From positions 1 to 64,000 of the forward strand of contig NZ_JAKRVX010000005.1 of NCBI RefSeq assembly GCF_023638035.1: a stretch of 64,000 nt of DNA, read 5' to 3'. Positions 1 through 64,000 of the stretch are shown here, piece after piece (within the stretch, counting starts at the first letter, position 1; each line of letters opens with the position of its first letter). Source of the stretch: Natronocalculus amylovorans. GTDB taxonomy: Archaea; Halobacteriota; Halobacteria; Halobacteriales; Haloferacaceae. A program made the translations under genes and the position numbers. Below the pieces are notes generated by a model, which was given only the letters and a program-made list of their open reading frames with translations, ran no database searches and was not told where the DNA came from.

Positions 1-114
1 CAGATCGATCGGGAGTTCTCACCAAAAGACACAAGCGACGTGGATGCACGCTACGGGCGCTGGCAGGAAGCAGTCGAACGCTCGCTCGATTGGGCACGTG
101 ACGGAGGAGACTAA
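1..114 (+). CDS. glpK: Glycerol kinase, C-terminal end (partial)
   Basis: Frame 1 is open from the window edge to a TAA at 112-114 and gives 37 residues, ending with the pattern RYGRWQEAVERSLDW followed by an acidic tail. This matches the C-terminal helix of FGGY-family glycerol kinases (E. coli GlpK ends with a similar YAGWKKAVKRAMAW). The family phosphorylates glycerol to glycerol-3-phosphate in the cytoplasm, a main carbon entry route in haloarchaea. The stop codon overlaps the ATG of the next gene (TAATG), so the two are very likely co-transcribed and translationally coupled. Only the tail is visible, so catalytic residues cannot be checked. Confidence 0.75.
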   Translation, partial: QIDREFSPKDTSDVDARYGRWQEAVERSLDWARDGGD

Positions 115-1070
115 TGGTTTTAGAAACTGCACTGGGTAACCCAGTGTTCTGGCTGGCTGCTTTCGCTGGCGGTGCATTTGGTGCTGCGATTGGTGCACTT
201 CCAGCGTTCGTCTTCACTGGCTTCATGGTGATTGCTGGTGAGGCAGCTGCGTTTGCAGGTGCAGGTGGCGGGATTACTGATTTACTCGGCTTCGGCCCAC
301 TCTTTGGTCCGCACATCGCCTTCGCTGGTGGTGCGGCCGCAGCTGCGTACGCAGCAAAGAAGGGCTATCTCGAAGATGGAAAAGATATCACCTCGGCATT
401 AGGAACGCATAATGTAGATGTCCTGATTGTTGGTGGTGTCTTCGGTGTCTTCGGATTTGCAGCGGTTGAACTGCTCAATTTCGTTGGGTTCGGAACTGAC
501 AACATCGCACTGATGGTGTTTGTCTCCGCCCTCGTTCACCGTGTTGTCTTCGGATATAGCGTGATCGGCGAAGTGTACGGAAACAACGTCTTCGATATGG
601 GTCCATTCGAGCGCGGTGAAGAGAATGCACCTGGCGTTTGGCTTCCATGGCAGTACAAATGGCACGGCGTCATCACAATCAGTGCAATTTCAGGTATCAT
701 CGGCGGGTTCGTCTACATCGCTACCGAGAGCCCAGTGCTCGTCTTCGGTATCAGTGCAGCAAGTCTGCTGTTCCTCAACCTCGGCATCGATGACTTCCCA
801 GTCACACACCACATGACGCTCCCTGGTTCGGTTGCAGCATTCAGCGCGATCGGCAGCGGCTACGATCCGATTATCGCAATGGTCTTTGCGATCATCTTCG
901 GTATCTTCGGCGGTGTCGTTGGTGAAGTCGCAGAGCGTATCTTCTACGCACACGGCAAAACACACGTTGACCCACCGGCAGCAGGTATTGCAGCATCCGG
1001 TCTACTGTTCACTGTGTTTGTTGCAATTGGTATCTTCAGTACGACCCTTTGGCCAACATTCGGCCTCTAA
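114..1070 (+). CDS. Multi-pass membrane protein downstream of glycerol kinase
   Basis: A 318-residue, Gly/Ala/Phe-rich protein with about seven to eight hydrophobic segments. Its loops hold short charged stretches (KKGYLEDGKDITSAL near residue 81, FERGEENAPGVWLPWQYKWHG near 164). A gene of this kind follows glpK in other haloarchaeal glycerol operons and has been annotated glpX there, with a suspected transport role; that is recollection, not something the sequence proves. It has no MIP/aquaporin NPA motifs, so it is not a classical glycerol facilitator. The start codon overlaps the glpK stop, which supports one operon and a role in glycerol uptake or sensing. Function is inferred from context only. 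Confidence 0.75.
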   Translation: MVLETALGNPVFWLAAFAGGAFGAAIGALPAFVFTGFMVIAGEAAAFAGAGGGITDLLGFGPLFGPHIAFAGGAAAAAYAAKKGYLEDGKDITSALGTHNVDVLIVGGVFGVFGFAAVELLNFVGFGTDNIALMVFVSALVHRVVFGYSVIGEVYGNNVFDMGPFERGEENAPGVWLPWQYKWHGVITISAISGIIGGFVYIATESPVLVFGISAASLLFLNLGIDDFPVTHHMTLPGSVAAFSAIGSGYDPIIAMVFAIIFGIFGGVVGEVAERIFYAHGKTHVDPPAAGIAASGLLFTVFVAIGIFSTTLWPTFGL

Positions 1071-1157
1071 ATAGCCGAACCCTTCGGCCAAACATCTTTC
1101 AAAATCGGATATTTATCATCTGCTGAGCCACGATTCCCAACAACATAGATATACAAC

Positions 1158-2333
1158 ATGAATATTGACGAGCGAATTGCACGGCGGCGGCAAACGAGTT
1201 CCCAGCCGCAGTTGGTTTTGGACTACGAGCCATTGAGCCCGCTGTTTCATCCACGTGAGCCGATCGGCCGCGGATCGTTGTTAGAACAACTGCTCGATCA
1301 GTTGGAGCCAGCGTTGCTCGGGAGACACCCATCCGACCTCTATGTGTGGGGTCCGAAAGGAAGCGGAAAAACTGCGGTCGTGAAAGCGCTGTTTCGCGCA
1401 TTTAATAGAACGATCAAGCCAGAGACCGAGCCGATTCATACGACAACGCGTGTTGATTCTGTATCGGTGTTTGATTTTGTCTATATTGATGCACGAACAG
1501 CAAAAACACGATTTGCGCTCTATCGCGCAATTTTGGACCGGCTCATTGACGAGTCAGTCCCAACACAAGGTGTCGGTACTGCATGGGTCCAAGAAAAACT
1601 CGAAGCAGCGCTTGCGCCGACAAAAAATGGCGTTGTTGTTGCTGTTGACCATGTTGGAGAGCCGGAGACCCAATCAATTCTGCAGCTTCAAGAGATCCTT
1701 CAGCCACTACAGAGTGATCTATCAGTCGTTCTGATCGGTGCTGAAACACCAGAGAGTGCTGGTGTCGACGGTGAATCTGTAATCAATACGATCGAATGTA
1801 CACCATACCAGACACATGATCTGGTCGAAATTTTGACTGGTCGTCTCTCAGACAGCTTAGTTCGTAATGCAGTGTCACACGATCAGCTTCGTGAAGTTGC
1901 AGAGTGGGCAGATGGAGATGTCCACGACGCTCTCTCTGCACTGTTTACCGCGGTAATCGAAGCAGAACAGACCGATTCGGATTACATAACCGACAATCAG
2001 CTTCAAACCGGATTTAAAAGCGTTCCACGTCCATGTGTCCCATTAGGTCGTGTTCTTGCACTCCCTAAGAGCCAGCTCTTAGTACTGAACCAGCTTACTC
2101 AGTTACCCGAACAAGCACTCACAAGTGTGGGCCGAGCAACAGAGAGCATCGCAAAGCGAGATATTGATCTCTCAGAAGGAACAATCAAGCGCCTTATTTA
2201 TGAGCTCTCGGAGTCGGGAATCACGGAACGAATCCCCACTGAACGAGACGTACAAGTTGGGCGCTCACCATCAAGAATTGAGCTTCGGTTCCCGTACAAA
2301 TTGCTCTCACACCGCGAGTTCGGCTCGAAATAA
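1158..2333 (+). CDS. Orc1/Cdc6-family AAA+ replication initiator paralogue
   Basis: This 391-residue protein has an N-terminal AAA+ ATPase domain followed by a winged-helix region. Walker A is GPKGSGKTAV at about residues 73-82, the Walker B-like strand is VVVAVDHVGEP near 155, and an arginine-rich start (ERIARRRQ) precedes the ATPase. The C-terminal third has the winged-helix character used by Orc1/Cdc6 proteins to bind origins. Haloarchaea carry many orc paralogues, and only some sit beside an active origin. I see no clear ORB-type repeats in the 87 bases upstream or in the flanks, so I do not call an origin here. The Walker B aspartate is followed by His rather than Glu, unusual for an active ATPase. 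Confidence 0.85.
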   Translation: MNIDERIARRRQTSSQPQLVLDYEPLSPLFHPREPIGRGSLLEQLLDQLEPALLGRHPSDLYVWGPKGSGKTAVVKALFRAFNRTIKPETEPIHTTTRVDSVSVFDFVYIDARTAKTRFALYRAILDRLIDESVPTQGVGTAWVQEKLEAALAPTKNGVVVAVDHVGEPETQSILQLQEILQPLQSDLSVVLIGAETPESAGVDGESVINTIECTPYQTHDLVEILTGRLSDSLVRNAVSHDQLREVAEWADGDVHDALSALFTAVIEAEQTDSDYITDNQLQTGFKSVPRPCVPLGRVLALPKSQLLVLNQLTQLPEQALTSVGRATESIAKRDIDLSEGTIKRLIYELSESGITERIPTERDVQVGRSPSRIELRFPYKLLSHREFGSK

Positions 2334-2413
2334 TAACATACACCTCCAGTACTGACCCTCACGTTTCTTTGAATACTGTTTAATTGCACAGCGTGGCTTA
2401 TTGAGATAGTGTT

Positions 2414-3406
2414 GTGAGCATAGTGAGTTCCGGTAGTGAGCAGATCGCGATCTTCATTTTCTCGATCGGTGGTCTGTGGCTCGGATCCAGGCTTTTAGTC
2501 GATGCAGCAGTCGTCCTTGCTCGCAGGAGAGGGATTTCTGAGTTAGTGATTGGGCTGACGATTGTCGCAGTGGGAACTTCTACACCTGAAATAGTTGTGA
2601 GTGCGGATGCTGCAGTTTCTGGATTTGGATCGATCGCGGTGGCAAACGTTCTTGGGTCAAATATATTCAATTTAGCACTGATTCTTGGTGGCGTCTCGCT
2701 CCTGCAAGCAGTTCCTGTTGAGCGATCGCTCATTCATCGAGATGGTATCGCACTGCTTGGTGCCACCGGAGTTGTGGGGATGACGCTCCTCATGTTGGGT
2801 GGAACAATCGAGCGAGTCCATGGACTCGCATTTCTTCTCCTGTTAGGCGGGTATGTGACAGCTCTCATCCACACAGAGCGCTCACATCTATCGATGACCA
2901 CCGAATACCCGAATACACCAGAGATTCCTCTTGATGTGATCACAGATTGGATTCCACTTCCCGAAGCAGCTAAACACGGATGCATCCTACTCTGTGGATT
3001 TCTTATCGTGTTGGTGAGTGGTCACTATCTGGTCTCCGCTGCGGTGTCAATCGCAACCGCTGCCGATATCTCTGAGTGGATAATTGGGGAGACAATCGTT
3101 GCTGCAGGAACGTCCACCCCCGAACTCGTAGTTTCCGTTGTGGCTGCTCGATCGGGGCATATTGGAATGGCTGTTGGGAACGTGTTTGGAAGCTGTATAT
3201 TCAATCTGCTTGGAATACTGGGCGTTGCTGCGATACTCAACCCACTAGTCGTAGGTAACTCGGCAGTCCAAACGCTTGGCTGGCTCAGTCTTGTCTCGAT
3301 CGCAATGGTTGTTGCACTGTGGTCCGGAAACGCTCTCTCACGAGCTGAGGGGCTTGTCTTTGTGAGTGCAGAGGTGGTTCGGTGGGGTATGCGGCTCATC
3401 GCCTAG
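2414..3406 (+). CDS. Sodium/calcium exchanger (CaCA family) membrane protein
   Basis: A 330-residue protein of about ten hydrophobic segments with the two internal alpha-repeats that define CaCA-family cation exchangers. Repeat 1 is GTSTPEIVVS followed by NVLGSNIFN (about residues 54-82); repeat 2 is GTSTPELVVS followed by GNVFGSCIFN (about 232-262). The acidic residue in each GTSTPE motif is the family's ion-coordinating Glu. The likely reaction is electrogenic exchange of Ca2+ for Na+ or H+ across the cytoplasmic membrane. The start is a GTG at 2414; no better ATG lies before the first membrane segment. It stands alone, followed by transposon-derived DNA. Confidence 0.9.
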   Translation: MSIVSSGSEQIAIFIFSIGGLWLGSRLLVDAAVVLARRRGISELVIGLTIVAVGTSTPEIVVSADAAVSGFGSIAVANVLGSNIFNLALILGGVSLLQAVPVERSLIHRDGIALLGATGVVGMTLLMLGGTIERVHGLAFLLLLGGYVTALIHTERSHLSMTTEYPNTPEIPLDVITDWIPLPEAAKHGCILLCGFLIVLVSGHYLVSAAVSIATAADISEWIIGETIVAAGTSTPELVVSVVAARSGHIGMAVGNVFGSCIFNLLGILGVAAILNPLVVGNSAVQTLGWLSLVSIAMVVALWSGNALSRAEGLVFVSAEVVRWGMRLIA

Positions 3407-3427
3407 CTCCCACATTATCTATCTTTC

Positions 3428-3816
3428 TACAAGGAGAGAATCCCGCCCTGAGAATCCGACAATCCCTACGTTTATCGTGGATTGAAACATAACGTACTCC
3501 GACCGAGGCGGTATATCCACCCCCATGTCGGGATAATCGGACAATATCGGGATACCATATCTGACTTTCACAGGTATCTCCTGCGTGAGAGGAGATGGAT
3601 ACCGACACAAAATAATCAGGTAACTCTGGATCCCTTATAGGATAGGAGTAGCGGGGGCGTGGCACTCCCACCACTCGTCGGTGTGTCAACCCGAGGTTCC
3701 CAAACCAGCCGCCCGCAGTGCGGTGGGAAGCCTCGCCATCAGAACACATGTGTTCTGATTGACCAACAAGACACTTTGCGTCTTGTGACGCCGCTTACGG
3801 CGAGGAGGGTGTCACT
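3428..3816 (+). mobile_element. Non-autonomous IS200/IS605-type element (about 390 bp, no tnpB)
   Basis: The left end reads AAGGAGAGAATCCCG and then GAATCCGAC, the same start seen at other element ends in this window (12799, 29535). The right end contains CCTCGCC (3731-3737) pairing with GGCGAGG (3799-3805), followed by GAGGGTGTCAC as in the elements ending at 6961, 30090 and 63632. Between the two arms of that stem sit a perfect 22-nt palindrome (3738-3759) and a second hairpin (3767-3785), giving a branched terminus. No tnpB reading frame is recognisable inside. The right end stops exactly where the stop codon of the convergent membrane-protein gene begins (3817). It contains no CGATCG. It fills the gap between the exchanger gene and that gene. 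Confidence 0.7.
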
Positions 3817-5268
3817 TTATTCGCATATCCCTTTCCAAAGGGATTGAGAGAGTGTTACAACGACTGGGAGCATAAAAAACAAAAATAGGAATGCTTGAAT
3901 CGGTGGTGATGGAAGCCCGATCATAACGAGCGTTCCAAGGAAGACTGCCGTGGGAATCAAAACGACAATAACAGCATAACCACGGCGAAGTGGCTCAAAA
4001 TCAACCGCAGCCGTTGGGATTGGAAGTGAAAATGTCTCAATCGCCTTTTTTGGATTTGTTGTCGGGCCAATGATCCGATCGGCATCATTGTCGTCCCACC
4101 CACTTGTCATCGAAAAGGTTCGTGCATCAGTGAACCGATCCGCAAGTCGGCCGGACGCCACCTCGACGTTTCGGATCTCATTGAGCGGTGTTGACCACTG
4201 TGGCATCTCAAAGAACCGATCGTACGCGACAACGCGATCACCACGGCGTTGGTATTCCATCCCACCGTATCGAACGTACCAACTCCCCGCTTCTATGATC
4301 GTGCCGAATACGAATGCGCCCACAATCAACCCAAACGTAATGAGTTGGAACTGTAACGCCGAAAACGCCTGACCAACGGTAATAAGGAAGACAATCCAAG
4401 CCATACCGGCCAATGGAAGATGTTTTTGGAGGCTTTTTGGGATCGATCGGAAGACGCTCGAAAGGAGTACAGTACGCTGATCCGCTTGTATTCGAGCCGT
4501 CGGCTCTTCGCTTGGAACTGGTACCTGAGCAGTGCGAGAATCAGCAGTGTCACGTTCACCGGGGCCTGCGAGCCAGCGCGTAAACCGGCTTACACTGGTG
4601 GACCGATCCACGTGATACACTGCCCAGTCGGAAAGAATCTTGACACTAACGAGAATCGAGAGTGCAACAATACTGCCGATTTCGGTTTCGAGCAGTACCC
4701 CGAGAACAAGCAATAACATGACCAATAAAAATCCCTGTCGAGCAGGCGGCTCGAGGACACCATATGGAGAGAGCTGCTCATATTCGGCATGACCAAAGTA
4801 CTGTGTTACCGTCTCCACAAGATGCCCACTCACAAGCGCGACAACAGCAGCCCAAAATACTGGTTGCTGGAGCACTTGCAGTGGCTCAATCACTGTCGAG
4901 AGGATAATTGTGAGCACAAGCGCAAGCCACAGAATCCGTCGAGTAATCCCAAAAGCATATGGAACGTTTCGTGGGTAGATCGGTGGGAGCCACGAGACAA
5001 CCGTGACAGATCCACGAGTGTCAGAAAGCGTTGCGTTCGAAACCGTTGCAAGATCGCTCTCGGTCTCTTTCGGTGGGTGTGCAGCAAAAAGAGACTTGAC
5101 GCCCGCAAGCAAGAGCAAAAAAAGAAGTTCGACGATGTAGAGCAGAATGAGAATATCCGCCTCCCAATGTAACCAGATCACGCCTACAAGCGGGATACAG
5201 TTTGCAAAAAAGAGCGGAATAAATCTGACTAGTGGGGGAGCGGTCTCTGGAGGGTGAGGTCGAAACAT
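3817..5268 (-). CDS. DUF6498-type multi-pass membrane protein
   Basis: A 483-residue membrane protein. The N-terminal part has paired hydrophobic segments (VRFIPLFFANCIPLVGVIWL, then ILILLYIVELLFLLLL), the arrangement typical of haloarchaeal DUF6498 proteins. A soluble insert sits near residues 235-280. The C-terminal third (about 300-483) has a transmembrane pair and a region resembling a membrane-associated PH-like fold (GSWYVRYGGMEYQRRGDRVV). The function of the family is unknown to me. Its stop codon touches the end of a non-autonomous transposon, and the last residues (SLWKGICE) lie in host-like sequence. It appears monocistronic. Confidence 0.75.
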   Translation of the reverse strand: MFRPHPPETAPPLVRFIPLFFANCIPLVGVIWLHWEADILILLYIVELLFLLLLAGVKSLFAAHPPKETESDLATVSNATLSDTRGSVTVVSWLPPIYPRNVPYAFGITRRILWLALVLTIILSTVIEPLQVLQQPVFWAAVVALVSGHLVETVTQYFGHAEYEQLSPYGVLEPPARQGFLLVMLLLVLGVLLETEIGSIVALSILVSVKILSDWAVYHVDRSTSVSRFTRWLAGPGERDTADSRTAQVPVPSEEPTARIQADQRTVLLSSVFRSIPKSLQKHLPLAGMAWIVFLITVGQAFSALQFQLITFGLIVGAFVFGTIIEAGSWYVRYGGMEYQRRGDRVVAYDRFFEMPQWSTPLNEIRNVEVASGRLADRFTDARTFSMTSGWDDNDADRIIGPTTNPKKAIETFSLPIPTAAVDFEPLRRGYAVIVVLIPTAVFLGTLVMIGLPSPPIQAFLFLFFMLPVVVTLSQSLWKGICE

Positions 5269-5344
5269 CGATCGAGCAGGTATACACTGTACTATATCGA
5301 TCTGTAAAAGTATACATCTTCCTACACAATTGCACGGTCGATGA

Positions 5345-5560
5345 AGTGAATCACCCCGAGGTCAAGCCTCGGGGCTTCCTGTTTCGATGACGTGACTTGC
5401 AGACACACGCTGGATATCAGCGGTGTCCGTAGCGGTCACAGTCTCCACAGGCGTGGATTCGGGCCATCCCAGCCCTAATATAGAAAACCCTCTTTTTAGG
5501 ACGTTCATCGATGCATTCGCATCCCTATCTGTCTCAAACCCACAGCCAGGACACGAGTGT
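5345..5560 (-). ncRNA. Predicted tnpB 3'-end guide RNA (sotRNA/reRNA)
   Basis: In haloarchaea, sense-overlapping transcripts have been reported from the 3' ends of IS1341-type tnpB genes, and in TnpB biology the RNA from the tnpB end through the right end is the guide scaffold. This stretch is the matching region, closing with the hairpin at 5354-5374. The guide would be the bases beyond the right end (below 5345). The boundaries are inferred; no transcript start can be seen. Confidence 0.45.
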
Positions 5561-6603
5561 TCCCTGACCCAAATGGGTTTTGTCGTTTCTACCCCACAAC
5601 ACGCACACTCTTTGGTCGTCCCACGAGAAGGCACTTGTACAACGTGTGTGCCGTACAAATCGCCTTTGTATTCGAGCAGGGTGATGAACTGTCGCCACGC
5701 TGCATCCTGCTTGTTCCGGGCGCTCCCCGTACCCTGAAGCATTCCAGCAACGTTTAAATCTTCGACGAACACGGCGTCGTACTCACGAACGAGCCACGTC
5801 GTCAGTTTGTGCTGATAGTCCAGTACGTTCCGCCGAATCTTCCGCTTCGTCTTAGCGACTTTCTGGCGCTGTTTCTCGTAGTTGTTCGAGCCGTGTTCTT
5901 TCCGCGAGAGGTTGCGTTGTTCTCGCCGGAGTCGCTCGTACTCGTCTTCGAGGTCGAGCCACTCCACTGCCTTTCCGTCCGACGTGTGGATGTAGTTCAA
6001 GATGCCGAGATCGACTCCCACGCTGTTGCTCGCGTCAAGCGAATCCAGTTCGGGTTTCTCTGGAACGTGTTCGTCGTCAGTTTCGAGGCTGAACGAGACG
6101 AACCACTCTCCAGTCACTTCTTTTTTGAGTGTGACTTCCTTGATAGTGGCATTTTTGCGGAGTGGTCGGTGATAACGGATTTTCATCCAGCCGATTTTAC
6201 TGAAGCGGACAGACGCAACCCTGTCTCGGCCCCTCTTGTTATCGAGGTCGAAGCCTGACTGGTTGTACGTGACACTTCGGTAGTCGCTGGGTGCTTGCCG
6301 CTTGAGCCACCCGACTTTGTATCCGTTTTCTTTCTTCTTGCGAAGGTTCGAGAGGTTACGGTGAAAGCGGGCGACGGTGGCTTGTGCTGCTTTCGAGTAT
6401 AACTCGGCGAATACGGGCCACTGTCGCTTCCACTCTGGAAGTTTGTTGTTCTGCGTGTATTCTTTGGGTTTGTCGTCGTCGGGACTATTCGTGTAGTCCC
6501 ATTTGACGTGATTGTAGAGTTGGCGATGAACGTCGATGTGATGTTCGGCAGCCGCCGCTACTTCGTCGCGTGGGTAAGCGCGGTAACGGTGGCTGTGTTC
6601 CAT
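5362..6603 (-). CDS. tnpB: TnpB RNA-guided nuclease (IS1341 type)
   Basis: A complete 413-residue TnpB. The RuvC-like catalytic residues are present: Asp in SVGVDLGILNYIHTS (about 192), Glu in AVFVEDLNVAGML (about 279) and Asp in DRDANASMNVLKRG (about 363). The zinc ribbon is made of CACCG and CPGCGFE. TnpB proteins are RNA-guided DNA nucleases, ancestors of Cas12, which cut donor or target DNA next to a short motif and help the element persist. The C-terminus (ESTPVETVTATD, then HVIETGSPEA) is encoded over the expected guide-RNA region. No tnpA and no small upstream gene accompany it. It belongs to the same lineage as the tnpB at 28123. Confidence 0.93.
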   Translation of the reverse strand: MEHSHRYRAYPRDEVAAAAEHHIDVHRQLYNHVKWDYTNSPDDDKPKEYTQNNKLPEWKRQWPVFAELYSKAAQATVARFHRNLSNLRKKKENGYKVGWLKRQAPSDYRSVTYNQSGFDLDNKRGRDRVASVRFSKIGWMKIRYHRPLRKNATIKEVTLKKEVTGEWFVSFSLETDDEHVPEKPELDSLDASNSVGVDLGILNYIHTSDGKAVEWLDLEDEYERLRREQRNLSRKEHGSNNYEKQRQKVAKTKRKIRRNVLDYQHKLTTWLVREYDAVFVEDLNVAGMLQGTGSARNKQDAAWRQFITLLEYKGDLYGTHVVQVPSRGTTKECACCGVETTKPIWVREHSCPGCGFETDRDANASMNVLKRGFSILGLGWPESTPVETVTATDTADIQRVSASHVIETGSPEA

Positions 6604-6712
6604 CGCTGTCTGTTGATTAGATAATGTGCCTATTTAATGATTTGTACCCGCGTTGTCGGATTCATCCCCGACCTCAAGGGTCGGGGTATTCTCCTTGACC
6701 GCCGATAAATAT

Positions 6713-6963
6713 AGGTAAACGTGCAGCACTCATGTCGGCTTCCTCCACGGGGTCAAGCCCCGTGGCATCCGCCTTGTATTTCTGTGAACTCGAGGTTGGT
6801 GTGGAAGATGACACAGTGCTGTTGATCGCTGCACCGACAGGGTCTGGAAGAGATAACCCAACTGCGATACGGGAAGCCCCGTTATCAGAACACATGTATT
6901 CTGATTGGCCAACAAGACGCAGCGCGTCTTGTGACGTCGTTTACGACAGGGAGGATGTCACAA
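6713..6963 (+). mobile_element. Degenerate IS200/IS605-type remnant with branched right end
   Basis: No gene is present. The stretch holds an 8-bp stem hairpin at 6745-6765 and a 27-nt sequence (6751-6777) repeated exactly at 63700-63726. Its right end (about 6873-6961) has the same layout as the element ending at 3816: an outer GCCCCGT/ACAGGG stem, a 22-nt near-palindrome at 6884-6905 (one mismatch versus the 3738 copy), a CAAGACGC/GCGTCTTG hairpin at 6913-6931, then GGGAGGATGTCAC. It ends 3-4 bases before the stop codon of the ABC permease gene and directly abuts the tnpB element on its other side, so at least two insertions piled up here. Confidence 0.65.
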
Positions 6964-6964
6964 C

Positions 6965-8200
6965 TCACAACTGATCGATCGCCGGTAACCGACTCACTCG
7001 CCACCCAGCAACGCTTGCGGCGACAGTACCCATCACAACAGCGACAACCAACCCGAGAATGATAACATCTGTCTCCACGACGACGAGTCCTTCAAATCCA
7101 GTCAACTCATACGCGACTCGGTTGAGTGCGGCTGCAGCTGCAGGCGTGACCGCAGCACCGATGATGCCACCGAGGACTCCGATCGCAAAGCCATGTCCAG
7201 CCAGCAAGCTCACGATCGTCCCTCGAGAGACACCCATTGCGTTAATCGCAGCAAGCGTCTCTCGCTGTTGGTAGACAATCAGCGCAAGCAGGTTTGCTGT
7301 AAGCGCCAAGCCTGCAATAAACGCAAGCACAACGAGCGTCACCGCACCTGCAAGGACAAGCGCTTGGTTCTGCACGACCGCATTCAGCTGTTCAGCGTTT
7401 GTTCGGATCTCGTACTCGTCAAAATCTCCTTGGAGTGCGGCTTGTACTACTTCTGGATCCGCATCATCCTCAAGCGTGATCGTAATAAACGTCGCCGCAT
7501 CAACACGCTCTGTGCCAGTGACTGTTTGTAGCTCACTCAACCGTGCAGTCGCGGTTGGTGTTCCAAGGAACTGTGAGAAGGTTCCGGAGATGCCAACGAT
7601 CGTAAACTCGTTTGACTCCGCAGCAGCAAGCGAGCCACCCATGTAGAGCGTATCACCCACGCCGACATCGTAGCGATCGGCCAGCTGCGGATCAATCAAG
7701 ATTTCGTGCGTCATCGGCCCGTCATACTCACCACCAGCGTAGTGTGTGTCACCACCCGAAAATCCCTCACCTTCACTGATCGACACGGCACTTCCAGAGC
7801 CAGTCACACCAGTTGCAACGATCGTGTCAAACTCCGACCCGTCGTCACTGACGTAGACCGTGTGGAACCCAAGTGGTACTGCATTCCGGACCCCATCATA
7901 CTCGCTCATTTCGCTGGAGACCACATGTGCATCATACAGCGTATTCTCGAACCCCCCGGAGGCTGCAGAGAGTGCAACTGGGCCACTCGTCACCCACAGG
8001 TCCCGATCGGCGGATTCAAATTGTGACTCACCAGTCTCTAACACCCCATAGCCAGTCCCAGCAAGGAGCGTCATTGTCAACACAGCAAGGACAATGCCAA
8101 CGATCGCAAGCAGTGTTCGGAACCGATGATGGCGAAGCTGGCTGAACACAAGCCCCCAGACAGCGATAAATCGGCGGCCACCAGCGAGCATCCGACTCAT
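6965..8200 (-). CDS. FtsX/MacB-type ABC transporter permease (second permease)
   Basis: A 411-residue protein. An N-terminal membrane segment (LVFSQLRHHRFRTLLAIVGIVLAV) is followed by a large extracytoplasmic domain of about 200 residues (MacB-PCD-like) and three C-terminal membrane segments (LAGAVTLVVLAFIAGLALTA, then SLLAGHGFAIGVLGGIIGAA, and the last near 380). This is the FtsX-type fold of permeases that use ATP binding to drive an extracytoplasmic mechanical change, in lipoprotein or toxin release, rather than classical import. Its start overlaps the upstream permease stop by 4 bp. With the second permease and the ATPase it forms a three-gene operon. Its stop lies 3-4 bp from a transposon end. 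Confidence 0.88.
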   Translation of the reverse strand: MSRMLAGGRRFIAVWGLVFSQLRHHRFRTLLAIVGIVLAVLTMTLLAGTGYGVLETGESQFESADRDLWVTSGPVALSAASGGFENTLYDAHVVSSEMSEYDGVRNAVPLGFHTVYVSDDGSEFDTIVATGVTGSGSAVSISEGEGFSGGDTHYAGGEYDGPMTHEILIDPQLADRYDVGVGDTLYMGGSLAAAESNEFTIVGISGTFSQFLGTPTATARLSELQTVTGTERVDAATFITITLEDDADPEVVQAALQGDFDEYEIRTNAEQLNAVVQNQALVLAGAVTLVVLAFIAGLALTANLLALIVYQQRETLAAINAMGVSRGTIVSLLAGHGFAIGVLGGIIGAAVTPAAAAALNRVAYELTGFEGLVVVETDVIILGLVVAVVMGTVAASVAGWRVSRLPAIDQL

Positions 8201-9462
8201 TGTAACACCTCCTCAGCAACGCCAACTCGACGAAGCAAGATTGCAATGTATGGCAGCGACAGGAGCGCAACAACCACTGCGACGACAACACCATACAATG
8301 CAAGAATTGGTTCGGCTGCAGCGACAGGAACCGTGGTCAGTGTTTGCATTGAGACCTCATTGACAAGCCACAGCCCACCAAATCCAAGAACAACACCAAC
8401 AAGCCCACCAAGAATCGTACTGAGTATGCTTTGCGTTGCAATGAGTGTAAATCGGCTCTGTGCGGAGATCCCAACCGCTGCAAGGGTTGCAATCTGTGCC
8501 CGATCGGCAGTCACCTCCAACCCAGTCATCGTCATGACAAACAGCGTTCCGACAACGATCGCAATCAAGAATGCAGTAATTGACAGTGCAAGCGGTAACT
8601 CATCATCAAGCACCTGTTGTGTTGTGACGCCCGATCGTGTCTCGACAGTTGATTGTGGGTAGATATTTTCGAGTTGGGATTGCACAGCGGGATCATTCGC
8701 AGAGACTAAAATCTGTTCTGCTTGGTCCGCGTTTGCAGCCCCCGTGAGCGTCTGGAGTTCGCTCAGTTGCATGATGACAACAGGGAACTGGCTGCCTTGC
8801 CTGTCGCCGCTATCAACGTTTGCAACATGAAACGATCGATCGTCAGAGACGGATGGGCGTTGGACGGAGATCTCATCGCCCGTTTGCACTCCAAGCAGTG
8901 ATGCTGCGCCGTCGGAAAATACCATTTCACCGGTCCATTCACCATCGTATCCACCATCGTTATAGTAGGGATCCCCTGGTGTCAGCCCTGTAGTAGTCAC
9001 GTCCGAAACGTGTTCGAGCGACTCATTGCCAACGACGCCGATCGCAAGCACATACTCGCTTGCCTCATCTGGGGCTTGTAACCGGACAACCTGTGTCAAG
9101 ACTGGTGTCGCATATTCAACGTCCTCAAATCCGGTTATTCGTTCGGCTGTTGGGTGAACGGAGCCAAACTGTGGGGCATCCGTATCGACAAGCACTGATG
9201 ATTCACCTGGTGTATCCGGTGTAATCCAGTAGTCAACATCGTCGCTGTAGACTGTTGACTGTGTTGCAATTCCAACCCCAATTCCAGTCACAACAAGCAT
9301 TAGTGCAACTGCAAGCGCAACACCACCAACACGTGACCAAAATCGGCCTGCATCAGAACCGCGTGCTTGAACGATCGCTCGTTTTGCTGCGATCGCGATC
9401 GTTGCTGTGATCCGCCTCACTGTTGCGGGGATTCGACCCGGGGTTGGGATGTCACCTGCCAT
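8197..9462 (-). CDS. FtsX/MacB-type ABC transporter permease (first permease)
   Basis: A 421-residue permease with the same architecture as its downstream partner: an N-terminal segment at about 41-65, an extracytoplasmic domain (about 70-285) with the short DYWITPDTPGESS-type start, then three membrane segments near 290-310, 340-365 and 385-410. Two different FtsX permeases plus one ATPase suggest a heterodimeric transporter. It sits 3 bp downstream of the ATPase gene and overlaps the second permease by 4 bp. The substrate is unknown. The next gene upstream on the same strand encodes a large surface protein that could be the partner or client. Confidence 0.88.
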   Translation of the reverse strand: MAGDIPTPGRIPATVRRITATIAIAAKRAIVQARGSDAGRFWSRVGGVALAVALMLVVTGIGVGIATQSTVYSDDVDYWITPDTPGESSVLVDTDAPQFGSVHPTAERITGFEDVEYATPVLTQVVRLQAPDEASEYVLAIGVVGNESLEHVSDVTTTGLTPGDPYYNDGGYDGEWTGEMVFSDGAASLLGVQTGDEISVQRPSVSDDRSFHVANVDSGDRQGSQFPVVIMQLSELQTLTGAANADQAEQILVSANDPAVQSQLENIYPQSTVETRSGVTTQQVLDDELPLALSITAFLIAIVVGTLFVMTMTGLEVTADRAQIATLAAVGISAQSRFTLIATQSILSTILGGLVGVVLGFGGLWLVNEVSMQTLTTVPVAAAEPILALYGVVVAVVVALLSLPYIAILLRRVGVAEEVLQ

Positions 9463-9465
9463 TGG

Positions 9466-10260
9466 TTACTGCACCGAGTTGGACTGTGAAGACACAGACT
9501 CAGTTTGAGATCGCGGTCCTGATTCGCTTATATCGGCACTTTTACTCGTATCAGCAACGAGCTTACCATCGCGGAGCGAAATCACTCGATCTGCGATTGC
9601 TAACGTTTCAGGGTCATGCGTTGCAAGCACGATTGCAGTGTCTTCTGCGACTGATTTGAATCGATCAAGCACTTGAGCACCAGTCTCGGTATCTAACTCA
9701 CCAGTCGGCTCATCAGCAATCACAAGCCGTGGGTTCGTAACCAGTGCGCGAGCGATTGCGACGCGTTGCTGTTCACCACCACTAAGTTGGGCTGGTTTGT
9801 GTGTAATTCGATCGCCAAGCCCTACCGCCTCAAGGAGTTCTTTTGCACGTACACGGCGGTCGCGTTTTTTGATCCCTAACTCAACAAGTGGGAGAGCAAC
9901 ATTCCCACGTGCGGAAAGCGCATCAAGCAGGTGGAAATGCTGAAACACAATACCGACATTTTCGAGCCGGTGTTTTGTTCGACGGCGTCCAGATAGTGTT
10001 TTAAGGTCAGTTCCGTCAAACGTGACTGTCCCGCTCGTTGGTGTATCGAGTCCTGCGATAAGATGCAAAAGCGTTGATTTCCCGCTTCCGCTCGGCCCTG
10101 AGAGTCCAACTACCTCACCTCGATCGATTGAAATTGAAATTGTATCGAGTGCAGTCACTGTTGGTCGCTCAGCCGATCGACTGAGCATTCGTTGCGTTCC
10201 AAGTGTGTAGCTTCGTGTCAGATTTTGACATTCAATGAGTGGAGGAGTGTCAGCTGGCAT
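9466..10260 (-). CDS. ABC transporter ATP-binding protein (LolD/MacB type)
   Basis: A 264-residue ATPase. Walker A is GPSGSGKST, the Q-loop sits in [15 protein letters not shown], the signature is LSGGEQQR, Walker B is [13 protein letters not shown], and the H-loop is VLATHDPE. The DEPTGELD form and the overall length place it with the LolD/MacB/FtsE branch that pairs with FtsX-like permeases. I place the start at the ATG at 10260; a TTG two codons upstream is also open. It is the first gene of the operon and hydrolyses ATP for the two permeases. The Ser-rich C-terminal tail (about residues 245-264) is not part of the fold. Confidence 0.92.
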
Positions 10261-10420
10261 ATACAATCACGAGATATGTTAGTATAGCATAATATCTGCA
10301 GGGAACTCGTAAGACGCTTTGGTTGTTGAATTGGTCGATGAGTGGTGCAGTAATTTCACCCGGAAATTAAGACCAGATTTATTCGTTGTAGTCGCTATCG
10401 ACGACTTCTACGTCATCATC

Positions 10421-12706
10421 CTATTGCTGTTGTTGATAGTAGTATGCACCACCTGCTGCGAGTGCAATCAAGAGCAGGATAAGGATGATCAACGCGGAGC
10501 CACCAATTCCATCATCCTCTGGTGCTTCGGTCGTTACTGGTGGCTCAGTTTCGGTATCTGCTGGGTCTTCAGTTGGATCCGTGACCGAGAGCGTTCCTGC
10601 TGTGACTCCATTAACAGCAATGTCGAACGAACCCGCCTCGTCGAATGTTTCTGTGAATGAGACTGTCTTTGTCTCTCCAACATCGAGTTCGACTGTCTCT
10701 TGTGCTACGACATCTCCATCAACTTCGAGTTCAGCCGTGAACTCTCCTTCACCGCCTTCGTTTTCGATTTCTGCATCAACATCAACGCTCTCGCCAACTT
10801 CGATCTCATCTGCACTCAGTGAAGCATCAGTAACGCTTGCATCAACATCGTCTTGACCAGTAACTGCGTAAACGGACAGTCCGGGAGAGTCAGCAACGAA
10901 GACATATCGGTCGCCCTGTTGACCACGGAGTTTTGGCTCAAGGGTATTCCAGTTATCCCCTTCTTGACGGAGGAGGACAACATCCTCTGGATCGATATCA
11001 TTCCGCTCAAGTCGGTTTTCACTCACACTGAATCTGAATTGAACCTCATCAACGCTGTCTCCAACCTCGTCAGCGTAATCTAGTTGAAGGTAGGAGAGTC
11101 CACCAGCAGACGTTGTTACATCAGGTGTTCCCGATGGTGCCATGCTTGATCGGGTTGACGTGACCTCGAAATCAACGCCTTGGTTTGCTGTGAAGTTCAG
11201 GTCGGTAAAGGAAACACCGCTTGTTCGATCTTCGTCAGTTTCTGTGAAGCGAACGTTTGCAGAAGTCCCATTGGTTACCCGAACTGCGACAGAGCTTGCG
11301 TTTGCTTCTGTCACTTCAGTCTCAGTGCTTGGATTGTCAGGGGTGAGTTCAGGGAGGGTTGGAGTTGGGGATGGGGACGGACTTGGTGATGGTGATGGTG
11401 ATGGGCTCGGGGTAGGGTCATCATCTTCGTCTTCGATCGGGAAGTCAAACGTTCCCTTATCAGTTGAGAATTGGGTTGAGTCGCTTCCAGTTGCAACATA
11501 GACGAATTTGTATTCGCCATTTTCCCACGCATCATCAGTTTCTACGGTTAGTGTTTCTGAGCGATCGGCGTCACCGATACCGACTGCGGATGCATAGAGA
11601 ACATCGTCGCCAGGGTTAGTACCTGGACGATCTACATCTGCCTCATCGAAAATAAAGTTCACCGCATCTGCAAGCAAGAAGTTTGATGCACTCTGCTCAC
11701 TGATTTGTCGGTTAAGCACGCTCACATCGCCATCAAGATCTGCATTTCCAATCACTTCCTCAATAGAGTGGTCAATAGTAAATTCGTCTGTAGAGGTGTC
11801 TGAGTCAACACCACTCGGGGCATTTACCGTGAATGCGGAGTTCTCGAATTGTTCTTTATTATAGACAACTAGCGCATGGTTCAGGTCACCATCTGTTCCG
11901 ACGTTGGCGTCGACATCAAATTCAATTGTATCGCCTGCTTCTGCATCATCTGTTGTGATTTCCGCAGAGGCACTTTCTTCTTGGACAGCGACACTTTCGA
12001 GACCAACAATAGTCACATCGCCACCACTAACCGAATCGAAATTTCCATTGTCCAGATTTATATCTCCATCACCATGTGATGCAAAGACAGCATACATTCC
12101 GGAATCATCAAAGGCGTGATCGAAACTAACCTGCCCATTTGAACCTACAGTTGCAGATCCCGGTTCTGTTTTTGTGATCGTGGTATTGGCATTGGCATCG
12201 TCTTTATCGAACATGTCCCGAAGCTCATTAATTGAGCTTGGAACAGTATCGTCGACATCATCACTGTCAATATCTTCATCTAATTTCACAACAAAGAAAT
12301 CAAGATCTTCACCATTCAGATCCTGTGAACCTGTATCTGTCGTATCGAATGTGAAGTCGACCGTGGTTTGCTCGTCATACACTGGGAATGAGTCAATCAA
12401 ATCTGTACTCGTAGCAAACCCATCTTGGTTGACCTGGACAGTTGGTGCATCTACAGTGAGTGCGGCACTATTTCGATCAGCACGAAGAGGGACTATTGAA
12501 CGTTCCCAAACGCTGATTGAGTCCGTGATTTCAACAGAGTTGTCTGATAGGTCAGCGTTGTGTGTTAGATCACCCGGAGATCCGGTAATTGCATCTTGCG
12601 AACCACCCGATACACCCGCAGGGGCTGCGCCTGCGGCAACTGGCGATACTAACATCAGTAAAACGAGAAATATTGGTAACAATATTCTTTTTTTCCGCCT
12701 TGTCAT
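10421..12706 (-). CDS. Secreted PGF-pre-PGF surface protein with C-terminal membrane anchor
   Basis: A 761-residue acidic secreted protein. The ATG at 12706 gives a proper signal peptide (basic MTRRKKR, then ILLPIFLVLLMLVSPVAAGA); an upstream in-frame start would add 14 residues and spoil it. The N-terminal half is Asp/Thr-rich beta-type repeats. Near residue 475 there is a proline-serine linker of repeated PS units, then a PGF-pre-PGF type domain (VAVRVTNGTSANVRF, then VLLRQEGDNWNTLEP and YVFVADSPGLSVYAV). A CARDB-like domain follows (VDVDAEIENEGGEGEF), then a T/E-rich stalk and one C-terminal membrane helix (GGSALIILILLLIALAAGG) ending in YYYQQQQ. It probably stands on the cell surface near the FtsX-type transporter encoded downstream. 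Confidence 0.85.
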   Translation of the reverse strand: MTRRKKRILLPIFLVLLMLVSPVAAGAAPAGVSGGSQDAITGSPGDLTHNADLSDNSVEITDSISVWERSIVPLRADRNSAALTVDAPTVQVNQDGFATSTDLIDSFPVYDEQTTVDFTFDTTDTGSQDLNGEDLDFFVVKLDEDIDSDDVDDTVPSSINELRDMFDKDDANANTTITKTEPGSATVGSNGQVSFDHAFDDSGMYAVFASHGDGDINLDNGNFDSVSGGDVTIVGLESVAVQEESASAEITTDDAEAGDTIEFDVDANVGTDGDLNHALVVYNKEQFENSAFTVNAPSGVDSDTSTDEFTIDHSIEEVIGNADLDGDVSVLNRQISEQSASNFLLADAVNFIFDEADVDRPGTNPGDDVLYASAVGIGDADRSETLTVETDDAWENGEYKFVYVATGSDSTQFSTDKGTFDFPIEDEDDDPTPSPSPSPSPSPSPSPTPTLPELTPDNPSTETEVTEANASSVAVRVTNGTSANVRFTETDEDRTSGVSFTDLNFTANQGVDFEVTSTRSSMAPSGTPDVTTSAGGLSYLQLDYADEVGDSVDEVQFRFSVSENRLERNDIDPEDVVLLRQEGDNWNTLEPKLRGQQGDRYVFVADSPGLSVYAVTGQDDVDASVTDASLSADEIEVGESVDVDAEIENEGGEGEFTAELEVDGDVVAQETVELDVGETKTVSFTETFDEAGSFDIAVNGVTAGTLSVTDPTEDPADTETEPPVTTEAPEDDGIGGSALIILILLLIALAAGGAYYYQQQQ

Positions 12707-12796
12707 GTAACCAACTATTTCTGGCCCAAGGTATAGTATTTTCGTCAACAGTATACAGCTACTAACTACTAGTTAATACACGATTACTACCTGATT

Positions 12797-13350
12797 CAAG
12801 GAGAGAGTCCCGGCCTGAAGGCCGGGCGTGAATCCGACCACATTCACTTCGAACTACGGAATTCTGCAGTCGAGGGTCGTCTCTCCGGTAACTCAACGCG
12901 GAAAACCGGGGGTGGTTTGGCGTTCCCCTCGTCGGCGTGGTCGATAACACACCTTCGACCGAACTCACGTTCACCGGCGCACCCGCCGAAAGGTGGGCAT
13001 CAAAAACGCGAGCCTGCCGTGATTGAGCGTCACCGTTGTGGCAGAGAGGTGACGCAGGTCGATGGCACGACCCGTGCTCGGACGGCTTGAAAAAGTCGTT
13101 CGGGGGCATCCCGGAAATCCTTTGGGGACGGCGGGGATGCACGGTGCAAGGAGATACCGCGTCTACACGGACACCGAATACGCCATATCGCTCACGGGAC
13201 TCACGTACAGCGCACGAACTGAGACACTCCGATCCCGCCGGGTGAATTTGCCCCCGTCGGACAATCCGGATCCCACGCACCGTTTTGCAGGGTGCGACCC
13301 CGAGTGTGGACGGAGAAACCTCGCCGTAAACGGCGAGGAAGATGTTATTA
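12797..13350 (+). mobile_element. Degenerate IS200/IS605-type element, about 550 bp, no intact gene
   Basis: The left end is CAAGGAGAGAGTCCC within a 7-bp stem hairpin (12809-12826), followed by GTGAATCCGAC. The right end is an 8-bp stem hairpin (13319-13338) followed by AAGATGTTA, a decayed form of the GGATGTCA end. The interior is more G+C-rich than its neighbours and has no CGATCG. Open frames exist on both strands, but none shows TnpB motifs (no RuvC or zinc-ribbon signatures), so I treat it as non-coding. It separates the two surface-protein genes and lies about 60 bp upstream of the second one, where it could disturb or supply a promoter. Confidence 0.6.
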
Positions 13351-13405
13351 CCGATTCTCGTTTTCAGTAGGTAGATTATTACACACGGCGTATAACAAAG
13401 AAACA

Positions 13406-14509
13406 ATGTCTTATCCGTCTATTCGATCGCTCTCCACAGTGCTTATTTTATGTGTGGTTTTGAGTGTAGCGGTCATCACGGTTAGTGCGACTGGGTATAG
13501 CCTCTCGATTGCAGGGTCATTTAATTCACCAGAGGGACCACAAGAAATCAACGATCCGGATGGGAATACCCTTACCATTGATGAGTTGGCAGTTGTAGAT
13601 CACGGAGAAGATATCAGTGTCGACGCGATTCTCCCAGACGCAGACTTTACAGCGAGGGTAAATCTCGAACGGATTGACGAGAGTGGAGAGCCAGAACGGC
13701 CTGCACCGGATACGACAACAATTCGAGGAGATGATACTGTTATATTTGGGACCGAGAGTGTTGAGCCCGGAACATATGTTGTCGGTCTCTATGATGGCCC
13801 AATACAAGCCGCAGTCCCTGTTATTGTCGCAGGATATGACCTGTCTGTGACTGCCACTGAAGAGTCATCTGACCAAGTACGAATAACTGTTGAAACAACG
13901 GAGATTACAGACAGTGATGAGATAACACAAGCAGAGGTGTTGCTTTGGGATGAAGACAATGAAGTTCGAGAAACGTTGTCTGAGTCTAATGAGAGTACGT
14001 ATGATGGGTCGGTGTCGATCTCTAGCGGTGAGTTTGATGAATATGAAATATATACTGTTGTTCGGAGTGATACCGAAATATATGAAGGACAAAAAGATAT
14101 CTTGGGCGCAAGTGAACCAAAACGGCTCACCGAGATATTAACTGAGTCTTCGGAGGACGAGGAGAGTACAGAGACTGAGACACCAACGGAAACTGAGACC
14201 GAGACACCAACCGAAACAGAAGAGACCCCAACAGAGACAGACACACCGACTGAAACCGAAACGACACCATCCCCAACGACGGAAACAGAAACGGAAACGG
14301 AGGCAGGCGACGATGATCGCGATACCGTAATCACACCAAACCCAACGGAGACAGAAAGTGACGACGATTCCGCATCAGATACGCACACCAGTACACCATC
14401 ACAAACTGACGATACCACGCCGTTGCCAGTATGGCTCTCGATCGGTGGTCTCCTTCTATTAACGCTGCTCGCTGCCCGGCCGACCGATCGAGACCACAAA
14501 AAACAGTAG
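13406..14509 (+). CDS. Secreted surface protein with Thr/Glu-rich stalk and C-terminal anchor
   Basis: A 367-residue protein. The ATG at 13406 begins a signal peptide (SLSTVLILCVVLSVAVITVSA); the longer in-frame reading runs back into transposon sequence and is rejected. The folded part (about 28-240) looks like two beta-sandwich repeats. A low-complexity stalk of TE/TET units follows (about 255-345), probably heavily glycosylated at Thr, and one C-terminal helix (VWLSIGGLLLLTLLAA) before a basic RPTDRDHKK tail anchors it in the membrane. No known family is recognised. Together with the larger stalked protein on the other strand it suggests a surface-protein locus split by a transposon remnant. 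Confidence 0.8.
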   Translation: MSYPSIRSLSTVLILCVVLSVAVITVSATGYSLSIAGSFNSPEGPQEINDPDGNTLTIDELAVVDHGEDISVDAILPDADFTARVNLERIDESGEPERPAPDTTTIRGDDTVIFGTESVEPGTYVVGLYDGPIQAAVPVIVAGYDLSVTATEESSDQVRITVETTEITDSDEITQAEVLLWDEDNEVRETLSESNESTYDGSVSISSGEFDEYEIYTVVRSDTEIYEGQKDILGASEPKRLTEILTESSEDEESTETETPTETETETPTETEETPTETDTPTETETTPSPTTETETETEAGDDDRDTVITPNPTETESDDDSASDTHTSTPSQTDDTTPLPVWLSIGGLLLLTLLAARPTDRDHKKQ

Positions 14510-14519
14510 TCCCGTCTTA

Positions 14520-14562
14520 ACATCCTCCGCACGACTAAAGTCGTGGGATTTCTCCTCGACTT
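14520..14562 (-). mobile_element. Solo transposon-end hairpin (about 43 bp)
   Basis: On the minus strand this reads as a left end (GAGGAGAAATCCC) fused directly through one CACGAC/GTCGTG hairpin (14530-14545) to a right end (GGAGGATGTTA). It resembles an IS200/IS605-type element reduced to a single stem-loop. It starts about 11 bp after a stop codon and could also act as a terminator. Confidence 0.55.
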
Positions 14563-14597
14563 TGTGTGACAATACAAGCGGTCTCCAACGTTAGAAT

Positions 14598-14840
14598 ATG
14601 ACTGAGACCGCGACCCACTGCCTTTGGTGTGACGCACCAATCACCGACGTCTCAAACACAGATACGATTGGCCCGACACCACAGTTTTCTGGGTCAACGA
14701 CTCCCCAGTGGGAACTACATCACGCGTGTGTAGATGAGTGGGAAGCGTGTGCCGATCGACTCTGCAGACTCGCCAGACACAGTGCCCGGCACACACTCAT
14801 CGAGTACCCGCTTCGACATGGACCCACTGGCTTACACTGA
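14598..14840 (+). CDS. Small Cys/His-containing protein, possible zinc binder
   Basis: An 80-residue protein that opens with HCLWCDAPI, a CxxC pair of zinc-ribbon type. A second part has HHACVDEW and CADRLCRLARHSARH, which could supply further ligands. It is rich in Cys, His and Trp for its size, typical of the many short zinc-finger proteins of haloarchaea. The family is not recognised. Its 3' end overlaps the convergent membrane-protein gene by 9 bp. A solo transposon hairpin lies just upstream. Confidence 0.6.
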   Translation: MTETATHCLWCDAPITDVSNTDTIGPTPQFSGSTTPQWELHHACVDEWEACADRLCRLARHSARHTLIEYPLRHGPTGLH

Positions 14841-15356
14841 TGAGTCAGACTCCGACACCGCGTCTAGGGAAGATGTATGATACCGTTTTGCTTGCCAGAC
14901 GATCGCCGCAAGCACCCCACTCACGAGTGCTGGCCACCGATCGCTTGATAAATAAAACCCATCAATCGCAAACCGATAGTCAGTCAGTGGCCACAACATC
15001 GGAGACATATATCCGGATGGTTTGATCAGGAACGCATCCAAAAGAATGTGTGATGCAGCACCGATCGCGAGGAGTGCAAATATTCGTTTCCGATACGCAG
15101 ACGGCACAAGTACGGTTCCAATAAGCACAGACAGAAACGAGCCACCGACTGTGTGCAGCGCATACCAGTCAAACGGAATTCCGAGTCCAGCCTCAATCTG
15201 TTCGCTCGAAAGAACGAGACTAATTTTGGTCATATCCGGAATCATCGAACCCATCATACAGACAGTCACATACGGGGCTGTGATCCACTCGTACCGGAAT
15301 GAGAGGGCAACCGCAATGACGTACGCAGCAAGGGCATGCGTAAGTAGATCAGCCAT
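14832..15356 (-). CDS. YdjM-type (DUF457) membrane-bound metal-dependent hydrolase family protein
   Basis: A 174-residue protein of four to five membrane segments. Conserved histidines lie in membrane-proximal positions: ADLLTHAL at the start, GSMIPDMTK, DWYALHTVGGSF and GAASHILLDAFLI. This pattern matches the DUF457/YdjM family, annotated as membrane-bound metal-dependent hydrolases although few members have a known substrate. The ATG at 15356 gives MADLLTHALAAY, the standard start; upstream in-frame codons overlap the preceding gene. The start overlaps the upstream gene's end by 8 bp, so they form an operon. Confidence 0.82.
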   Translation of the reverse strand: MADLLTHALAAYVIAVALSFRYEWITAPYVTVCMMGSMIPDMTKISLVLSSEQIEAGLGIPFDWYALHTVGGSFLSVLIGTVLVPSAYRKRIFALLAIGAASHILLDAFLIKPSGYMSPMLWPLTDYRFAIDGFYLSSDRWPALVSGVLAAIVWQAKRYHTSSLDAVSESDSSV

Positions 15357-15855
15357 ATTGCTCCTCCGTTTCCGCTCTCGCTTCGGTCCGTGGTTTGAAT
15401 GCAAACGTATCGCGATCGAATCGCCACCCGCGTACAAATCGAACTAACACCCACAAACCTGCGATAAACGATACCGCATACATATAGTAGCGCTCCCATG
15501 GCTCTCTCGTGTATGAATCGATCACGATGACGCGTTGCTCCGTCTCAAGGGTGCCGTAGACGTTTATTTCGTCACCGACCGATGGGTCCCCTTCAAACGA
15601 GACCGCAGTAATCTCCATGCGATCGCCGTCTTTTGTGGTCACCACGAAGACAACTGGATCTGTCTCGACGACAGTGCCGCCGACTTGGACGCGATCACCA
15701 ACGTACGCATCATACGACATGACAAAATCGTTCTCATTGGGGAACTCATTTCGGTCTGGATCGGACTCAAGTGTCCCGGCCCAGACAAGGAGTCCACAGA
15801 GCACGATCATGAGGAAAGCAACTACGATGACGCGTGTTCGTCGATCGTCTCGCAT
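15349..15855 (-). CDS. Membrane-anchored OB-fold-like protein
   Basis: 168 residues with an N-terminal membrane segment (VIVVAFLMIVLCGLLVWAG), a soluble beta-rich region (about 50-118; YVGDRVQVGGTVV, DEINVYGTLE) that looks like an OB fold, a second membrane segment (YYMYAVSFIAGLWVLVRFV) and a basic cytoplasmic tail. OB-fold membrane proteins of this size occur beside YdjM-type genes in haloarchaea; no function is known to me. It is the first gene of a two-gene operon and overlaps the YdjM-like gene by 8 bp. Confidence 0.75.
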   Translation of the reverse strand: MRDDRRTRVIVVAFLMIVLCGLLVWAGTLESDPDRNEFPNENDFVMSYDAYVGDRVQVGGTVVETDPVVFVVTTKDGDRMEITAVSFEGDPSVGDEINVYGTLETEQRVIVIDSYTREPWERYYMYAVSFIAGLWVLVRFVRGWRFDRDTFAFKPRTEARAETEEQYG

Positions 15856-15915
15856 CTATCCACACAGACTGTGCTGGGGGATATCAACTTTTTGTGTCAA
15901 TAAAAAGTACGTTCT

Positions 15916-16128
15916 CTATTGTAAGGGGACGCCTTGACGTGAGAGGAAACTGGAGACTTCTTTAATCTCGACCGGACTCCCGATAATCCGACAGTGCTGT
16001 TCGTCGCCCTCAAAAATCGTGATCATAAAGTCTGCTTCAAGCTTTTCGCGAAGTCCATTTAGCACACCGCAAGGGAGTACAATCTGCGTACTGTCTCGTA
16101 GGCGTGCGGGGTCCGGCATCTCATTCAA
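15916..16128 (-). CDS. Short conserved haloarchaeal protein (70 aa)
   Basis: A 70-residue soluble protein: MPDPARLRDSTQIVLP, a helix with LNGLREKLEADF, then FEGDEQHCRIIGSPVEI and a C-terminal EVSSFLSRQGVPL. It resembles the short haloarchaeal family named after VNG_1110C, but this is from memory. The GSPVEIKEV part suggests a small alpha/beta fold. The ATG at 16128 or the one at 16119 could be used. It is transcribed away from the DRG GTPase gene, and the two may share the 187-bp intergenic promoter region. Confidence 0.7.
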   Translation of the reverse strand: MNEMPDPARLRDSTQIVLPCGVLNGLREKLEADFMITIFEGDEQHCRIIGSPVEIKEVSSFLSRQGVPLQ

Positions 16129-16315
16129 TTAGACGGAATCTCACCGTATAATAGTGTCGAGTTTGGATGAAATTCAAGCGCACAGACGTGCACAGATCGC
16201 ATGACACCCACAAATTCGGATATATTACACTCCTCTATTGAACATCGTACACAGCGGACCAATACACCGGTGCGAAGGAACACCTTTTTCGACGCCGACG
16301 GCGGACACACGGATA

Positions 16316-17425
16316 ATGGGACTGGAGGAGGAGATTGAAGCGATCGAAGATGAGATCGCCAGCACGCCCTACAATAAGTCGACAGAGGCCCATATTGGGC
16401 GACTGAAGGCGAAGCTCGCGGAAAAAAAGGAAAAGCTCGAAAACCAGTCCTCTGCCGGTGGTGGGACAGGATACGCGGTTGAAAAACACGGTGATGCGAC
16501 GATTGCGCTGGTTGGGTTTCCAAGCGTTGGGAAGTCAACGCTCATTAACGCACTGACAAACGCTGAAAGCGAGACTGGCGAGTACGAGTTCACCACCCTT
16601 GATGTGAACCCGGGTATGTTGAAGCACAACGGAGCAAACATCCAAGTGCTTGACGTGCCGGGATTGATCGAAGGTGCAGCTGGTGGCCGTGGTGGCGGTA
16701 AAGAGGTGTTGTCCGTTGTTCGGACTGCTGACCTTGCTGTGTTTATGCTGTCTGTATTTGAGATCGAAAAATACGAGCGGCTCAAAGAGGAGCTGTATCT
16801 GAATAAGATCCGACTTGATACCGAGCCACCAAGCCTTCATATTACAAAGAAGCACAAAGGTGGAATCAACGTCAACAAGACGGATACGGTTGATCTTGAT
16901 GAACAGACTATCAAGGACGTGCTCAACGAGTACGGCTATGTGAACGCCGAAGCAACCATTCGTGGAAATCCATCCATTGATGAGATTATTGATTCGCTGA
17001 TGGATAATCGGGTCTACATCCCCTCGATCGTCGTTGCGAACAAAGCCGATCTTATTGATCACGACTACCTCCCAACAGTGCATGAAAATCTCAGAGAATA
17101 CGGGCTTGATCCGGATGAAGTGACATTCATCTCTGCAGAGAAAGAGAAAGGGCTGGATGCACTCAAAGAACGGATTTGGGATTCGCTCGGGCTTGTCCGC
17201 GTCTATATGGACAAACCAGGTCGGGGTGTCGATTACGATGAGCCGCTTGTCCTGTTTGAGGGCGATACTATTGGCGATGCCTGCGAAAAGCTCGGTAAAG
17301 ATCTGGAAGAACGGTTCCGGTTTGCTCGTGTCTCAGGGCCAAGTGCCAAACACGATGACCAGCAGGTCGGCAAAGAGCACGTTCTCGCGGATGAAGATGT
17401 CCTTCGGGTCATCACCCGGCGATAG
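16316..17425 (+). CDS. DRG/Obg-family GTP-binding protein with TGS domain
   Basis: A 369-residue GTPase. A coiled helix-rich N-terminus (about 1-50; GLEEEIEAIEDEIAS) precedes the G domain: G1 GFPSVGKST, G2-region TTLDVNPG, G3 DVPGLIEGA, G4 ANKADLID. The insertion after G3 (IEKYERLKEELYLNKIRLD) is typical of the DRG branch. The C-terminus (about 285-369) is a TGS domain (VYMDKPGRGVDYDEPLVL, then HVLADEDVLRVI). DRG proteins act on ribosomes in translation. The ATG at 16316 is used; an upstream in-frame ATG adds 26 non-conserved residues. Confidence 0.93.
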   Translation: MGLEEEIEAIEDEIASTPYNKSTEAHIGRLKAKLAEKKEKLENQSSAGGGTGYAVEKHGDATIALVGFPSVGKSTLINALTNAESETGEYEFTTLDVNPGMLKHNGANIQVLDVPGLIEGAAGGRGGGKEVLSVVRTADLAVFMLSVFEIEKYERLKEELYLNKIRLDTEPPSLHITKKHKGGINVNKTDTVDLDEQTIKDVLNEYGYVNAEATIRGNPSIDEIIDSLMDNRVYIPSIVVANKADLIDHDYLPTVHENLREYGLDPDEVTFISAEKEKGLDALKERIWDSLGLVRVYMDKPGRGVDYDEPLVLFEGDTIGDACEKLGKDLEERFRFARVSGPSAKHDDQQVGKEHVLADEDVLRVITRR

Positions 17426-17455
17426 GCAATAGTCAGTGTAGGCCATACAATAGCT

Positions 17456-17917
17456 ATGTCCGATCGATCTGGGCCGATCGAACTTAGTGTCCTCATTTGT
17501 GGGTTCTTCGTTCCGTGGCTCGTGCTACAGAACGCACCAGGAGATGTCACTGCAGTCATGGCATGGGGGCTGGTCAACACAAATCCCTTCTCTGTATTTG
17601 ATCTGAATGCGTATCTAAATGCAACGCAAGGGTTTGACTCGCTCCCACGAGCGTTACAGCTGTGGCCGATCGGTGCCGGATTCTATGTCGGCGCGATCGT
17701 GAGTGCTGCAAGCGGTGTCTTCCTCAAGCGTGAAGATCCCCGAGTAACCGGCAGTCTGCTTGTCCTTGCGACAATCGCTTCGCTGTGGCTGTGGTCTCGA
17801 TTCGCATTCCAGACGATGATGAGTGCGATCCCGGTTGCACCGATCGTCTTTTTGTTTATTCTGTGGTGGTTCTACTGGCCAGTGCTTAAAAATGGCATGC
17901 CAGCCAGTCAGCCCTGA
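17456..17917 (+). CDS. Small four-helix membrane protein (TIGR04206-like)
   Basis: 153 residues with four hydrophobic segments (LSVLICGFFVPWLVL, ALQLWPIGAGFYVGAIVSAA, TGSLLVLATIASLWLW, then VAPIVFLFILWWFYWPV). The size, segment order and NTNPFSVFDLNAYL loop fit the haloarchaeal family TIGR04206; I am moderately sure. Function is unknown. It follows the DRG gene by 30 bp on the same strand and may be co-transcribed with it. Confidence 0.75.
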   Translation: MSDRSGPIELSVLICGFFVPWLVLQNAPGDVTAVMAWGLVNTNPFSVFDLNAYLNATQGFDSLPRALQLWPIGAGFYVGAIVSAASGVFLKREDPRVTGSLLVLATIASLWLWSRFAFQTMMSAIPVAPIVFLFILWWFYWPVLKNGMPASQP

Positions 17918-17976
17918 CATATAAAACCCCCAAATGCAGGGGGAACAAACCATGACATATGCAGAAAACGGGAATC

Positions 17977-18025
17977 AGGGCGGGTTTATACGGGGTTCTC
18001 ACCCGTTTGTCTATCTGTAGGAGGA
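17977..18025 (+). promoter_or_regulatory. TATA-like box and Shine-Dalgarno site of the first doxX-type gene
   Basis: A TTTATA element at 17985-17990 sits about 45 bases before the ATG, and AGGAGGA at 18019-18025 lies 7 bases before it. This would give a short leader of about 15-20 nt with a strong ribosome-binding site, unusual in a group where most mRNAs are leaderless. The paralogue at 35405 has the same layout. Confidence 0.5.
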
Positions 18026-18032
18026 ACTCCCA

Positions 18033-18596
18033 ATGTCCACGAAAGCTACCAACAAGTTCGAAAGCAGCCTCGCTGGAATTACCCTCGAAGGCGAGCCCCA
18101 CTCGCTCTCAGCCTGGTTCGTTGTCACCCTCCGCCTCGTCATGGGTGGGATGATCCTCTTCGCTGGCCTCGATAAGTTCGCGTTCGTCAGCGGAGAAGCA
18201 TTCAACGCAAGTGGCTATCTCGCAAACGTCGATCCAGCCAGCCCGGTCAGCGGCCTCTTCGGTGCCATGGCTGCAAGCCCGGTGCTCATGGAGTTGATTA
18301 ACGTCATCGTCCCAGTTACCCAAGTCCTCATCGGCGTTGCACTCATCTTCGGCGGCTTCGTCAGACTCGCTGCCCTCGGTGGTGCCATGCAAATGTCGAT
18401 GTTCTACCTCGGCGGCTGGGAAGGTGACATACTCGCAGCCTTTGACTCCACCCTCATCTACGCGATCGTCTTCCTCGCGATCGGCGCGTTCGCCGCAGGC
18501 CGAATCCTCGGCGCGGACAAATACATCGAACAGGTCGAAATCGGCGGCGAACCACTCATCGAGAAGTACCCGCGTGCACGGTACTTCCTCGGGTGA
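18033..18596 (+). CDS. DoxX-family membrane protein (copy 1)
   Basis: 187 residues. A soluble N-terminus (KATNKFESSLAGITLEGEPH) is followed by four membrane segments: FVVTLRLVMGGMILFAGLDK, VIVPVTQVLIGVALIFGGFV, LGGAMQMSMFYLGGW and LIYAIVFLAIGAFAAG. The RLxxGxxxxxxGxxKF motif is the DoxX/DoxD signature. DoxX proteins occur with thiosulfate:quinone oxidoreductases or oxidative-stress functions; the role here is unknown. A close paralogue (about 188 aa, same order and many identical stretches) is at 35405. It is read from its own promoter with a good ribosome-binding site. Confidence 0.88.
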   Translation: MSTKATNKFESSLAGITLEGEPHSLSAWFVVTLRLVMGGMILFAGLDKFAFVSGEAFNASGYLANVDPASPVSGLFGAMAASPVLMELINVIVPVTQVLIGVALIFGGFVRLAALGGAMQMSMFYLGGWEGDILAAFDSTLIYAIVFLAIGAFAAGRILGADKYIEQVEIGGEPLIEKYPRARYFLG

Positions 18597-18644
18597 ACGG
18601 ACGCGAACTTTTTGAAGGCTGTTCGTATCAAGAGTACGAGCCAG

Positions 18645-20387
18645 TCACTCCGTTTTAATTTCAAATTGAGCACCGCCAGAGGAACTGGTTGTGGCTGTAA
18701 CCGCCCACCCATGTGCGGTCACGAAATCTTGGACGATCGACAGCCCAAGACCGGTTCCGGACTGGTTAGTGCTGTACCCATACTCAAACAACTCTTCTTG
18801 GGAATCTGATGGAAGCCCATCGCCATCATCTGCAATATAGAATCCGATCGGCTCGGCGGACAAATTACTCACAAGCGTGCCAACGGTGACCGTCACCGGG
18901 CCGTCATTGTGATCGGTTACATTCCGAAACAGATTCTCGAAGATGTGTTGAAGAATGTCCGGGTTGGCGTCAATCATGTACGGGCCGGAAATCTCGATTG
19001 AAAGCGTTGCATCCGGTGTATCCGTGACCTCCCATGCAAGTTGGGCATGCGTCCGTAGGTCAACGCGTGCGAGTTCGGATTCAGCAATGGTTTCGCCAGC
19101 TTTTGTCAGCGTCAAGAGCCGATCGATTATCGTTCCCATCCGATTGTGGGCATCTTCAATCGTTGTGATATGGTTCAGATCACTCGTCTCTGCGAGCAGT
19201 TGTGTATATCCGCTTGCGATCGTTAACGGGTTTCGAAGATCGTGAGAGACAACGCCAGCAAAGCGCTCAAGCCGCTCATTCTGACGTCTGAGTGTCTGCT
19301 CGCGTTGTTTTAGTTGTGTCACGTTTTGCAGCACGATCAACGCTCCAACTGTTGCTCCTCGATTGTTCTCAATCGATGAACGGCGGAGATGAAAATATGC
19401 GGTCCCACCAGCAGTCTCTAGGGTGAGTTCTGCGCTGGTATCGGACTGTCGAACGTGTTCAATAAGGGAATCAAACGGTGTAAAAAACGTCTTGATCGAC
19501 ATCTGTTTTTGTTCACGCCCAAGAGAATCTGATTCGATACCAACAAGCGAACGCGCCGCAGGATTGCTATCGACGATATTGTCATCGGTATCAATGATAA
19601 CGATCGGATCTGACATTGAGCGAATCGCCTGCTTACGGCCGATCGATCCAAGATCAAGGAGCCGGTACCGAAACACCGTCACTCCAAACGCAATTGCAGT
19701 AATACCCAACCCAATGTCTGTAAAATACTGGCCGATCGGGAGGAGCTGCAGCGCAATCAGGGATGCAAGTGCGATCGGCATTAAAAAAGCGATCGAGAGT
19801 GTGATTGTATGACCGAAATTGATAATTCTTCGATTTTGGTACAGATACCGTGTGAGAATAGCGGCTGCGATAACCTGGGCAAGAACTCCATACAGTGCTA
19901 ATAGCTGAAAGATCAGGGTCACTTCTCGCTCAAGAATGAGATACTCAACCGACGTTATCCCGAAGACCGTGACGGTTCCTAAGGTGGTGACGTCGTGAAC
20001 AGTGTAGAGAGCTGTTGGAGAAGCAAGGACGAGCGCAGTTGTGGCTGCAATCTGTATCCCAGCAAGTGAGACAGTCCATCTGTTGACCCACTGGTTGTTC
20101 CCAGAGTATATCAGCGCAAACCAAAGCAGCGTGTACAGCATCATCCAAATAAAGAATCCGTTCGAGAGATTGACGAGCAAAAGCTTTGTGTCTACATCTG
20201 AGACCAGCTGTTCGTAGAAAAGCACCGACTGAAATGCACAGATCGCAAACATGTATGCGCCAAACGAGAGGAGGATCCGTGTCTGTCGTTCACGGTAGTA
20301 TCGCCGCAGCGCATACCCCCCGAGACAGAGCGTACAGAGAATAACAAAAAGTGTCACCCACAGCTTCAGTGGGGTCTGAGAGATCAT
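18645..20387 (-). CDS. Sensor histidine kinase with 7TM-type N-terminus and PAS domain
   Basis: 580 residues. Seven hydrophobic segments fill the first 225 residues (histidine-kinase N-terminal 7TM region), then a PAS domain (about 250-365; DPIVIIDTDDNIVDSNPAA), a short linker with QREQTLRRQNERLERF, the H box VVSHDLRNPLTIASGY with the phospho-acceptor His, and a HATPase domain with N box (IFENLFRNVTDHND), G1 (YIADDGDGLP) and G2 (STNQSGTGLGLSIVQDFV). No response regulator is adjacent, which is common in haloarchaea. The signal may be a membrane-associated or hydrophobic cue. A second kinase of the same type lies at 24977. Confidence 0.92.
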   Translation of the reverse strand: MISQTPLKLWVTLFVILCTLCLGGYALRRYYRERQTRILLSFGAYMFAICAFQSVLFYEQLVSDVDTKLLLVNLSNGFFIWMMLYTLLWFALIYSGNNQWVNRWTVSLAGIQIAATTALVLASPTALYTVHDVTTLGTVTVFGITSVEYLILEREVTLIFQLLALYGVLAQVIAAAILTRYLYQNRRIINFGHTITLSIAFLMPIALASLIALQLLPIGQYFTDIGLGITAIAFGVTVFRYRLLDLGSIGRKQAIRSMSDPIVIIDTDDNIVDSNPAARSLVGIESDSLGREQKQMSIKTFFTPFDSLIEHVRQSDTSAELTLETAGGTAYFHLRRSSIENNRGATVGALIVLQNVTQLKQREQTLRRQNERLERFAGVVSHDLRNPLTIASGYTQLLAETSDLNHITTIEDAHNRMGTIIDRLLTLTKAGETIAESELARVDLRTHAQLAWEVTDTPDATLSIEISGPYMIDANPDILQHIFENLFRNVTDHNDGPVTVTVGTLVSNLSAEPIGFYIADDGDGLPSDSQEELFEYGYSTNQSGTGLGLSIVQDFVTAHGWAVTATTSSSGGAQFEIKTE

Positions 20388-20466
20388 CTGATACAGTCAC
20401 CACACAATCGGTGAATAAAATTATTGGTATTGCGCTGATTTCCGCTTGCTCTCACCGGTGTGATCG

Positions 20467-21909
20467 CTAGTCGTCATCGGCTGCAGTATCCGGCCGGTAT
20501 CCACGACTGATTGCTTTCCACTTGCCCGATCGGAATCGCCAGTAATTAATCGCGGCTGGCACACTTGTTTCAGCAACAAATGCGATGTAGAGCCCCCACA
20601 GTCCGATCGGGGTGAATGCGCCGATCGCTGCGAACACAATTGAGAGCCCCATTCCAAGCCCTTGGCTGACAAACGGAACGACCGTATCACCGCTTGCGTC
20701 AAGTGGCCCTGCTGCACCACTCGAGACACCCTGTAAAATCACCGCAATACAGGCAGCATACACCAATGTGACTGCGATCGGAATCTCTGGTGCGGTTGGG
20801 CTATCAACAAAGAGCCTGACAATCTGTTCTGCAAAGATTGCAATGAGAATTGCGGAGACGATGTAGGTAGAAACGGAAAATCGGATGATATCTCGGCCGT
20901 ATGCCTCTGCTGTCTGTTCGTCGCTTTGGCCCAAACTCTGTCCAACGAGGCTTGAGGATGCAAGGCCGAATCCCCATCCAGGGGTGTTCATGATCCCCCA
21001 GATCCGGCGGGCGATCACAAATGCAGCCACGACATCTTGGCCAAAGACATCCAGAATGCGAAGCATTGGGAACTCCGCAACAGTCCAGACAAGATTGCGG
21101 CCCATGACCGGTAGTCCGATCGAGATGAGATCGCGGATAGTCTCCATATCAACGTATGCGCCGAACGGATCGATCTGTACCGGAAATTCGCCAATCCCAA
21201 TGAGTCGCCCTCGTGAGAGTCCGATCGCAAATGCAGCCGTTACCAAGAGGTTCGACAGCACGGTCCCCATGGCTGCCCCCACAACCCCAAGTCCAAGCCC
21301 AAAGATGAGAACCGCATTGATCACAATGTTGGCGATCGCCCCACCAGCACGGATCAACATCGCAATATAGGAGTCATCGGCGCCGACCAACACCCGACTT
21401 CCAACAAGGTTGAGTCCTGCAAGCGGGACTGCAAGCCCAACGACTTGGAGATACGCCGCGCCAAGATCGATCGCCTCCGCATTCGAACTCAACAGCGAGA
21501 TCAGTTCATGTGGAATGGTCCAAAAGACAACGACAACAGGGAGACTGATGATGATCACAAGGAGCGTACTCGATCGAACCGCAACGCCAAGCGACTCGTG
21601 TGCATCAGCGCCATATCGCTGTGAAACGAGTGCGATCGTTCCACCAGCAATACCGCCACCGATCGAAAATGCGAGCCCCCAGAACGGACCGGCAAATCCG
21701 ACGCCTGCGATTGCCGCAGAGCCGACTGCAACGCCAACCATTGCGACATCGACCGCATTCTTTGACATCCGGGCAATGCCAGTAACGACACGCGGCCAGG
21801 CAAGCTCCGTTGTACGCTTTGCTCTGTGTGGGTCGATCAGCCCAAGCCGGCCAAGCGCAAGCCCAATATAGAGAATAACCAGCCGAACAGGATTGGGGAC
21901 CCGAGACAC
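20467..21909 (-). CDS. MATE-family multidrug/Na+ antiporter
   Basis: 480 residues with twelve membrane segments arranged as two similar halves (about 45-240 and 260-460), the MATE (NorM/DinF) fold. Recognisable pieces include NAVDVAMVGVAVGSAAIAGVGFA, here in TM1-2, and GGGIAGGTIALVSQRYGA. MATE transporters export organic cations or drugs in exchange for Na+ or H+. It lies 80 bp upstream of the kinase gene on the same strand and may be co-transcribed with it. The gene is dense in CGATCG (11 counted by eye), as expected for native DNA. Confidence 0.9.
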   Translation of the reverse strand: MSRVPNPVRLVILYIGLALGRLGLIDPHRAKRTTELAWPRVVTGIARMSKNAVDVAMVGVAVGSAAIAGVGFAGPFWGLAFSIGGGIAGGTIALVSQRYGADAHESLGVAVRSSTLLVIIISLPVVVVFWTIPHELISLLSSNAEAIDLGAAYLQVVGLAVPLAGLNLVGSRVLVGADDSYIAMLIRAGGAIANIVINAVLIFGLGLGVVGAAMGTVLSNLLVTAAFAIGLSRGRLIGIGEFPVQIDPFGAYVDMETIRDLISIGLPVMGRNLVWTVAEFPMLRILDVFGQDVVAAFVIARRIWGIMNTPGWGFGLASSSLVGQSLGQSDEQTAEAYGRDIIRFSVSTYIVSAILIAIFAEQIVRLFVDSPTAPEIPIAVTLVYAACIAVILQGVSSGAAGPLDASGDTVVPFVSQGLGMGLSIVFAAIGAFTPIGLWGLYIAFVAETSVPAAINYWRFRSGKWKAISRGYRPDTAADDD

Positions 21910-22038
21910 TTCCGTGTTGTTTGTGGGCGACGTTTAAGGGCGTTCGTCAGGGGGCATCGATCGCCGGTTTGCATGCGTTGCGTTGACAGGAACCGAAGGC
22001 CGAAAACCTATGTCAGACGATCGAGTGAATACGACTAG

Positions 22039-23265
22039 ATGCCCTCCTTCGATCGACGCACATTGTTGAAAACCGGTGGTGCTGTCAGTTTTGGTATTGG
22101 TATGTCAGGGTGTCTCGATCGCTTCGGTGACGATCGACATCGAAACACTGAGCCAGCCGATCGGCGCGTCACCCCGGATGAGAATCCAACTGACTGGCCC
22201 CGACCAACACGATCGCCAGCGAACAATCTTGTCTCTCCGGCTGCAACGCCGCCAAAAACGGAACCAACTGTCGAGTGGCAGGTGGACACACCAACAACCT
22301 GCGATCGGCTGGTGATTGTTGATAAGACAATCGTTGCAAGTACAGCCGAATCAGTCCATGCCGTTTCGCTCACAGACGGGACCGAGCAGTGGCGTGTTGA
22401 TGAGGGAGGGCGAGTTGTGAATGCGATCGCGGGGCGATGTTACGTGATTCGGGCGGAGACAGTTGTCGCCCTCACTGTGGAGACGGGAGAGACAATCTGG
22501 GAGCACGAATTCGATCGGTGGGCAATCGATCTGATAGAGCTAGATGGAACCGTATACGTCACGACGGATGAGGGACTGTTTGGACTCCACGCAGACAGCG
22601 GTGAGAAGCGGTGGCATGTAGATAGTGATGGACGCGAGGGCTTTCTTGCGGTTAGTGATGGGGATCTGCAGTGGGCGAACGATCGACAGTACACTATTTT
22701 TGCTGTGGATGGAGCACACGAACCAACGATCGACCAGCAGTATTCGCTTTCGACGGAGACGAGCACCATTCGCCCAAACGCACCAACAGTTGTGGACGGG
22801 ACGATCGCGATCGGTGGTGCGGATATAAATTTTGGTGCTGAGACTCCAGTTCGTGTGATCGATCGAGATGTCGTCTACAGCCGGGTCTTTGAGCCATACA
22901 TGCTCACACCGGCAATTGTGGATGATCGAATTCTTATTGCAGGCTATGACAATCGATCGGGTGCGATGGAGACCAGTACCGTTGCGGCGTGTAGCCACGA
23001 TCTTGATGAACGTCTCTGGGAGACAACAGTTGATGAACCGATCGGGGCACCAGCAGTTGCAGATGGCGTGATCTATACTGGCGGTGGCTATCCAGCGCAG
23101 TCCGGCGATCGGCGTGGGAAGCTGTATGCGCTGACCGTGGATACTGGTGAGGTGTTGTGGGAGATTGAGACTGCAGGCGCGAATGCCGGCCATCCGTTGG
23201 CATTGGTTGGTGAGTCGATCGTGGTTGGATCACACGACGGCATTTCGATGTTGTCTCCAGCGTAG
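22039..23265 (+). CDS. Tat-exported lipoprotein with PQQ-like beta-propeller
   Basis: 408 residues. The start MPSFDRRTLLKTGG has a twin-arginine motif (DRRTLLK), and a lipobox with Cys follows (GMSGCLDRF), so it should be Tat-exported and lipid-anchored outside the membrane. The rest is made of repeats such as VHAVSLTDGTEQW, VVALTVETGETIWEHE, LFGLHADSGEKRW and LYALTVDTGEVLWEIE, the tryptophan-docking blades of PQQ/BamB-like eight-bladed propellers. No PQQ dehydrogenase catalytic residues are evident; a scaffolding or binding role is likely. It contains 17 CGATCG sites, the densest gene counted in the window. Confidence 0.88.
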   Translation: MPSFDRRTLLKTGGAVSFGIGMSGCLDRFGDDRHRNTEPADRRVTPDENPTDWPRPTRSPANNLVSPAATPPKTEPTVEWQVDTPTTCDRLVIVDKTIVASTAESVHAVSLTDGTEQWRVDEGGRVVNAIAGRCYVIRAETVVALTVETGETIWEHEFDRWAIDLIELDGTVYVTTDEGLFGLHADSGEKRWHVDSDGREGFLAVSDGDLQWANDRQYTIFAVDGAHEPTIDQQYSLSTETSTIRPNAPTVVDGTIAIGGADINFGAETPVRVIDRDVVYSRVFEPYMLTPAIVDDRILIAGYDNRSGAMETSTVAACSHDLDERLWETTVDEPIGAPAVADGVIYTGGGYPAQSGDRRGKLYALTVDTGEVLWEIETAGANAGHPLALVGESIVVGSHDGISMLSPA

Positions 23266-23398
23266 TCGATCCCCGATCTCTTACAGGCCAATCAATTTCG
23301 TGGATGGCGAGCCAGTATATTGAATAAGCACCAAACGATTAGTCTCATGTATATAATATGACCAGTAGCCTTTTGTGGACTGGTGGGCAACTTTGTCT

Positions 23399-23551
23399 AT
23401 GAGCCTCACTTCGGATGACTTCGAAGAGTTTGTTTCTTCAGATCCCGACGATGACGAAACGATCCCGCTCGGTCAGGCACTATCCGAGCTGGGCCTCGAC
23501 GTAGAGATTGACTCCGTTGAAGCCGTTCGTGATGTCCGCGAACGGATATGA
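23399..23551 (+). CDS. Antitoxin partner of the PIN toxin (50 aa)
   Basis: An acidic 50-residue protein (MSLTSDDFEEFVSSDPDDDE, then LGQALSELGLDVEID and AVRDVRERI). It precedes the PIN-domain gene with an ATGA overlap (23548-23551), the usual arrangement of VapB-VapC-like pairs. I recognise no RHH or AbrB DNA-binding motif, so it may act only by binding the toxin. The acidity fits a labile antitoxin. Only its context and compactness support the call. Confidence 0.65.
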   Translation: MSLTSDDFEEFVSSDPDDDETIPLGQALSELGLDVEIDSVEAVRDVRERI

Positions 23552-23940
23552 GTGTTCTTTTTGATACCAACGTCCTCGTCGCGGCACTGACTCTGGACAC
23601 CGATCGGTCCGAAACAGCTATTGAACTGCTTGATCAAACCGACGAGCCGCTTGTATCGGTTCTCAGCTTAATGGAGTTGCGAAGCGTGCTGAGCAAAAAG
23701 AAGCGATTCGAACGGAATCGTATTGATTCCATTGAGCACCGTATCACTTCCCGGATGACTGTGACGTTTCCTGACGCTTCAGACATGATGGCAGCGAACC
23801 GCCTACAGTCAGAGACCCTGCTGTATCCGATGGATGCAATGATTCTTTCGGCAGCCGATGCTGCCGATGCCACACTCGCTTCGTTTGATGCTGAATTACT
23901 AGAGCAAGGGGCAAAATCACCGAAACAACTGTTAGATTGA
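23548..23940 (+). CDS. PIN-domain ribonuclease toxin (VapC type)
   Basis: 130 residues with the PIN-domain acidic residues: Asp in SVLFDTNVLVAALTL (residue 6), Glu in SLMELRSVLSKKK (about 43) and Asp in LLYPMDAMILSAADAADATL (about 95), plus a last acidic position near SFDAELL. VapC-type PIN proteins are Mg2+-dependent RNases, often cutting tRNA or rRNA. The start overlaps the antitoxin stop by 4 bp, so the pair is translationally coupled. It lies in native sequence between host genes, with no transposon end adjacent. Confidence 0.88.
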   Translation: MSVLFDTNVLVAALTLDTDRSETAIELLDQTDEPLVSVLSLMELRSVLSKKKRFERNRIDSIEHRITSRMTVTFPDASDMMAANRLQSETLLYPMDAMILSAADAADATLASFDAELLEQGAKSPKQLLD

Positions 23941-24011
23941 GTCATTTGATTCCGGCGATCGGTTGGGTGTGTCAATACGTTTTTGCGGTGGGGAACCAAT
24001 AGATAGAACGC

Positions 24012-24803
24012 ATGACTGGAATTCTTGATCACACGATGATTCGCGTCTCGGACCTTGAGGAATCCCTTGAGTGGTATGAGACCAACCTGCAGTACGAAGA
24101 GAAAGATCGGTATGAGGGCGATGGCTTCACGATCGTCTACATGGGGCCGGAGAATATGCACGAAGAGGGTGCGTACCTCGAACTCACCCACAACGAGGGT
24201 GGCGACGAACTCGAAGTCGGCGACGCGTGGGGCCACATTGCGGTTCGCGTGCCCGAAGATGAGCTACAGTCATCGTACGATGAGCTGATGGACAACGGTG
24301 TCGACGATTATCGTGATCCGGAATCCTGTGGCAACCGCTATGCGTTTGTCAAAGATCCGGATGGCCACGAGATCGAGATTGTCAAACGCGACTTTGGCGA
24401 GAAATGGAGTATCGACCACACCATGATCCGCGTCGAAGATGCCGATGAGGCGCTTGGATACTGGGTCCGAAAGTTCGACTACGTAGACGTTGGTCGCTGG
24501 GAAGCAGACTCCTTTGCAAACTTCTTCCTTGAGCCCGAAGACGCATCGAAAGAGGCAATGAGTCTTGAACTCACCTACAACTACGACGGCCGTGAGTACA
24601 CGCTCGGCGATGCATGGGGCCATCTCTGTATCCGTGTTGACGATCTCCAAGAAGACTGGGAGAACCTCATGCTCAGAGAAGCACCGGAGTACCGAGATCC
24701 GGAATCCTGTGACAATATGTACGCCTTCACGAAGGATCCAGACGGACACGAGATTGAACTGATCGAGCGAGACCCAGACGCTGAGTCGCTCTTCCCGTTC
24801 TGA
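24012..24803 (+). CDS. Tandem VOC-superfamily enzyme (glyoxalase I-like)
   Basis: 263 residues made of two similar VOC modules: residues about 1-130 (ILDHTMIRVSDLEESLEWYE) and about 135-255 (SIDHTMIRVEDADEALGYWV). Each ends with a KDPDGHEIE motif carrying a metal-ligand Glu, and each has an internal His/Glu pair (AYLELTHNEGG, SLELTYNYDG). The layout matches the lactoylglutathione lyase family. Haloarchaea lack ordinary glutathione metabolism, so the thiol cofactor is open (gamma-glutamylcysteine would be a candidate). A methylglyoxal synthase is encoded at 50524. A solo transposon hairpin lies 12 bp downstream. Confidence 0.87.
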   Translation: MTGILDHTMIRVSDLEESLEWYETNLQYEEKDRYEGDGFTIVYMGPENMHEEGAYLELTHNEGGDELEVGDAWGHIAVRVPEDELQSSYDELMDNGVDDYRDPESCGNRYAFVKDPDGHEIEIVKRDFGEKWSIDHTMIRVEDADEALGYWVRKFDYVDVGRWEADSFANFFLEPEDASKEAMSLELTYNYDGREYTLGDAWGHLCIRVDDLQEDWENLMLREAPEYRDPESCDNMYAFTKDPDGHEIELIERDPDAESLFPF

Positions 24804-24814
24804 TCTTCGATCAT

Positions 24815-24858
24815 TGACATCCTCCTGCGCCTTTAGGCGCAGGTATTCTCCTTGATTC
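24815..24858 (-). mobile_element. Solo transposon-end hairpin (about 44 bp)
   Basis: On the minus strand a left end (CAAGGAGAATACC) runs into a 7-bp stem hairpin (24825-24842) and straight out into a right end (GGAGGATGTCAA). Unlike full elements, only one hairpin serves both ends. It sits 12 bp after the VOC gene and may act as a terminator. Confidence 0.6.
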
Positions 24859-24976
24859 TGTATAAACACGATCGGAGAAATATAACGCTGTTTGCTTCGA
24901 GAAATTAATTCGCGAGGTATAATATCGAATAATATATCTGTATATTTGACAAACTAGCCGTTAAATAGACTCATAA

Positions 24977-26581
24977 ATGTCCTGGGACATAACGCCATAC
25001 ACGTTTATTCTTTTTATTGCTGCTGTAACCTCGTTTTTGTGGGCTGCATACGGCGGCTACGTTATACGAAAACATGGTCGAAAACGGTATCTGATTGCAT
25101 TTGTTATTATGACTCTCTCGGGGACATTTTGGGCCATACTGTACGCAATCCAGCTTGCGAGCCCAACGCTCGAAGGAAAGTTTCTCGCCTACCGGATCAT
25201 GCACATTGGATCACTTATTACGCCGCCAGCTTGGCTCATTTTTGCACTGGCGTACACTGGCCGTGAGTCCTGGCTCACGAAAAAGACGATCGCAGCAATC
25301 TCTTTCATTCCGTTTGCACTGCTTGTTTCGATTCCGACAAATCCGTATCAGCTTGCCTTCACAGATGTCTATATTGAATTCAATGTTGCACAGGCTGTTC
25401 TTGTAACTGAAAATGGGCCACTCTATCTGATGCATCTCACGTATTCGTATATCATTATTTTCATTGGAGTGATTCTGCTTCTCATCTATGCAGTACGATC
25501 TCCTTCGATCGTACGTCGTCAAGCGATTTTGCTCACAGTTGGTGCCGTGGTTCCGACGGTAATTAATATAATACATCTGCTTAATGTCCCGCCGCTCGGT
25601 AGCGCGGTTCAGATAAATCTCACACCAATCTCACTTGCATTCTCTTCGGTTTTCTTTGGGATCGCAATTTTCAGATATCGAGCCTTGGATCTCCGACCGA
25701 TCGCATCAGAGGTCGTTATTTCACAAATGGGAGACGGCGTTATTGTCATCGATCAGAATGAGACCGTTGTTGAAATAAATCCTGCAGCAAAGCGACTCTT
25801 TGGTGTGGATGATGTTGCGATCGGATCAGATATTCAGACGATTATCGATGCATATCCCAAACTTCGAGCAGCAACAGAAGAAGATCCACATCTTATTTCT
25901 GTGGCAAATGATACCGGTATGAAGCTACTCCAGCTCACCCGATCATCGTTGTCTATTGACACCGTCACTGTTGGTTGGGTGATTCTCTGCAGAGACGTTA
26001 CTGTCCAAGAAGAACAGCGTCGTGAACTTGCGGCACAAAACGAACAGTTGGATGCGTTCGCATCGAGTATTTCACATGATCTCCAAACACCACTGTCAGT
26101 AATTAGCGGCTATGCGACACTCGCAGAGGAAACTGGAGATCCAACACATTTCGAAACTATTCGGAAGACAGTAACAGAGATCGAAACGTTCAGAGATGAG
26201 TTATTAGCACTTGCAAAACAGGGACAAACTGTCACTGACCCGACTCCGGTTCAACTAGCGGATGTTGTTGCAGAAGCGGCCGATCGAATTGCAACAGATA
26301 GTCTCACAATCGTTAATCATGCAGACGCAGTCGTGCTCGCGGACCGTTTGCGACTCCAACAGGTAATTGATAATCTACTCCGTAATGCCCGCGATCACAG
26401 TACTGGACCAGTTATCGTCACGGTCCGAACAACAGCGACCGGGTTTGTCGTTGAAGATGATGGCCCCGGCGTGCCAGAATCAATACGAGAGTCGCTGTTT
26501 GACGTGGGTGTCACAACACACAGCGGTGGCAGTGGATTTGGATTGGGGATTGTGCGCAGGATTGTGGAGGCACACGGTTGA
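24977..26581 (+). CDS. Sensor histidine kinase with 7TM-type N-terminus, in-frame TGA near the end
   Basis: 534 residues up to a TGA. There are seven membrane segments (about 1-225), a PAS domain (about 240-345; DGVIVIDQNETVVEINPAA), a linker (EEQRRELAAQNEQLDAF), the H box SISHDLQTPLSVISGY, an N box (VIDNLLRNARDHSTG), G1 (VVEDDGPGVP) and G2 (HSGGSGFGLGIVRRIVEAHG). The paralogue at 18645 continues AHGW and then a final beta strand; here the Trp codon position is TGA (26579-26581). The same frame goes on for 29 sensible codons (SISVTERDGGGARFTI) to a TAG at 26669-26671. So the last strand of the ATPase domain is missing, or the TGA is an error or is read through. Confidence 0.85.
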   Translation: MSWDITPYTFILFIAAVTSFLWAAYGGYVIRKHGRKRYLIAFVIMTLSGTFWAILYAIQLASPTLEGKFLAYRIMHIGSLITPPAWLIFALAYTGRESWLTKKTIAAISFIPFALLVSIPTNPYQLAFTDVYIEFNVAQAVLVTENGPLYLMHLTYSYIIIFIGVILLLIYAVRSPSIVRRQAILLTVGAVVPTVINIIHLLNVPPLGSAVQINLTPISLAFSSVFFGIAIFRYRALDLRPIASEVVISQMGDGVIVIDQNETVVEINPAAKRLFGVDDVAIGSDIQTIIDAYPKLRAATEEDPHLISVANDTGMKLLQLTRSSLSIDTVTVGWVILCRDVTVQEEQRRELAAQNEQLDAFASSISHDLQTPLSVISGYATLAEETGDPTHFETIRKTVTEIETFRDELLALAKQGQTVTDPTPVQLADVVAEAADRIATDSLTIVNHADAVVLADRLRLQQVIDNLLRNARDHSTGPVIVTVRTTATGFVVEDDGPGVPESIRESLFDVGVTTHSGGSGFGLGIVRRIVEAHG

Positions 26582-26796
26582 TCGATTAGCGTCACGGAGC
26601 GTGACGGTGGCGGTGCGCGATTTACGATAGAAGGTGTTTCTTTCGCCGAGGCACCAGCCAACCAGTCGTAGACAAGGACCTTCCGACTGGAAATTCAATC
26701 TCCAATATATTTCGATACAGTAATCGACCGCTATGCGTTTGTCAAACTCGCTCCCCGGTGTGTGAGTATACTGGACCACAACAGACTGGGGCTCTC

Positions 26797-27192
26797 TCAA
26801 TTTCCGTTCAACTGTTTTAGTATTGATTTGGATGCAGCGATGGCATAGCAACCACCAAGTATGCGTGCGATCGTAATGAACAACGGCTTCCAAACAACAT
26901 CGCCACTGTGGGTGTATGCAACCTTTATTCCAGTCTTGAGATACTGTTTCGGGAACAAGAACGCAAGTATTCCTGCCACTCCCGTCCCGAACAGAAGGCC
27001 ACGATACAGTATCCCTCCGGTGAGGCTAGCGAATATAAAAACGACCCCCTTGGCTCTAATTGCTGGTGACAGCCACGTCTTTGGCGAACTCTCACCACGG
27101 TCTGCAAATGCAACCTGCTCATACCACTCGATGACCCGGTTGGGAAACAGTGCAAGTATCACACCAAGAATACCGAACGATCGTCGTAGCAT
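26797..27192 (-). CDS. Conserved haloarchaeal small membrane protein
   Basis: A 131-residue protein with four hydrophobic stretches (SFGILGVILALFPNRVIEWY, GVVFIFASLTGGILY, FGTGVAGILAFLFPKQYL, PLFITIARILGGCYAIA). The ALFPNRVIEWYEQVAF start resembles a widespread haloarchaeal membrane protein family with an FPxRV motif, function unknown. I use the ATG at 27192; an ATG 30 codons upstream is in frame but adds a non-conserved stretch. A tnpB-derived element begins about 95 bp upstream of this start. Confidence 0.65.
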   Translation of the reverse strand: MLRRSFGILGVILALFPNRVIEWYEQVAFADRGESSPKTWLSPAIRAKGVVFIFASLTGGILYRGLLFGTGVAGILAFLFPKQYLKTGIKVAYTHSGDVVWKPLFITIARILGGCYAIAASKSILKQLNGN

Positions 27193-27286
27193 ACATCCAC
27201 CGACGCGCTCGGAGAGAATTAACATACGTGGTGGTTCCTGCTGGGTGAGAAATGTATCAGTCGCGGCCTTCTCTCTGATCATTTAT

Positions 27287-27605
27287 CGGCGGTCAAGGAT
27301 AATACCCCGAGGCTTGAGGTCGGGGATGAATCCGACAACTCGGATATAAACCACTAAATGCAAAAAACTCGAAAGGGGAATCGTGACGGTAGCACTCATT
27401 GACCGTGGTCTGCTGGACAATAACACGTCCGACTATAGTTGATTTCGCCGCCGGCATCAAATAGGAGTGGGAGACTCCGAATCCACGCCTGTGGAGACTG
27501 GAACCCCTGTGTCTGCTGTGGATACAAGTTCCGTCGCAGAAACAGGAAATCCACGCTGTGAGGCTGGAAACCCCGACCCTTGAGGTCGGGGTTCTTCACA
27601 TCTGC
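27287..27605 (+). mobile_element. Orphan tnpB-derived element keeping the tnpB 3' end (lineage A, internal deletion)
   Basis: The left end (TTTATCGGCGGTCAAGGATA, hairpin at 27305-27325, GATGAATCCGACAACTCGG) is nearly identical to that of the tnpB element at 5345-6712. The right part carries the tail of tnpB: the frame at about 27480-27580 gives ESTPVETGTPVSAVD and then VAETGNP, matching ESTPVETVTATD and VIETGSP of the intact gene. It closes with a right-end hairpin at 27569-27593. The whole nuclease-coding body is missing. What remains is the set of parts needed for mobilisation in trans and the guide-RNA region. Confidence 0.75.
27460..27605 (+). ncRNA. Candidate orphan TnpB guide RNA (reRNA-like)
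   Basis: This corresponds to the tnpB 3'-end region that gives sense-overlapping guide transcripts in intact elements, here without a tnpB gene. It ends in a strong hairpin (27569-27593) followed by TTCTTCACATCTGCG, which would be the guide if transcribed through. The call rests on homology to the 3' end at 5345-5560; expression is not shown. Confidence 0.4.
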
Positions 27606-27642
27606 GTGAGACTGCCGGCAGACACTGCTTCATCTTGATTTT

Positions 27643-27682
27643 GAGGGCGGAAGCCCACGACTTTAGTCGTTGGTCACTGACA
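27643..27682 (+). mobile_element. Solo right-end hairpin
   Basis: GGGCGGAAGCCCACGAC, a TTTA loop, then GTCGTTGG and TCACTGAC: a decayed right end of the GGAAGCCC-hairpin-GGATGTCAC type. It lies about 5 bp from the stop codon of the HalOD1 gene and 38 bp beyond the orphan tnpB-derived element. Confidence 0.5.
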
Positions 27683-27687
27683 GAAAG

Positions 27688-27888
27688 CTACTGCACTGTG
27701 ATTTCGGTATTGGAGACTACAACGGTGTATCGAACGTACTCAAACTCAACACGGGTTGCTCCTGTTTCAACGACCCGTGCAAGCGCATCAGTGTCGATCG
27801 AATAGTGCAGCGGTGGCAGGTCTGTTGGCTCAACATTCTCGTTTGCAGCAACCGTTTCAACAATTGTTGTAGCGATATTTTCTGTCAT
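27688..27888 (-). CDS. Stand-alone HalOD1-domain protein
   Basis: 66 residues matching the halobacterial output domain 1: an IATTIVETVAANENVEPTDLPPL helix-turn, a YSIDTDALARVVE segment and a beta hairpin (VEFEYVRYTVVVSNTEITV). I use the ATG at 27888; the longer reading adds 13 non-domain residues. HalOD1 is named for its frequent place as the output domain of haloarchaeal bacterio-opsin-activator-type and response-regulator proteins; its molecular role is unknown. A second stand-alone copy lies at 31608. The 229 bp upstream, up to the tnpB element at 28118, hold no gene I can support. Confidence 0.82.
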   Translation of the reverse strand: MTENIATTIVETVAANENVEPTDLPPLHYSIDTDALARVVETGATRVEFEYVRYTVVVSNTEITVQ

Positions 27889-28114
27889 TCGATAGATCAG
27901 ATGTGAGTGTGTGATGGCGAAAAACAACGATGCAACGAGGTGAAAAACGACTGTGTCGTGGTATTTATTGTCATATTTTAACTAACTACTGAAACGTAGT
28001 ACCCCACATTAATATTTCAACGTGGAGAGCATCAGTACCCGTGTATATTTCAGCTTATAACTTCGCTAACAAGAATATTATGATTGTGAGTCTCACTCAA
28101 ATAATATACAGCGC

Positions 28115-28340
28115 TAAGTGAATTACCACGGGTCACCTGACCCGTGGCTTCCTGTTTCAACGACGCGCTTTGCAGGCACGACACGAAACGACGAATTGTC
28201 GTTCACGTCCGCACCCGTAGGGAGCGCAGTCTCCGCAGGCGTTGATTCGGCCTCTCCCAGACCTACTATCGCATCCACATCGTACTCGATACCTAGTTTG
28301 TCTAACCCGAGTTTCAGGATGTTATATGAAGCGTTCTCGT
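28115..28340 (-). ncRNA. Predicted tnpB 3'-end guide RNA (sotRNA/reRNA)
   Basis: Region equivalent to the reported sense-overlapping transcripts of haloarchaeal tnpB genes. It covers the AESTPAET-coding tail and the 10-bp stem hairpin at 28126-28147. The guide would read into the bases below 28115. The limits are inferred by position only. Confidence 0.42.
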
Positions 28341-29515
28341 CCCGGTCAGTCTCGAACCCACAACTCGGACACGAGTGTTCCCGAACCCAGAGTGCTTTGT
28401 TGGACTCACCGTCACAACGAGCACATCGCTTCGTCGTCCCCTCAGGTGGGACGGTCACGACGTGACAACCGTTCTTATCGCCGTGACGCTTGAACGTCTT
28501 GATGGCGTCACTCCACGACATCGACGCTATGTTCCGCCCATTCGAGTCCTGTTTGAGCATCTCGCGGACGTTGAGTTTCTCCAAGAACACCGCGTCGTAC
28601 TGCGTCGTGTACGAGCCAGCGAGTTTCTCAATGCAGTCCTTACGCTTGTTCGAAAGTGTCTCGTATGCTTCCGCAAGTTTCACTCGTGCGTTCTCCCAGT
28701 TCGCAGAGTCGTGTTCCTTTCGAGACAACGCTCGGTGACGTTTCTCGATTCGCTCACGGTCTTCAGACTCGTCCAACGGCGTAACCGCAGTACCGTCTGA
28801 ATCGTGCGTGAACTTGAGGATACCGAGATCAATACCAACAGTATCTTCAAGTTGGATATTTTTGACGGCTGGTTTATCGGGGTATTCTGGGTTGTGGTCA
28901 ACGACGACCGAAGCGTACCATTTTCCCGATTTTTCTTCCTTAAGACGAACTTCTTTGATGGTTCCATCTTCAGGAATTGGGCGATGGTAGTCAACGTCCA
29001 TTGTTCCGAGTTTCGAGAGTTCGAGTGTGGCGTGTTCGGTTCGGCCCGTGTTACTATCCACGTCAAAGCCAGACTGATTGAACACGATACTGCGGAACTC
29101 TCGGGGTGATTTCCACTTGAGTCTCCCCACTTTGTAGCCGTTGGATTTGAGTGACTTGAGAACGCTGAGGCTTGAGAAGATGCGTCGGACGGCCATCTGC
29201 AAGCACTTCGAATTCACCGTTTTCCACGAGTTCCACTTGCGTTTCCACGCAGGGAGTTTGTTCTGGAGGCGAGTGTACGTCGGCTTCTCGCCGTCAGGAG
29301 CAGAGTCGTAGCGTCCGAGTGCGTGGTTGTACACCTCCCGACAAATGTTGATGTGTCTGCGGGCCTCACTCGCGACATCTTCAGTCGGGTATACGCGGTA
29401 TTTGAACGTCTGCTCCACTACCGATATGTTGGGGGCGTACAACTTGAAGATTCGGTTCAGGTCGGGCGATTGTCGCATTCATCCCCGGGTGCGGTGACCC
29501 GGAGAATTCTGCTTG
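28118..29515 (-). mobile_element. IS1341-type tnpB element, complete (lineage A)
   Basis: The element carries tnpB only. The right end on the minus strand is a 10-bp stem hairpin at 28126-28147 overlapping the tnpB stop region. The left end has the CCGGGT-GCGGTG-ACCCGG hairpin at 29485-29502, with the outer edge near 29515. The next element begins about 15 bp away, so two different insertions are nested or tandem. It has no CGATCG across its length, in contrast with flanking genes. Confidence 0.82.
28123..29478 (-). CDS. tnpB: TnpB RNA-guided nuclease (IS1341 type)
   Basis: 451 residues with the full catalytic set: Asp in TVGIDLGILKFTHDS, Glu in AVFLEKLNVREML, a zinc ribbon (CARCDGE, CPSCGFE) and the last Asp in DRDENASYNILKLG. 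It belongs to the same lineage as the protein at 5362: both share the KYRVYP/HRYRAYP start region, the CPxCGFETDRD motif and an AESTPxET tail. The ATG at 29478 lies close to the left-end hairpin. An internal GTG around 29418 (VEQTFKYRVYP) gives a more usual N-terminus and may be the true start. Function as for other TnpB: RNA-guided cleavage, with the guide from the 3' end. Confidence 0.92.
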   Translation of the reverse strand: MRQSPDLNRIFKLYAPNISVVEQTFKYRVYPTEDVASEARRHINICREVYNHALGRYDSAPDGEKPTYTRLQNKLPAWKRKWNSWKTVNSKCLQMAVRRIFSSLSVLKSLKSNGYKVGRLKWKSPREFRSIVFNQSGFDVDSNTGRTEHATLELSKLGTMDVDYHRPIPEDGTIKEVRLKEEKSGKWYASVVVDHNPEYPDKPAVKNIQLEDTVGIDLGILKFTHDSDGTAVTPLDESEDRERIEKRHRALSRKEHDSANWENARVKLAEAYETLSNKRKDCIEKLAGSYTTQYDAVFLEKLNVREMLKQDSNGRNIASMSWSDAIKTFKRHGDKNGCHVVTVPPEGTTKRCARCDGESNKALWVREHSCPSCGFETDRDENASYNILKLGLDKLGIEYDVDAIVGLGEAESTPAETALPTGADVNDNSSFRVVPAKRVVETGSHGSGDPW

Positions 29516-29529
29516 TCACCGTTTTAAAC

Positions 29530-30090
29530 AGCGAGAGAATCCCACCGTTTACGGCGTCCTCAGAACGCAAGCGTTCTGACGGGCATCGCAAACCGAAGGT
29601 TTGCTCAACGGGCGTGAATCGCGTCATTCGACTACGAAATCCACTGTTCGATCGCATCTACCAGTATCTCGCATACAAAGGCGAGATACGTGGCGTTGAG
29701 GTGTTGAAGAAGAACGAGTGGGACACCTCGAAGACGTGTTCGGCGTGTGGCGATGACACGAAGTCGAACCGTGTTGAACGTGGCTTGTACGTTTGTTCGT
29801 CGTGCGATCTGGTCGGGAACGCGGATTGCAACGGGGCGGAGAACATGCGAAAGAAAATAACTCCGAGCCCTCACGGTGAAGATAGGAGTAACGGCTGTGT
29901 GGTGGTTCGAGAGATGGAATCTCTCGTCATCACGAAAATCTTCGATTTTCGAACGACACAGCCATCGACATACTTGTTCGACCGCGAGAGCGGGACGTTT
30001 CGGACGAGAGAACAAGTCGTGTCGTAGACCGTCAAATATCCCAACTTGCGGTACGGGAAGCCCCGGAGTTTACGCCGGGGAGGATGTCAC
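29530..30090 (+). mobile_element. Deleted IS1341-type element with tnpB 3' fragment (lineage C)
   Basis: The left end (AGCGAGAGAATCCCACCG, closing with GGGCGTGAATC near 29610) contains two nested hairpins: CAGAACGC/GCGTTCTG (about 29561-29578) and GCAAACC/GGTTTGC (about 29586-29602). The right end is CGGGAAGCCCCGG, GTTTACG and CCGGGGAGGATGTCAC (hairpin 30061-30080). Between them is only the last third of a tnpB. The right end stops at the first base before the tbp stop codon (30091-30093). Confidence 0.75.
29620..30027 (+). pseudogene. tnpB: tnpB 3' fragment (zinc ribbon and last RuvC motif)
   Basis: About 135 residues are readable, beginning near the left end: a helix FDRIYQYLAYKGEIRG, the zinc ribbon (TCSACGDD, YVCSSCDLVG) and the last RuvC motif NADCNGAENMR with the catalytic Asp. 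The first two catalytic motifs (RuvC Asp and Glu) are gone, so it cannot be an active nuclease. The NADCNGAEN form and the long C-terminal tail (VVREMESLVITKIFDF) differ from the other four tnpB genes, so it is a third lineage. The tail shares the ITKIFDF-coding palindromic stretch with the end of the element at 53355. Confidence 0.82.
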
Positions 30091-30645
30091 TCAGAGCAGT
30101 CCTAGGTCTGAGACGCGCTCGGCAACGACTTCCACACCTTCAACAGCCTCCTCATATGTCTTTGCACCGGTAATAACGAGCTTTCCGGATCCAAAGAGGA
30201 GGATCACAACGGATGGATCGTCAAGTCGGTAGACGAGCCCCGGGAACTGTTCTGGCTCATACTCAACAGATTCGAGTCCAAGGCCGATCGCAAGCGCGTT
30301 GAGATTGAGCGCTTCACCTAAATCAGCACCAGACACGATATTTTGGATTGTAATATCGGGTTCTTCAGGAACGGGGATTCCGAGTTCGCTGAGTTCACCA
30401 AACACAATGGTAATTGCCTCGGTGAGGAGATCAACACTTTGAGATCCGGTACAGACAATCTTCCCCGATCGGAAGATGAGTGTTGTCGCTTTTGGATCCT
30501 GCAAGCGGTAGATGAGGCCCGGGAAGTTATCCGGGTTATAATCCGATCCTTCGAGGTCCTTTGCTAACTGCTCAAGCGCAAGCTCTTGGTCAATACCGGT
30601 CGATCCAACCACATTTTGTATCTTCACCGTGTCACGATAGCTCAT
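30091..30645 (-). CDS. tbp: TATA-box-binding protein
   Basis: 184 residues with the two imperfect repeats of TBP. Repeat 1 has IQNVVGSTGIDQELAL, NPDNFPGLIYRLQDP and TTLIFRSGKIVCTGS; repeat 2 has IQNIVSGADLGEALNL, EPEQFPGLVYRLDDP and VVILLFGSGKLVITGA. The protein folds as a saddle that bends promoter DNA and recruits TFB and RNA polymerase. Haloarchaea have several tbp paralogues. The ATG at 30645 gives MSYRDTVKIQNV, the standard start. The stop codon abuts a transposon end, and a TATA-like box lies 26-35 bases upstream of the start, fitting a leaderless mRNA. Confidence 0.96.
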   Translation of the reverse strand: MSYRDTVKIQNVVGSTGIDQELALEQLAKDLEGSDYNPDNFPGLIYRLQDPKATTLIFRSGKIVCTGSQSVDLLTEAITIVFGELSELGIPVPEEPDITIQNIVSGADLGEALNLNALAIGLGLESVEYEPEQFPGLVYRLDDPSVVILLFGSGKLVITGAKTYEEAVEGVEVVAERVSDLGLL

Positions 30646-30670
30646 TGTAGAATATCCAATACACATCTAT

Positions 30671-30680
30671 TATTTATAAG
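30671..30680 (-). promoter_or_regulatory. TATA-like box upstream of tbp
   Basis: On the minus strand the bases read CTTATAAATA, centred about 30 nt before the tbp ATG at 30645. With transcription starting about 25 nt downstream, the mRNA would begin at or next to the start codon, the usual leaderless arrangement in haloarchaea. Confidence 0.5.
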
Positions 30681-30813
30681 CATCATAAGTGTACGGTTTG
30701 AGGGTGTCCAATCCACGGCAAAATCATGTTACTTCATGACATGGTTTACATATTCGAAGATGCAATTTCTTCTAGCAGAAACTATATGATTCCTCAAAAA
30801 TAGTTACAAGTCT

Positions 30814-31593
30814 ATGGACTATGGGTCAGAGCACAGCATCGACCCCAAAGAGTTACTCAATTTCATCCGTAGGGCCGCTGTGTTTGAAGCATTTGAGGAC
30901 AAACAGCAGCTAAACAAACGCGACCTTGCGGATCATATTGATGTCTCACGCCCCACCAGTCATCGTATCCTTACTGCGTTTGAGGCGTCCGAAATCGTCA
31001 GTAAACAGGATGGTGGATATGAGCTTACTCCGTTTGGAGAAATCGTCGGCACGTCCACACGATCATACTATGATGACATCTCAATCGCAGTTGCACTGAA
31101 ACCACTCTTGAACACACTGCCAGCGGAAATCAATCTGAACTACCAACATTTCACTGATGCAACAGTGACGAAAGCGACGTATGACGATCCATTCCGTCCA
31201 ATGAATCGGTTTATTGAGCTGTTCACTGGTGCAAACGCAATTCGTGGGTTTAATAAAAGCTTTCTTGAGCCAATGTATGTCGAACTAGCCTATGAGCAGA
31301 TTCTTGATGGAATGAAGACTGAGATTATTTATGATCCAGGTGTTGTCGAGCTAATCCTCGCGGAGTACAACCATATCGCAACGACATCATTTGAGCAAGA
31401 CTGTGTTACTGCATATATTCATGATGAGCTCCCACTCGCGTTAGCACTCTTCGAGGACCGAATTGGGCTTGGTGTTCACACAGAAGCGATGGGAACCCCA
31501 ATTTCGTGGATCGATACAGACAATCCGGACGCAATTGCATGGGGGAACGATCTATTCGATCGATACAAAAATGAAGCCACACCGCTCCAATAG
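30814..31593 (+). CDS. Winged-helix regulator with FilR1-type middle domain
   Basis: 259 residues. A winged-helix DNA-binding domain fills about 8-75 (KRDLADHIDVSRPTSHRIL, then GGYELTPFGEIVG). The rest (about 85-255) has the layout of the FilR1 regulatory middle domain (DUF1724): RPMNRFIELFTGANAIRGF, TEIIYDPGVVELI, LPLALALFEDRIGLG. Many haloarchaeal one-component regulators share this architecture; the ligand is unknown. It stands next to the butanediol/acetoin region, with a HalOD1 gene convergent downstream, so it is a candidate but unproven regulator of that region. Confidence 0.85.
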   Translation: MDYGSEHSIDPKELLNFIRRAAVFEAFEDKQQLNKRDLADHIDVSRPTSHRILTAFEASEIVSKQDGGYELTPFGEIVGTSTRSYYDDISIAVALKPLLNTLPAEINLNYQHFTDATVTKATYDDPFRPMNRFIELFTGANAIRGFNKSFLEPMYVELAYEQILDGMKTEIIYDPGVVELILAEYNHIATTSFEQDCVTAYIHDELPLALALFEDRIGLGVHTEAMGTPISWIDTDNPDAIAWGNDLFDRYKNEATPLQ

Positions 31594-31607
31594 CATCAGT
31601 AGTACAT

Positions 31608-31868
31608 TCATTTCGGCCGCAGTGTTAGTGTCCGATCGCTGCGGACCGTAATTTCGTAACCGCTGTAGGAAAACACAACCGCATATGGGCTCTCTGTTGT
31701 TTCTGTCCCCTCAAACAACCAGTCCAAAAAGTCAGTGTCAACGGCTTCTGCCAAGGGTTGCAGGTCAGATTCGCGCACCCCTTTGATCGAGGCCACGGTT
31801 TCAACGACCCCGACTGTTGCACTCACTGGAGGTGCGATCTTGTGTTGGTTTGTTACTGGCGGTTGCAT
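31608..31868 (-). CDS. Stand-alone HalOD1-domain protein
   Basis: 86 residues with the HalOD1 pattern: VGVVETVASIKGVRESDLQPL, a DTDFLDWLFEG segment and a beta hairpin (AVVFSYSGYEITVRSDRTLT). It is convergent with the FilR1-type regulator, 14 bp away. Like the copy at 27688 it lacks any sensor or receiver domain. These short proteins are common in haloarchaea and their role is unknown. The 120 bp upstream hold no gene. Confidence 0.8.
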   Translation of the reverse strand: MQPPVTNQHKIAPPVSATVGVVETVASIKGVRESDLQPLAEAVDTDFLDWLFEGTETTESPYAVVFSYSGYEITVRSDRTLTLRPK

Positions 31869-31990
31869 TGGCAGCCATATATCACTGTGTAAGTAAATAA
31901 ACTGTGTGATGCAGTTGACACATAGAGTATGTGACTCCCGATTCGATCACGTGAGGCTGCACGCAGTTTTATGCGGGTTGGTGGCTGAGA

Positions 31991-33058
31991 TCACGGTTTG
32001 ACAAATATTTTCACTTGGTCGCTTGAGTCATCCAACAACGATTCAAATCCACGATCGACAATATCTCCCAGTGGAATTCGATCGGTAATAAACGGATCCG
32101 GATCGAGCGTTCCGTCTGCAAGCATGTCAATGACCATTCCATACTCTTCGCCTGCTCGAGGGCCACCGAGGTATGCAAGCGTTCCTGTGATCGTTCGCTC
32201 TCCAAGAACGACGTTATTAGGGTGCATGCTCACGGTCTCCTCCCAGATACTCACAACGGTTACAGTCCCGCTTGGCCGTGTACTCTCAAGTGCCGCATTG
32301 AATGTCGGCTCAATCCCTGCAACCTCGAACGAGACATCAACCCCGCCACCACTTGCCTCAACAATCTCCGCCGTCGCATCAACTGCTGTTGGGTCAATCA
32401 ATACGTCCGCACCGCTGTTTTCGGCGCGATCGCGTCGCGCTGCACGTGGCTCGGAGACGTAAATGGTCCCTGCACCAGCCGCACGAGCTGCTTGAATCAC
32501 AGAGAGACCGATCGGACCGCTACCGAAGACAGCAACGGAATCACCGGCTTGCAGCTTTGAGCGCCGAACTGCATGAAGTCCAACGGCGAGCGGTTCAACA
32601 AGCGCGCCAAACTCGGTGTCAAGGTCACCGATCGGCACTGCATGGACCGCATCGACGACTGACTCTTCGGCAAAGCCGCCATCTCCACCGGAGAGTCCAA
32701 GGAAACCGATCGAATCGCAGATGTGGTAGTTGCCAGCGACGCACTGTCGACACTCCCCACAGCAAAGAATCGGATTGATTGCAACCGCATCACCCTCATG
32801 CAAGTCCGAAACCTCATCTCCGACCTCTGTAATCACGCCACTGAACTCGTGACCCATCGTAATCGGCGCAATATCACCTGAGATCGGATGTGGGTCGCCT
32901 TCTGGAATAAAAATTGGACCTGCAGCATATTCGTGGAGGTCCGAACCACAGATACCGCAGGTATCGACGTCGATTCGAACCTGCCCGGTTCCGACGTCTT
33001 TTGTGTCTTGTTCTTCAATACGAATGTCGCGCTGGCCGTACCATCGTGCTACTTCCAT
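31991..33058 (-). CDS. Zinc-dependent (R,R)-butanediol dehydrogenase-type enzyme
   Basis: A 355-residue medium-chain dehydrogenase. The catalytic zinc ligands are in VDTCGICGSDLHEY and TMGHEFSG; the structural zinc motif is NPILCCGECRQCVAGNYHIC (four Cys); the NAD-binding site is AVFGSGPIGLSVIQ. The insertion AAGPIFIPEGDPHPISGDIA after the first zinc ligand is characteristic of the 2,3-butanediol dehydrogenase subgroup rather than generic alcohol dehydrogenases. It would interconvert 2,3-butanediol and acetoin with NAD(H). The nearby acetoin dehydrogenase genes support that substrate. It is divergent from the small membrane protein and acoC. Confidence 0.88.
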   Translation of the reverse strand: MEVARWYGQRDIRIEEQDTKDVGTGQVRIDVDTCGICGSDLHEYAAGPIFIPEGDPHPISGDIAPITMGHEFSGVITEVGDEVSDLHEGDAVAINPILCCGECRQCVAGNYHICDSIGFLGLSGGDGGFAEESVVDAVHAVPIGDLDTEFGALVEPLAVGLHAVRRSKLQAGDSVAVFGSGPIGLSVIQAARAAGAGTIYVSEPRAARRDRAENSGADVLIDPTAVDATAEIVEASGGGVDVSFEVAGIEPTFNAALESTRPSGTVTVVSIWEETVSMHPNNVVLGERTITGTLAYLGGPRAGEEYGMVIDMLADGTLDPDPFITDRIPLGDIVDRGFESLLDDSSDQVKIFVKP

Positions 33059-33183
33059 ACATGATATTCGTCAACAATGCTCTTGGTCGTATGTACGAGT
33101 TAGATACACACAGTAGTCGATTACTCCATCACTGGTATTGGAGTCGGCGAATGGTTTGTATACATACAGATCGAAAACCAGCT

Positions 33184-33360
33184 ATGGGTACAATGAAAGA
33201 CCACCTCGCAAACGGAATTATTTCGCTCGCGCTTAGTCTCGTGATCACTGCGGTTACGGCAAAGCGTGAGGATGGACCATGGAACAAAAAAGAGTTGCTT
33301 GTTGCAGTCGGGATCTCCTCATTTCTGTCTGGCTTTTTCACCAGTTACTACGCGAAGTGA
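33184..33360 (+). CDS. Small two-helix membrane protein (58 aa)
   Basis: 58 residues (ATG at 33184, TGA at 33358-33360) with two hydrophobic helices (NGIISLALSLVITAVTA, LLVAVGISSFLSGFFTSYYA) separated by a charged turn (KREDGPWNKKE). A longer in-frame reading begins inside the antisense of the dehydrogenase gene and is rejected. No family is recognised. It may be expressed with acoC, which starts 112 bp downstream on the same strand, but an inverted repeat and probable promoter lie between them. Confidence 0.6.
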   Translation: MGTMKDHLANGIISLALSLVITAVTAKREDGPWNKKELLVAVGISSFLSGFFTSYYAK

Positions 33361-33401
33361 CGCACCTCGTTTTTCCCAATCCTTGCGTCCGCAGTATAGT
33401 A

Positions 33402-33434
33402 CTAGTTACAGAGATATACACTCACGGTAACTAG
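33402..33434. promoter_or_regulatory. Inverted repeat upstream of acoC (candidate operator)
   Basis: CTAGTTAC (33402-33409) and GTAACTAG (33427-33434) form a perfect 8-bp inverted repeat with a 17-nt spacer that holds GATATACA. The repeat ends 38 bp before the acoC start, where a regulator could control the promoter. CTAG is usually rare in haloarchaeal DNA, which makes a purposeful repeat more likely. The role is inferred. Confidence 0.45.
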
Positions 33435-33471
33435 CCACATGATCTATAACGATCGAAAATGAGTGTTATTC

Positions 33472-35274
33472 ATGGCATATGTTGTCAAGATTCCAAAGCT
33501 TGGGTTGGAGATGGATTCAGGAACCGTTGTCGCATGGCTTGTTGCGGAGGGCGGTACAGTAACAAAAGATGAGCCGATCGCAGAGATTGAATCCGAAAAG
33601 ACAACTGCTGAGGTTGATGCACGGGAAGATGGTGTTCTCCGGGAGGTTATTCTACAGGAAGGGGACAGTGCCCCGCCGGGTGATCCGATGGCGATCGTCG
33701 CCGGTGAAGACGAAGACATCAGTGATCTCCTCGCGTCAGTCGACACCGATGAGCCAGCCGCTCCCGAACCGGAAACGAAAACAGCCGATGCACCTGCTGC
33801 AGAAACAACTGCAACAGCACAGTCACAAACAACGAGTGTGAAAGCATCGCCACGGGCGAAAAAACGCGCCGAAGAGCTTGGTGTGGATCTCACAACGGTC
33901 TCAGGATCTGGCCCTGGTGGCGCAATCACGGAAGAAGATGTTGAATCCGCAGGCCCGACACCGACAGAAGACATCAAAGCCTCCCCACGCGCAAAGAAAC
34001 GAGCAGAAGAGCTTGGTGTGGATCTCGCCACCGTCTCTGGTAGCGGCCCCGGCGGCGCGATCACAGAAGAAGACGTTGAGTCACATACAGACGCTACCAC
34101 AACAACGTCTGATGGCCGAACGATCGCCGAAGAGCGGCCACTGGATGGGATGCGCAGAACGATTAGCTCCAGACTGGGTGAGAGCTACCAAAACGCAGTC
34201 CACGTCACCGAGCACCGAACTGCAGGTGCTGCTGAACTCAAGCGTGCAGCTAACGCAGCAACCGCAGTTACTGGAGAAAAAGTGTCTGTGACGGACATCT
34301 TGCTCACGACACTCTCGGAAGCGTTGGGTGAGCATCCGGAATTTAATGCAACATTCGAAGATGATGTCCATTACCTGTACAACGAGCGAAACATCTGTCT
34401 CGCTGTTGATGTGGATGATGGTCTTATTACACCAGTCATTCGCAACGTTGACGAGCTTTCGATCGACGAACTTGCCACAAAACGTGGACAGATGACAGAG
34501 AAGGCGCTCTCAGGAAGCTACTCAATGGACGACCTCACTGGCGGCACGTTCACTGTATCCAACCTTGGACTGCTTGGTGTCGAATCGTTTGATCCAATTA
34601 TCAACCCACCACAGGTAGCAATTTTAGGGGTAAACGCAATGGGCGATCGGCCAGTCGCACAGGATGGCGCAGTTGCGATCAAAACGGTCCTCCCGCTTGA
34701 TCTCTCGTTTGATCACCGTGTTGTGGATGGTGCAGACGCCGCCCGGTTCCTCACCACGTTGGTTGGCCATATTGAGAATCCATGGCCGCTGCTCGATGGT
34801 GTGCGTCCGAGTGATGCACCAACCAGTACTGAATCCCCTCCGACGACACCAGTCGAAAGTGAAGACAAAGCCCTGCCACACCAACAGGCCACTGCAACGC
34901 TTACTTCGGACCTTTCGGGGACGATCGACGCCGGTGACTATGCGTGGCCGTTTGATGTCACACCCGAGTTTGGTGGTGGCAGACACCCAACGCCTGTAGA
35001 CTATTTCACGGGCGCGTTATCTGCCTGTCTCTCCGCAAGCATTGGTATTCAAGCGGAGATGCGCGATGTGTCGTTTAATACAGTTGAAGTCAACTCGACG
35101 AGCGCACCTGAGGGTGGCTCGGTTGAGTCGATTGAGATCGATATTACGCTCAAAGGCGTCTCCGATACGGATACAAGTACGATCGATCGGATTGTTACCG
35201 CTGGTGAGCGAACCTGCCATATTGCAGAGCTGCTTCGAGATGATGTTGACGTCTCGATCGATTGGACCGCGTAG
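33472..35274 (+). CDS. acoC: Acetoin dehydrogenase E2-type acyltransferase fused to an OsmC-like domain
   Basis: 600 residues in five parts. Residues 1-80 are a lipoyl domain (IESEKTTAEV; lipoyl Lys43). Two tandem peripheral-subunit-binding domains follow at about 124-160 and 170-205 (SPRAKKRAEELGVDL in both). The catalytic 2-oxoacid acyltransferase domain is at about 225-440, with the active-site DHRVVDG (His415). A Pro/Thr linker is followed by an OsmC-like domain from about 500 to the end (YFTGALSACLSASIGI, then GERTCHIAELLRDDV), keeping both Cys of the family. E2 takes the hydroxyethyl group from E1 to CoA. The OsmC part may add a peroxidase or thiol function. The ATG at 33472 fits better than the GTG three codons upstream. 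Confidence 0.88.
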   Translation: MAYVVKIPKLGLEMDSGTVVAWLVAEGGTVTKDEPIAEIESEKTTAEVDAREDGVLREVILQEGDSAPPGDPMAIVAGEDEDISDLLASVDTDEPAAPEPETKTADAPAAETTATAQSQTTSVKASPRAKKRAEELGVDLTTVSGSGPGGAITEEDVESAGPTPTEDIKASPRAKKRAEELGVDLATVSGSGPGGAITEEDVESHTDATTTTSDGRTIAEERPLDGMRRTISSRLGESYQNAVHVTEHRTAGAAELKRAANAATAVTGEKVSVTDILLTTLSEALGEHPEFNATFEDDVHYLYNERNICLAVDVDDGLITPVIRNVDELSIDELATKRGQMTEKALSGSYSMDDLTGGTFTVSNLGLLGVESFDPIINPPQVAILGVNAMGDRPVAQDGAVAIKTVLPLDLSFDHRVVDGADAARFLTTLVGHIENPWPLLDGVRPSDAPTSTESPPTTPVESEDKALPHQQATATLTSDLSGTIDAGDYAWPFDVTPEFGGGRHPTPVDYFTGALSACLSASIGIQAEMRDVSFNTVEVNSTSAPEGGSVESIEIDITLKGVSDTDTSTIDRIVTAGERTCHIAELLRDDVDVSIDWTA

Positions 35275-35356
35275 TTGCATTCCCAACGGTACTTAAACAC
35301 CCCTGATATTGGGGATAAATTTCGTGACATACCCACGTGCTGAGAAACGGATATTG

Positions 35357-35396
35357 GTTATATGGGGGTCTCAGCCATCTGTACTATCATAGGAGA
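35357..35396 (+). promoter_or_regulatory. TATA-like box and Shine-Dalgarno site of the second doxX-type gene
   Basis: GGTTATATG around 35357-35365 and AGGAGA at 35391-35396 before the ATG at 35405. As with the first doxX-type gene, a short leader with a recognisable ribosome-binding site is likely, so both paralogues seem to keep the same expression signals. Confidence 0.45.
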
Positions 35397-35404
35397 GACT
35401 CACG

Positions 35405-35971
35405 ATGTCAACTACAAACAACAACCGACTCGAAAGCCGTCTTGCTGGAATTACCCTCGAAGGTGAACCACACTCGCTCTCGGCATGGTTTGTCGTTGCG
35501 CTCAGACTCGTCATGGGTGGAATGATACTCTTTGCCGGCCTCGGTAAATTCGCCTTTATCAGCGGCGAATCGTTCAACGCCTCGGGCTACCTTGTCCACG
35601 GTGTTGACGCTGCAAGCCCTGTCAGCGGGCTCTACGCTGCCATGGCCGCAAGCCCCGCGCTCATGGAAATTGTAAACGTCATGATCCCTGTCACGCAGGT
35701 GCTCATCGGTGTTGCACTCCTTGTCGGCGGCTTCGTCCGACTCGCCGCCCTCGGGGGCGCACTTCAGATGTTCTCGTTCTACCTCGGCGGCTGGGAAGGA
35801 GACATTCTTGCGGCCTTCGACTCGACTCTCATCTACGCAATCATCTTCCTCGCGATCGCAGCGTTCGGTGCAGGTCGAATCCTCGGAGCAGACAAATACA
35901 TCGAACAGCTCGAAATCAGCGGCGAACCGCTGGTAGAGAAATACCCGAAAATGCAGTACCTCCTCGGCTGA
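35405..35971 (+). CDS. DoxX-family membrane protein (copy 2)
   Basis: 188 residues, very similar over its full length to the protein at 18033 (shared stretches such as RLVMGGMILFAGL, TQVLIGVAL and YLGGWEGDILAAFDSTLIYA). Four membrane segments, the DoxX RLxxGxxxxxxGxxKF motif, and the same C-terminal cytoplasmic tail (GADKYIEQLEISGEPL). The two differ mainly in the first loop and at scattered conservative positions, so the duplication is fairly old or under relaxed selection. A T-rich stretch after the stop (CTTTTTGATTATTCTTT) may end transcription. It lies between acoC and the HxlR regulator. Confidence 0.88.
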   Translation: MSTTNNNRLESRLAGITLEGEPHSLSAWFVVALRLVMGGMILFAGLGKFAFISGESFNASGYLVHGVDAASPVSGLYAAMAASPALMEIVNVMIPVTQVLIGVALLVGGFVRLAALGGALQMFSFYLGGWEGDILAAFDSTLIYAIIFLAIAAFGAGRILGADKYIEQLEISGEPLVEKYPKMQYLLG

Positions 35972-36011
35972 GCGTACTGACTTACACACTGACCGTCTTT
36001 TTGATTATTCT

Positions 36012-36440
36012 TTAGTGCGTATTTTCACCGTCTTTTGAAGCGTCCAGTTCATGTTCGATCGCCCAGATGTGAACATACCCAAACACGGGAAACAACGCCT
36101 CTGCCTTCGGTGTCGGGCGATACTCCACGCGCGGTGGTACCTCATCGTACTTCGTCCGAGATAGGAGCCCAGCAGCCACAAATTCCTGCAGTCGCACCGA
36201 AAGCGTATTTGCGACAATCTCAAGCGCAGACTCAATCTCTGAAAAGCGAAGTGGCTTATCAGCAAATGCAAATAGAGACAGGATCTCCATTGCGTGTGCC
36301 TTCCCAAGAAGATCAAATAGCTCTGTAACTGTCGTTTCGACCTGTTCTTGCTCCCTTGATGAGAGGCTTTCTCGAAGCGAGCGTGCGTCATGGACAGTGA
36401 CGATCGAATTGAAAGCCTCAAGCATAGCGGCTCGATCCAT
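36012..36440 (-). CDS. HxlR/MarR-like winged-helix transcriptional regulator
   Basis: 142 residues. The winged-helix core fills about 45-115 (LLGKAHAMEILSLFAFADKP, RFSEIESALEIVANTLSVRL, EFVAAGLLSRTKYDEVPPRVEYRPT), with the ELFDLLGKxxAMEIL start and PPRVEYxxT wing typical of HxlR proteins. An N-terminal alpha-helical part of about 40 residues precedes it. HxlR regulators often control divergently transcribed oxidoreductase genes and respond to quinones or electrophiles. Here the divergent neighbours are a membrane protein and an NmrA-type protein. The ATG at 36440 gives MDRAAMLEAF; upstream in-frame codons are improbable. Confidence 0.82.
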   Translation of the reverse strand: MDRAAMLEAFNSIVTVHDARSLRESLSSREQEQVETTVTELFDLLGKAHAMEILSLFAFADKPLRFSEIESALEIVANTLSVRLQEFVAAGLLSRTKYDEVPPRVEYRPTPKAEALFPVFGYVHIWAIEHELDASKDGENTH

Positions 36441-36545
36441 ACGTCTACTTTTGCAATCGCATCTTATGAATTTACTCAATAGAAGCCTATTACTTCGAAA
36501 CTTCGAAGTTGCAAGTATAACAGTGTTGTCTCCGTAGTGTTAATT

Positions 36546-36932
36546 ATGCAACGAAATTCCCTCGTTCGTCGTGGTGCAACGGTGGTCATCACTGCGATTA
36601 TTGTCAATGTAGCCATGCTCGCTACCGCGCTCGTCATATTTGGGGCCGGAGGGTTCGATCCATTTAGTGTTGCCCCGGTTGCGATCGCCACTGGAGTCGG
36701 GGCAGTAGGTGGTGTCGTGGTCTATGCGGGGTGTCAGCGGCTCTTTGGAGCTGCGGCCGATCGATGGTTTATGGTAATTGCAGTCGTGGCTGCAGTTCTA
36801 TCGCTCATCACGCTCCAACAAGCTGCAACATTCCCGGGAGCAACCACTCCAAGACTTGCGGTGTTGGGGCTCATGCATCTACTCACCGCTGCAGTTGTGA
36901 TTGGCGGACTTGTCGACTGGGAGCATGTATGA
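36546..36932 (+). CDS. DUF6069-type four-helix membrane protein
   Basis: 128 residues with four membrane segments (GATVVITAIIVNVAMLATAL, VAPVAIATGVGAVGGVVVYA, WFMVIAVVAAVLSLITL, LAVLGLMHLLTAAVVIGGLV). The layout fits the small DUF6069 family. The ATG at 36546 is three codons after an open GTG. Its stop overlaps the next gene's start (ATGA), so it is coupled to the NmrA-type gene. It is divergent from the HxlR regulator and probably under its control. Confidence 0.78.
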   Translation: MQRNSLVRRGATVVITAIIVNVAMLATALVIFGAGGFDPFSVAPVAIATGVGAVGGVVVYAGCQRLFGAAADRWFMVIAVVAAVLSLITLQQAATFPGATTPRLAVLGLMHLLTAAVVIGGLVDWEHV

Positions 36933-37756
36933 TCCTTGTTACTGGTGCAACTGGAACTGTGGGTTCTGCAGTCTGCGAACGCCTCAAAGCCGAGTCGGAA
37001 CCCGTTCGTGCAGCGGTTCGTTCACCGGAGCACTACGACGGGCCTGCGACCGATGTTGTCCGGTTCGATTTCACTGATCCAACCACGTATCGAGCAGCGT
37101 TTAAAGATGTTTCAGCAGTATTTCTTGTCCGGCCACCGGCAATTTCTCGGGTTCAACGTGATATTATTCCTGCACTTGCAGGGGCAGTGAGTGCTGGCGT
37201 CACGCACATCGTCTTCCTCTCAGTCATCGGTGCGGAACGTAATCCATTGATCCCACATGCTCGTATTGAATCGTGGCTCTCGGCTGTAGAGATCTCCACA
37301 ACGTTCCTCCGAGCGTCATTTTTCATGCAAAATCTCTCAACAACACACCGTGAAGAGATTGCAAATGGGACACTCTCAGTCCCAGCTGGGGCCGGAAAAA
37401 CGAGCGTTGTTGATGCACGTGATGTCGCCGCAGCTGCAGCAAAATCATTCGTCGATGGCATAACTGGCGCGTTTGATCTAACGGGCCCAACTGCAGTCGA
37501 TTATGAAACGGTTTGTGAGTTGCTCTCTGCTGAGCTACCCCACACCGTAACCTATCACAACATCTCAATTCCGCGGTTTATCATCCGACAAGCCCGCTCA
37601 CAACCCATCCTGAAAGCGATCGTGATGACCGGTATCTATACAACCGCCCGTTTTGGGCTGGCCGATCGAGTGAGTAGCGATCTCCAACATCATTTTGATC
37701 AAGAGCCAACGCCCCTCTCGACATTTATCACTGACTACCAAAGTGCATGGTCGTAG
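36929..37756 (+). CDS. NmrA-like NAD(P)-binding protein
   Basis: 275 residues. A Rossmann start (MILVTGATGTVGSAVCERL) with the GxxGxxG nucleotide motif, then AVFLVRPPAIS, GVTHIVFLSVIGAERN and STTFLRASFFMQNL. This is the atypical SDR (NmrA/HSCARG) layout, where the catalytic Tyr-x3-Lys is missing and the protein senses NAD(P) redox state or reduces quinones. With the DUF6069 gene it forms a two-gene operon divergent from an HxlR regulator, a common arrangement for quinone or electrophile response. The long open frame upstream of the ATG is antisense noise. Confidence 0.85.
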   Translation: MILVTGATGTVGSAVCERLKAESEPVRAAVRSPEHYDGPATDVVRFDFTDPTTYRAAFKDVSAVFLVRPPAISRVQRDIIPALAGAVSAGVTHIVFLSVIGAERNPLIPHARIESWLSAVEISTTFLRASFFMQNLSTTHREEIANGTLSVPAGAGKTSVVDARDVAAAAAKSFVDGITGAFDLTGPTAVDYETVCELLSAELPHTVTYHNISIPRFIIRQARSQPILKAIVMTGIYTTARFGLADRVSSDLQHHFDQEPTPLSTFITDYQSAWS

Positions 37757-37762
37757 CTGCGG

Positions 37763-38800
37763 TCACCGTTTCTGTTCGATCGGCTGCATCGACAGTACAC
37801 CACGATCGACTGCCTGCTGAAACACGGCCGGGATCGTCACGATTTGGGGCCCCGCATCAGAGACTGTAAACGTCACCTCCGCATCCGAAACCTCCCGTTC
37901 TCGTTCCCCGTCGGCGGTAACAACACCGCGATCGATCGACACCGTCCATGGCTCGCCGGACTCAATACGAACACACTCGGAAACCGAGACGGTATTGACA
38001 ACACCAGGAACCGTAATTGCGCGGACGGTGTGTGCGTCTGCATCTGGCCCATCACCAAACCGAAGGCCAAGGCCACCGGCGTCATCTGGTGCACATGTTT
38101 GAATGCCGCCCGCAATCCCTGACAGACCAATTTCAGTCGGGAATGCGCGCGAAACCGCACCGCCGACGAACTCCGAGACATCAAGCACTGCACGCGTACC
38201 GATAAACGGCCGATCGAGCAGCCCCATTGTGGCAAGACCGGAGACGGTTCCAGAGCCGGCTTTTCCGTCGATCGTTGCTTCGATCGTCCCATGGCGCTGG
38301 GTAACAGCCTCGATATCAACAACATCTGTCGCAACTAGCCCAGCCGCCGCACCTGCAACAGTGCCGTCAATCGGTGTCGGGACGACGTTATTCGTCCCAG
38401 TGGAGATACTCACCATTGGGACATCACCGATCGTCGTCGAGACATCCCGGTTTGTGCCGTCGCCACCAAGTACAACCACACAGTCAGCAACGTCACTGAA
38501 CTGTTCTGCCGCATTTCGGGTGTCTTTCGGTGTACCGGTGATCTGCATGTCAAGGAGTGAGACATCGGCGTCGATGTCGTCTGCACCGCCAACGAGACGC
38601 TGCCCAAGATCCGCACGATCGGGCATGACGAGCGCACGAATCCGGTCAGGGGCGAGTGTCAATCCTTGCAGGACACAGGTTGCAGTGCGGCGCTTTGCGT
38701 AGTTGTCACTCACGCTTGCGCCGCCGGTGAGCCGCCGGATGTCGCGGCCGGCAGCAGGGTTAACGATCACGCCAACCGTTGGCGTTGATCGATCGCCCAT
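37763..38800 (-). CDS. acoX: AcoX-type ATP-NAD kinase family protein of the acetoin operon
   Basis: 345 residues. It starts PTVGVIVNPAAGRDIRRLTG and carries the NAD-kinase motif VVVLGGDGTNRD near residue 115, and NNVVPTPIDGTVAGAA, both typical of the ATP-NAD kinase/AcoX branch. AcoX accompanies the aco genes in several bacteria; its role in acetoin breakdown is not settled, with NAD(P) supply or regulation suggested. The stop of acoB and the start here are immediately adjacent, so the three genes acoA-acoB-acoX form one operon on the minus strand. It is convergent with the NmrA-type gene. Confidence 0.85.
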   Translation of the reverse strand: MGDRSTPTVGVIVNPAAGRDIRRLTGGASVSDNYAKRRTATCVLQGLTLAPDRIRALVMPDRADLGQRLVGGADDIDADVSLLDMQITGTPKDTRNAAEQFSDVADCVVVLGGDGTNRDVSTTIGDVPMVSISTGTNNVVPTPIDGTVAGAAAGLVATDVVDIEAVTQRHGTIEATIDGKAGSGTVSGLATMGLLDRPFIGTRAVLDVSEFVGGAVSRAFPTEIGLSGIAGGIQTCAPDDAGGLGLRFGDGPDADAHTVRAITVPGVVNTVSVSECVRIESGEPWTVSIDRGVVTADGEREREVSDAEVTFTVSDAGPQIVTIPAVFQQAVDRGVLSMQPIEQKR

Positions 38801-39808
38801 TCAGGTCAACCGCCTAATTGCTGCGGTGACATCCGCCGCACTTGGGAGCACCTCTTGTTCGAGCGATGGGCTAAACGGAATATGGGTGTCTGGAACACCA
38901 ATCCGCTCTGGTGGTGCATCAAGCGAGTAGAACCCGTTCTCCATGAGCCGAGCCATCACCTCTGCATGTGTTCCGTATGAGATCGGACTCTCATCAGCAA
39001 TGATGACACGACCGGTTTTCTCAAGGCTGTCAACAATCGTCTCCGTATCAAGCGGGTAGAGCGATCGCAGATCGATCACTTCAACGCTGAGTTCGCTATC
39101 TAGCTCCTCGGCGGCCTGCAACGACTCGCCAACAAGCCGCTGGGTTGCGATGACGGTTACATCATCACCCTCTCGTTCAACGTTTGCCTCCCCAATTGGG
39201 AGGGTGAAATCAGGATCGGTTGGGACCTCACCCGACTGCTCGTAGATCATCTTGTTCTCGAAAAAGAACACTGGATCGTCCGATCGGATTGCACTCTTGA
39301 GCAGTCCTTTTGCAGCCGCAGGCGTCCCAGGTGCGACAGCGATGATGCCAGGGAAGTGTGCAAACCAGGTGTGGACCGTCCCTGAGTGTTGGCTTGCGGC
39401 ACCCATGCCACCACCTTCCGTTGTTCGGACCGTAATCGGCATCTCCGTTTTGCCGCCGAACATATAACGCATCTTCGCCATCTGGTTCATCGTTTGCTCC
39501 ATTGCAACGCCCATGAAGTCGGAGAACATGATCTCGACGATCGGTCGAGAGCCAGTTGCGGCAGCCCCGACACCAGCGCCGAGGAATCCTGCCTCACTGA
39601 TTGGTGTATCTTTGACGCGCTCTTCGCCAAAGTCCTCAAGAAGGCCGTTGCTCACGTCAAAGACGCCACCGAAGAGACCGACGTCTTCACCCATAAGGAA
39701 GACATCCTCGTCCCGTTGCATCTCCTCGCGCATTGCTTCGCGAATCGCCTCGCGAACAGTCATCGTTTCGGTACTTTTGCCGTGTGTTGTGCCGGTTTCA
39801 GTGCTCAT
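38801..39808 (-). CDS. acoB: Acetoin dehydrogenase E1 beta subunit
   Basis: 335 residues. Transketolase-type pyrimidine-binding domain at about 15-190 (EAIREAMREEMQRDEDVFLM, GEDVGLFGGVF, PISEAGFLGAGVGAAATG) followed by the transketolase C-terminal domain (VEVIDLRSLYPLDTETIVDS). In complex with the alpha subunit it forms the thiamine-diphosphate E1 that splits acetoin, releasing acetaldehyde and passing the acetyl group to the E2 lipoyl arm. Pyruvate and branched-chain E1 beta proteins are close relatives; the acetoin assignment rests on neighbouring acoX and butanediol dehydrogenase genes. It overlaps acoA by 4 bp. Confidence 0.86.
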   Translation of the reverse strand: MSTETGTTHGKSTETMTVREAIREAMREEMQRDEDVFLMGEDVGLFGGVFDVSNGLLEDFGEERVKDTPISEAGFLGAGVGAAATGSRPIVEIMFSDFMGVAMEQTMNQMAKMRYMFGGKTEMPITVRTTEGGGMGAASQHSGTVHTWFAHFPGIIAVAPGTPAAAKGLLKSAIRSDDPVFFFENKMIYEQSGEVPTDPDFTLPIGEANVEREGDDVTVIATQRLVGESLQAAEELDSELSVEVIDLRSLYPLDTETIVDSLEKTGRVIIADESPISYGTHAEVMARLMENGFYSLDAPPERIGVPDTHIPFSPSLEQEVLPSAADVTAAIRRLT

Positions 39809-40854
39809 TGGTCTGTGTTTGTTGGGGAGCCGCCGTCAGCGCGGACGCTGCGCCCGGCGAACATGGTTAGTTCAGGAACCGATACCGCGTACATATCGTC
39901 GTATGCTTCGGTTGGATCCGGCTCGTCTGCGTTCTGTGCGTATTCTGCTGCGGCTGCGATCTCTTCATCAACCTCCGCACGGAGGGATTCAACCTCATCA
40001 TCGGTCATGACGCCTGCATCAACGAGTCTGCTTGCGAAGGAATCGATCGGACAGCGACTTTGCCACTCTTGAATATCGTCATCTTCGCGGTACGGCTGTT
40101 GATCACCTTCGAAGTGACCTCTGAAGCGGTAGGTATCTGCCTCAATGAATGTCGGCCCATCGCCGTTTCTGGCACGCTCTCTCGCTTCTTGCACTGCTTC
40201 GTACACGGCAGTGATGTCCATTCCATCGATCGTAAAGCCAGGAATGTCGTACGCTTCCGCAGTTTCGCTCAGGTTTTCGAGATTGTGCTGCTTCTCAACC
40301 GGCGTTCCCTCTCCGAACTGGTTGTTTTCGACGAGGAAAATGGCTGGAAGGTCCCATGTTGCTGCAAGATTAATCGCCTCATGGACCTGTCCCTGTGCGA
40401 CTGCACCATCACCAAAGAATGCGAGTGCGACACGGTCTTCATCCTTTTGTGCTGCAGAGAGCGCTGCACCCGTTGCAAGTGGTGGGCCAGCGCCAACAAT
40501 TCCGTTTGCGCCAAGCATCCCTGCGTCAACATCTGCGATGTGCATTGAACCACCTTTGCCGTTACAGTAGCCATCGCGTTTACCGTACAGTTCGGCCATC
40601 ATCGACTGCGGTTCCAACCCTTTCGCAATACAGTGACCGTGCCCGCGATGGGTGCTTGTAATATAGTCGTCAGGCTCGAGTGCTGCACATGCACCGACCC
40701 CAACCCCTTCCTCTCCGATATACAGATGCACAAATCCAGGAATCTCACCATCTGCGAAGAGTGTCCCAGCCGTGTCATCGAACGATCGAATCAGCATCAT
40801 CCGCCGCAATGCCTCTTTTTGACCGTCTTCAGTTTCTATGTCAATTGATACCAT
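39805..40854 (-). CDS. acoA: Acetoin dehydrogenase E1 alpha subunit
   Basis: 349 residues. Thiamine-diphosphate-binding domain with the GDGAVAQGQVHEAINLAATW motif (GDG...NN; the NN is in LVENNQFGEGTP). FVHLYIGEEGVGVGACAAL near the start and THRGHGHCIAKG are characteristic of E1 alpha subunits of the acetoin branch. It is the first gene of the acoA-acoB-acoX operon and overlaps acoB by 4 bp. The E3 dihydrolipoamide dehydrogenase is not in this window and must come from elsewhere. A perfect inverted repeat lies 52 bp upstream of the start. Confidence 0.87.
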   Translation of the reverse strand: MVSIDIETEDGQKEALRRMMLIRSFDDTAGTLFADGEIPGFVHLYIGEEGVGVGACAALEPDDYITSTHRGHGHCIAKGLEPQSMMAELYGKRDGYCNGKGGSMHIADVDAGMLGANGIVGAGPPLATGAALSAAQKDEDRVALAFFGDGAVAQGQVHEAINLAATWDLPAIFLVENNQFGEGTPVEKQHNLENLSETAEAYDIPGFTIDGMDITAVYEAVQEARERARNGDGPTFIEADTYRFRGHFEGDQQPYREDDDIQEWQSRCPIDSFASRLVDAGVMTDDEVESLRAEVDEEIAAAAEYAQNADEPDPTEAYDDMYAVSVPELTMFAGRSVRADGGSPTNTDQ

Positions 40855-40905
40855 GCAAGTATAATGGTCGTTCGTGATGTATTAGAGGTTGCGGCAAATA
40901 TCATG

Positions 40906-40923
40906 ATCTAGAGGGGTCTAGAT
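40906..40923. promoter_or_regulatory. Inverted repeat upstream of acoA (candidate operator)
   Basis: ATCTAGA, GGGG, TCTAGAT: a perfect 7-bp inverted repeat with a 4-nt spacer, 52 bp before the acoA start. It holds two CTAG tetramers, as does the repeat before acoC, although the two repeats differ in sequence. A regulator of the acetoin operon could bind it. The rest of the 285-bp gap to the RtcB gene holds no supported gene. Confidence 0.45.
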
Positions 40924-41126
40924 GCTTGAATTCAATGTATGCGGTTATCACATGGTATATATTAAATAGTACTGTCTAATGATAATTCGCTGCCAAAGAC
41001 AGATTTGGACCAACAAACACTGAGCGCCAGTGTACAAACAGACAAACACAACCGACTGCAGCCGATATGTACCTCAACAGCTAACTACTCGTATGGTAGG
41101 ATTACAGACAACACACGGGCATCAGT

Positions 41127-41132
41127 GGGAGG
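41127..41132 (+). promoter_or_regulatory. Shine-Dalgarno site deciding the RtcB-family start
   Basis: GGGAGG lies 7 bases before the ATG at 41140, deciding between that codon and upstream in-frame codons starting from TTG at 41005. A TATA-like stretch (GTATATATTAAATAG near 40955-40970) would then leave a leader of roughly 150 nt, unusually long for this group. Confidence 0.45.
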
Positions 41133-41139
41133 AATAACC

Positions 41140-42585
41140 ATGCCGATCGAACTGACGGGAGAATACACCACCGCACGGATTATGACCGACGATGAGTCAC
41201 TCGTTGAGCCGAATGTCCGCGAGCAGATTCAGTCGCTCCTTGATCACCCTGCATTCACAGAGCCGATTCGAATGATGCCGGATACACATCTCGGTGCAGG
41301 AGCTCCGGTTGGGTTCACCATGCCGCTTGCAGACAAGATTGTTCCAAACATCGTTGGTGTTGATGTGGGCTGCGGAATGGCCGCAACAAACCTCGGTGAC
41401 CGGCTTCCACTCACTGACCACGATCGAGAAGCCGAAGTTCGCGCTGCGATACCAATGGGGCGCTCAGTACACGAGTACGACGAGGCACCGCATCTCGTTG
41501 ATGCGTTCCCATTCGATCGCGCAAATGAGGTCTTTGACCAGTTCAACAGCGCATACGAGTCAACATTTGGCCGCTCGATCGATCCGATCGAGTTTGAATT
41601 TACAGGGTATGATGGGGAATACGTCAAATCACTCTGCGATCGGGTGCTCCGTAATCAGCGACAGGGAATCGGTCATATAATCAAAAGTGCTGGAACGCTT
41701 GGCGGCGGAAATCACTTTATTGAGTTCAACAAGGCGACACAGTCAGAAGACTACTGGCTTGTTATCCATAGTGGATCGCGATACCTCGGCAAATCGGTTG
41801 CTGAATACTGGCAACAGAAAGCAAATGAGTACCGATCGGCAGATTCGCTTCGGGATGCAATTCCGAGCGAATATAGTCCGTACTTCAAATTCGACCTCGA
41901 AACCGTGGGCGATGCTGCGTTACACCGCTGGGTCACCGGCGGCATGGGTGAGTCACATCTTAAGAAAGACAAAATCAGAGCAGATTTTACGGGGAAACAG
42001 ATCGAAGAGACATTTGACCTGCTTTCGCGGCCGACCCAACTGATTGAGGCGCGGAATGACAGCCTCGATTGGCTGGACGGGCGGGAAGCAGACGGTTACT
42101 ATGTGGATATGCTCTTTGCACAGCAGTATGCTCGCTGGAATCGAGAGCTAATGAGCGATGCCGTTTGTGATGTGCTTGCTATTGAGCCAGTCGATCGGTT
42201 CCAATCGGTTCACAACTACATTGATTTCAGAGATCTCACAATCCGAAAAGGCGCAACACCAGCACGAGAGGGACAACGGCTGGTGATTCCGTTCAATATG
42301 GCGGTCGGCTCAATCATTGCAGATGGTCGCGGAAACGACCAGTACAACCAGAGCGCCCCACACGGTGCCGGTCGTGTGATGAGCCGTGGCCAAGCGTTTG
42401 ACACCATCTCAATCGAGGCGTTCCGAGCTGCGATGGATGGGATCTATTCGGAGTCAGTTGTTGAGTCCGTTAAAGACGAAGCTCCGATGGCATACAAACC
42501 TGCGGCAGCAATCGAGTCCGCACTCGAACCAACGGCAGAGGTAGTCGATCGGCTCGAAGTTGTGCATAATCTCAAAGCTCGGTGA
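41140..42585 (+). CDS. RtcB-family RNA ligase
   Basis: 481 residues. The family signatures are present: MMPDTHLGAGAPVGFTMPLA, NIVGVDVGCGM (metal-binding Asp and Cys), GTLGGGNHFIEF (guanylylation/metal region) and LVIHSGSRYLGKSVAEY. RtcB joins 2',3'-cyclic-phosphate ends to 5'-OH ends using GTP, as in archaeal tRNA splicing. The spacing and length differ from the canonical archaeal RtcB, which also often contains an intein, so this is probably a second, divergent member acting in RNA repair rather than the tRNA-splicing enzyme. The ATG at 41140 follows a good ribosome-binding site. Confidence 0.85.
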   Translation: MPIELTGEYTTARIMTDDESLVEPNVREQIQSLLDHPAFTEPIRMMPDTHLGAGAPVGFTMPLADKIVPNIVGVDVGCGMAATNLGDRLPLTDHDREAEVRAAIPMGRSVHEYDEAPHLVDAFPFDRANEVFDQFNSAYESTFGRSIDPIEFEFTGYDGEYVKSLCDRVLRNQRQGIGHIIKSAGTLGGGNHFIEFNKATQSEDYWLVIHSGSRYLGKSVAEYWQQKANEYRSADSLRDAIPSEYSPYFKFDLETVGDAALHRWVTGGMGESHLKKDKIRADFTGKQIEETFDLLSRPTQLIEARNDSLDWLDGREADGYYVDMLFAQQYARWNRELMSDAVCDVLAIEPVDRFQSVHNYIDFRDLTIRKGATPAREGQRLVIPFNMAVGSIIADGRGNDQYNQSAPHGAGRVMSRGQAFDTISIEAFRAAMDGIYSESVVESVKDEAPMAYKPAAAIESALEPTAEVVDRLEVVHNLKAR

Positions 42586-42621
42586 ACAGCAGGATTCGTC
42601 GTTTTGCCGATTGGCGTTGTG

Positions 42622-43473
42622 CTACCGGACGATCGTCGCTGAGACACCTGCCCGTCGCATAACTGTTTCAGCGGTACTCCCTAACAGAATACGAGCAATT
42701 CCCTCTCGGCCATGACTGCCAACAACGATGTGATCAATATCATGTGTGTCCGCGTGCTGGACAATGCCTCTAGCTGCAGATTCGCTTGCTTCGACGGCTG
42801 GTTCGATCGAGACACCCACATTCTCACCTTGTGTGACTGCATCCGAGACGAGTGCTTGAGCTGCAGCTCGGATTTGATCGTACTCGCGCTCGCTGTAGAT
42901 TGGTCGTCCCCCACTGAACCACGCACGGTATGGATCGATAATATGCAATGCAGTGACTGAAGCGTCGGGAAATCGAGAAAACGTGTACGAAAGTGCCTGT
43001 TGTGCCTGTGATGCGTCATCAATTCCAACGAGAACCTTGGCTCCAGGGCGCGTAACTGCGGTGGATGCATTCGAGTCATCTCGATTTCGATACCGAAATG
43101 CAGTCACCGGGACATGGCTTCGCCGGGCAACCTGCTCTGTGACGCTCCCAAGAAGAACTCGAACAACACCTGCTCGTCCGTGGCTACCCATAATAACCTC
43201 ATTGCAGTCGTGCTCCTCGGCAGCGGTTACAATTTCGCGACCCGTTGAACCAACCGTGGTCTCGGTTTCGATGCGATCGAGCTCATGTGGATCGATTCGG
43301 CCGGAAAGATCGAACACACGATCGACTTTTGACTCATATGAGTAGTACACGTCCCTCGGATCAATAACGTGCAGAAGCCGCACCTCTGCAGTTGGAAAGA
43401 CCCCAAGGGCATACTCGATCGCAGCAAACGAGAGCGGAGAGCCATCTGTGGGTACAAGTACACGATCGACCAT
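42622..43473 (-). CDS. Tandem universal stress protein (UspA domains)
   Basis: 283 residues with two UspA domains. Domain 1 runs about 1-135 (VLVPTDGSPLSFAAIEYAL, with the nucleotide motif MGSHGRAGVVRVLLGSVTEQV read in two parts) and domain 2 about 147-283 (KVLVGIDDASQAQQALSYTF, VGSHGREGIARILLGSTAE). The G-x2-G-x9-G(S/T) ATP-binding motif is intact in both. Such tandem proteins are abundant in haloarchaea and are linked to stress and growth arrest. The ATG at 43473 gives MVDRVLVPTDGS. A small 42-codon gene is divergent upstream. Confidence 0.9.
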   Translation of the reverse strand: MVDRVLVPTDGSPLSFAAIEYALGVFPTAEVRLLHVIDPRDVYYSYESKVDRVFDLSGRIDPHELDRIETETTVGSTGREIVTAAEEHDCNEVIMGSHGRAGVVRVLLGSVTEQVARRSHVPVTAFRYRNRDDSNASTAVTRPGAKVLVGIDDASQAQQALSYTFSRFPDASVTALHIIDPYRAWFSGGRPIYSEREYDQIRAAAQALVSDAVTQGENVGVSIEPAVEASESAARGIVQHADTHDIDHIVVGSHGREGIARILLGSTAETVMRRAGVSATIVR

Positions 43474-43623
43474 ATACCATATCCCTCGCTGAACTGTCAA
43501 AGCCGTAGTTTCGGAGTACAAACCAGATACAAAGTAATTGTGTGCTAATGACAGTCATGGATGTGTGTATATTTTGGTATCTGGTAAGTTCGGTTAAGTA
43601 CACAGTCACGCTATTCATGAGAC

Positions 43624-43752
43624 ATGCGCGAATCAATGATTACTGACGAGGAAATGGAACGGATCCGCGCGTTTGCCCGTAAACCGATGTATAAACGAAG
43701 TAGTGATGACCTTCTCCCCAGTGCCAAGGCTGACGAAGAGAAAGAAGAATAA
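43624..43752 (+). CDS. Short acidic protein (42 aa), probable gene
   Basis: ATG at 43624 to TAA at 43750-43752. It starts MRESMITDEEMERIRAFARK, has PMYKRSSDDLLP and ends in an acidic tail (ADEEKEE). The acidic bias and clean helix suit a haloarchaeal small protein, and it stands in the space between the USP and SDR genes with nothing else. No family is recognised. Support is codon pattern and position only. Confidence 0.5.
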   Translation: MRESMITDEEMERIRAFARKPMYKRSSDDLLPSAKADEEKEE

Positions 43753-43782
43753 TCTCTGCCGATAGTTCAGGCGCTCACCACA

Positions 43783-44556
43783 TCACTGTGTATGAGCCAT
43801 TCCTCCATCGATAACAAGCGACTCACCATTGACGTAATCCGCGAGATCGCTAGCAAGATACAATGCAGCGTCAGCAACATCTTCCGGCTGGCCTGCTCGC
43901 CGGGATGGAATCGTTGAAACATAGCCCTCCTCGGCTTCAGTTCCGAAGATAGCGACGTCGTCGGTAGTCATTGCCGTCTCGATCAGACCAGGGTGAATTG
44001 AATTCACGCGAACACCATCTGGCCCTAATTTTGCTGCAAGCGAGTACGTCAGCAGCCGGACTGCACCTTTTGAGGTGCAGTAGGTCACAAAGTCTGCAGA
44101 GCCTTGCAGTCCAGCGACGCTGGAAATGTTGATGATGCTTCCCCCACCGTTTTCAACAAGTCGCTTTCCAGCTGCTTGTGCACCGAAGAAGACACCCCGA
44201 ACGTTGATGTCCATAATAAAATCATACTCCTCTTCGGTTGTCTCAAGGAACTCCTCACCCCGAAAGACACCCGCGTTATTGACCATTACATCAATCCCGC
44301 CAAAGTCGTCTGCTGCGGCTACCGCAGCCTCCAGATCATCGATCGAGGTGACATCACACTCGACATACGTTGCATCAACACCATACTCATCAGCGACGAG
44401 TTCATGCGTTGGCGTGCCGCCTTCTCGTGGCTCCGACTGAATATCTGCGTTGACAATATTGGCACCTTCTTCGGCATACCGGATTGCGATCGCTCGTCCG
44501 TTACCGCTCGATCCACCTGTGATCACTGCTGTCTTGTCCGCAAGAAGCTTGGACAT
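43783..44556 (-). CDS. Short-chain dehydrogenase/reductase (FabG-like)
   Basis: 257 residues of classical SDR. Nucleotide motif TAVITGGSSGNGRAIA, the NNAG motif in VMVNNAGVFRG, catalytic Ser in IINISSVAGLQG, YxxxK in FVTYCTSKGAVRL, and the C-terminal LVIDGGMAHTQ. An Asp/Asn at the end of strand 2 (NIVNADIQSE) suggests preference for NAD(H). The substrate is unknown; sugar, secondary alcohol, acetoin or 3-oxoacyl substrates all fit the subgroup. It lies 55 bp downstream of the M20 hydrolase gene on the same strand, so the two may be co-transcribed. Confidence 0.9.
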   Translation of the reverse strand: MSKLLADKTAVITGGSSGNGRAIAIRYAEEGANIVNADIQSEPREGGTPTHELVADEYGVDATYVECDVTSIDDLEAAVAAADDFGGIDVMVNNAGVFRGEEFLETTEEEYDFIMDINVRGVFFGAQAAGKRLVENGGGSIINISSVAGLQGSADFVTYCTSKGAVRLLTYSLAAKLGPDGVRVNSIHPGLIETAMTTDDVAIFGTEAEEGYVSTIPSRRAGQPEDVADAALYLASDLADYVNGESLVIDGGMAHTQ

Positions 44557-44611
44557 GACAGACCCTCCACATGTGGGGAGTTAACTATTTGCACCTATCA
44601 ACAACAAGTAA

Positions 44612-46024
44612 TCACCGATCGACAAGATCTGCGGGGGTAACATCGGCTGGAAGTCCAGATGTATACGCTATCTCTGCGGTTCGATCGGCAAACTCGTTCT
44701 GTGCGTCTTCGATGCGTGCTGGTTCGGAGAGCAGTGTTGCAAGTGCGCCGCCGATCGTTTTTGCGGCGTACAACATCCCGTTTGTTCCAACACTGCCGCT
44801 TGCAGCGACCGCTTGCCAAGAGTGCAGTGGCGTCCCAACCGGGAACGTTGCAGTCGTCATTCGACCAAGCGGGACAACATGGCTCACGTCACCGGAATCT
44901 GTGGAGTACGACCCAGTCTTCCCAACATCATTCGGTGCAACAGGATCTGTGAGCAGCGGTTGTGTCTGCGCCTTTTGTTGGGCGTCTTCGGTTGGGAGCT
45001 GTGCAATTGCACCTGACACATCGCCAATGGATTCCTTGAGCTCTGCAGCCAGCTGTCGATCGCTCTCGCTCACACTGAAGCCCCCGAGTTCGTCCATCGT
45101 CTCAACAATAAGATCACCAAGCGCGTGATTCGGCAACACGTTGTATGCTGCGGCAGTTTTACGGATCGTCACATCAACATCAGCCATCATCGCTGCGCCC
45201 TCAAAGATATCTGTCACCCACTCGCTGATTGCTTCAACGTGCGATCGGGTTGGTGCCCGGACCAAGTATTCGCCGCGAGCAACCGGTGGAACGACGTTCG
45301 GTGCGGCACCGCCCTCTTTGATTACATAATGGATACGGGTTGCATCAGGGACGTGCTCTCGCATATGTTCGATCCCCATGTTTGCGAGTTGGAGTGCATC
45401 TAACGCGCTTCGCCCTGCGTGCGGCTCTGCAGCAGCGTGTGCAGAGACACCGTTATAGGTTACTTCCCAGCTATCAACAGCAAGACTGCTCCCTTTTCTG
45501 GCCGAAGTAAACCAGCCGGGATGCCATGAAACGATCGCATCGACATCCGAAAATGCACCGTCTCGGATCATGAACGGTTTACCAATGCCAACCTCTTCGG
45601 CAGGCGTCCCAAAGTAGATCACCGATCCAGTTAGCTCACCGGCAGCGATCGCATCACGAACCGCAAGCGCAGCACCCAAACTCCCGACGCCAAAGAGATT
45701 ATGTCCACAGCCATGTCCTGGCGCGCCAGGCTCAACTGGCTCTCTCTGTGCAGTTGCCTGTTGTGAAAGCTTGGGCAGCGCATCATACTCGCCCATCGTT
45801 CCAACGACCGGCCCTTCATCACCAAAGCGGGCAACAAACGCGGTCTCCATCCCTCCAACACCGGATTCGATCGTAAATCCAGCATCTGTTAACACTCCTT
45901 TAATTTCTGCTGCTGCATACGTTTCATCCAGCGCTAGCTGTGGGTGATCCCAGATATCCAGCGCAAGCGCAGAAAGCATCTCTTCTCGTTCATCAACAGA
46001 TGACACGATCCGATCGAGTAACAT
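44612..46024 (-). CDS. M20-family amidohydrolase (AbgB-like)
   Basis: 470 residues. The metal-binding residues of M20 enzymes are visible: GHGCGHNLFGVGSL, TPAEEVGIGKPFMI, and the dimerisation-domain start WEVTYNGVSAHAAAEPHAGR. The closest group by architecture is AbgB, the catalytic subunit for p-aminobenzoyl-glutamate hydrolysis, but many members act on other N-acyl amino acids. The ATG at 46024 gives MLLDRIVSSVDEREEML; an upstream ATG adds 16 non-conserved residues. The divergent enolase-superfamily gene starts 116 bp away, suggesting a shared pathway such as the breakdown of N-acyl or D-amino compounds. Confidence 0.87.
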   Translation of the reverse strand: MLLDRIVSSVDEREEMLSALALDIWDHPQLALDETYAAAEIKGVLTDAGFTIESGVGGMETAFVARFGDEGPVVGTMGEYDALPKLSQQATAQREPVEPGAPGHGCGHNLFGVGSLGAALAVRDAIAAGELTGSVIYFGTPAEEVGIGKPFMIRDGAFSDVDAIVSWHPGWFTSARKGSSLAVDSWEVTYNGVSAHAAAEPHAGRSALDALQLANMGIEHMREHVPDATRIHYVIKEGGAAPNVVPPVARGEYLVRAPTRSHVEAISEWVTDIFEGAAMMADVDVTIRKTAAAYNVLPNHALGDLIVETMDELGGFSVSESDRQLAAELKESIGDVSGAIAQLPTEDAQQKAQTQPLLTDPVAPNDVGKTGSYSTDSGDVSHVVPLGRMTTATFPVGTPLHSWQAVAASGSVGTNGMLYAAKTIGGALATLLSEPARIEDAQNEFADRTAEIAYTSGLPADVTPADLVDR

Positions 46025-46140
46025 TGGGCGTAGTTCAGATACCGAACATAAATAGCTGTGTCCAGCGGCCAACGACGAACATCGACGTGTTGGATTGTTT
46101 TTTACTCCAGCCGTTCTTCCGGCTCCATCGACCTTTTATC

Positions 46141-47301
46141 ATGGTTACGCAATCAGAGAGTATGAAAGTCGTCGATCTCGAAGTTATCCCTGTCTCAGTA
46201 CCTGAAGCGACTGCATACGAGACAAGCCTCTCGCTTGCATCCGACCAACAGACAAATACGTATGATCATGTCGTCGTCCGAATTGAAGGCGAAAACGGGG
46301 CTGTTGGCTGGGGGGAAGTTGCTCCCACTCCGTTTTGGCCACGAGGACTGACCCAACAGAGCTGTGCATCACTTATCGAAGAGCAGCTAAAACCGATCGT
46401 CGTTGGATCAGATCTGTTCAGAATCCCACGGACGATCGAAACGATGGAGCGGCGCATTTCCGATATGCCGTTCCCCATCTGTGCGGTCGATATTGCGCTG
46501 TATGACCTCCTTGGGAAAACCGTTGATCGACCAGTGTACGACCTCTTGGGTGGGCCAAAGAACGCGGATCGATCGATTGACCTGCACTATTCGATCGGTA
46601 TTAAATCACCCGAAGAGATGAAAGAGGACGCAGCCAACGCTCTCGAGTCGGGGTACAACGCCTTCAAAATCAAAGTCGGTGGTGATGATCCAGACAGTGA
46701 ACGGGAGGCGATCGCAGCAGTCACCGATGTTGTCGAGGATGCAAAAATCAGGGTTGATGCAAATCAGGGCTGGATGCCAGATGAGGCAATTCGAACGATC
46801 AGAATGCTTGACGAAGCCGCAAACGGTCTCGTACTGGTTGAACAGCCAGTTGCGTACGACGATCTCAACGGACTCCGACGGGTCAAAGAAGCGGTCAAAC
46901 CGCCGATCCTTGCGGATGAAGCCTGCTTTTCGCCACGTGATGTTGCGGCGATCGCCCGACAGGATGCAGCGGATATTGTAAACATCAAACTGGCAAAAAC
47001 AGGTGGTCTCTACAACGGACGGCAGGTCGCAACCGTTGCAAAAGCGCACGGACTAACCTGTTTCATGGGTGGGATGGTTGAACTCGGAATTGGACTCGCT
47101 GCAAACGCACACTTCACACTTGCCTCCCCCGAAATCACCTATCCAACCGGTGCGCTCAACATCCACGCAGCATCGTCACTGCTCGAAGATGATGCACAGT
47201 GGTCTGCAACTGACGGTGAATTTTCAGTGCCCAATAAGCCAGGGCTTGGCATCGAGATTGATCATAATGCACTCTCGAAGTACCGAACAGACGAAAAATG
47301 A
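46141..47301 (+). CDS. Enolase-superfamily enzyme (MLE/dipeptide-epimerase subgroup)
   Basis: 386 residues. The muconate-lactonizing-enzyme pattern is complete: catalytic Lys in FKIKVGG (KxK), metal ligands in RVDANQGW (Asp), LVEQPV (Glu) and ILADEACFS (Asp), and the second Lys in NIKLAKTGG. The capping domain opens with AYETSLSLASDQQT. Members racemise or epimerise N-acyl amino acids or dipeptides, or cyclise dienoic acids. The start could be 46141 or the ATG at 46162 (MKVVDLEVIPV). Divergence from an M20 hydrolase gene favours amino-acid or peptide substrates. Confidence 0.9.
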   Translation: MVTQSESMKVVDLEVIPVSVPEATAYETSLSLASDQQTNTYDHVVVRIEGENGAVGWGEVAPTPFWPRGLTQQSCASLIEEQLKPIVVGSDLFRIPRTIETMERRISDMPFPICAVDIALYDLLGKTVDRPVYDLLGGPKNADRSIDLHYSIGIKSPEEMKEDAANALESGYNAFKIKVGGDDPDSEREAIAAVTDVVEDAKIRVDANQGWMPDEAIRTIRMLDEAANGLVLVEQPVAYDDLNGLRRVKEAVKPPILADEACFSPRDVAAIARQDAADIVNIKLAKTGGLYNGRQVATVAKAHGLTCFMGGMVELGIGLAANAHFTLASPEITYPTGALNIHAASSLLEDDAQWSATDGEFSVPNKPGLGIEIDHNALSKYRTDEK

Positions 47302-47353
47302 CATATCAGCTCTTCTGAAGCCAACATAAACCGATGTGAGACCATACGTATGT

Positions 47354-48235
47354 ATGGGTTACTGGCTGGGCTTTCGACCAACACATCGCTTCAAATCGAT
47401 CGTCCAGCAGCATGAGCCGTGGATTTTTCCGATCCTATATTTGGGATGGGCGCTGCTGTTCTGGATTCCACTTATTTTCTCCGATGCACCGGTGTGGTCG
47501 ATCCCAAACGTCTTTTTGCTCCTTCTTGGTGGCATGAGTCCGGTTGTTGCAGGAGTTGTACTCCTGTGGGTTACTGCTGGATGGAACGGGTATACTGATC
47601 TCGTCCAACGACTCACTGAAATCAACCGAATTCCCCGTCAATGGTGGCTCATTATCACCCTGTACTATCCCGGTTTCACATGGGGTGTCGCGGCCATCGT
47701 CCTTGTGCTCGGTATCACTGACACACCGATTACACTCATTTCGATTGATCGCTTGAGTGATCCAGCAGCCGTTGTGCTTCTCATCGCAGTTGCATTCGTG
47801 TTTCCAACCGTCGAAGAGATCGGGCTTCGCGGCTACTGGTTCGACCAGCTACAAGCGCGGTGGAGCGCACTCACAGCGAGTTTGATCCTTGGAACTGTGT
47901 GGGCACTGTGGCATCTCCCGCTGTTCTACATGACTGGGTACTACAGCACGACAACCTTTGACCCGCAATTATGGTGGTTCCTTCCAAGTCTTGTATTCAC
48001 TGCAATCATCGGAACGTGGGTCTACAACAATACCCAACGGAGCGTGCTTGCCGTGATTTCATTACACTTTTTTGGCAACCTTACAGGAGAGGTTGTAGGG
48101 CTTACAAGTGGTATTTCCCCGCTCGCTGCTGCGGTGACGATCGCGATCGCTACACTCCTTGTTGCAGTATATGGTCCGGAATCATTGCGGGGGTGGAACA
48201 CAAAACGGCCGATCGCACCTAGATACGGAAACTGA
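47354..48235 (+). CDS. CPBP-family intramembrane metalloprotease (Abi-like)
   Basis: 293 residues with about eight membrane segments. The protease motifs are present: VEEIGLRGYW (EExxxR), ALWHLPLFYM (FxxxH-type His) and VISLHFFGN (third His). CPBP/Rce1-type proteases process prenylated proteins in eukaryotes and bacteriocin-related or signalling proteins in bacteria; archaeal substrates are unknown. I prefer the ATG at 47354 to the GTG at 47336. The last 17 bp overlap the convergent downstream gene, the two stop codons lying within each other's coding sequence. Confidence 0.88.
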   Translation: MGYWLGFRPTHRFKSIVQQHEPWIFPILYLGWALLFWIPLIFSDAPVWSIPNVFLLLLGGMSPVVAGVVLLWVTAGWNGYTDLVQRLTEINRIPRQWWLIITLYYPGFTWGVAAIVLVLGITDTPITLISIDRLSDPAAVVLLIAVAFVFPTVEEIGLRGYWFDQLQARWSALTASLILGTVWALWHLPLFYMTGYYSTTTFDPQLWWFLPSLVFTAIIGTWVYNNTQRSVLAVISLHFFGNLTGEVVGLTSGISPLAAAVTIAIATLLVAVYGPESLRGWNTKRPIAPRYGN

Positions 48236-49106
48236 GCACAATCAGTAACACGCCAAAAAGTCCAAGAATGGAACCCAATAGAAACAGCACAAAAACCTCG
48301 TTCGTAAGGAGCCAAATCCCACCGAGAAGAAACAAAAAGAGCGCACCAAGCACAAAAAGGATACCTCGAGTGACCCGATCGGCTCGTTCAACTGTATTTG
48401 TCTCCACAATCGTAGCCAATGCTGCTTCAACTGCGTCTGCAGTCGCATGTGGTACCACGAAAAGATATGGACTTGCGATCCAAGCGCTTCCCCTTGATCG
48501 AAGCAAAAAGAGAACGCAACACGGCGTCGAAATCCGCCGAAATCCACACAACCCATCCAGCCGTCGTGTGTTCGATCGATCGCGAGTTGCCGTACTGACA
48601 GTACAAACTGGCTTGTCAGGATTCGGGTCGATCGTGTAGGTGGTTCCAGTGCTAGCAAAAAAGACAATCCCGAGAAAGAGCCCAACAGTCAACGGCGATC
48701 CACTAATTAACAGCCATGGAGCATCAAGCACGCCCCAGGTAAGAATGAGAATCCCACTCCCACCGATCGTAACCCACAGCGGGCTCAGTGTGGAGACACC
48801 CGAAATGTGCTGTCGAATCCACTGCCGGATCTCGCGCTGTCGTTGACTGGAGACGTTTCGATACCCGGAGATGAGATACAGCGCAGACGCCGGTCCACCA
48901 ACGAGGAATAACACCCCAACAAGCAGAACTGTTGACGGAGAAATACCGTCTGAAACAATAGCGGGTACCGCCAGTATCGCCACAGCTGCAATTGCCACAA
49001 GTGAGGCAACCGCAATTCCGAGACAGACGGAGTACAGCCGGATATACCGAACAGGCCCCCACGAAACGGGTTCTAGTTCGGTTGGAGGAGCATTCAAAGC
49101 GGACAT
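48219..49106 (-). CDS. Haloarchaeal four-to-six-helix membrane protein, unknown function
   Basis: 295 residues. The N-terminal half has four hydrophobic segments (IAVASLVAIAAVAILAVPA, TVLLVGVLFLVGGPASALYL, WVTIGGSGILILTWGVLDA, LTVGLFLGIVFFASTG). A soluble middle with Cys pairs (TPCCVLFLLRSRGS) follows, then two close C-terminal helices (GILFVLGALFLFLLGGIWLL, VFVLFLLGSILGLFGVLLIV). No family is recognised. The ATG at 49106 gives MSALNAPPTELEPVSWG; the upstream in-frame part is unlikely. It is divergent from the membrane protein at 49199. Confidence 0.7.
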   Translation of the reverse strand: MSALNAPPTELEPVSWGPVRYIRLYSVCLGIAVASLVAIAAVAILAVPAIVSDGISPSTVLLVGVLFLVGGPASALYLISGYRNVSSQRQREIRQWIRQHISGVSTLSPLWVTIGGSGILILTWGVLDAPWLLISGSPLTVGLFLGIVFFASTGTTYTIDPNPDKPVCTVSTATRDRSNTRRLDGLCGFRRISTPCCVLFLLRSRGSAWIASPYLFVVPHATADAVEAALATIVETNTVERADRVTRGILFVLGALFLFLLGGIWLLTNEVFVLFLLGSILGLFGVLLIVLSFRI

Positions 49107-49198
49107 TAATACTACATGTTGCAGACATGTTAAAAAGGATAGTGTAGACAAATTCGGAGACCAATAGAGCCATTAAAATGTGTCTTGAGATGTACAAT

Positions 49199-49996
49199 AT
49201 GGCTGCCCTCCAATCATTCGCAACCGCAGTCCGCACTGTACTCAAGACGCCACTCCTCCTCGCCATTGGTCTTGCATTCGGTCTCACACAATCGCTGCTG
49301 GTCGTGACCCAACAGTATCCGACACTCAACCTCGTCGTCTCTGTGATGTGGAATCTCGGCTTTCTGTTTGTCCTCCCGTTTTTCCAAGGTGGACTCATTA
49401 CAGCGGCCGATCGTGCACTCAGTGGCCAATCGTCGCGAGCAACATTTTTTGATGGTGGAAAGCGCCACTACGTCCGGCTGTTCTTTGCATATATTCTCTT
49501 ACTCGGTGCGTCTGTCCTGTTTGGACTGGCTATGCTGCTGGTGCTTGCGATCGGATTCGTGACGCTTGTTGTCTCGCCTGTTGAAGCGAGTGTTGGCATA
49601 GTTGTACTCGGTGTCGCAGTTGTGGCACTGTTTTTCTGCTACTTGTTGTTCACTGCACTCATCCAGTTCTATGCGCATGCGATCGTGCTGGATGACTACG
49701 AACTTGTCTCTGCGTTTGCCCGAAGCCTCGGTGTGGTCCGAAATAATATTCTAAGCGTCACTGGCTATACGATCTTGCTGGTAGTCGGTGGTGCAGGCTT
49801 TGGACTGCTTGCAGGGAGCATCTCGCTTCTGTTTGCACCGACGGAGGGTTCATTTTCACTCTTGCCAGTCTCATTCGGCTTTCAACTCGGGGGCATGGTC
49901 GTTTTGATCGCCATGACTGCGGTGTTCGTTGCGGTATATGCCACGTACTCGACGGCATTCTATCGTGAACTAACACGGAAACAGAGTTCTCCCTAA
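49199..49996 (+). CDS. DUF7847-type membrane protein
   Basis: 265 residues with six hydrophobic segments in the arrangement seen in the haloarchaeal DUF7847-type family: AVRTVLKTPLLLAIGLAFG, LGFLFVLPFFQGGLITAADR, then long helices at about 95-150, a loop with ALIQFYAHAIVLDDYELVSA, and a last pair at 180-245. The FQGGLITAADRAL and LVSAFARSLGVVRNN loops suggest a scaffold rather than an enzyme. Family assignment is from memory. ATG codons at 49178, 49190 and 49199 are all possible; the last begins the conserved part. Its stop overlaps the next convergent gene by 4 bp. Confidence 0.7.
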   Translation: MAALQSFATAVRTVLKTPLLLAIGLAFGLTQSLLVVTQQYPTLNLVVSVMWNLGFLFVLPFFQGGLITAADRALSGQSSRATFFDGGKRHYVRLFFAYILLLGASVLFGLAMLLVLAIGFVTLVVSPVEASVGIVVLGVAVVALFFCYLLFTALIQFYAHAIVLDDYELVSAFARSLGVVRNNILSVTGYTILLVVGGAGFGLLAGSISLLFAPTEGSFSLLPVSFGFQLGGMVVLIAMTAVFVAVYATYSTAFYRELTRKQSSP

Positions 49997-50484
49997 CAGA
50001 CGGCATCTCCGATCGGTGCATCGATCGGTGCACCATCATCGCTGTAGCTGAAGTCGCCACCAGTCATCCCAGCAAACATCGGTAGCGAGAAATCAAACTC
50101 GAAGGCGACTGAAAACTGGGCCATCGGATCGGCAAGGAACGCAGTTGGCTCTCCAACACCCTCAAAGAGCACACCAGCTCGAAGCAGAATAATATACTCG
50201 TCGCCGGTTGTCCCGGCCATCTCAATACCCATCGATCCGGGCGCTCCTAAATTGGTTAGCAGCGAGAAATGGACGATCGAATCAATCTGTGGCCCTTCTG
50301 AGCCGATCGTAATCGAATATCCTTCCCCGGGGAAACACTGACCAAACTCCTCCTCGGCCTGTGGTTGCACATCGGCTGCACCAATCGTCGATGCGGAGGC
50401 GGCAGAGACACCAGCCAATAAAAACAGGCCGATACCAACGGTCGCGATGACGACAATCGCAACCGATCGACGAAGAGCAGTCAT
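49993..50484 (-). CDS. Secreted haloarchaeal protein (DUF7332-like)
   Basis: 163 residues. It has a signal peptide (VAIVVIATVGIGLFLLAGVSA) and a soluble beta-rich domain starting at EEFGQCFPGEGYSITIGSEG, with HFSLLTNLGAPGSMGIEM and SVAFEFDFSLPMFAGMTGGD. One Cys near 51 and one at the last residue (GDAVC) may form a disulfide. It resembles the DUF7332 group; function unknown. It lies 39 bp beyond the methylglyoxal synthase gene on the same strand and could be part of that transcript. Confidence 0.7.
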   Translation of the reverse strand: MTALRRSVAIVVIATVGIGLFLLAGVSAASASTIGAADVQPQAEEEFGQCFPGEGYSITIGSEGPQIDSIVHFSLLTNLGAPGSMGIEMAGTTGDEYIILLRAGVLFEGVGEPTAFLADPMAQFSVAFEFDFSLPMFAGMTGGDFSYSDDGAPIDAPIGDAVC

Positions 50485-50523
50485 ATAGATGACCAGTAGT
50501 CGATCAGATATAATAACTCCGCC

Positions 50524-50895
50524 TCAGGAGAACATTCCGGAAATAAAGTGTTCTGCGGAAGCCAGGTTTGTGGCTAATGGAACGTCGTGAACGTCACAAA
50601 TACGCAGCAGTGCGGATATGTCTGGCTCGTGTGGCTGTGCACGGAGCGGATCACGGAGGAAAATAATACCATCACAGGTACCGTCTGCAACTTTCCCGCC
50701 AATCTGGAGGTCACCACCCAACGGCCCTGATTCTTTCCGATCGACCTCTAGGTCGGTTGCTTCCATGAGTCGCTTTCCTGTTGTCCCAGTTGCCATAATG
50801 TCCGCACGGGAAAGCGTCTCCTGGTGTTCTTGGGCAAATTCAATCAGATCTGATTTCTTTTTATCGTGTGCGATGAGCGCGATCTGAAGTGTCAT
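50524..50895 (-). CDS. mgsA: Methylglyoxal synthase
   Basis: 123 residues. Family motifs: [16 protein letters not shown] at the start, [16 protein letters not shown], the catalytic region [17 protein letters not shown] and [19 protein letters not shown], then [14 protein letters not shown]. The enzyme converts dihydroxyacetone phosphate to methylglyoxal and phosphate, a bypass of lower glycolysis. Glycerol kinase at the window's start makes the DHAP precursor pathway plausible. The ATG at 50895 is the usual start. It is on the same strand as the aldo/keto reductase gene, 40 bp upstream, which could act on the product. Confidence 0.93.
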
Positions 50896-50935
50896 TACTA
50901 CGTGGTGTGTGCGCAGAGACAATCAACGTTCGCAC

Positions 50936-52036
50936 TCACTCAAACACTGCATCGAAGGCGCTTGCGCCGAGCGGATCAAACGTCCCTGCAGCTGCGTTCT
51001 CTGGAACGTGATCCGGCGTTCCCATCCCAACCAGCGAGCAGGTCACTCCCGGTGCACTACGAGCAAAGTTGATCGCTCGCTGAACAGCTGTATCACCGGA
51101 TACCTGTGCACCAACGTCTGCAGGGATCCCACTCGCAAGTTCGCCCTGCCCGAGACTTGCACTTGTAAACACAAACAGTCCCGCTTCGTGTGCGACTTCA
51201 AGCGTGCTGAGTTGTCGTGTCTCTCCATCGATCGTGTACGTGTGATTCTTCCGTGAGAATGCATCCGACATATGGATATTAAATGGGAGCTGTAACGTCG
51301 TCAGCCCATGTTCATCAACACCGACTCGATCGGCTGCTTCTTGTGCGATCGTCAGCAGTTTTGGCAGCGAAAGGTACTGCTCGTGATCAGTTGGGACACG
51401 GAACCCATCCCATGTCGCCACACCGTACTGTCGGATATCACCTGCTTTTCGGCGGCGCTCCAACAGTTCAAATGTTGATTGAAGCGTCTGGGAGACGGTC
51501 TCTCGATCGCGTTCGAGTAGCTGTGTCTCCGGATTGTGGACGTAGTAACAATCAATTGTCTCGACACCTAAATTTGAGAGCGATTGATCGAGTTGGTCGG
51601 AAATATACGTCGGCGCGATACAATGACTCCCCCGCACAAGTGTTGCTGGGTCGACACGGCCCGTATCGATGAAGCGGTCTTGGATATACGCACTTGGATT
51701 CTCCGGGCGTGAGCCATCAAACGGGAGAAAGCCACCTTTTGTTGTGAGAACGATCGACGCTCGATCGATCGATGTCTCTTTCAATACTGCTCCAATTACC
51801 CGTTCGCTTCGTTGACAGCGGTAGTTGATGGCGGTATCAATAACATTGATCCCATGTTCGAGACCGCTCGATAGCGCTTCAGCATACCGAGCATCTTGTA
51901 CCTCAGTCGGTGCACCAAGATATGTCCCAATTCCAATACTCGAACAGACACCCGGCGGGTATCGCCGAAAGTAGGTTCGTCCATATGACCCACCAAATCG
52001 GTCACGATACCCCCATGTTCCGCTTGCGGTACCCAT
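50936..52036 (-). CDS. Aldo/keto reductase
   Basis: 366 residues with a TIM-barrel aldo/keto reductase pattern: GIGTYLGAP near the start, INVIDTAINYRCQRSERVIG (catalytic Asp/Tyr), IVLTTKGGFLPF (Lys), and IDCYYVHNPE (His). A longer-than-usual loop after the Lys (RPENPSAYIQDRFIDTGRVD) marks a haloarchaeal subgroup. NADPH-dependent reduction of aldehydes or ketones is expected; methylglyoxal is a possible substrate given the adjacent mgsA. The C-terminus lies over VTCSLVGMGTPDHV, a nucleotide-binding strand. The N-terminal start is uncertain, since the first 30 residues are not clearly conserved. Confidence 0.87.
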   Translation of the reverse strand: MGTASGTWGYRDRFGGSYGRTYFRRYPPGVCSSIGIGTYLGAPTEVQDARYAEALSSGLEHGINVIDTAINYRCQRSERVIGAVLKETSIDRASIVLTTKGGFLPFDGSRPENPSAYIQDRFIDTGRVDPATLVRGSHCIAPTYISDQLDQSLSNLGVETIDCYYVHNPETQLLERDRETVSQTLQSTFELLERRRKAGDIRQYGVATWDGFRVPTDHEQYLSLPKLLTIAQEAADRVGVDEHGLTTLQLPFNIHMSDAFSRKNHTYTIDGETRQLSTLEVAHEAGLFVFTSASLGQGELASGIPADVGAQVSGDTAVQRAINFARSAPGVTCSLVGMGTPDHVPENAAAGTFDPLGASAFDAVFE

Positions 52037-52092
52037 ACACGCTGTTATCTCTCACGCTCGAAAAGCGTGCTGTCCGCGCCGTGAATTCGATG

Positions 52093-53277
52093 TTAGATAT
52101 CGCCAGCGAGCACCTTAAACAGCCGATCAGTGAACGAATCGCGTGAAAATTGCGTTTCAGGGCCGGTGTCTCCGCCATCTGGTAGCCCGGGCTGGATGTT
52201 AATCGTTCCACCACCCATTCGTGCATGGCCACCGGCACCGGCATTTGGAAGCGGCTCAACTGCGGTCTCAAGGGCCTTCCCCATATGTACGCGATCGTCT
52301 CGTGATCGACCAGAGATGTGCAGTGTTCCCTCACGTTCTCCACAGATAACAACCGCAGTGACTCCTTCAAGCCGGATGAGCTCGTCTGCAGCTTGTGGAA
52401 TTGCATCTGCGTTTGAGACCGACCCCACATCACAGACCGCAAACGAACCACGGATTTTTCGACCAGCAATGGCACGTGCCTTCACTTCAAGCACTTCTGC
52501 ATCGACAGCAGGATTGGTGATCCGATCGAGTTGATCATCATCCACACCAGGATACAGATATGATGCTGCCGAAAAGTCCGCACCTGTTGCACCCACAGTG
52601 AGCCGGTTCGTATCTGCTAAAATCCCGCAAAGGAGCCCCGTTGCGACTGCAGACGGAACTGTGTAGCGAGCACCAGTCTCGCTTGTATGTCTATCTGCAG
52701 GAACTGGAACGGCACCAATATCTTGGAAGTACTCCGCGATGATGCTTGCACAGGCACCGTAGTCGGTTCGGACATCAGTAAACAGTTCACCGGTACCATC
52801 CCCGGGGTGATGATCAACCACCGCAATCGGGAGGATACCATCTGCACCCGTAAACCCACGTGGCTCGTTATGATCAACAAGAATGACATCTTCTGCAGCG
52901 AGGTCGGTGACGTGGTCAATGACGTCAAAATCGAGATCCAAAACAGTCTGAAATGCACGGTTCTCCTGGTGTCTGATCTGTCCGGCATACTGGATTGTTG
53001 CGTCTGTATCGAACTGCTCTGCAAGCGCAGCAACGCCCGTTGCAGCCGACATCGCATCTGGGTCCGGGTTTGGGTGCATTAAAATCGAAATCTCATCTCG
53101 CTCTTTGAGAAGCCGTGCAAATCGTTTTCCGTGAGGCCGTCGCCAGCGTACGATCGCGTACACAAACAAGATGACAGCACCGAACAGAAGCGCCGCTCCA
53201 ACGACAAACTCCGGCTGTGTCTGTGCAAACTCCGTTGCTTCGGCGTAGAGGTCCCCGGTGCCGACTGCGGTCCGCAT
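52093..53277 (-). CDS. Membrane-anchored DHH/DHHA1 phosphoesterase
   Basis: 394 residues. An N-terminal membrane helix (FVVGAALLFGAVILFVYAIV) is followed by a DHH domain with HPNPDPDAMSAA, VILVDHNEPRGF and AVVDHHPGDGTG (the DHH motif itself is VVDHHP) and the acidic ILADTNRL. The DHHA1 domain ends with the GGHARMGGG nucleotide-binding motif. Related proteins are NrnA-type oligoribonucleases and GdpP, a membrane-anchored c-di-AMP phosphodiesterase. As haloarchaea make c-di-AMP with DacZ, this protein is a reasonable c-di-AMP-hydrolase candidate, though it lacks the PAS/GGDEF parts of GdpP. The ATG at 53277 is used. Confidence 0.88.
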   Translation of the reverse strand: MRTAVGTGDLYAEATEFAQTQPEFVVGAALLFGAVILFVYAIVRWRRPHGKRFARLLKERDEISILMHPNPDPDAMSAATGVAALAEQFDTDATIQYAGQIRHQENRAFQTVLDLDFDVIDHVTDLAAEDVILVDHNEPRGFTGADGILPIAVVDHHPGDGTGELFTDVRTDYGACASIIAEYFQDIGAVPVPADRHTSETGARYTVPSAVATGLLCGILADTNRLTVGATGADFSAASYLYPGVDDDQLDRITNPAVDAEVLEVKARAIAGRKIRGSFAVCDVGSVSNADAIPQAADELIRLEGVTAVVICGEREGTLHISGRSRDDRVHMGKALETAVEPLPNAGAGGHARMGGGTINIQPGLPDGGDTGPETQFSRDSFTDRLFKVLAGDI

Positions 53278-53354
53278 ATGACACATAATCAGTGGCATCT
53301 GGTATCAACTTTCCCCGTTTTTTGTCCTCAGATACTGGTCATAACCCACCTGAG

Positions 53355-53610
53355 ATATTGTGAACAACCCCGACCACAAGGGTCGGGGCTTCTTCGTGGT
53401 TCCCTCAGATTATCGCTAACACTCCCTGCAACCTTGACGCCTACCCGTTCCAGAGCAAGGCCATCTCAACCGGTTACGAGGGATGAGGCCGGGCGGTTCA
53501 CACGCCCCGATGCCCACCGTCGTCGTCCGAAAATCGAAGATTTTCGTGATCACGAAAGACTCTATCTTTCGAACGACACCTTCCGAACTTGAGGAAGGCT
53601 CTTGAGAGCA
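53355..53610 (-). ncRNA. Predicted tnpB 3'-end guide RNA (sotRNA/reRNA)
   Basis: The stretch from the tnpB 3' end to the terminal hairpin, in the position of known haloarchaeal sense-overlapping tnpB transcripts. It contains strong hairpins at about 53530-53575 and 53368-53388. The guide would be read below 53355. The ends are inferred by position. Confidence 0.45.
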
Positions 53611-54767
53611 GGCACATCTAACAAACACTTCTTCAATCCACGCTTCGCAATGTTCACCGACGCATTCCTATCCGAATGGTCTTGGTGACCACACAACTTA
53701 CACTTGAATCGCTTCCGCCGTCGATTCGCTCGCTCGGCGTGTTCACACGCAGTCAACGCACAGCCCTGACTCGTGTACTCCGCTTCAACCGAAGCAATCG
53801 GAACACCTTCAAACGCTGCTTTGTACGCAATGAACACTTGCGTTGCACGAAACGGCATCGCGTGGAGCCGACGATTCATCCGAGTGCCGTAGTCGATTGA
53901 CTCACGCATATCCTTGAGGTCTTCAAGAGCAATGCACGGGTCAGGAAACCGCTTCGCAAACTCGACTACAGCCCGAGACAGTTTGTGGAGCCTGTCGTGG
54001 ACGAACCGATACTCCCGGTCACGAACCACCTTCTTGTACGACAGCTTCCCCGCATTCTGCATCCGCTTTTTTATCGTGAAATAGCGATGACGCTCAGACT
54101 TGATTTCGGGGAAGTCGATAACAAGCGTGTCGAGAACTCCCGTTTCATTCATCGCTGTCAACGCGATGTTATCCTCGTTCACATCCACTCCAATCACCGT
54201 CTTCGAGTCGGTTTTGTCTCGAACGGTCTGCGTCTGGTGGGTGACGTTGACGTGAAGTTCAGCACGGCCATCTGTAAAGAGGGCTTCAGCCGTCCCTATC
54301 TTCCACTCGCCACTCGACAACGCGGCTTTTAGCACGTCGAGATGCACCGGGTCTCCAACGAGTGTCCCCCGAACTGGGTGATATGGTTTCGGAGAGATAC
54401 GGAACGAAACGTCACCGTCGTCGGTGAGTGAGAGCGTATATCCTTCTTTGTGGTTCATCCGCAGAGGGTATAGCCCAGTTTTGGTGTGACTGGGAATGTT
54501 GTAGTCGTCGTATTCGTAGTAGTTCTCCATCGCTTCGAGAGCTTTCTTGACGACCAACTGAGTGTTATTCTTCACGAGGGTGGCGTCTTGCTCCATCTGG
54601 CGACGGATGTCATCCCAGTCTGCGCCTTGTTTGGCGAGGTGGATGGTGTCGTTGTACACTGAGCGCGATTCTTGTGTGGACTCGAAGACTTTCACCTCAT
54701 CACCCTCTTCGTAAAACTGGAGTTGGAGTGGGAGGGTTTTCGTGAGGCCTTGGTCTTCGATGTCCAT
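53562..54767 (-). CDS. tnpB: TnpB RNA-guided nuclease (lineage B)
   Basis: 401 residues. Catalytic residues: Asp in VIGVDVNEDNIALTA, Glu in CIALEDLKDMRES, Asp in HSDRNASVNIAKRG. The zinc ribbon is CALTAC with FKCKLCG. Shared features with the TnpB at 62252 (ALEDLKDMRESIDYGTRMNR against VMEDLAYIRESLDYGKYMNR) define a lineage distinct from the two A-type proteins. A short RHH-like gene ends 9 bp upstream and is probably co-transcribed. It is part of a complete IS605-type element whose TnpA is encoded divergently. Confidence 0.93.
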   Translation of the reverse strand: MDIEDQGLTKTLPLQLQFYEEGDEVKVFESTQESRSVYNDTIHLAKQGADWDDIRRQMEQDATLVKNNTQLVVKKALEAMENYYEYDDYNIPSHTKTGLYPLRMNHKEGYTLSLTDDGDVSFRISPKPYHPVRGTLVGDPVHLDVLKAALSSGEWKIGTAEALFTDGRAELHVNVTHQTQTVRDKTDSKTVIGVDVNEDNIALTAMNETGVLDTLVIDFPEIKSERHRYFTIKKRMQNAGKLSYKKVVRDREYRFVHDRLHKLSRAVVEFAKRFPDPCIALEDLKDMRESIDYGTRMNRRLHAMPFRATQVFIAYKAAFEGVPIASVEAEYTSQGCALTACEHAERANRRRKRFKCKLCGHQDHSDRNASVNIAKRGLKKCLLDVPALKSLPQVRKVSFER

Positions 54768-54776
54768 GCGTGCTAC

Positions 54777-54917
54777 TCACTCAGTGTCTTCGTCGTACGT
54801 CCACTCTCGGAGGATTTCTCGTACGACATCGGCTTTTGTTCGGTCTTCGTCGATGCATTTCTTCGAGAAGTCTTTGTAGAAGTCCTCCTCGAAATCGACG
54901 GTGAATCGTCGTGTCAT
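54777..54917 (-). CDS. Small RHH-like protein upstream of tnpB
   Basis: 46 residues from the ATG at 54917 to the TGA at 54777-54779. The pattern MTRRFTVDFEEDFYKDF, then RTKADVVREILREWT, is a beta strand followed by two helices, as in ribbon-helix-helix (CopG/ParD-type) DNA-binding proteins. It ends 9 bp before tnpB and starts 38 bp from the divergent tnpA, so it could repress both from the shared promoter region. A second short gene with similar predicted form overlaps the start of the tnpB at 62252. The two A-type tnpB genes have no such gene. The protein is acidic, with a DEDTE tail. Confidence 0.7.
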   Translation of the reverse strand: MTRRFTVDFEEDFYKDFSKKCIDEDRTKADVVREILREWTYDEDTE

Positions 54918-54955
54918 CTTTTTTGCAGTAAATACTTAGAAGTGTATTCACTTAA

Positions 54956-55378
54956 ATGTTGTTACTTCGTGTAGTGTGTATAGAGGCGACTCGCTCAAAC
55001 CACACAGTGTACAATATCAACTATCATTTCGTGTGGTGCCCCCGGTATCGACACTCATTTTTCGACTACGTTGCAGAGACATTGGAATCGGAGTTCCATG
55101 CGATTATCGAGCGGAACGACTACGAGTTGCGGTCGTTGCATATCTCTCCTGACCATGTTCATGTGTTCTTGGGAGCGCATGCAAAACACTCGCCAAGTGA
55201 GATTGTGTCACGGTTGAAGAGCGTGACAGCACGAAGATTGTGGTCAGAATATCCCGAAATGATGCGGTCGTTGTATTGGGGCGGTGGGTGTTGGGAGCGT
55301 TCGTTCTATGTGGGAACAGCAGGTGAGGTGAGTCGAGAAACGATTGAACAGTACATCAATCGCAGTGAGCATGTGTAG
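54956..55378 (+). CDS. tnpA: TnpA Y1 transposase (IS200/IS605 family)
   Basis: 140 residues with the HUH single-strand transposase pattern: YNINYHFVWCPRYRH near the start, the His-hydrophobic-His motif SPDHVHVFLG, and a C-terminal helix with the nucleophilic Tyr in VSRETIEQYINRSEHV. SFYVGTAGEVS precedes that helix, as in family members. TnpA excises and inserts the element as single-stranded circles by recognising the subterminal hairpins. It is divergent from the RHH-like gene and tnpB. Being intact, it is the best candidate to mobilise the other elements here that have only tnpB or no gene. Confidence 0.92.
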   Translation: MLLLRVVCIEATRSNHTVYNINYHFVWCPRYRHSFFDYVAETLESEFHAIIERNDYELRSLHISPDHVHVFLGAHAKHSPSEIVSRLKSVTARRLWSEYPEMMRSLYWGGGCWERSFYVGTAGEVSRETIEQYINRSEHV

Positions 55379-55454
55379 TCTTTCGACGGGCTTCACCCCC
55401 GACCTCAAGGGTCGGGGTTCTCGCCCTGCTCCGCCTATAGAATTGCCGGAGATG

Positions 55455-56378
55455 CTACTCGTTTTGGGAGCGCTTGAACGCTGCAACTGCTGCTGCGTAC
55501 CCCTCTCGATAGGTTGGATACTGGAGCTCGTAGCCAAGCTCACGGAGTTTTGTATTGGAACATCGTTTGCTGGTCTTGATCCGCCGTTGCGCTGCGTCTG
55601 AAAGGTCGCCCGCTGCAAGGCGTTCAGCTTTTGTTCGTTTTGGAGGGTGTTGAACACCACACTGTTCAGCAAGCCAGTCTGCAAATCCCCATTTGTCAGC
55701 GGGTTCGTCATCAGCCACAAGCACAACCTCATCACGTGCAAGATCGTTTGTCAATAGATGCGTGATCGATCCTGCAGCATCATCTCGATGGATCATGTTT
55801 AGGTATCCCTCTGTGACTGGCCCCTCAATATATCGGGAGAGTCGATAGCGATCGGGGCCGTATAACCCTGCAAAGCGAGCGACCGTTCCATCGATGCCAT
55901 ACTCTTTTGCATACTGTCTGGCAACACGCTCTGCCTCGGCAAGGACGATCGTTTTGTCTGTTGTTGGGTTCACTCGTGTTGACTCATCAACCCACTCGCC
56001 ATCATGATCGCCATACACTCCCGTGCTTGAGGTATAAACAAGGCGCTCAGGAGGATTCGATCGCGAGCCATATGCTGCAATCGATGATTCCAATCCCTCA
56101 ACGAAGATTCGCTCTGCTGCGGTCGCATCACGCCCACCTGAGCTGGCTGCAAATATGATCCATCGTGCATCCGGTAGCTTTGCCAACGAATCTGGATCGC
56201 TAACATCACCCTCGACGGCAGTGAACCCTGCTTCATCGATCGAATTGAGGCCGTCTTCGGACCGACGGACACCAACAACACTGTATCCTGCGTCGGTAAG
56301 CTGTTTTCCGAGTTCGATTCCAACGTACCCACAGCCAAGGATCACAACGTCCACTCGTTCTGTAACCGTTTCACTCAT
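55455..56378 (-). CDS. NAD-dependent epimerase/dehydratase family protein
   Basis: 307 residues. Rossmann motif VVILGCGYVGIELGKQL (GxGxxG variant), the ARWIIFAASSGGRD strand, and the extended-SDR catalytic region VYTSSTGVYGDHDGEWVDES, although the usual YxxxK is replaced by a KTIVLAEAERVARQYAKEYG helix. The later part (GPVTEGYLNMIHRDDAAGSI) matches sugar-nucleotide-type epimerases of the YeeZ/atypical branch. The substrate is unknown. It is 5 bp downstream of a DUF5791-type gene on the same strand and ends 25 bp from the IS605-type element. Confidence 0.85.
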   Translation of the reverse strand: MSETVTERVDVVILGCGYVGIELGKQLTDAGYSVVGVRRSEDGLNSIDEAGFTAVEGDVSDPDSLAKLPDARWIIFAASSGGRDATAAERIFVEGLESSIAAYGSRSNPPERLVYTSSTGVYGDHDGEWVDESTRVNPTTDKTIVLAEAERVARQYAKEYGIDGTVARFAGLYGPDRYRLSRYIEGPVTEGYLNMIHRDDAAGSITHLLTNDLARDEVVLVADDEPADKWGFADWLAEQCGVQHPPKRTKAERLAAGDLSDAAQRRIKTSKRCSNTKLRELGYELQYPTYREGYAAAVAAFKRSQNE

Positions 56379-56383
56379 AAGTA

Positions 56384-56845
56384 TCAGTTGTTCGCCGTTT
56401 CAATAACGTGTTGAATCGCGGCAAGCGCTTCGAGTGTCATCTCTGTTCGGCCCTCAAGTGCTTGCTGTACTTCCTGTCCGGTTAGGTCAACTTCGATTTT
56501 TGCAGCGATCGCATCGACACTCAAAATTCCGGCCGTCATTCCCATGAGAAGGTGATCTCGAAGTTCGTAGACGATCGCTTCAGTCTCAGGGTGCGTATCA
56601 GAAACAGCAAGGATTGCGGCTGCATCCTCAGTTGTAACACGTGGTGTTTCGCCGGCTGCAATTGCATCGATCGTTTCGGCTGAAACACCGGACTCGTTTG
56701 CAACCACCGATACGCCAACGGTGTCTATTACCGTTCGAAGCTGCGTGTAGTACGCTGTCAAAAGCGACTCTGGAGAGGCCAACTCTGGCTCATCGACCGC
56801 ATCATATAACATACGCTGATGTGGGTCCGTTGTGCCGAAAAACAT
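56384..56845 (-). CDS. DUF5791-type haloarchaeal protein
   Basis: 153 residues, mostly helical: YYTQLRTVIDTVGVSVVA, SAETIDAIAAGETPRVTTED, LRDHLLMGMTAGILSVDAIA, and QEVQQALEGRTEMTLEALAA. The spacing and the LLMGMT motif match the DUF5791 family of haloarchaea; a role as an HTH-like or adaptor protein has been guessed but is unproven. It shares an operon with the epimerase (5-bp gap) and is divergent from cetZ with a 76-bp gap. Confidence 0.82.
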   Translation of the reverse strand: MFFGTTDPHQRMLYDAVDEPELASPESLLTAYYTQLRTVIDTVGVSVVANESGVSAETIDAIAAGETPRVTTEDAAAILAVSDTHPETEAIVYELRDHLLMGMTAGILSVDAIAAKIEVDLTGQEVQQALEGRTEMTLEALAAIQHVIETANN

Positions 56846-56921
56846 TGCCTTGTGTTAGTTCTCTGTCGGACAAATCCTGGTCGGGGCAACATTGAAGCCG
56901 CACGGTTACGGATTACTGCTC

Positions 56922-58010
56922 ATGAAAACAGTTCTCGTTGGCGTGGGACAAGCAGGTGGGAAAATTGCCACGGCCCTCTCCGAGTTTGATGCTCAGATGG
57001 GTTTTAACTCAGTTATTGATGCTGTTGCAATCAATACGGCAAAAACGGATCTCTCTTCGCTTCCAATTGAGACAGTGCTAATCGGGCAATCACAGGTTAG
57101 CGGACACGGTGTCGGTGGGGATAACGAACTTGGGGCTGAGGTTATGCAATCAGATATCCAAGAGGTGATGGGGACACTCAGCAGCAAGATTCACGCAAAT
57201 GCAGAATCGATCGTTGTCATAGCTGGATTAGGTGGCGGATCCGGTTCCGGCGGGGCACCAGTTCTCGTCCATGAGCTCAAGAAGGTGTACGACGTTCCGA
57301 TCTATGCACTTGGCGTCCTTCCGGGGAAAGATGAAGGGACGATGTATGCGGTAAATGCAGGTCGATCGCTCAAGACGCTTGCGCGGGAAGCAGATTCACT
57401 CATGCTGCTTGACAATGACGCGTGGAAGGCAAGCGGTGAAAGCGTCAGTGAAGGATACAACGCAATTAATAAAAACATTGCACGGCGCTTTGGTCTCTTG
57501 TTTGCGGCTGGCGAAGCAACCGAAGGTGTCGGTGAAAGCGTTGTTGATACAAGCGAAGTGATCAATACACTCCGATCGGGTGGCATTTCCGCACTCGGGT
57601 ACGCAAGCTCACCAGCAGCGGAAGACCCCGCAGAGAATATCAACGTCGTGATGAGCGCTGCCAGAAATGCGCTCCTTACTGGGTCAAGTGTGCCTGGTGC
57701 GACGGATGCGGATTCAGCGCTGCTTGTGATTGCTGGAGAGCCGAAGCGAATCTCTAGAAAAGGTGTCGAAAAGGCGCGGCGGTGGCTTGAAGATGAAACC
57801 GGCAGCATGCAGGTTCGAGGTGGTGACTTCCCAGTCAAGTCCGATCGAATTGCTGCGCTTATACTGCTTGGGGGAATTGAACGCTCAAACCGGGTGAATC
57901 AGTTCATCGAACGTGCACGACAAGCCGCAAAAGAACAGAAAGAAGAGGACAAAAAGAAGGTTGATCAGAAATCGTTGTTCCAAAACGATGAACTTGAGAA
58001 TCTTTTTTAG
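56922..58010 (+). CDS. cetZ: CetZ tubulin/FtsZ-superfamily cytoskeletal GTPase
   Basis: 362 residues. N-terminal GTPase motif VLVGVGQAGGKIATALSEF, the AINTAKTDL loop, GHGVGGDNELGAEV, and the tubulin signature LGGGSGSGGAPVLV, followed by YALGVLPGKDEGTM and LLDNDAWKASGESV. The C-terminal domain includes RALL-type ALLVIAGEPKRISRKGVEKA and GGDFPVKSDRIAALILLGGI. It matches CetZ proteins, which control cell shape and motility in haloarchaea, but is shorter than Haloferax CetZ1-like proteins, because the insertion of about 30-50 residues seen there after the YAS motif is reduced. The ATG at 56922 is used. Confidence 0.94.
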   Translation: MKTVLVGVGQAGGKIATALSEFDAQMGFNSVIDAVAINTAKTDLSSLPIETVLIGQSQVSGHGVGGDNELGAEVMQSDIQEVMGTLSSKIHANAESIVVIAGLGGGSGSGGAPVLVHELKKVYDVPIYALGVLPGKDEGTMYAVNAGRSLKTLAREADSLMLLDNDAWKASGESVSEGYNAINKNIARRFGLLFAAGEATEGVGESVVDTSEVINTLRSGGISALGYASSPAAEDPAENINVVMSAARNALLTGSSVPGATDADSALLVIAGEPKRISRKGVEKARRWLEDETGSMQVRGGDFPVKSDRIAALILLGGIERSNRVNQFIERARQAAKEQKEEDKKKVDQKSLFQNDELENLF

Positions 58011-58016
58011 AACGAT

Positions 58017-59360
58017 TTAAATAAGGCTTGCACCATCGAACTCGGTTCGTTTGTGTTCGATATCCAGTAGCTCCAAGATAGTCGGTGCGATATCGAGTAG
58101 GTCAGCGTCAACAACAGCCGCGTCCGGATCGTCAATCAACAGTGTTGCGTTGTCGAAGCTATGCATTCCGTTTCGTGGTCCAGTCCCAAACACGTCTTCA
58201 TGGCCCCGGAAGCCGGATTTTAGATCAAAGCCGTTGTTTGGAATTGCGACGAGATCAGGTGCGATTGCATCATGCGCTCCACGGAAGGCCGCCTCTTTTT
58301 CAACGACACGCTCGCAGACCGGGGTTCCGTCCGGACCAGTTAGCGCTTCAATCTCTTCTTTGAGCTCAGCACGAACAGACTCATACTCGTCTTCTGGGAC
58401 CGACCCACGCGGTTCACGACCTTCGAGGTTAATATAGAATCGGCCAGGGATCAACGAGTATGCACGAGTGTCGTCGCTAATATCGCCCAGCTCTTGATGC
58501 TCGTCTCCCGTGTACGAGAGCCAACCGTTCTCTTCCAACCATGTGTTGCAGTGGACTTCATAATTGAGCGAGGTAAATCCATGGTCAGAAGCAACAATTA
58601 GCGTCACATCATCCGGCAACATCGACCGCAGTTCGCCAATATATTCGTCAAGCTGTCGATAGAAATCCATAAACAACTCCTTGTTTGGTCCGTCCTGTTC
58701 GTAGTCTTTGAACAAGAAATGGTTGACTCGATCGGTGGTCATAAACACGCCAAAGAACAGATCCCAGTCATCGGCTGCAAAGTAATGTTTGAAGGTTTCA
58801 AAACGGCGTGTAAGCGTCTTGTGTGCGTGCTTCATAAACTCCGATTTATCCTCCTTATGGCCGAGCTTTGCGTTGACATCAATGATGTAGCCAAGCTCAT
58901 CCAGCGTTGATTGGAGCTCATCGGGGTAGGATGCTTTTTCAACGCTTGGGGAGAGAAATCCCGAGACCATTCGTTGAATATTTCGCTGTGGCGGGAATGT
59001 GACAGGGACATTAAATACGCTTGCGTTTCGTCCATCCTCAGTCACCCGATCCCAGACGCGCGTCGCTTGCACATCACGTCCCATCGGGACATATGTGTCG
59101 TATGAGCCAACTTCTCGATCCTGAAATCCGTAGACTCCGGTTTCGCCAGGGTTGACACCGGTTGTAAGCGCAGGCCAGCACGCGCTTGACTCTGGCGGAA
59201 CGATGCTGTCAATCTTGCCACCTGCACCTTCACTCGCGATCGCAGACATGTTTGGAAACGCTGACTGATTTTCAGAGAGCAGACTGAACGGCACACCGTC
59301 GATACCAAGAAAGGCGACTCGCGGGGCATTGTCGCCGCGAAGTCGATCAAACAGACCCAT
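58017..59360 (-). CDS. Type I phosphodiesterase/nucleotide pyrophosphatase family protein
   Basis: 447 residues. Alkaline-phosphatase-superfamily metal ligands: Asp in VAFLGIDGVPFSLL, the nucleophile Thr in ACWPALTTGVNPGE, Asp/His in MTTDRVNHFLF, and VASDHGFTSL with the last His in RGHEDVFGTGPRNGMHSF. It belongs to the phosphodiesterase group with the PALTTG nucleophile. Substrates may be nucleotide sugars or phosphonates. It is convergent with cetZ, with only 6 bp between stops. I see no export signal, so it is probably cytoplasmic. Confidence 0.88.
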   Translation of the reverse strand: MGLFDRLRGDNAPRVAFLGIDGVPFSLLSENQSAFPNMSAIASEGAGGKIDSIVPPESSACWPALTTGVNPGETGVYGFQDREVGSYDTYVPMGRDVQATRVWDRVTEDGRNASVFNVPVTFPPQRNIQRMVSGFLSPSVEKASYPDELQSTLDELGYIIDVNAKLGHKEDKSEFMKHAHKTLTRRFETFKHYFAADDWDLFFGVFMTTDRVNHFLFKDYEQDGPNKELFMDFYRQLDEYIGELRSMLPDDVTLIVASDHGFTSLNYEVHCNTWLEENGWLSYTGDEHQELGDISDDTRAYSLIPGRFYINLEGREPRGSVPEDEYESVRAELKEEIEALTGPDGTPVCERVVEKEAAFRGAHDAIAPDLVAIPNNGFDLKSGFRGHEDVFGTGPRNGMHSFDNATLLIDDPDAAVVDADLLDIAPTILELLDIEHKRTEFDGASLI

Positions 59361-59482
59361 GTTATCAGATACTGTCGATTCACATAAGTAGTTTCAGTTT
59401 CAGGGAGATACTCGTCGGAATCGTTGACAGAGTAATTGGTGCTTGCCGAAGGAGCAAAGTGCGAACCGATCGAAAGACACCT

Positions 59483-59923
59483 GTGAAAGAGTATCAGCGG
59501 AAACAGCTTCTCGAACGGGTCAACCGGGATAGTGCAACGGTGGGTGTCACGCTCCCGGAAGCGATCGAGATTCAAGGCGAGGAGATCAACCTCCGTGAGT
59601 TCGTCTTCGAAATTAAGCGGCGAGATACCATTCCACCAGGCGAACGTGAACGAGTCGATCACGCAAAACGAAATCTTCGGCGCGAGCGGATCGAGCGCCT
59701 CTCACTTATTGACGAAAACGAAGTCAGTTATGGGGAGGGTGAAACGATCGCCGAAGCGATCATTGGGATCGATCGTGCACTCAATGCACTTGAGCAGCTT
59801 GGTCCGGCTAACCTCGAGCAGGAGGCAAAGAAACAAGAAGCAGTTGACACGAAACGGTGGATGAGCTTCCTCAAAAAGGCATTGGGTGATGACAAAATGA
59901 GCGGAACACGGGGTCGAATGTAA
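59483..59923 (+). CDS. DUF5788-type haloarchaeal protein
   Basis: 146 residues. It starts with KEYQRKQLLERVNRDSATVG, contains REFVFEIKRRDTIPPGERER and IERLSLIDENEVSYGEGE, and ends with RWMSFLKKALGDDK: the DUF5788 pattern. I use the GTG at 59483, because that reading begins the conserved part; an earlier GTG at 59459 adds eight residues. Function unknown. The gene is 2 bp upstream of polX, so it is probably the first gene of a DUF5788-polX-Mut7-C operon. Confidence 0.82.
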   Translation: MKEYQRKQLLERVNRDSATVGVTLPEAIEIQGEEINLREFVFEIKRRDTIPPGERERVDHAKRNLRRERIERLSLIDENEVSYGEGETIAEAIIGIDRALNALEQLGPANLEQEAKKQEAVDTKRWMSFLKKALGDDKMSGTRGRM

Positions 59924-59925
59924 GT

Positions 59926-61674
59926 ATGAGCCGAAACGACGAAATCGCAACACAGCTGGAAACGTTTGCCGATCTATTGGAAGCAACCGGTGTTTCGTAC
60001 AAGCCAAATGCGTATCGACGGGCTGCCGAAAATATCAGAGACTATCCACAAGCGATCGAACAACTCGCCGCGACCGGCGAAGATGCGGTTGGAGAGATCG
60101 ACCGGGTTGGCGACGCAATCAGCGCGAAAGTTGTCGAGTATTTTGAGACTGGAGCGATCGAAGAGCTTGAAACGCTCAAAACGGAGCTCCCTGTGGATAT
60201 GGCAGGGCTCACTGCGGTAGAAGGGGTCGGACCGAAAACCGTTGGCACCCTCTATGACGCGCTTGGGATTACGACCATTGAAGAGCTCGAAACGGCCGCA
60301 GAGGCAGGTGAGATACAGGAAATACGAGGATTTGGTGCAAAGACGGAGTCAAACATTCTCGAGAATATACCGTTTGCCAAGCAGTCACAGGAGCGCGAAC
60401 GACTTGGTGATGCACGCCCAGTTGCAGACAAACTTCTCACGTACCTCAAAGAGAACGAGCACGTTGAGAAAGCCGAAGTTGCAGGCTCCATCCGACGATG
60501 GGAAGACACGATCGGTGATGTAGACGTGCTTGTTGGAAGCGACGATAGCGAAGCGGTTGTTGCGTATTTTACCGAGTGGCCAACTGCGGATTCAGTGATC
60601 GAAGCCGGGACAAGCAAATCAAGCGTCCGGGCGGATGGCGTTCGAGTCGATCTTCGAGTGGTTGTCCCCGACGAGTACGGCGCAGCGTTACAGTATTTTA
60701 CCGGGAGCAAAGAACACAACGTTCATCTTCGGAATGTCGCGATCGATCGCGGGCTCAAACTCAACGAATACGGTATCTTTGACGTGTCTGCTGTTTCGGA
60801 AGCGGAAGACAGCCAACGTGCAGGCGTTCGGCTCGGTGGAGCGACGGAAGCAGAGATGTATGGTGCGTTAGATATGCCGGTCGTTCCACCGGAGCTACGA
60901 GAAGACACTGGCGAAATTGAGGCCGCGCTTGACGGCTCACTTCCCAATCTTGTCGCGGTTGATGAGGTGTTGGGAGACTGCCATACGCACACAGACTGGT
61001 CCGATGGCCGGTATTCGATCGAAGAGATGGTCACCGCTGCGGCCGATCGTGGATACGAATTCCACTGTGTGACTGACCATGCAACAGGGCCGGGCATTGT
61101 CGGCGGTGTTGGTCTCTCAGATGAGACGTTAGAAGAACAGCGTGCAGAGATCGAAGCGCTCAACGATACTGCCGAAATCGAAGTGTTTGCCGGGGTCGAG
61201 ACGAATATCACTGAAGATGGTGGTGTCAGTACGGGTGATGATATCCTCTCGGAGTTAGACATTGTTGTCGCATCACCACACAGCGCGCTCAGCGGAGGTA
61301 CCGAGACAGTGACCGATCGGCTCTGTCAGGTTATCGAACATCCATCAGTGGATATTATCGGCCACCCGACTGGGCGACTAATCAACAGCCGAGAAGGCCT
61401 CAATATTGATTTTGTCCGACTCGCCAGACACGCAGCAGAACACGACACTGCACTTGAGGTGAACGCAAACCCAGCGCGGCTTGACCTGCACGGTGATGCA
61501 GTCCGCGCAGCTGTTGACGCAGATGCACCAATCTCCATCAACACGGACGCACATGGTCCCGGTTCCTTCGAGTATCTTCGATACGGTGTCTACACGGCTC
61601 GTCGCGGGTGGGCCGAGGGTACAGACGTTATTAACTGCCTCCCTCCGTCCGAACTTCGATCGTTCCTCCATTGA
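59926..61674 (+). CDS. polX: DNA polymerase X family protein with PHP domain
   Basis: 582 residues. The N-terminal HhH-rich 8-kDa part (KPNAYRRAAENIRDYPQAIE, GVGPKTVGTLYDAL), the nucleotidyltransferase catalytic motif GSIRRWEDTIGDVDVLVG (two Asp), then VRVDLRVV with the third Asp, and a thumb region (LNEYGIFDVSA). The C-terminal PHP domain has CHTHTDWSDGRYSIEEM, HCVTDHATGPG, and SINTDAHGPGSF with conserved metal ligands. Such enzymes fill short gaps in base-excision repair; the PHP part adds 3'-exonuclease or AP-site activity. It overlaps the Mut7-C gene by 4 bp. Confidence 0.94.
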   Translation: MSRNDEIATQLETFADLLEATGVSYKPNAYRRAAENIRDYPQAIEQLAATGEDAVGEIDRVGDAISAKVVEYFETGAIEELETLKTELPVDMAGLTAVEGVGPKTVGTLYDALGITTIEELETAAEAGEIQEIRGFGAKTESNILENIPFAKQSQERERLGDARPVADKLLTYLKENEHVEKAEVAGSIRRWEDTIGDVDVLVGSDDSEAVVAYFTEWPTADSVIEAGTSKSSVRADGVRVDLRVVVPDEYGAALQYFTGSKEHNVHLRNVAIDRGLKLNEYGIFDVSAVSEAEDSQRAGVRLGGATEAEMYGALDMPVVPPELREDTGEIEAALDGSLPNLVAVDEVLGDCHTHTDWSDGRYSIEEMVTAAADRGYEFHCVTDHATGPGIVGGVGLSDETLEEQRAEIEALNDTAEIEVFAGVETNITEDGGVSTGDDILSELDIVVASPHSALSGGTETVTDRLCQVIEHPSVDIIGHPTGRLINSREGLNIDFVRLARHAAEHDTALEVNANPARLDLHGDAVRAAVDADAPISINTDAHGPGSFEYLRYGVYTARRGWAEGTDVINCLPPSELRSFLH

Positions 61675-62045
61675 TGACAGACTCACCGCGACAGCAACAC
61701 CGATTTGTGGTCGATGCCATGTGTGGCAAGCTGGCACGCTATCTCCGAATGTGTGGCTACGATACCGTATCTGTCCATGACGAGGGGTTGGAGGCGGACA
61801 AAGAGATACAACAGTTTGCGATCGAAACGGGTCGGACACTCCTCACCCGCGATCGATCGCTTGCGACAGATGAGCAATACAGTGTTGTGCTCCTGACCGA
61901 TCGTGGCGTGCTTGGACAGCTACAGACACTCCGTGAGCACAATACTGTACTCTCGCTTCCAGAGACGCCTGCGGTGTGCAGCGTCTGCAACGGAACGGTT
62001 GGCCCATCTTCCTGCAAGGAGGGAATCCGACAATGGCTGAACTAA
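61671..62045 (+). CDS. Mut7-C RNase domain protein, C-terminus probably truncated by an insertion
   Basis: 124 residues. The Mut7-C (PIN-like) core is clear: FVVDAMCGKLARYLRMCGYD (with the acidic Asp), GRTLLTRDRSLA, VVLLTDRGVLGQL. The zinc ribbon after it should have two CxxC pairs; only CSVCNG is present, and the reading then runs into SCKEGIRQWLN, which is coded by sequence matching a transposon left end (CAAGGAGGGAATCCGAC). So the second zinc pair was lost to the insertion at about 62014. Family members normally run to about 150 residues. It is coupled to polX by an ATGA overlap. Confidence 0.8.
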   Translation: MMTDSPRQQHRFVVDAMCGKLARYLRMCGYDTVSVHDEGLEADKEIQQFAIETGRTLLTRDRSLATDEQYSVVLLTDRGVLGQLQTLREHNTVLSLPETPAVCSVCNGTVGPSSCKEGIRQWLN

Positions 62046-62115
62046 CCACGTTCTGACAGCCAGCCCGAATGCCGACCGTTAGCTTTAACTTACATAGAAA
62101 CTTACGCTTAGGCGA

Positions 62116-62277
62116 ATGAGAGCCGACTTCGATATGGATCGAGGCGGGCCACTTCACGAGGCCGTGAAGCAATACGCCCGCGATAACGGGATACGCCACT
62201 CACGAGCGTACCCCGAACTCCTCCGCAAAGCACTCGAATCTGAAGGCTACGATGTCAACGACTCAGACGGCGAATAA
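62116..62277 (+). CDS. Small RHH-like protein overlapping tnpB
   Basis: 53 residues from the ATG at 62116 to the TAA at 62275-62277, overlapping the start of tnpB (62252) by 26 bp in another frame. The pattern MRADFDMDRGGPLHEAVKQY and then YPELLRKALESEGYD gives a short N-terminal strand and two helices, as in RHH-like regulators, and it ends in an acidic tail (NDSDGE). The overlap implies translational coupling. The sequence is not closely related to the small gene at 54777, but size and place are alike, suggesting a recurring partner of lineage-B tnpB. Confidence 0.65.
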   Translation: MRADFDMDRGGPLHEAVKQYARDNGIRHSRAYPELLRKALESEGYDVNDSDGE

Positions 62278-63577
62278 GACGCTGGAAGCCACGTTCGCAC
62301 CACCCACGCGGTGCAAAGAGCAACGCCTCCAGCAAACGCTGTCCGAATACCGAGACGCACTCAACGACGCCTTCGAGCAAGACTGTACGACGATGAGTGC
62401 CACGAACGACGTGGTGACGCCGTACAACCTACCGTACCAAGCGAAAGACGCTCTCAAATCCTACGTCCCGAAACTCCACAACACGTACAACGCCAACGAG
62501 TTGGGCGACGAACACCCGCTCAGGTTCGTGAACCGAGCCGGGAAGTTCGACCGCGACACCTCGCGTGAGTACGAAATCTGTTGGAACGTTCCGCAACCCG
62601 GTCGCGGAACCAACTTCTGGATTCCACTCCGACCGAACCCCGAACAGCAAGAATTGTGGGACGAGATGCTCGATGACGAGTCGAGTACCAAGGTGGGCGA
62701 ACTTCGGTTGCAGAAACACCGGAAGATGTGGACGCTCCACGTCACCGTTGAATACGAAATCGAGGACACCTCCGAACTTCCCGAGAACCCGACTCGGGTT
62801 GGATTCGATATTGGCGAGTCGATGTTGGTCACGGGCTGTGCCCTCCAACACGACACTCCCACGAAACCCCTTCTCATCACCGGGAAAGAGGCCAAACAAA
62901 TCCGCAAGGAGATGTTCACGACACTCAAGCGACTCCAAGAGCGAGACGCCTCCGAGTGGCGTATCGAGGAGCGATTCTCGTACTACCAGAACCGGCTCAC
63001 GGACATCATCGAGAAGGCGTCTCGGGAATCTGTGGAGTACGCCCGTCAGTTTGAGAACCCCGTCATCGTGATGGAAGACTTGGCGTATATCCGTGAGTCG
63101 CTGGACTATGGGAAGTATATGAACCGTCGCCTGCACTCGTGGGCCTTTGCTCGGTTGCAGGGTCGTATCGAGGACAAGGCGAAGGACGCCGGTATTCCAG
63201 TTCGATACGTCCGCCCGCAGTACACCTCGAAGACGTGTCACTCGTGCAAGCACATCGGGTATCGACCTCGGCAAGCCGAGTTCAAGTGTAAGAATCCAGA
63301 GTGCCACGTATCGACGTTCCAAGCGGACATCAACGCGAGTGCGAACATCGCACGTCGCGTAGACCCGTGGGGAGAGAGCTTGCCGTGGAAACAGGCAGGC
63401 GATGACTCGCCACAGGACGGGAGCCGTTGTGACACGGCCACGACTCAGTGTGAGCAGAGCGAGACACCCTCGCAGATGACACTTACAACGTTTCGAGAGT
63501 CGAAACCTACAGCCAGCGTTCACGAGACTATGTCTCGTGGGCCAACCAGAACCTACGGTTCTGGTGACGACGACTGA
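62252..63577 (+). CDS. tnpB: TnpB RNA-guided nuclease (lineage B)
   Basis: 441 residues. Catalytic residues: Asp in VGFDIGESMLVTGC, Glu in VIVMEDLAYIRESLDYG, and Asp in TFQADINASANIARRV. The zinc ribbon is KTCHSCKHIG and FKCKNPECHVS. It is most like the protein at 53562 and is preceded by a small overlapping gene. The C-terminal tail (SRGPTRTYGSGDDD) lies over the expected guide-RNA region and ends 25 bp before the right-end hairpin. Confidence 0.93.
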   Translation: MSTTQTANKTLEATFAPPTRCKEQRLQQTLSEYRDALNDAFEQDCTTMSATNDVVTPYNLPYQAKDALKSYVPKLHNTYNANELGDEHPLRFVNRAGKFDRDTSREYEICWNVPQPGRGTNFWIPLRPNPEQQELWDEMLDDESSTKVGELRLQKHRKMWTLHVTVEYEIEDTSELPENPTRVGFDIGESMLVTGCALQHDTPTKPLLITGKEAKQIRKEMFTTLKRLQERDASEWRIEERFSYYQNRLTDIIEKASRESVEYARQFENPVIVMEDLAYIRESLDYGKYMNRRLHSWAFARLQGRIEDKAKDAGIPVRYVRPQYTSKTCHSCKHIGYRPRQAEFKCKNPECHVSTFQADINASANIARRVDPWGESLPWKQAGDDSPQDGSRCDTATTQCEQSETPSQMTLTTFRESKPTASVHETMSRGPTRTYGSGDDD

Positions 63578-63632
63578 CTGGCATTCCCACCGTGTGGGAA
63601 GCCCCGTCGTTTACGACGGGGAGGATGTCACA
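63400..63632 (+). ncRNA. Predicted tnpB 3'-end guide RNA (sotRNA/reRNA)
   Basis: Region from the tnpB tail through the right-end hairpin (63602-63621), in the position of known haloarchaeal sense-overlapping tnpB transcripts. CCAACCAGAACC and GGTTCTGGTGA form a further hairpin before the end. The guide would follow 63632. The ends are inferred. Confidence 0.45.
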
Positions 63633-63689
63633 CCAGTGATTTCTGTTCTCGTGCTCTTCGATGTACTGTACCGAGGAATCGCCAGTCGT

Positions 63690-63745
63690 CAACAACCCCG
63701 GTCAAGCCCCGTGGCATCCGCCTTGTTATTCTGTGAACCAGCGAA
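63690..63745. repeat. Transposon-end remnant repeated at 6751
   Basis: 63700-63726 is an exact 27-nt copy of 6751-6777, and similarity continues for some 15 further bases (TATTCTGTGAAC). In the 6745 copy it is the loop side of a hairpin; here the other arm is degraded. It is probably the relic of a third transposon end in this spot. The 84 bp between it and the stop of the last gene hold nothing I recognise. Confidence 0.55.
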
Positions 63746-63830
63746 TGCCGAGACGAGCTCTCATCACTGACTCCGGGTATCGTCAAGCGTCGCTCAGTCC
63801 ACAAAGCAGTCGACGTTCGTATAAAGTCAG

Positions 63831-64000
63831 TCAGTCAGTCGACAGGTGACCATTGATATCGGCGAGCGCAAACAGAGACCAGTTGTCTCCTATACGCTCT
63901 TCGAGGCCGTCGACAAATCCGCTTTTCGAGAACAGCACAAACTCCTCTGTTCGATCGTCGGGCCCCCATCGGACCTTTGGGGCCTTTGCCTGCAGATTAT
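63831..64000 (-). CDS. Archaeal ATPase (DUF234-type), C-terminal end (partial)
   Basis: The last 56 codons of a minus-strand gene that runs past the window edge, stop TGA at 63831-63833. The readable tail is KAPKVRWGPDDRTEEFVLFS, SGFVDGLEERIGDNW and SLFALADINGHL. This matches the C-terminal DUF234-type segment of archaeal AAA ATPases found in many copies in haloarchaea. The ATPase domain itself lies outside the window. Its end lies 86 bp from the transposon remnant. Confidence 0.6.
   Translation of the reverse strand, partial: NLQAKAPKVRWGPDDRTEEFVLFSKSGFVDGLEERIGDNWSLFALADINGHLSTD

Follow-up and report, generated by a model that had tools for sequence, protein, structure and literature searches.

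Two genes of this archaeal genome, encoding a beta-propeller lipoprotein and a MATE transporter, carry so many copies of the palindrome CGATCG that they raise the question of whether a signal like HIP1, the CGATCG-centred palindrome of cyanobacteria (GCGATCGC), is at work in a haloarchaeon and, if it is, whether DNA methylation sustains it there. The role of HIP1 is itself a long-standing open question, for which the link to methyltransferases has been the main clue so far. We use the term HIP in the sense of Elhai (2015), as a palindromic oligomer that lies far over expectation genome-wide, is present in coding and non-coding DNA regardless of frame and is generally, with exceptions, associated with a cognate methyltransferase in the same genome.

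Abundance of CGATCG in the window and the genome

The window, that is, the whole stretch of 64,000 nucleotides that was analysed, holds 240 CGATCG sites, which are spread over native genes and the DNA between them; dinucleotide shuffles give 38.0 ± 6.0. The initial annotation had counted the sites of several genes by eye and these counts proved exact (Table 1), though its expectation of 0.3-0.4 sites per gene was too low, the dinucleotides giving about 0.6 per kb, which leaves the result unaffected. Per-gene counts are broadly distributed, with the propeller gene at their extreme (P about 6e-6 relative to the host rate) and the MATE gene mildly high only (P 0.02 relative to the same rate); the phenomenon is genome-wide and not special to these two genes. 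There are 11,565 sites in the whole genome (3.26 Mb). In the window, as in 400 kb of another contig, C2, CGATCG is the most abundant hexamer and, in the count against Markov models that had been recommended, also the top outlier at orders 1 to 4, with observed/expected ratios in C2 of 5.80, 3.37, 2.51 and 1.26, respectively. Sequence statistics were drawn from 20-kb stretches of genomes. The excess is common to all contigs sampled, and the sole unmasked contig without a site is the carrier of the rRNA operon.

Table 1. CGATCG and GATC content of genes and of the longest site-free run, with positions in the window
Feature	Position	Strand	CGATCG	GATC	Remark
PQQ/BamB-type beta-propeller lipoprotein gene	22039..23265	+	17		densest gene seen
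MATE transporter gene	20467..21909	-	11		
AAA_16 (Orc1/Cdc6-like) gene	1158-2333		2		
tnpB (OrfB_IS605/Cas12f1-like_TNB)	5362..6603	-	0	1	
tnpB	28123..29478	-	0	1	
tnpB	53562..54767	-	0	0	
tnpA (Y1_Tnp, IS200-like)	54956..55378	+	0	0	
tnpB (Cas12f1-like_TNB)	62252..63577	+	0	0	
Longest stretch without CGATCG, 2.7 kb	53151..55849				contains the tnpA/tnpB element

Most haloarchaea carry CGATCG at the level that their dinucleotides predict, as would be expected if the excess were a by-product of haloarchaeal codon, amino-acid or dinucleotide usage. When genes of this genome were shuffled internally with protein and codon usage preserved, however, only 339 ± 15 coding sites were formed in place of the 1261 observed (3.7-fold, z = 60). 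Each of the three frames is in excess (261/53, 4.9x; 584/155, 3.8x; 416/131, 3.2x, observed/shuffled), and intergenic DNA holds 165 sites against 28 expected. Enrichment thus persists under exactly the kind of codon- and dinucleotide-aware model that had been named as its possible undoing, and the by-product reading is refuted for this clade by the shuffles, the frames, the intergenic DNA and the Markov models together; we regard it as barely tenable. CGATCG is therefore present in coding and non-coding DNA irrespective of frame, as in the definition of a HIP.

The bias is confined to the exact hexamer, since hexamers differing by one base lie at about 0.8-1.35 of expectation, the flanks are unspecific and GATC outside CGATCG stands at 0.85 of expectation in this genome. 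The Asp codon is GAT in 92% of cases between C and CG and in about 58% elsewhere (53-65% across all other contexts); the corresponding figures for strain SHRA6, a relative described below, are 87% and 28%, with 36% in other haloarchaea. Roughly 50-80% of the places that the protein sequence permits actually hold CGATCG. Apart from the codon period of 3, the sites show no regular spacing, clustering or helical periodicity and are Poisson-like. Furthermore, the bias reaches the proteins, where dipeptide use is shifted in the clade: Asp-Arg and Arg-Ser stand at 1.5 and 1.35 of expectation (1.0 and 0.93 in related Haloferacaceae) and [SPTA]-Ile-[VADEG] at 1.4-1.7 (1.2 in related Haloferacaceae), with a flat Val control.

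Several other motifs deviate in the 400-kb sample of C2, where the non-palindromic CAAGCG/CGCTTG is about 2-fold and CTGCAG 1.8-fold over-represented and where CTCGAG, GGCGCC and TGCGCA are strongly under-represented. A search of the window against Rfam gave no match.

Distribution among haloarchaea and maintenance of sites

By EF-2 the nearest named relatives (95% identical) are Halalkalirubrum salinum and strain SHRA6; the genome treated here as H. salinum, an inferred assignment, belongs to the same genus as SHRA6. Relative to dinucleotides, CGATCG is enriched 5.8-fold in this genome and 3.5-fold in both SHRA6 and H. salinum, while all other haloarchaeal samples have ratios of at most 1.9, most of them about 1 or lower. 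Strong enrichment is confined, among the haloarchaea sampled, to one clade composed of the host and Halalkalirubrum/SHRA6, so that the suggestion of a HIP-like signal in a haloarchaeon holds here without extending to haloarchaea in general. We found no earlier report of a CGATCG excess in archaea in the open-licence literature searched.

About one third of 155 haloarchaeal genomes are depleted of CGATCG. Class-wide counts are bimodal, and we rejected a division into enriched and non-enriched genomes, the 'high' mode lying mostly at the dinucleotide expectation and the 'low' mode being depleted. Some depleted genomes are nearly free of GATC, with 0-5 copies in 20 kb (depleted examples include G077, G146 and Haloprofundus marisrubri), a few avoid CGATCG specifically with GATC normal (G061, G067), and switches occur inside the genera g27, g32, g41 and g11. 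The dipeptide balance of GATC-avoiding genomes is shifted the opposite way (Glu-Arg 1.43, Asp-Arg 0.97, pooled genes); it appears that avoidance or excess of a motif bends protein sequences.

Two comparisons within the clade bear on whether the sites are maintained. The first sets the host against SHRA6 over 70 kb of orthologous codons, at 69% nucleotide identity; here 55% of host sites are common to both, the highest sharing of any common hexamer, and some 70% of the permitted places that are unfilled in the host are filled in SHRA6 (frames 1 and 2). The second covers only 82 kb, over which SHRA6 and H. salinum are 92% identical. CGATCG has a change rate of 12.5% there, the minimum of 112 hexamer classes whose mean is 25.6% (sd 4.3); the rate for one-off hexamers is 28.2% (Fisher P 3e-12). 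The loss rate of CGATCG is about half that of other hexamers, and the motif is maintained at present. Where its sites do change, all six positions are affected, with an ordinary spectrum of transitions. By our arithmetic the loss ratio of 0.44-0.49 corresponds to a 2Ns of about 1.3-1.5 and predicts an enrichment of about 4-fold, compared with 3.5 observed in SHRA6, and the codon-odds ratios correspond to 2Ns of 2.1 to 2.8. The low loss rate on its own does not distinguish selection from a bias of repair or conversion, because any maintaining process lowers the loss of an enriched motif.

These results also bear on the idea that CGATCG is the relic of a CGATCG methyltransferase or restriction system lost from the ancestor of the clade. 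Such a relic would account for a motif common to both genera with no present methyltransferase in two of the three genomes, but in that case site loss between closely related species should no longer run at half the normal rate, nor should the places unfilled in the host be so largely filled in SHRA6. Restriction, moreover, normally reduces the frequency of its target. We consider a relic very improbable. From the excess in all frames and in intergenic DNA, the filled places and the halved loss, we take CGATCG to be maintained now, as neither a relic nor a by-product of codons or dinucleotides.

Methylation and repair enzymes

In the host genome, searched with contigs C10, C11 and C13 masked as N, there was no match to MethyltransfD12 (Dam), DNA_methylase (C5), N6_Mtase or Eco57I. 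The MethyltransfD12 negative covers the D12-class GATC methyltransferase gene of the orphan Dam/GATC system (cHG W). Also missing from the host is a match to DndC of the phosphorothioate Dnd modification of GATC, which is present in 3 of 155 genomes. The proposed search for a CGATCG or GATC methyltransferase gene thus returned none among the recognised families, and the cognate enzyme that generally goes with a HIP was not found in the host; the suggested link of CGATCG to methylation finds no support in any family tested. Dam and C5 genes were not found in SHRA6 either, although SHRA6 has PF02384 and PF07669 proteins that it does not share with the host.

The sole host protein of family PF01555 (N6_N4_Mtase) is 54-64% identical to single orthologues across the class, CGATCG-poor genera (for example g7) included, and its family includes the Haloferax enzyme that has been characterised as an m4C CTAG methylase (PMC5867850). 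This CTAG orthologue is the only methyltransferase found in both the host and SHRA6, and it was rejected as the CGATCG enzyme since it occurs class-wide, in genomes low in CGATCG as well. H. salinum has one Dam-like gene; the piece that carries it is 3.8 kb long and has 43% GC and 0 CGATCG, features from which the gene looks acquired. Among 143 classified genomes, those of high and those of low CGATCG density are not told apart by the presence of Dam-type or C5 enzymes. Dam, C5, DndC and Mrr, the last found (as Mrr_cat) in 118 of 155 genomes and judged by eye from this near ubiquity, were all rejected as explanations for want of a useful association with high CGATCG.

These data weigh on a methylation-linked mechanism as proposed in Elhai's model for HIP1, in which a CGATCG or GATC methyltransferase and methyl-directed mismatch repair together create and fix sites. 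There is precedent for it in that, in cyanobacteria, an excess of HIP1 and the methyltransferases for GATC and CGATCG have almost the same distribution (PMC4390886) and an excess of GATC in Halobacteria is tied to an orphan Dam group (PMC6471742), and the Dam-like gene of H. salinum might be counted in its favour. That gene, however, lies on a CGATCG-free piece, and enrichment in H. salinum does not exceed that in SHRA6, which does without it; no such enzyme was found in the host or SHRA6, the one methyltransferase that they share is also present in CGATCG-poor genera, and Dam-type or C5 presence is uninformative as to CGATCG density. Furthermore, the host MutL has DQHAADERVNYE, the endonuclease motif that goes with mismatch repair independent of methylation. 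We judge this mechanism improbable, and conclude from gene content that recognised GATC or CGATCG methylation is not needed for the excess, though an enzyme of an unrecognised family, or one encoded on the masked contigs, is possible.

Mobile DNA and a putative CGATCG-recognition factor

At the host rate the 5,553 bp of the four tnpB genes and tnpA would hold about 21 CGATCG; they hold none, so that the tnpB genes do not share the host density, as predicted. This zero is marginal against their own composition, for which codon shuffles give 2.2. The IS200/IS605-group tnpB genes of the window avoid several 4-bp palindromes; compared with their own codon shuffles the tnp genes have GATC 2 times against 18.7, AGCT 3 against 17 and CATG 5 against 12.9. 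Avoidance of 4-bp palindromes is a signature of restriction avoidance that is more usual in viruses. The tetramer avoidance reported in HF1-group haloviruses (PMC7230728) resembles that of these tnp genes. Because GATC, AGCT and CATG are shunned in this way, the absence of CGATCG is partly an older signature of restriction avoidance and partly a lack of time. No CRISPR arrays, a possible route to a virus of the host, were found in the host stretches examined.

As a marker of native DNA, as it had been put forward, CGATCG serves to the extent that mobile DNA shows up as long runs without a site, the IS elements lying in four of the five longest of the window; the absence of the motif from the tnp genes says less, these genes avoiding GATC, AGCT and CATG generally. 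CGATCG-free runs are nevertheless a practical marker of recently acquired DNA in this clade. Positions 10421-13424 of the window are site-poor, with 2 CGATCG in a 2.3-kb CARDB-domain gene (P 0.008) and 0 in a 214-aa ORF, and are possibly another acquired region. Just right of the window (contig C16 65509-67677), CGATCG-poor surroundings, probably an acquired island, encode a protein of 722 aa that has an Mrr_cat restriction domain at its N-terminus.

The reading that we favour, with a probability of roughly 55%, is that CGATCG is a clade-specific HIP-like palindrome that is kept, without methylation, by weak selection at each site or an equivalent drive acting via a putative DNA-recognition factor. 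Each site would bring a small, independent advantage that does not depend on spacing, with a 2Ns of about 1.3-2.8. A putative homodimeric, sequence-specific DNA-binding protein would recognise unmodified CGATCG genome-wide, and its role might lie in nucleoid organisation, repair or DNA exchange; we infer this step from the symmetry of the palindrome, which suggests that the factor is probably dimeric, and from the elimination of alternatives. Foreign elements would lack the motif through having had too little time to acquire it and through arriving already depleted of GATC. The fuller proposition, that a factor reading unmodified CGATCG has shaped both codon choice and dipeptide use and that this methylation-free HIP of archaea is of independent origin, is more tentative, and we would put it somewhat short of an even chance.

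A drive by conversion or uptake with the same arithmetic could take the place of selection. In its non-adaptive form, a bias of repair or conversion, or a preference in uptake or transfer, would enrich CGATCG as a by-product akin to uptake sequences, and the independence and Poisson-like spacing of the sites, their occurrence between genes but not in new insertions, and an equilibrium identical in form to that of weak selection are all consistent with it. Uptake sequences, however, are not known to be palindromic, and known ones fall below the density of 3.5-5 per kb seen here. The transition spectrum over all six positions is not the single mismatch class of Vsr-like repair, and one-off hexamers are not depleted. 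We regard this form of drive as unlikely, if far from negligible. The uptake sequences of Pasteurellaceae and Neisseriaceae do resemble CGATCG in being dense, short motifs with weak per-site maintenance that are poor in foreign DNA, and differ in that CGATCG is palindromic and denser and its host is without known competence.

The orphan Dam (cHG W)/GATC system belongs to the same class of archaea, shares the GATC core and is likewise reported as over-represented, with an excess of GATC linked to it in Halobacteria (PMC6471742), but the excess in the host is limited to the CGATCG subset of GATC and the Dam gene is absent. With HIP1 the host signal shares a CGATCG-centred palindrome, high density, coding and non-coding presence and restriction to a clade. 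It differs in its host, a member of the archaeal class Halobacteria and not a cyanobacterium, in the lack of any GATC or CGATCG methyltransferase found, and in its enriched unit of 6 bases rather than 8. The observed/expected ratio (order 1) of GCGATCGC in the host is 4.86, compared with 5.80 for CGATCG (77 octamers, 1427 hexamers, 400 kb), and only SHRA6 shows a mild octamer preference (4.73 against 3.53). Identity with HIP1 is therefore set aside, there being no preference for G-CGATCG-C in the host: CGATCG behaves as a HIP but is not HIP1. Exceptions without a CGATCG methyltransferase exist among cyanobacteria with HIP1 too, the densest ones included (PMC4390886), and the present case so extends the hint that they give.

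If our reading is true, this would be a second HIP-like case with CGATCG at its centre, found in a different domain of life where the enzymes are missing, and what counts would be the palindrome and not whether it is methylated. The three genomes, together with near outgroups in which CGATCG is neutral (Halonotius, Halohasta, Halorubrum) or avoided, provide a comparative system in which candidate reader proteins may be sought.

Follow-up and report, generated by a model that had tools for sequence, protein, structure and literature searches.

Short genes preceding tnpB in haloarchaeal IS200/IS605 elements as probable autoregulators in an exchangeable regulator-operator cassette

The two short genes that precede the lineage-B tnpB genes in the analyzed stretch of Natronocalculus amylovorans DNA (64,000 nucleotides, hereafter the window), ORF1 and ORF2, are, as judged by sequence comparison, conserved protein genes under purifying selection. 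With a probability of roughly three in four, they encode element-borne transcriptional autoregulators, most likely repressors, that reside in an exchangeable regulator-operator cassette. As alignments of related elements show, this putative cassette, in forms with an RHH1 (ribbon-helix-helix, ORF1-type), VapB-like, or DUF2080/AbrB-like protein, has been swapped as a unit among haloarchaeal IS200/IS605 elements, with tnpA and tnpB staying in place.

Table 1. Genes and candidate sites in the window
Feature	Position	Strand	Evidence or remark
ORF1, 46-aa RHH slot gene (RHH1 class)	54777..54917	-	homologs, fold family, dN/dS
tnpB1, 401-aa TnpB	53562..54767	-	Pfam Cas12f1-like_TNB 4.6e-15, NCBIfam guided_TnpB 1e-37
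tnpA, IS200-type Y1 transposase, divergent from ORF1	54956..55378	+	Pfam Y1_Tnp 7.7e-36
Candidate ORF1 operator, AAGTG-N4-CACTT perfect inverted repeat, tnpA-ORF1 gap	54940..54953		sole copy in window, 0.05 expected
Second box pair AGTA-N2-TACT, tnpA-ORF1 gap	54927..54936		read from sequence; some relatives have comparable boxes
ORF2, 53-aa small gene, probably RHH	62116..62277	+	homologs, model, dN/dS
tnpB2, 441-aa TnpB, lineage differs from tnpB1	62252..63577	+	NCBIfam guided_TnpB 4e-42
Candidate ORF2 operator, CTTAC-N7-CTTAC direct repeat, ends 10 bp 5′ of ORF2	62089..62105	+	sole copy in window
Lineage-A tnpB, no slot gene (comparison)	5362..6603	-	profile match; upstream ORFs compared with slot families
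Second lineage-A tnpB, no slot gene (comparison)	28123..29478	-	profile match; upstream ORFs compared with slot families

In terms of gene order, an earlier note on this DNA had described a 46-codon gene ending 9 bp before one lineage-B tnpB and a 53-codon gene overlapping the other by 26 bp, and its coordinates and lengths are exact (Table 1; gap 54768–54776, overlap 62252–62277). The two TnpBs are distant relatives, with 36% identity over the C-terminal half. ORF1 and the divergent tnpA are separated by 38 bp, a later tnpA start (e.g., the GTG at 54974) being possible, and the annotation of pAArc-Mg-01 shows the same gene order as the focal ORF1 element. With a Y1 tnpA and a tnpB, the focal element is of the IS200/IS605 type, and it is the only one of the two to be so, as no tnpA match was found within 1200 bp upstream in the ORF2 element. 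An Rfam search of the window for a guide RNA gave no match at gathering level. Elsewhere in the same genome, a second ORF2-tnpB2 copy is truncated by a contig end (L018, G000:C5:2-620), a partial ORF2 lies at G000:C7:9353-9454, and a serine-recombinase-like ORF, recognized by eye, overlaps the start of a longer downstream TnpB-like ORF, as in IS607 (L031, G000:C5:33885-34214).

Homologs of ORF1 were found in 25 of the 293 haloarchaeal genomes of the order that make up the sample. At 22 of the 25 loci the gene is intact and lies immediately 5′ of a tnpB (gap of +9 or 4-bp overlap) whose product is 49–100% identical to tnpB1; the others are two remnants (L055 and L056) and one locus with no adjoining TnpB (L054). 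ORF2 homologs occupy 51 places in 44 of the 293 genomes, and 29 of the 30 loci retrieved from these places precede a tnpB2-type gene, in one case a mere 62-aa piece, L075 being the exception. The pooled dN/dS is 0.237 for ORF1 (181 pairs, 22 sequences; L054–L056 excluded, as from the family alignments) and 0.111 for ORF2 (103 pairs, 27 sequences; L075, L080, and L081 excluded), and genes of the DUF2080 and VapB-like classes found in the same position before tnpB, termed the slot here, give 0.092 and 0.118, respectively. No pair of slot-gene sequences reaches a dN/dS of 1, and shifted frames give pN/pS values of 1.43–2.87. Conservation, position, and dN/dS together rule out a chance or hitchhiking ORF, and the search for conserved short ORFs upstream of tnpB that the earlier note had proposed as a check has thus come out in its favor.

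The same note had considered these genes too short for routine gene finding, a remark that fails for ORF1, which is annotated as a hypothetical protein in the six closest plasmid records, and holds in part for ORF2, whose match region carries such an annotation in at least 4 of 11 plasmid records. The RHH companions of tnpB are hypothetical proteins or unannotated in plasmid records. In phage records, ORF1 has no match and DUF2080 has two weak ones, in methanogen virus records. Plasmid PHS2 of the laboratory strain Halobacterium salinarum R1 carries a slot-type locus, in which tnpB OE_RS11975 is preceded by the DUF2080 gene OE_RS13905.

The assignment of the ORF1 family to the ribbon-helix-helix fold is supported by profile comparison. 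The ORF1 homolog L037 passes the cut-off of Pfam RHH_1 (26.8 bits vs 20.5), and the ORF1 of the window itself scores 16.3 bits, under that cut-off. Outside haloarchaea, the next relatives of ORF1 are ParG proteins (47% identity over 38 aa, E 2e-5); with scores of 16.6 and 20.3 bits against the ParG cut-off of 21.4 and with tnpB as the neighboring gene, the ORF1 family falls outside ParG. The monomer model of ORF1 (pLDDT 77) has an extended N-terminus followed by two helices, residues 7–23 and 28–44. Foldseek returned no significant match to this model; among the seven best chains, which alone were realigned, so that missing fold families are uninformative there, PrpA antitoxin (Z 3.4) and NikR (Z 3.3) lead as weak matches. 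These two and the SSV-RH protein of the same list we take to be RHH proteins. For ORF2, Pfam gave no match up to E 1, and the model (helices 12–24 and 28–42, pLDDT 71) finds nothing significant with Foldseek, the best hit being a VapB chain at E 2.6; ORF2 is probably an RHH protein. The earlier view of both small genes as RHH-like is thereby borne out for the ORF1 family and not carried by a profile or fold match for ORF2, and structure prediction, which had been suggested as a check, yields two-helix models for both with a weak RHH likeness (Z ~3) for ORF1.

ORF1 and ORF2 are two of several kinds of gene that fill the slot. When GTDB contigs were searched with a TnpB alignment, 158 relatives were obtained. 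Among the best 80 of these 158, which were retained for classification, the slot holds a DUF2080/AbrB-like gene in 23, a VapB-like gene in 18, an RHH1 (ORF1-type) gene in 10, a P191 gene in 3, a P158 gene in 1, and no gene in 25. Counting the three P191 loci, whose sequence immediately upstream contains a DUF2080 gene, brings the DUF2080 total to 26. The DUF2080 class passes both family cut-offs (Pfam 28.3 vs 21.5; NCBIfam 68.3 vs 22), and the VapB-like class resembles VAPB_antitox at a score under the cut-off. In nearly all slot-bearing loci, the stop codon of the slot gene overlaps or closely precedes the tnpB start. Of the 55 slot-bearing loci, 49 have a divergent tnpA, 5 do not, and 1 lies at a contig edge; of the slotless loci, none of the 24 that could be assessed has one, the 25th also being at an edge. 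The P191 loci and a contig C14 element in the same genome as the window, with a DUF2080 gene and a 74-aa gene, show that extra genes can sit between the regulator and tnpB. Extra genes of unassigned family were seen in this position, or in place of the regulator, at L114, L127, and L133 (191 aa), L143 (158 aa), and L002 (74 aa, with CxxC motifs).

Strong VapB-like matches precede a TnpB in all 13 cases. Of 10 weaker ones, 1 precedes another TnpB-like protein and 9 precede a ~490-aa protein without TnpB similarity. At these nine loci (L268–L272, L274, L275, L277, and L278) the VapB-like gene is 43–52% identical to the slot class and mostly overlaps the next gene by 4 bp, and BLAST finds no similarity of the ~490-aa protein to TnpB; they are possibly another system that uses the same kind of regulator.

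The statement in the earlier note that lineage-A tnpB genes have no such companion is correct within the window, where no ORF upstream of the two lineage-A tnpBs matches any slot family at E 1e-3 (the best, ORF 6674-6895, matches the P158 protein at E 0.008), and incorrect elsewhere. DUF2080 slot proteins have matches in 123 of the 293 genomes. Of the 40 matches listed for the first 99 genomes, 22 are no more than 36 bp away from a tnpB of lineage A, 9 precede a B-type tnpB, and 9 are unassigned. Five of 30 lineage-A loci have an ORF2-like or SpoVT/AbrB-like small gene, the ORF2-like gene preceding three lineage-A tnpBs. A small companion is, then, not limited to lineage B. At L189 and L191, both lineage-A loci, a 44–46-aa protein distinct from DUF2080 is encoded at +5 bp upstream of tnpB; named by its motif, it is presumably SpoVT/AbrB-like.

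Each slot class appears to carry its own candidate operator. In the motif counts that follow, the P191 and P158 loci are excluded, L055 is kept among the RHH1 loci, and L075 is left out of the ORF2 loci; the loci are related, so that motif conservation is partly descent. For the DUF2080 class, the palindrome GTATATCC-N3-GGATATAC is present with at most 2 mismatches in 23 of 23 loci, always at -25 from the gene start, and within 3 mismatches it is absent from all 30 RHH1 and all 18 VapB-like loci. Allowing at most 1 mismatch, the 293 genomes contain 38 copies, 36 of them 5–9 bp before a close DUF2080 gene, and one copy (in G240) of the reversed control. Seen from the gene side, a site with at most 1 mismatch accompanies 36 of 50 close DUF2080 genes, and the 14 without one include both copies in the window's own genome. 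A further 20 DUF2080 loci (19 before lineage-A TnpBs and L288 before a B-type) have a variant palindrome in the same place, with 2–4 mismatches in the 7 whose protein has a GNS loop and 5–8 in the other 13, as if operator and recognition loop changed together; this pattern may be one of common descent.

For the RHH1 class, AGTA-N4-AGTA-N4-AGTA, with boxes every 8 bp, is found with no more than 2 mismatches in 18 of 30 loci, in 0 of 41 others, and in ~2% of shuffles. The remaining 12 RHH1 loci depart from the class motif, and the focal subgroup has a divergent version: the perfect inverted repeat before ORF1 (Table 1) is not kept as such in the close relatives L033–L036. Exact AAGTA-type sites number nine in the 293 genomes, five of which lie 10–11 bp before an ORF1 homolog and two of the other four in one repeat tract; the reversed control pattern has about ten chance matches in the same genomes. 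The direct repeat before ORF2 is found with at most 1 mismatch in 15 of 29 ORF2 loci, among them all 10 close ones, where it lies at -27, and in no other class, the other 14 loci being off the motif. The VapB-like box AGTANACTTTT is present within 1 mismatch in 17 of 18 VapB-like loci, mostly at -36, and in no other class. Positions such as these suit leaderless haloarchaeal promoters, in which binding of a protein there would occlude the TATA element.

The exchange of the slot is clearly seen in closely related elements. In seven pairs chosen for unlike slot class, the tnpB DNA is 89–92% identical from -3 to -12 of the ATG onward (7 of 7), and the tnpA-side DNA is 75–89% identical, ending -179 to -235 from the tnpB ATG. 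No alignable DNA lies between these two conserved flanks in any of the seven pairs, which indicates that regulator and promoter were replaced together. On a TnpB tree of 101 rows, a minimum of 35 changes of slot label is required (shuffled mean 56.5), and the branches with good support imply no fewer than 5 changes for the ORF1-type, 4 for DUF2080, 3 for VapB-like, and 6 for no slot gene; the tree was built quickly, is weak at 41 of its 95 inner branches, and excludes TnpBs under 250 aa. Inheritance of the slot with tnpA or with tnpB was also considered, and neither accounts for the data: for 41 tnpAs and the 41 TnpBs of the same rows (tnpAs with stops or with matches under 110 columns excluded), 14 slot-type changes are needed on each tree, both of which are poorly resolved.

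These observations can be accommodated in a mechanism in which the slot protein would dimerize and bind a dedicated operator overlapping the promoter just 5′ of its own start codon, for which the conserved motifs are the candidates. The bound regulator would limit transcription of the regulator-tnpB mRNA and probably also that of the divergent tnpA, ~40–60 bp away, and the observed arrangement of the regulator end, overlapping or abutting the tnpB start, would provide operon-like coupling. The earlier note had offered repression of transposition or of tnpB/guide expression, or an influence on guide choice. Repression of transposition or tnpB expression is favored here, because of the class-specific operator candidates at the promoter and the association of the divergent tnpA with slot-bearing loci; for an influence on guide choice, no evidence was found. 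Activation by the slot protein instead of repression is possible. Among 30 loci of the tnpB2 lineage, 7 have ORF2 and 12 have a co-oriented tnpA-like match directly upstream, never both, so that the slot genes cannot serve in general to control tnpA.

The same loci bear on another role for the small protein, binding of element DNA as an aid to excision or insertion by TnpA. The strong association of slot genes of the tnpB1 lineage with a divergent tnpA would suit such an accessory factor, but slot genes also stand before tnpBs that lack tnpA, in these seven ORF2 elements and at lineage-A loci, and the DUF2080 operator copies sit at the regulator promoter, which makes this role very improbable. 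Less probable still is a coupling leader, an ORF that chiefly brings ribosomes to the tnpB start with its product secondary: the position of the slot-gene stop codons would be expected of it, but dN/dS values of 0.09–0.24 indicate selection on the proteins, and the candidate operators track the protein class.

An antitoxin-like action, in which the small protein binds TnpB and restrains the nuclease in the manner of a type II antitoxin encoded before its toxin, is unlikely, though it has the most in its favor among these alternatives. The slot families are antitoxin-like, the order is antitoxin-first with overlapping genes, and an RHH antitoxin is among the chains nearest to the ORF1 model; in addition, PMC10440598 lists a DUF2080 protein among antitoxins validated against nuclease toxins. 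A specific protein interface is nevertheless hard to reconcile with TnpBs ~90% identical in DNA that pair with unrelated protein families, the observation that ranks this action below autoregulation, and with the many close TnpBs that have no slot gene at all (the 25 slotless loci noted above).

The autoregulator reading can be compared with known systems. In slot, tnpB overlap, and element type, ORF1 and ORF2 are like the DUF2080 transposase-associated protein (NCBIfam NF033496, Pfam PF09853), which belongs to a different protein family; since NCBI names it transposase-associated, a small tnpB companion is known at the annotation level. VapB and other RHH antitoxins are likewise small RHH proteins encoded directly 5′ of a nuclease gene, but a known toxin gene is missing from the slot loci, the nuclease TnpB cuts DNA under RNA guidance, and any antitoxin activity is putative. 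ParG, the nearest characterized relative of ORF1, is described in PMC7308502 as a repressor of its own operon with an RHH fold; its parH site is made up of tetramer boxes with AT-rich spacers, to which the short repeated boxes of the RHH1 class are similar. ORF1 differs in matching only positions 35–75 of the 76 in the ParG profile, being too short for the ParG N-terminal tail, and in having TnpB as its partner, where ParG has ParF.

Temperate phage immunity regions, in which a repressor and its cognate operator are exchanged as a unit within conserved flanks, are the counterpart for the exchange itself, the difference being that the slot lies inside an IS200/IS605 element. By extension, the slot could be a heteroimmunity module, whose repressor would act in trans to silence elements sharing its operator class, with escape by swapping regulator and operator and with immunity groups defined by the repressor. 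This extension is tentative and, on balance, doubtful; if true, it would explain the diversity and low copy number of haloarchaeal TnpB elements. A single slot class per genome was considered as a sign of immunity and rejected, as a DUF2080 gene is likewise present in the C14 element of the genome from which the window comes and, unlike in phage immunity, same-class copies coexist: the 50 close DUF2080 copies are spread over 43 genomes, 6 of which have two or more, against a Poisson expectation of ~4 genomes, so that there is no depletion.

Transposon-encoded regulators and exchangeable repressor-operator modules are each known separately. Our literature search, which covered open-access articles and few subscription journals or preprints, found no report on small tnpB regulators, slot swapping, or their operators. 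TnpB is the ancestor-type of Cas12 nucleases, and to our knowledge little is known of how its expression is restrained in native hosts. The combination of a swappable small gene with a candidate site before tnpB suggests that these elements have an exchangeable on/off switch, and such a dedicated regulator with its candidate operator would be a definite point at which tnpA, TnpB, and probably the guide RNA could be controlled.
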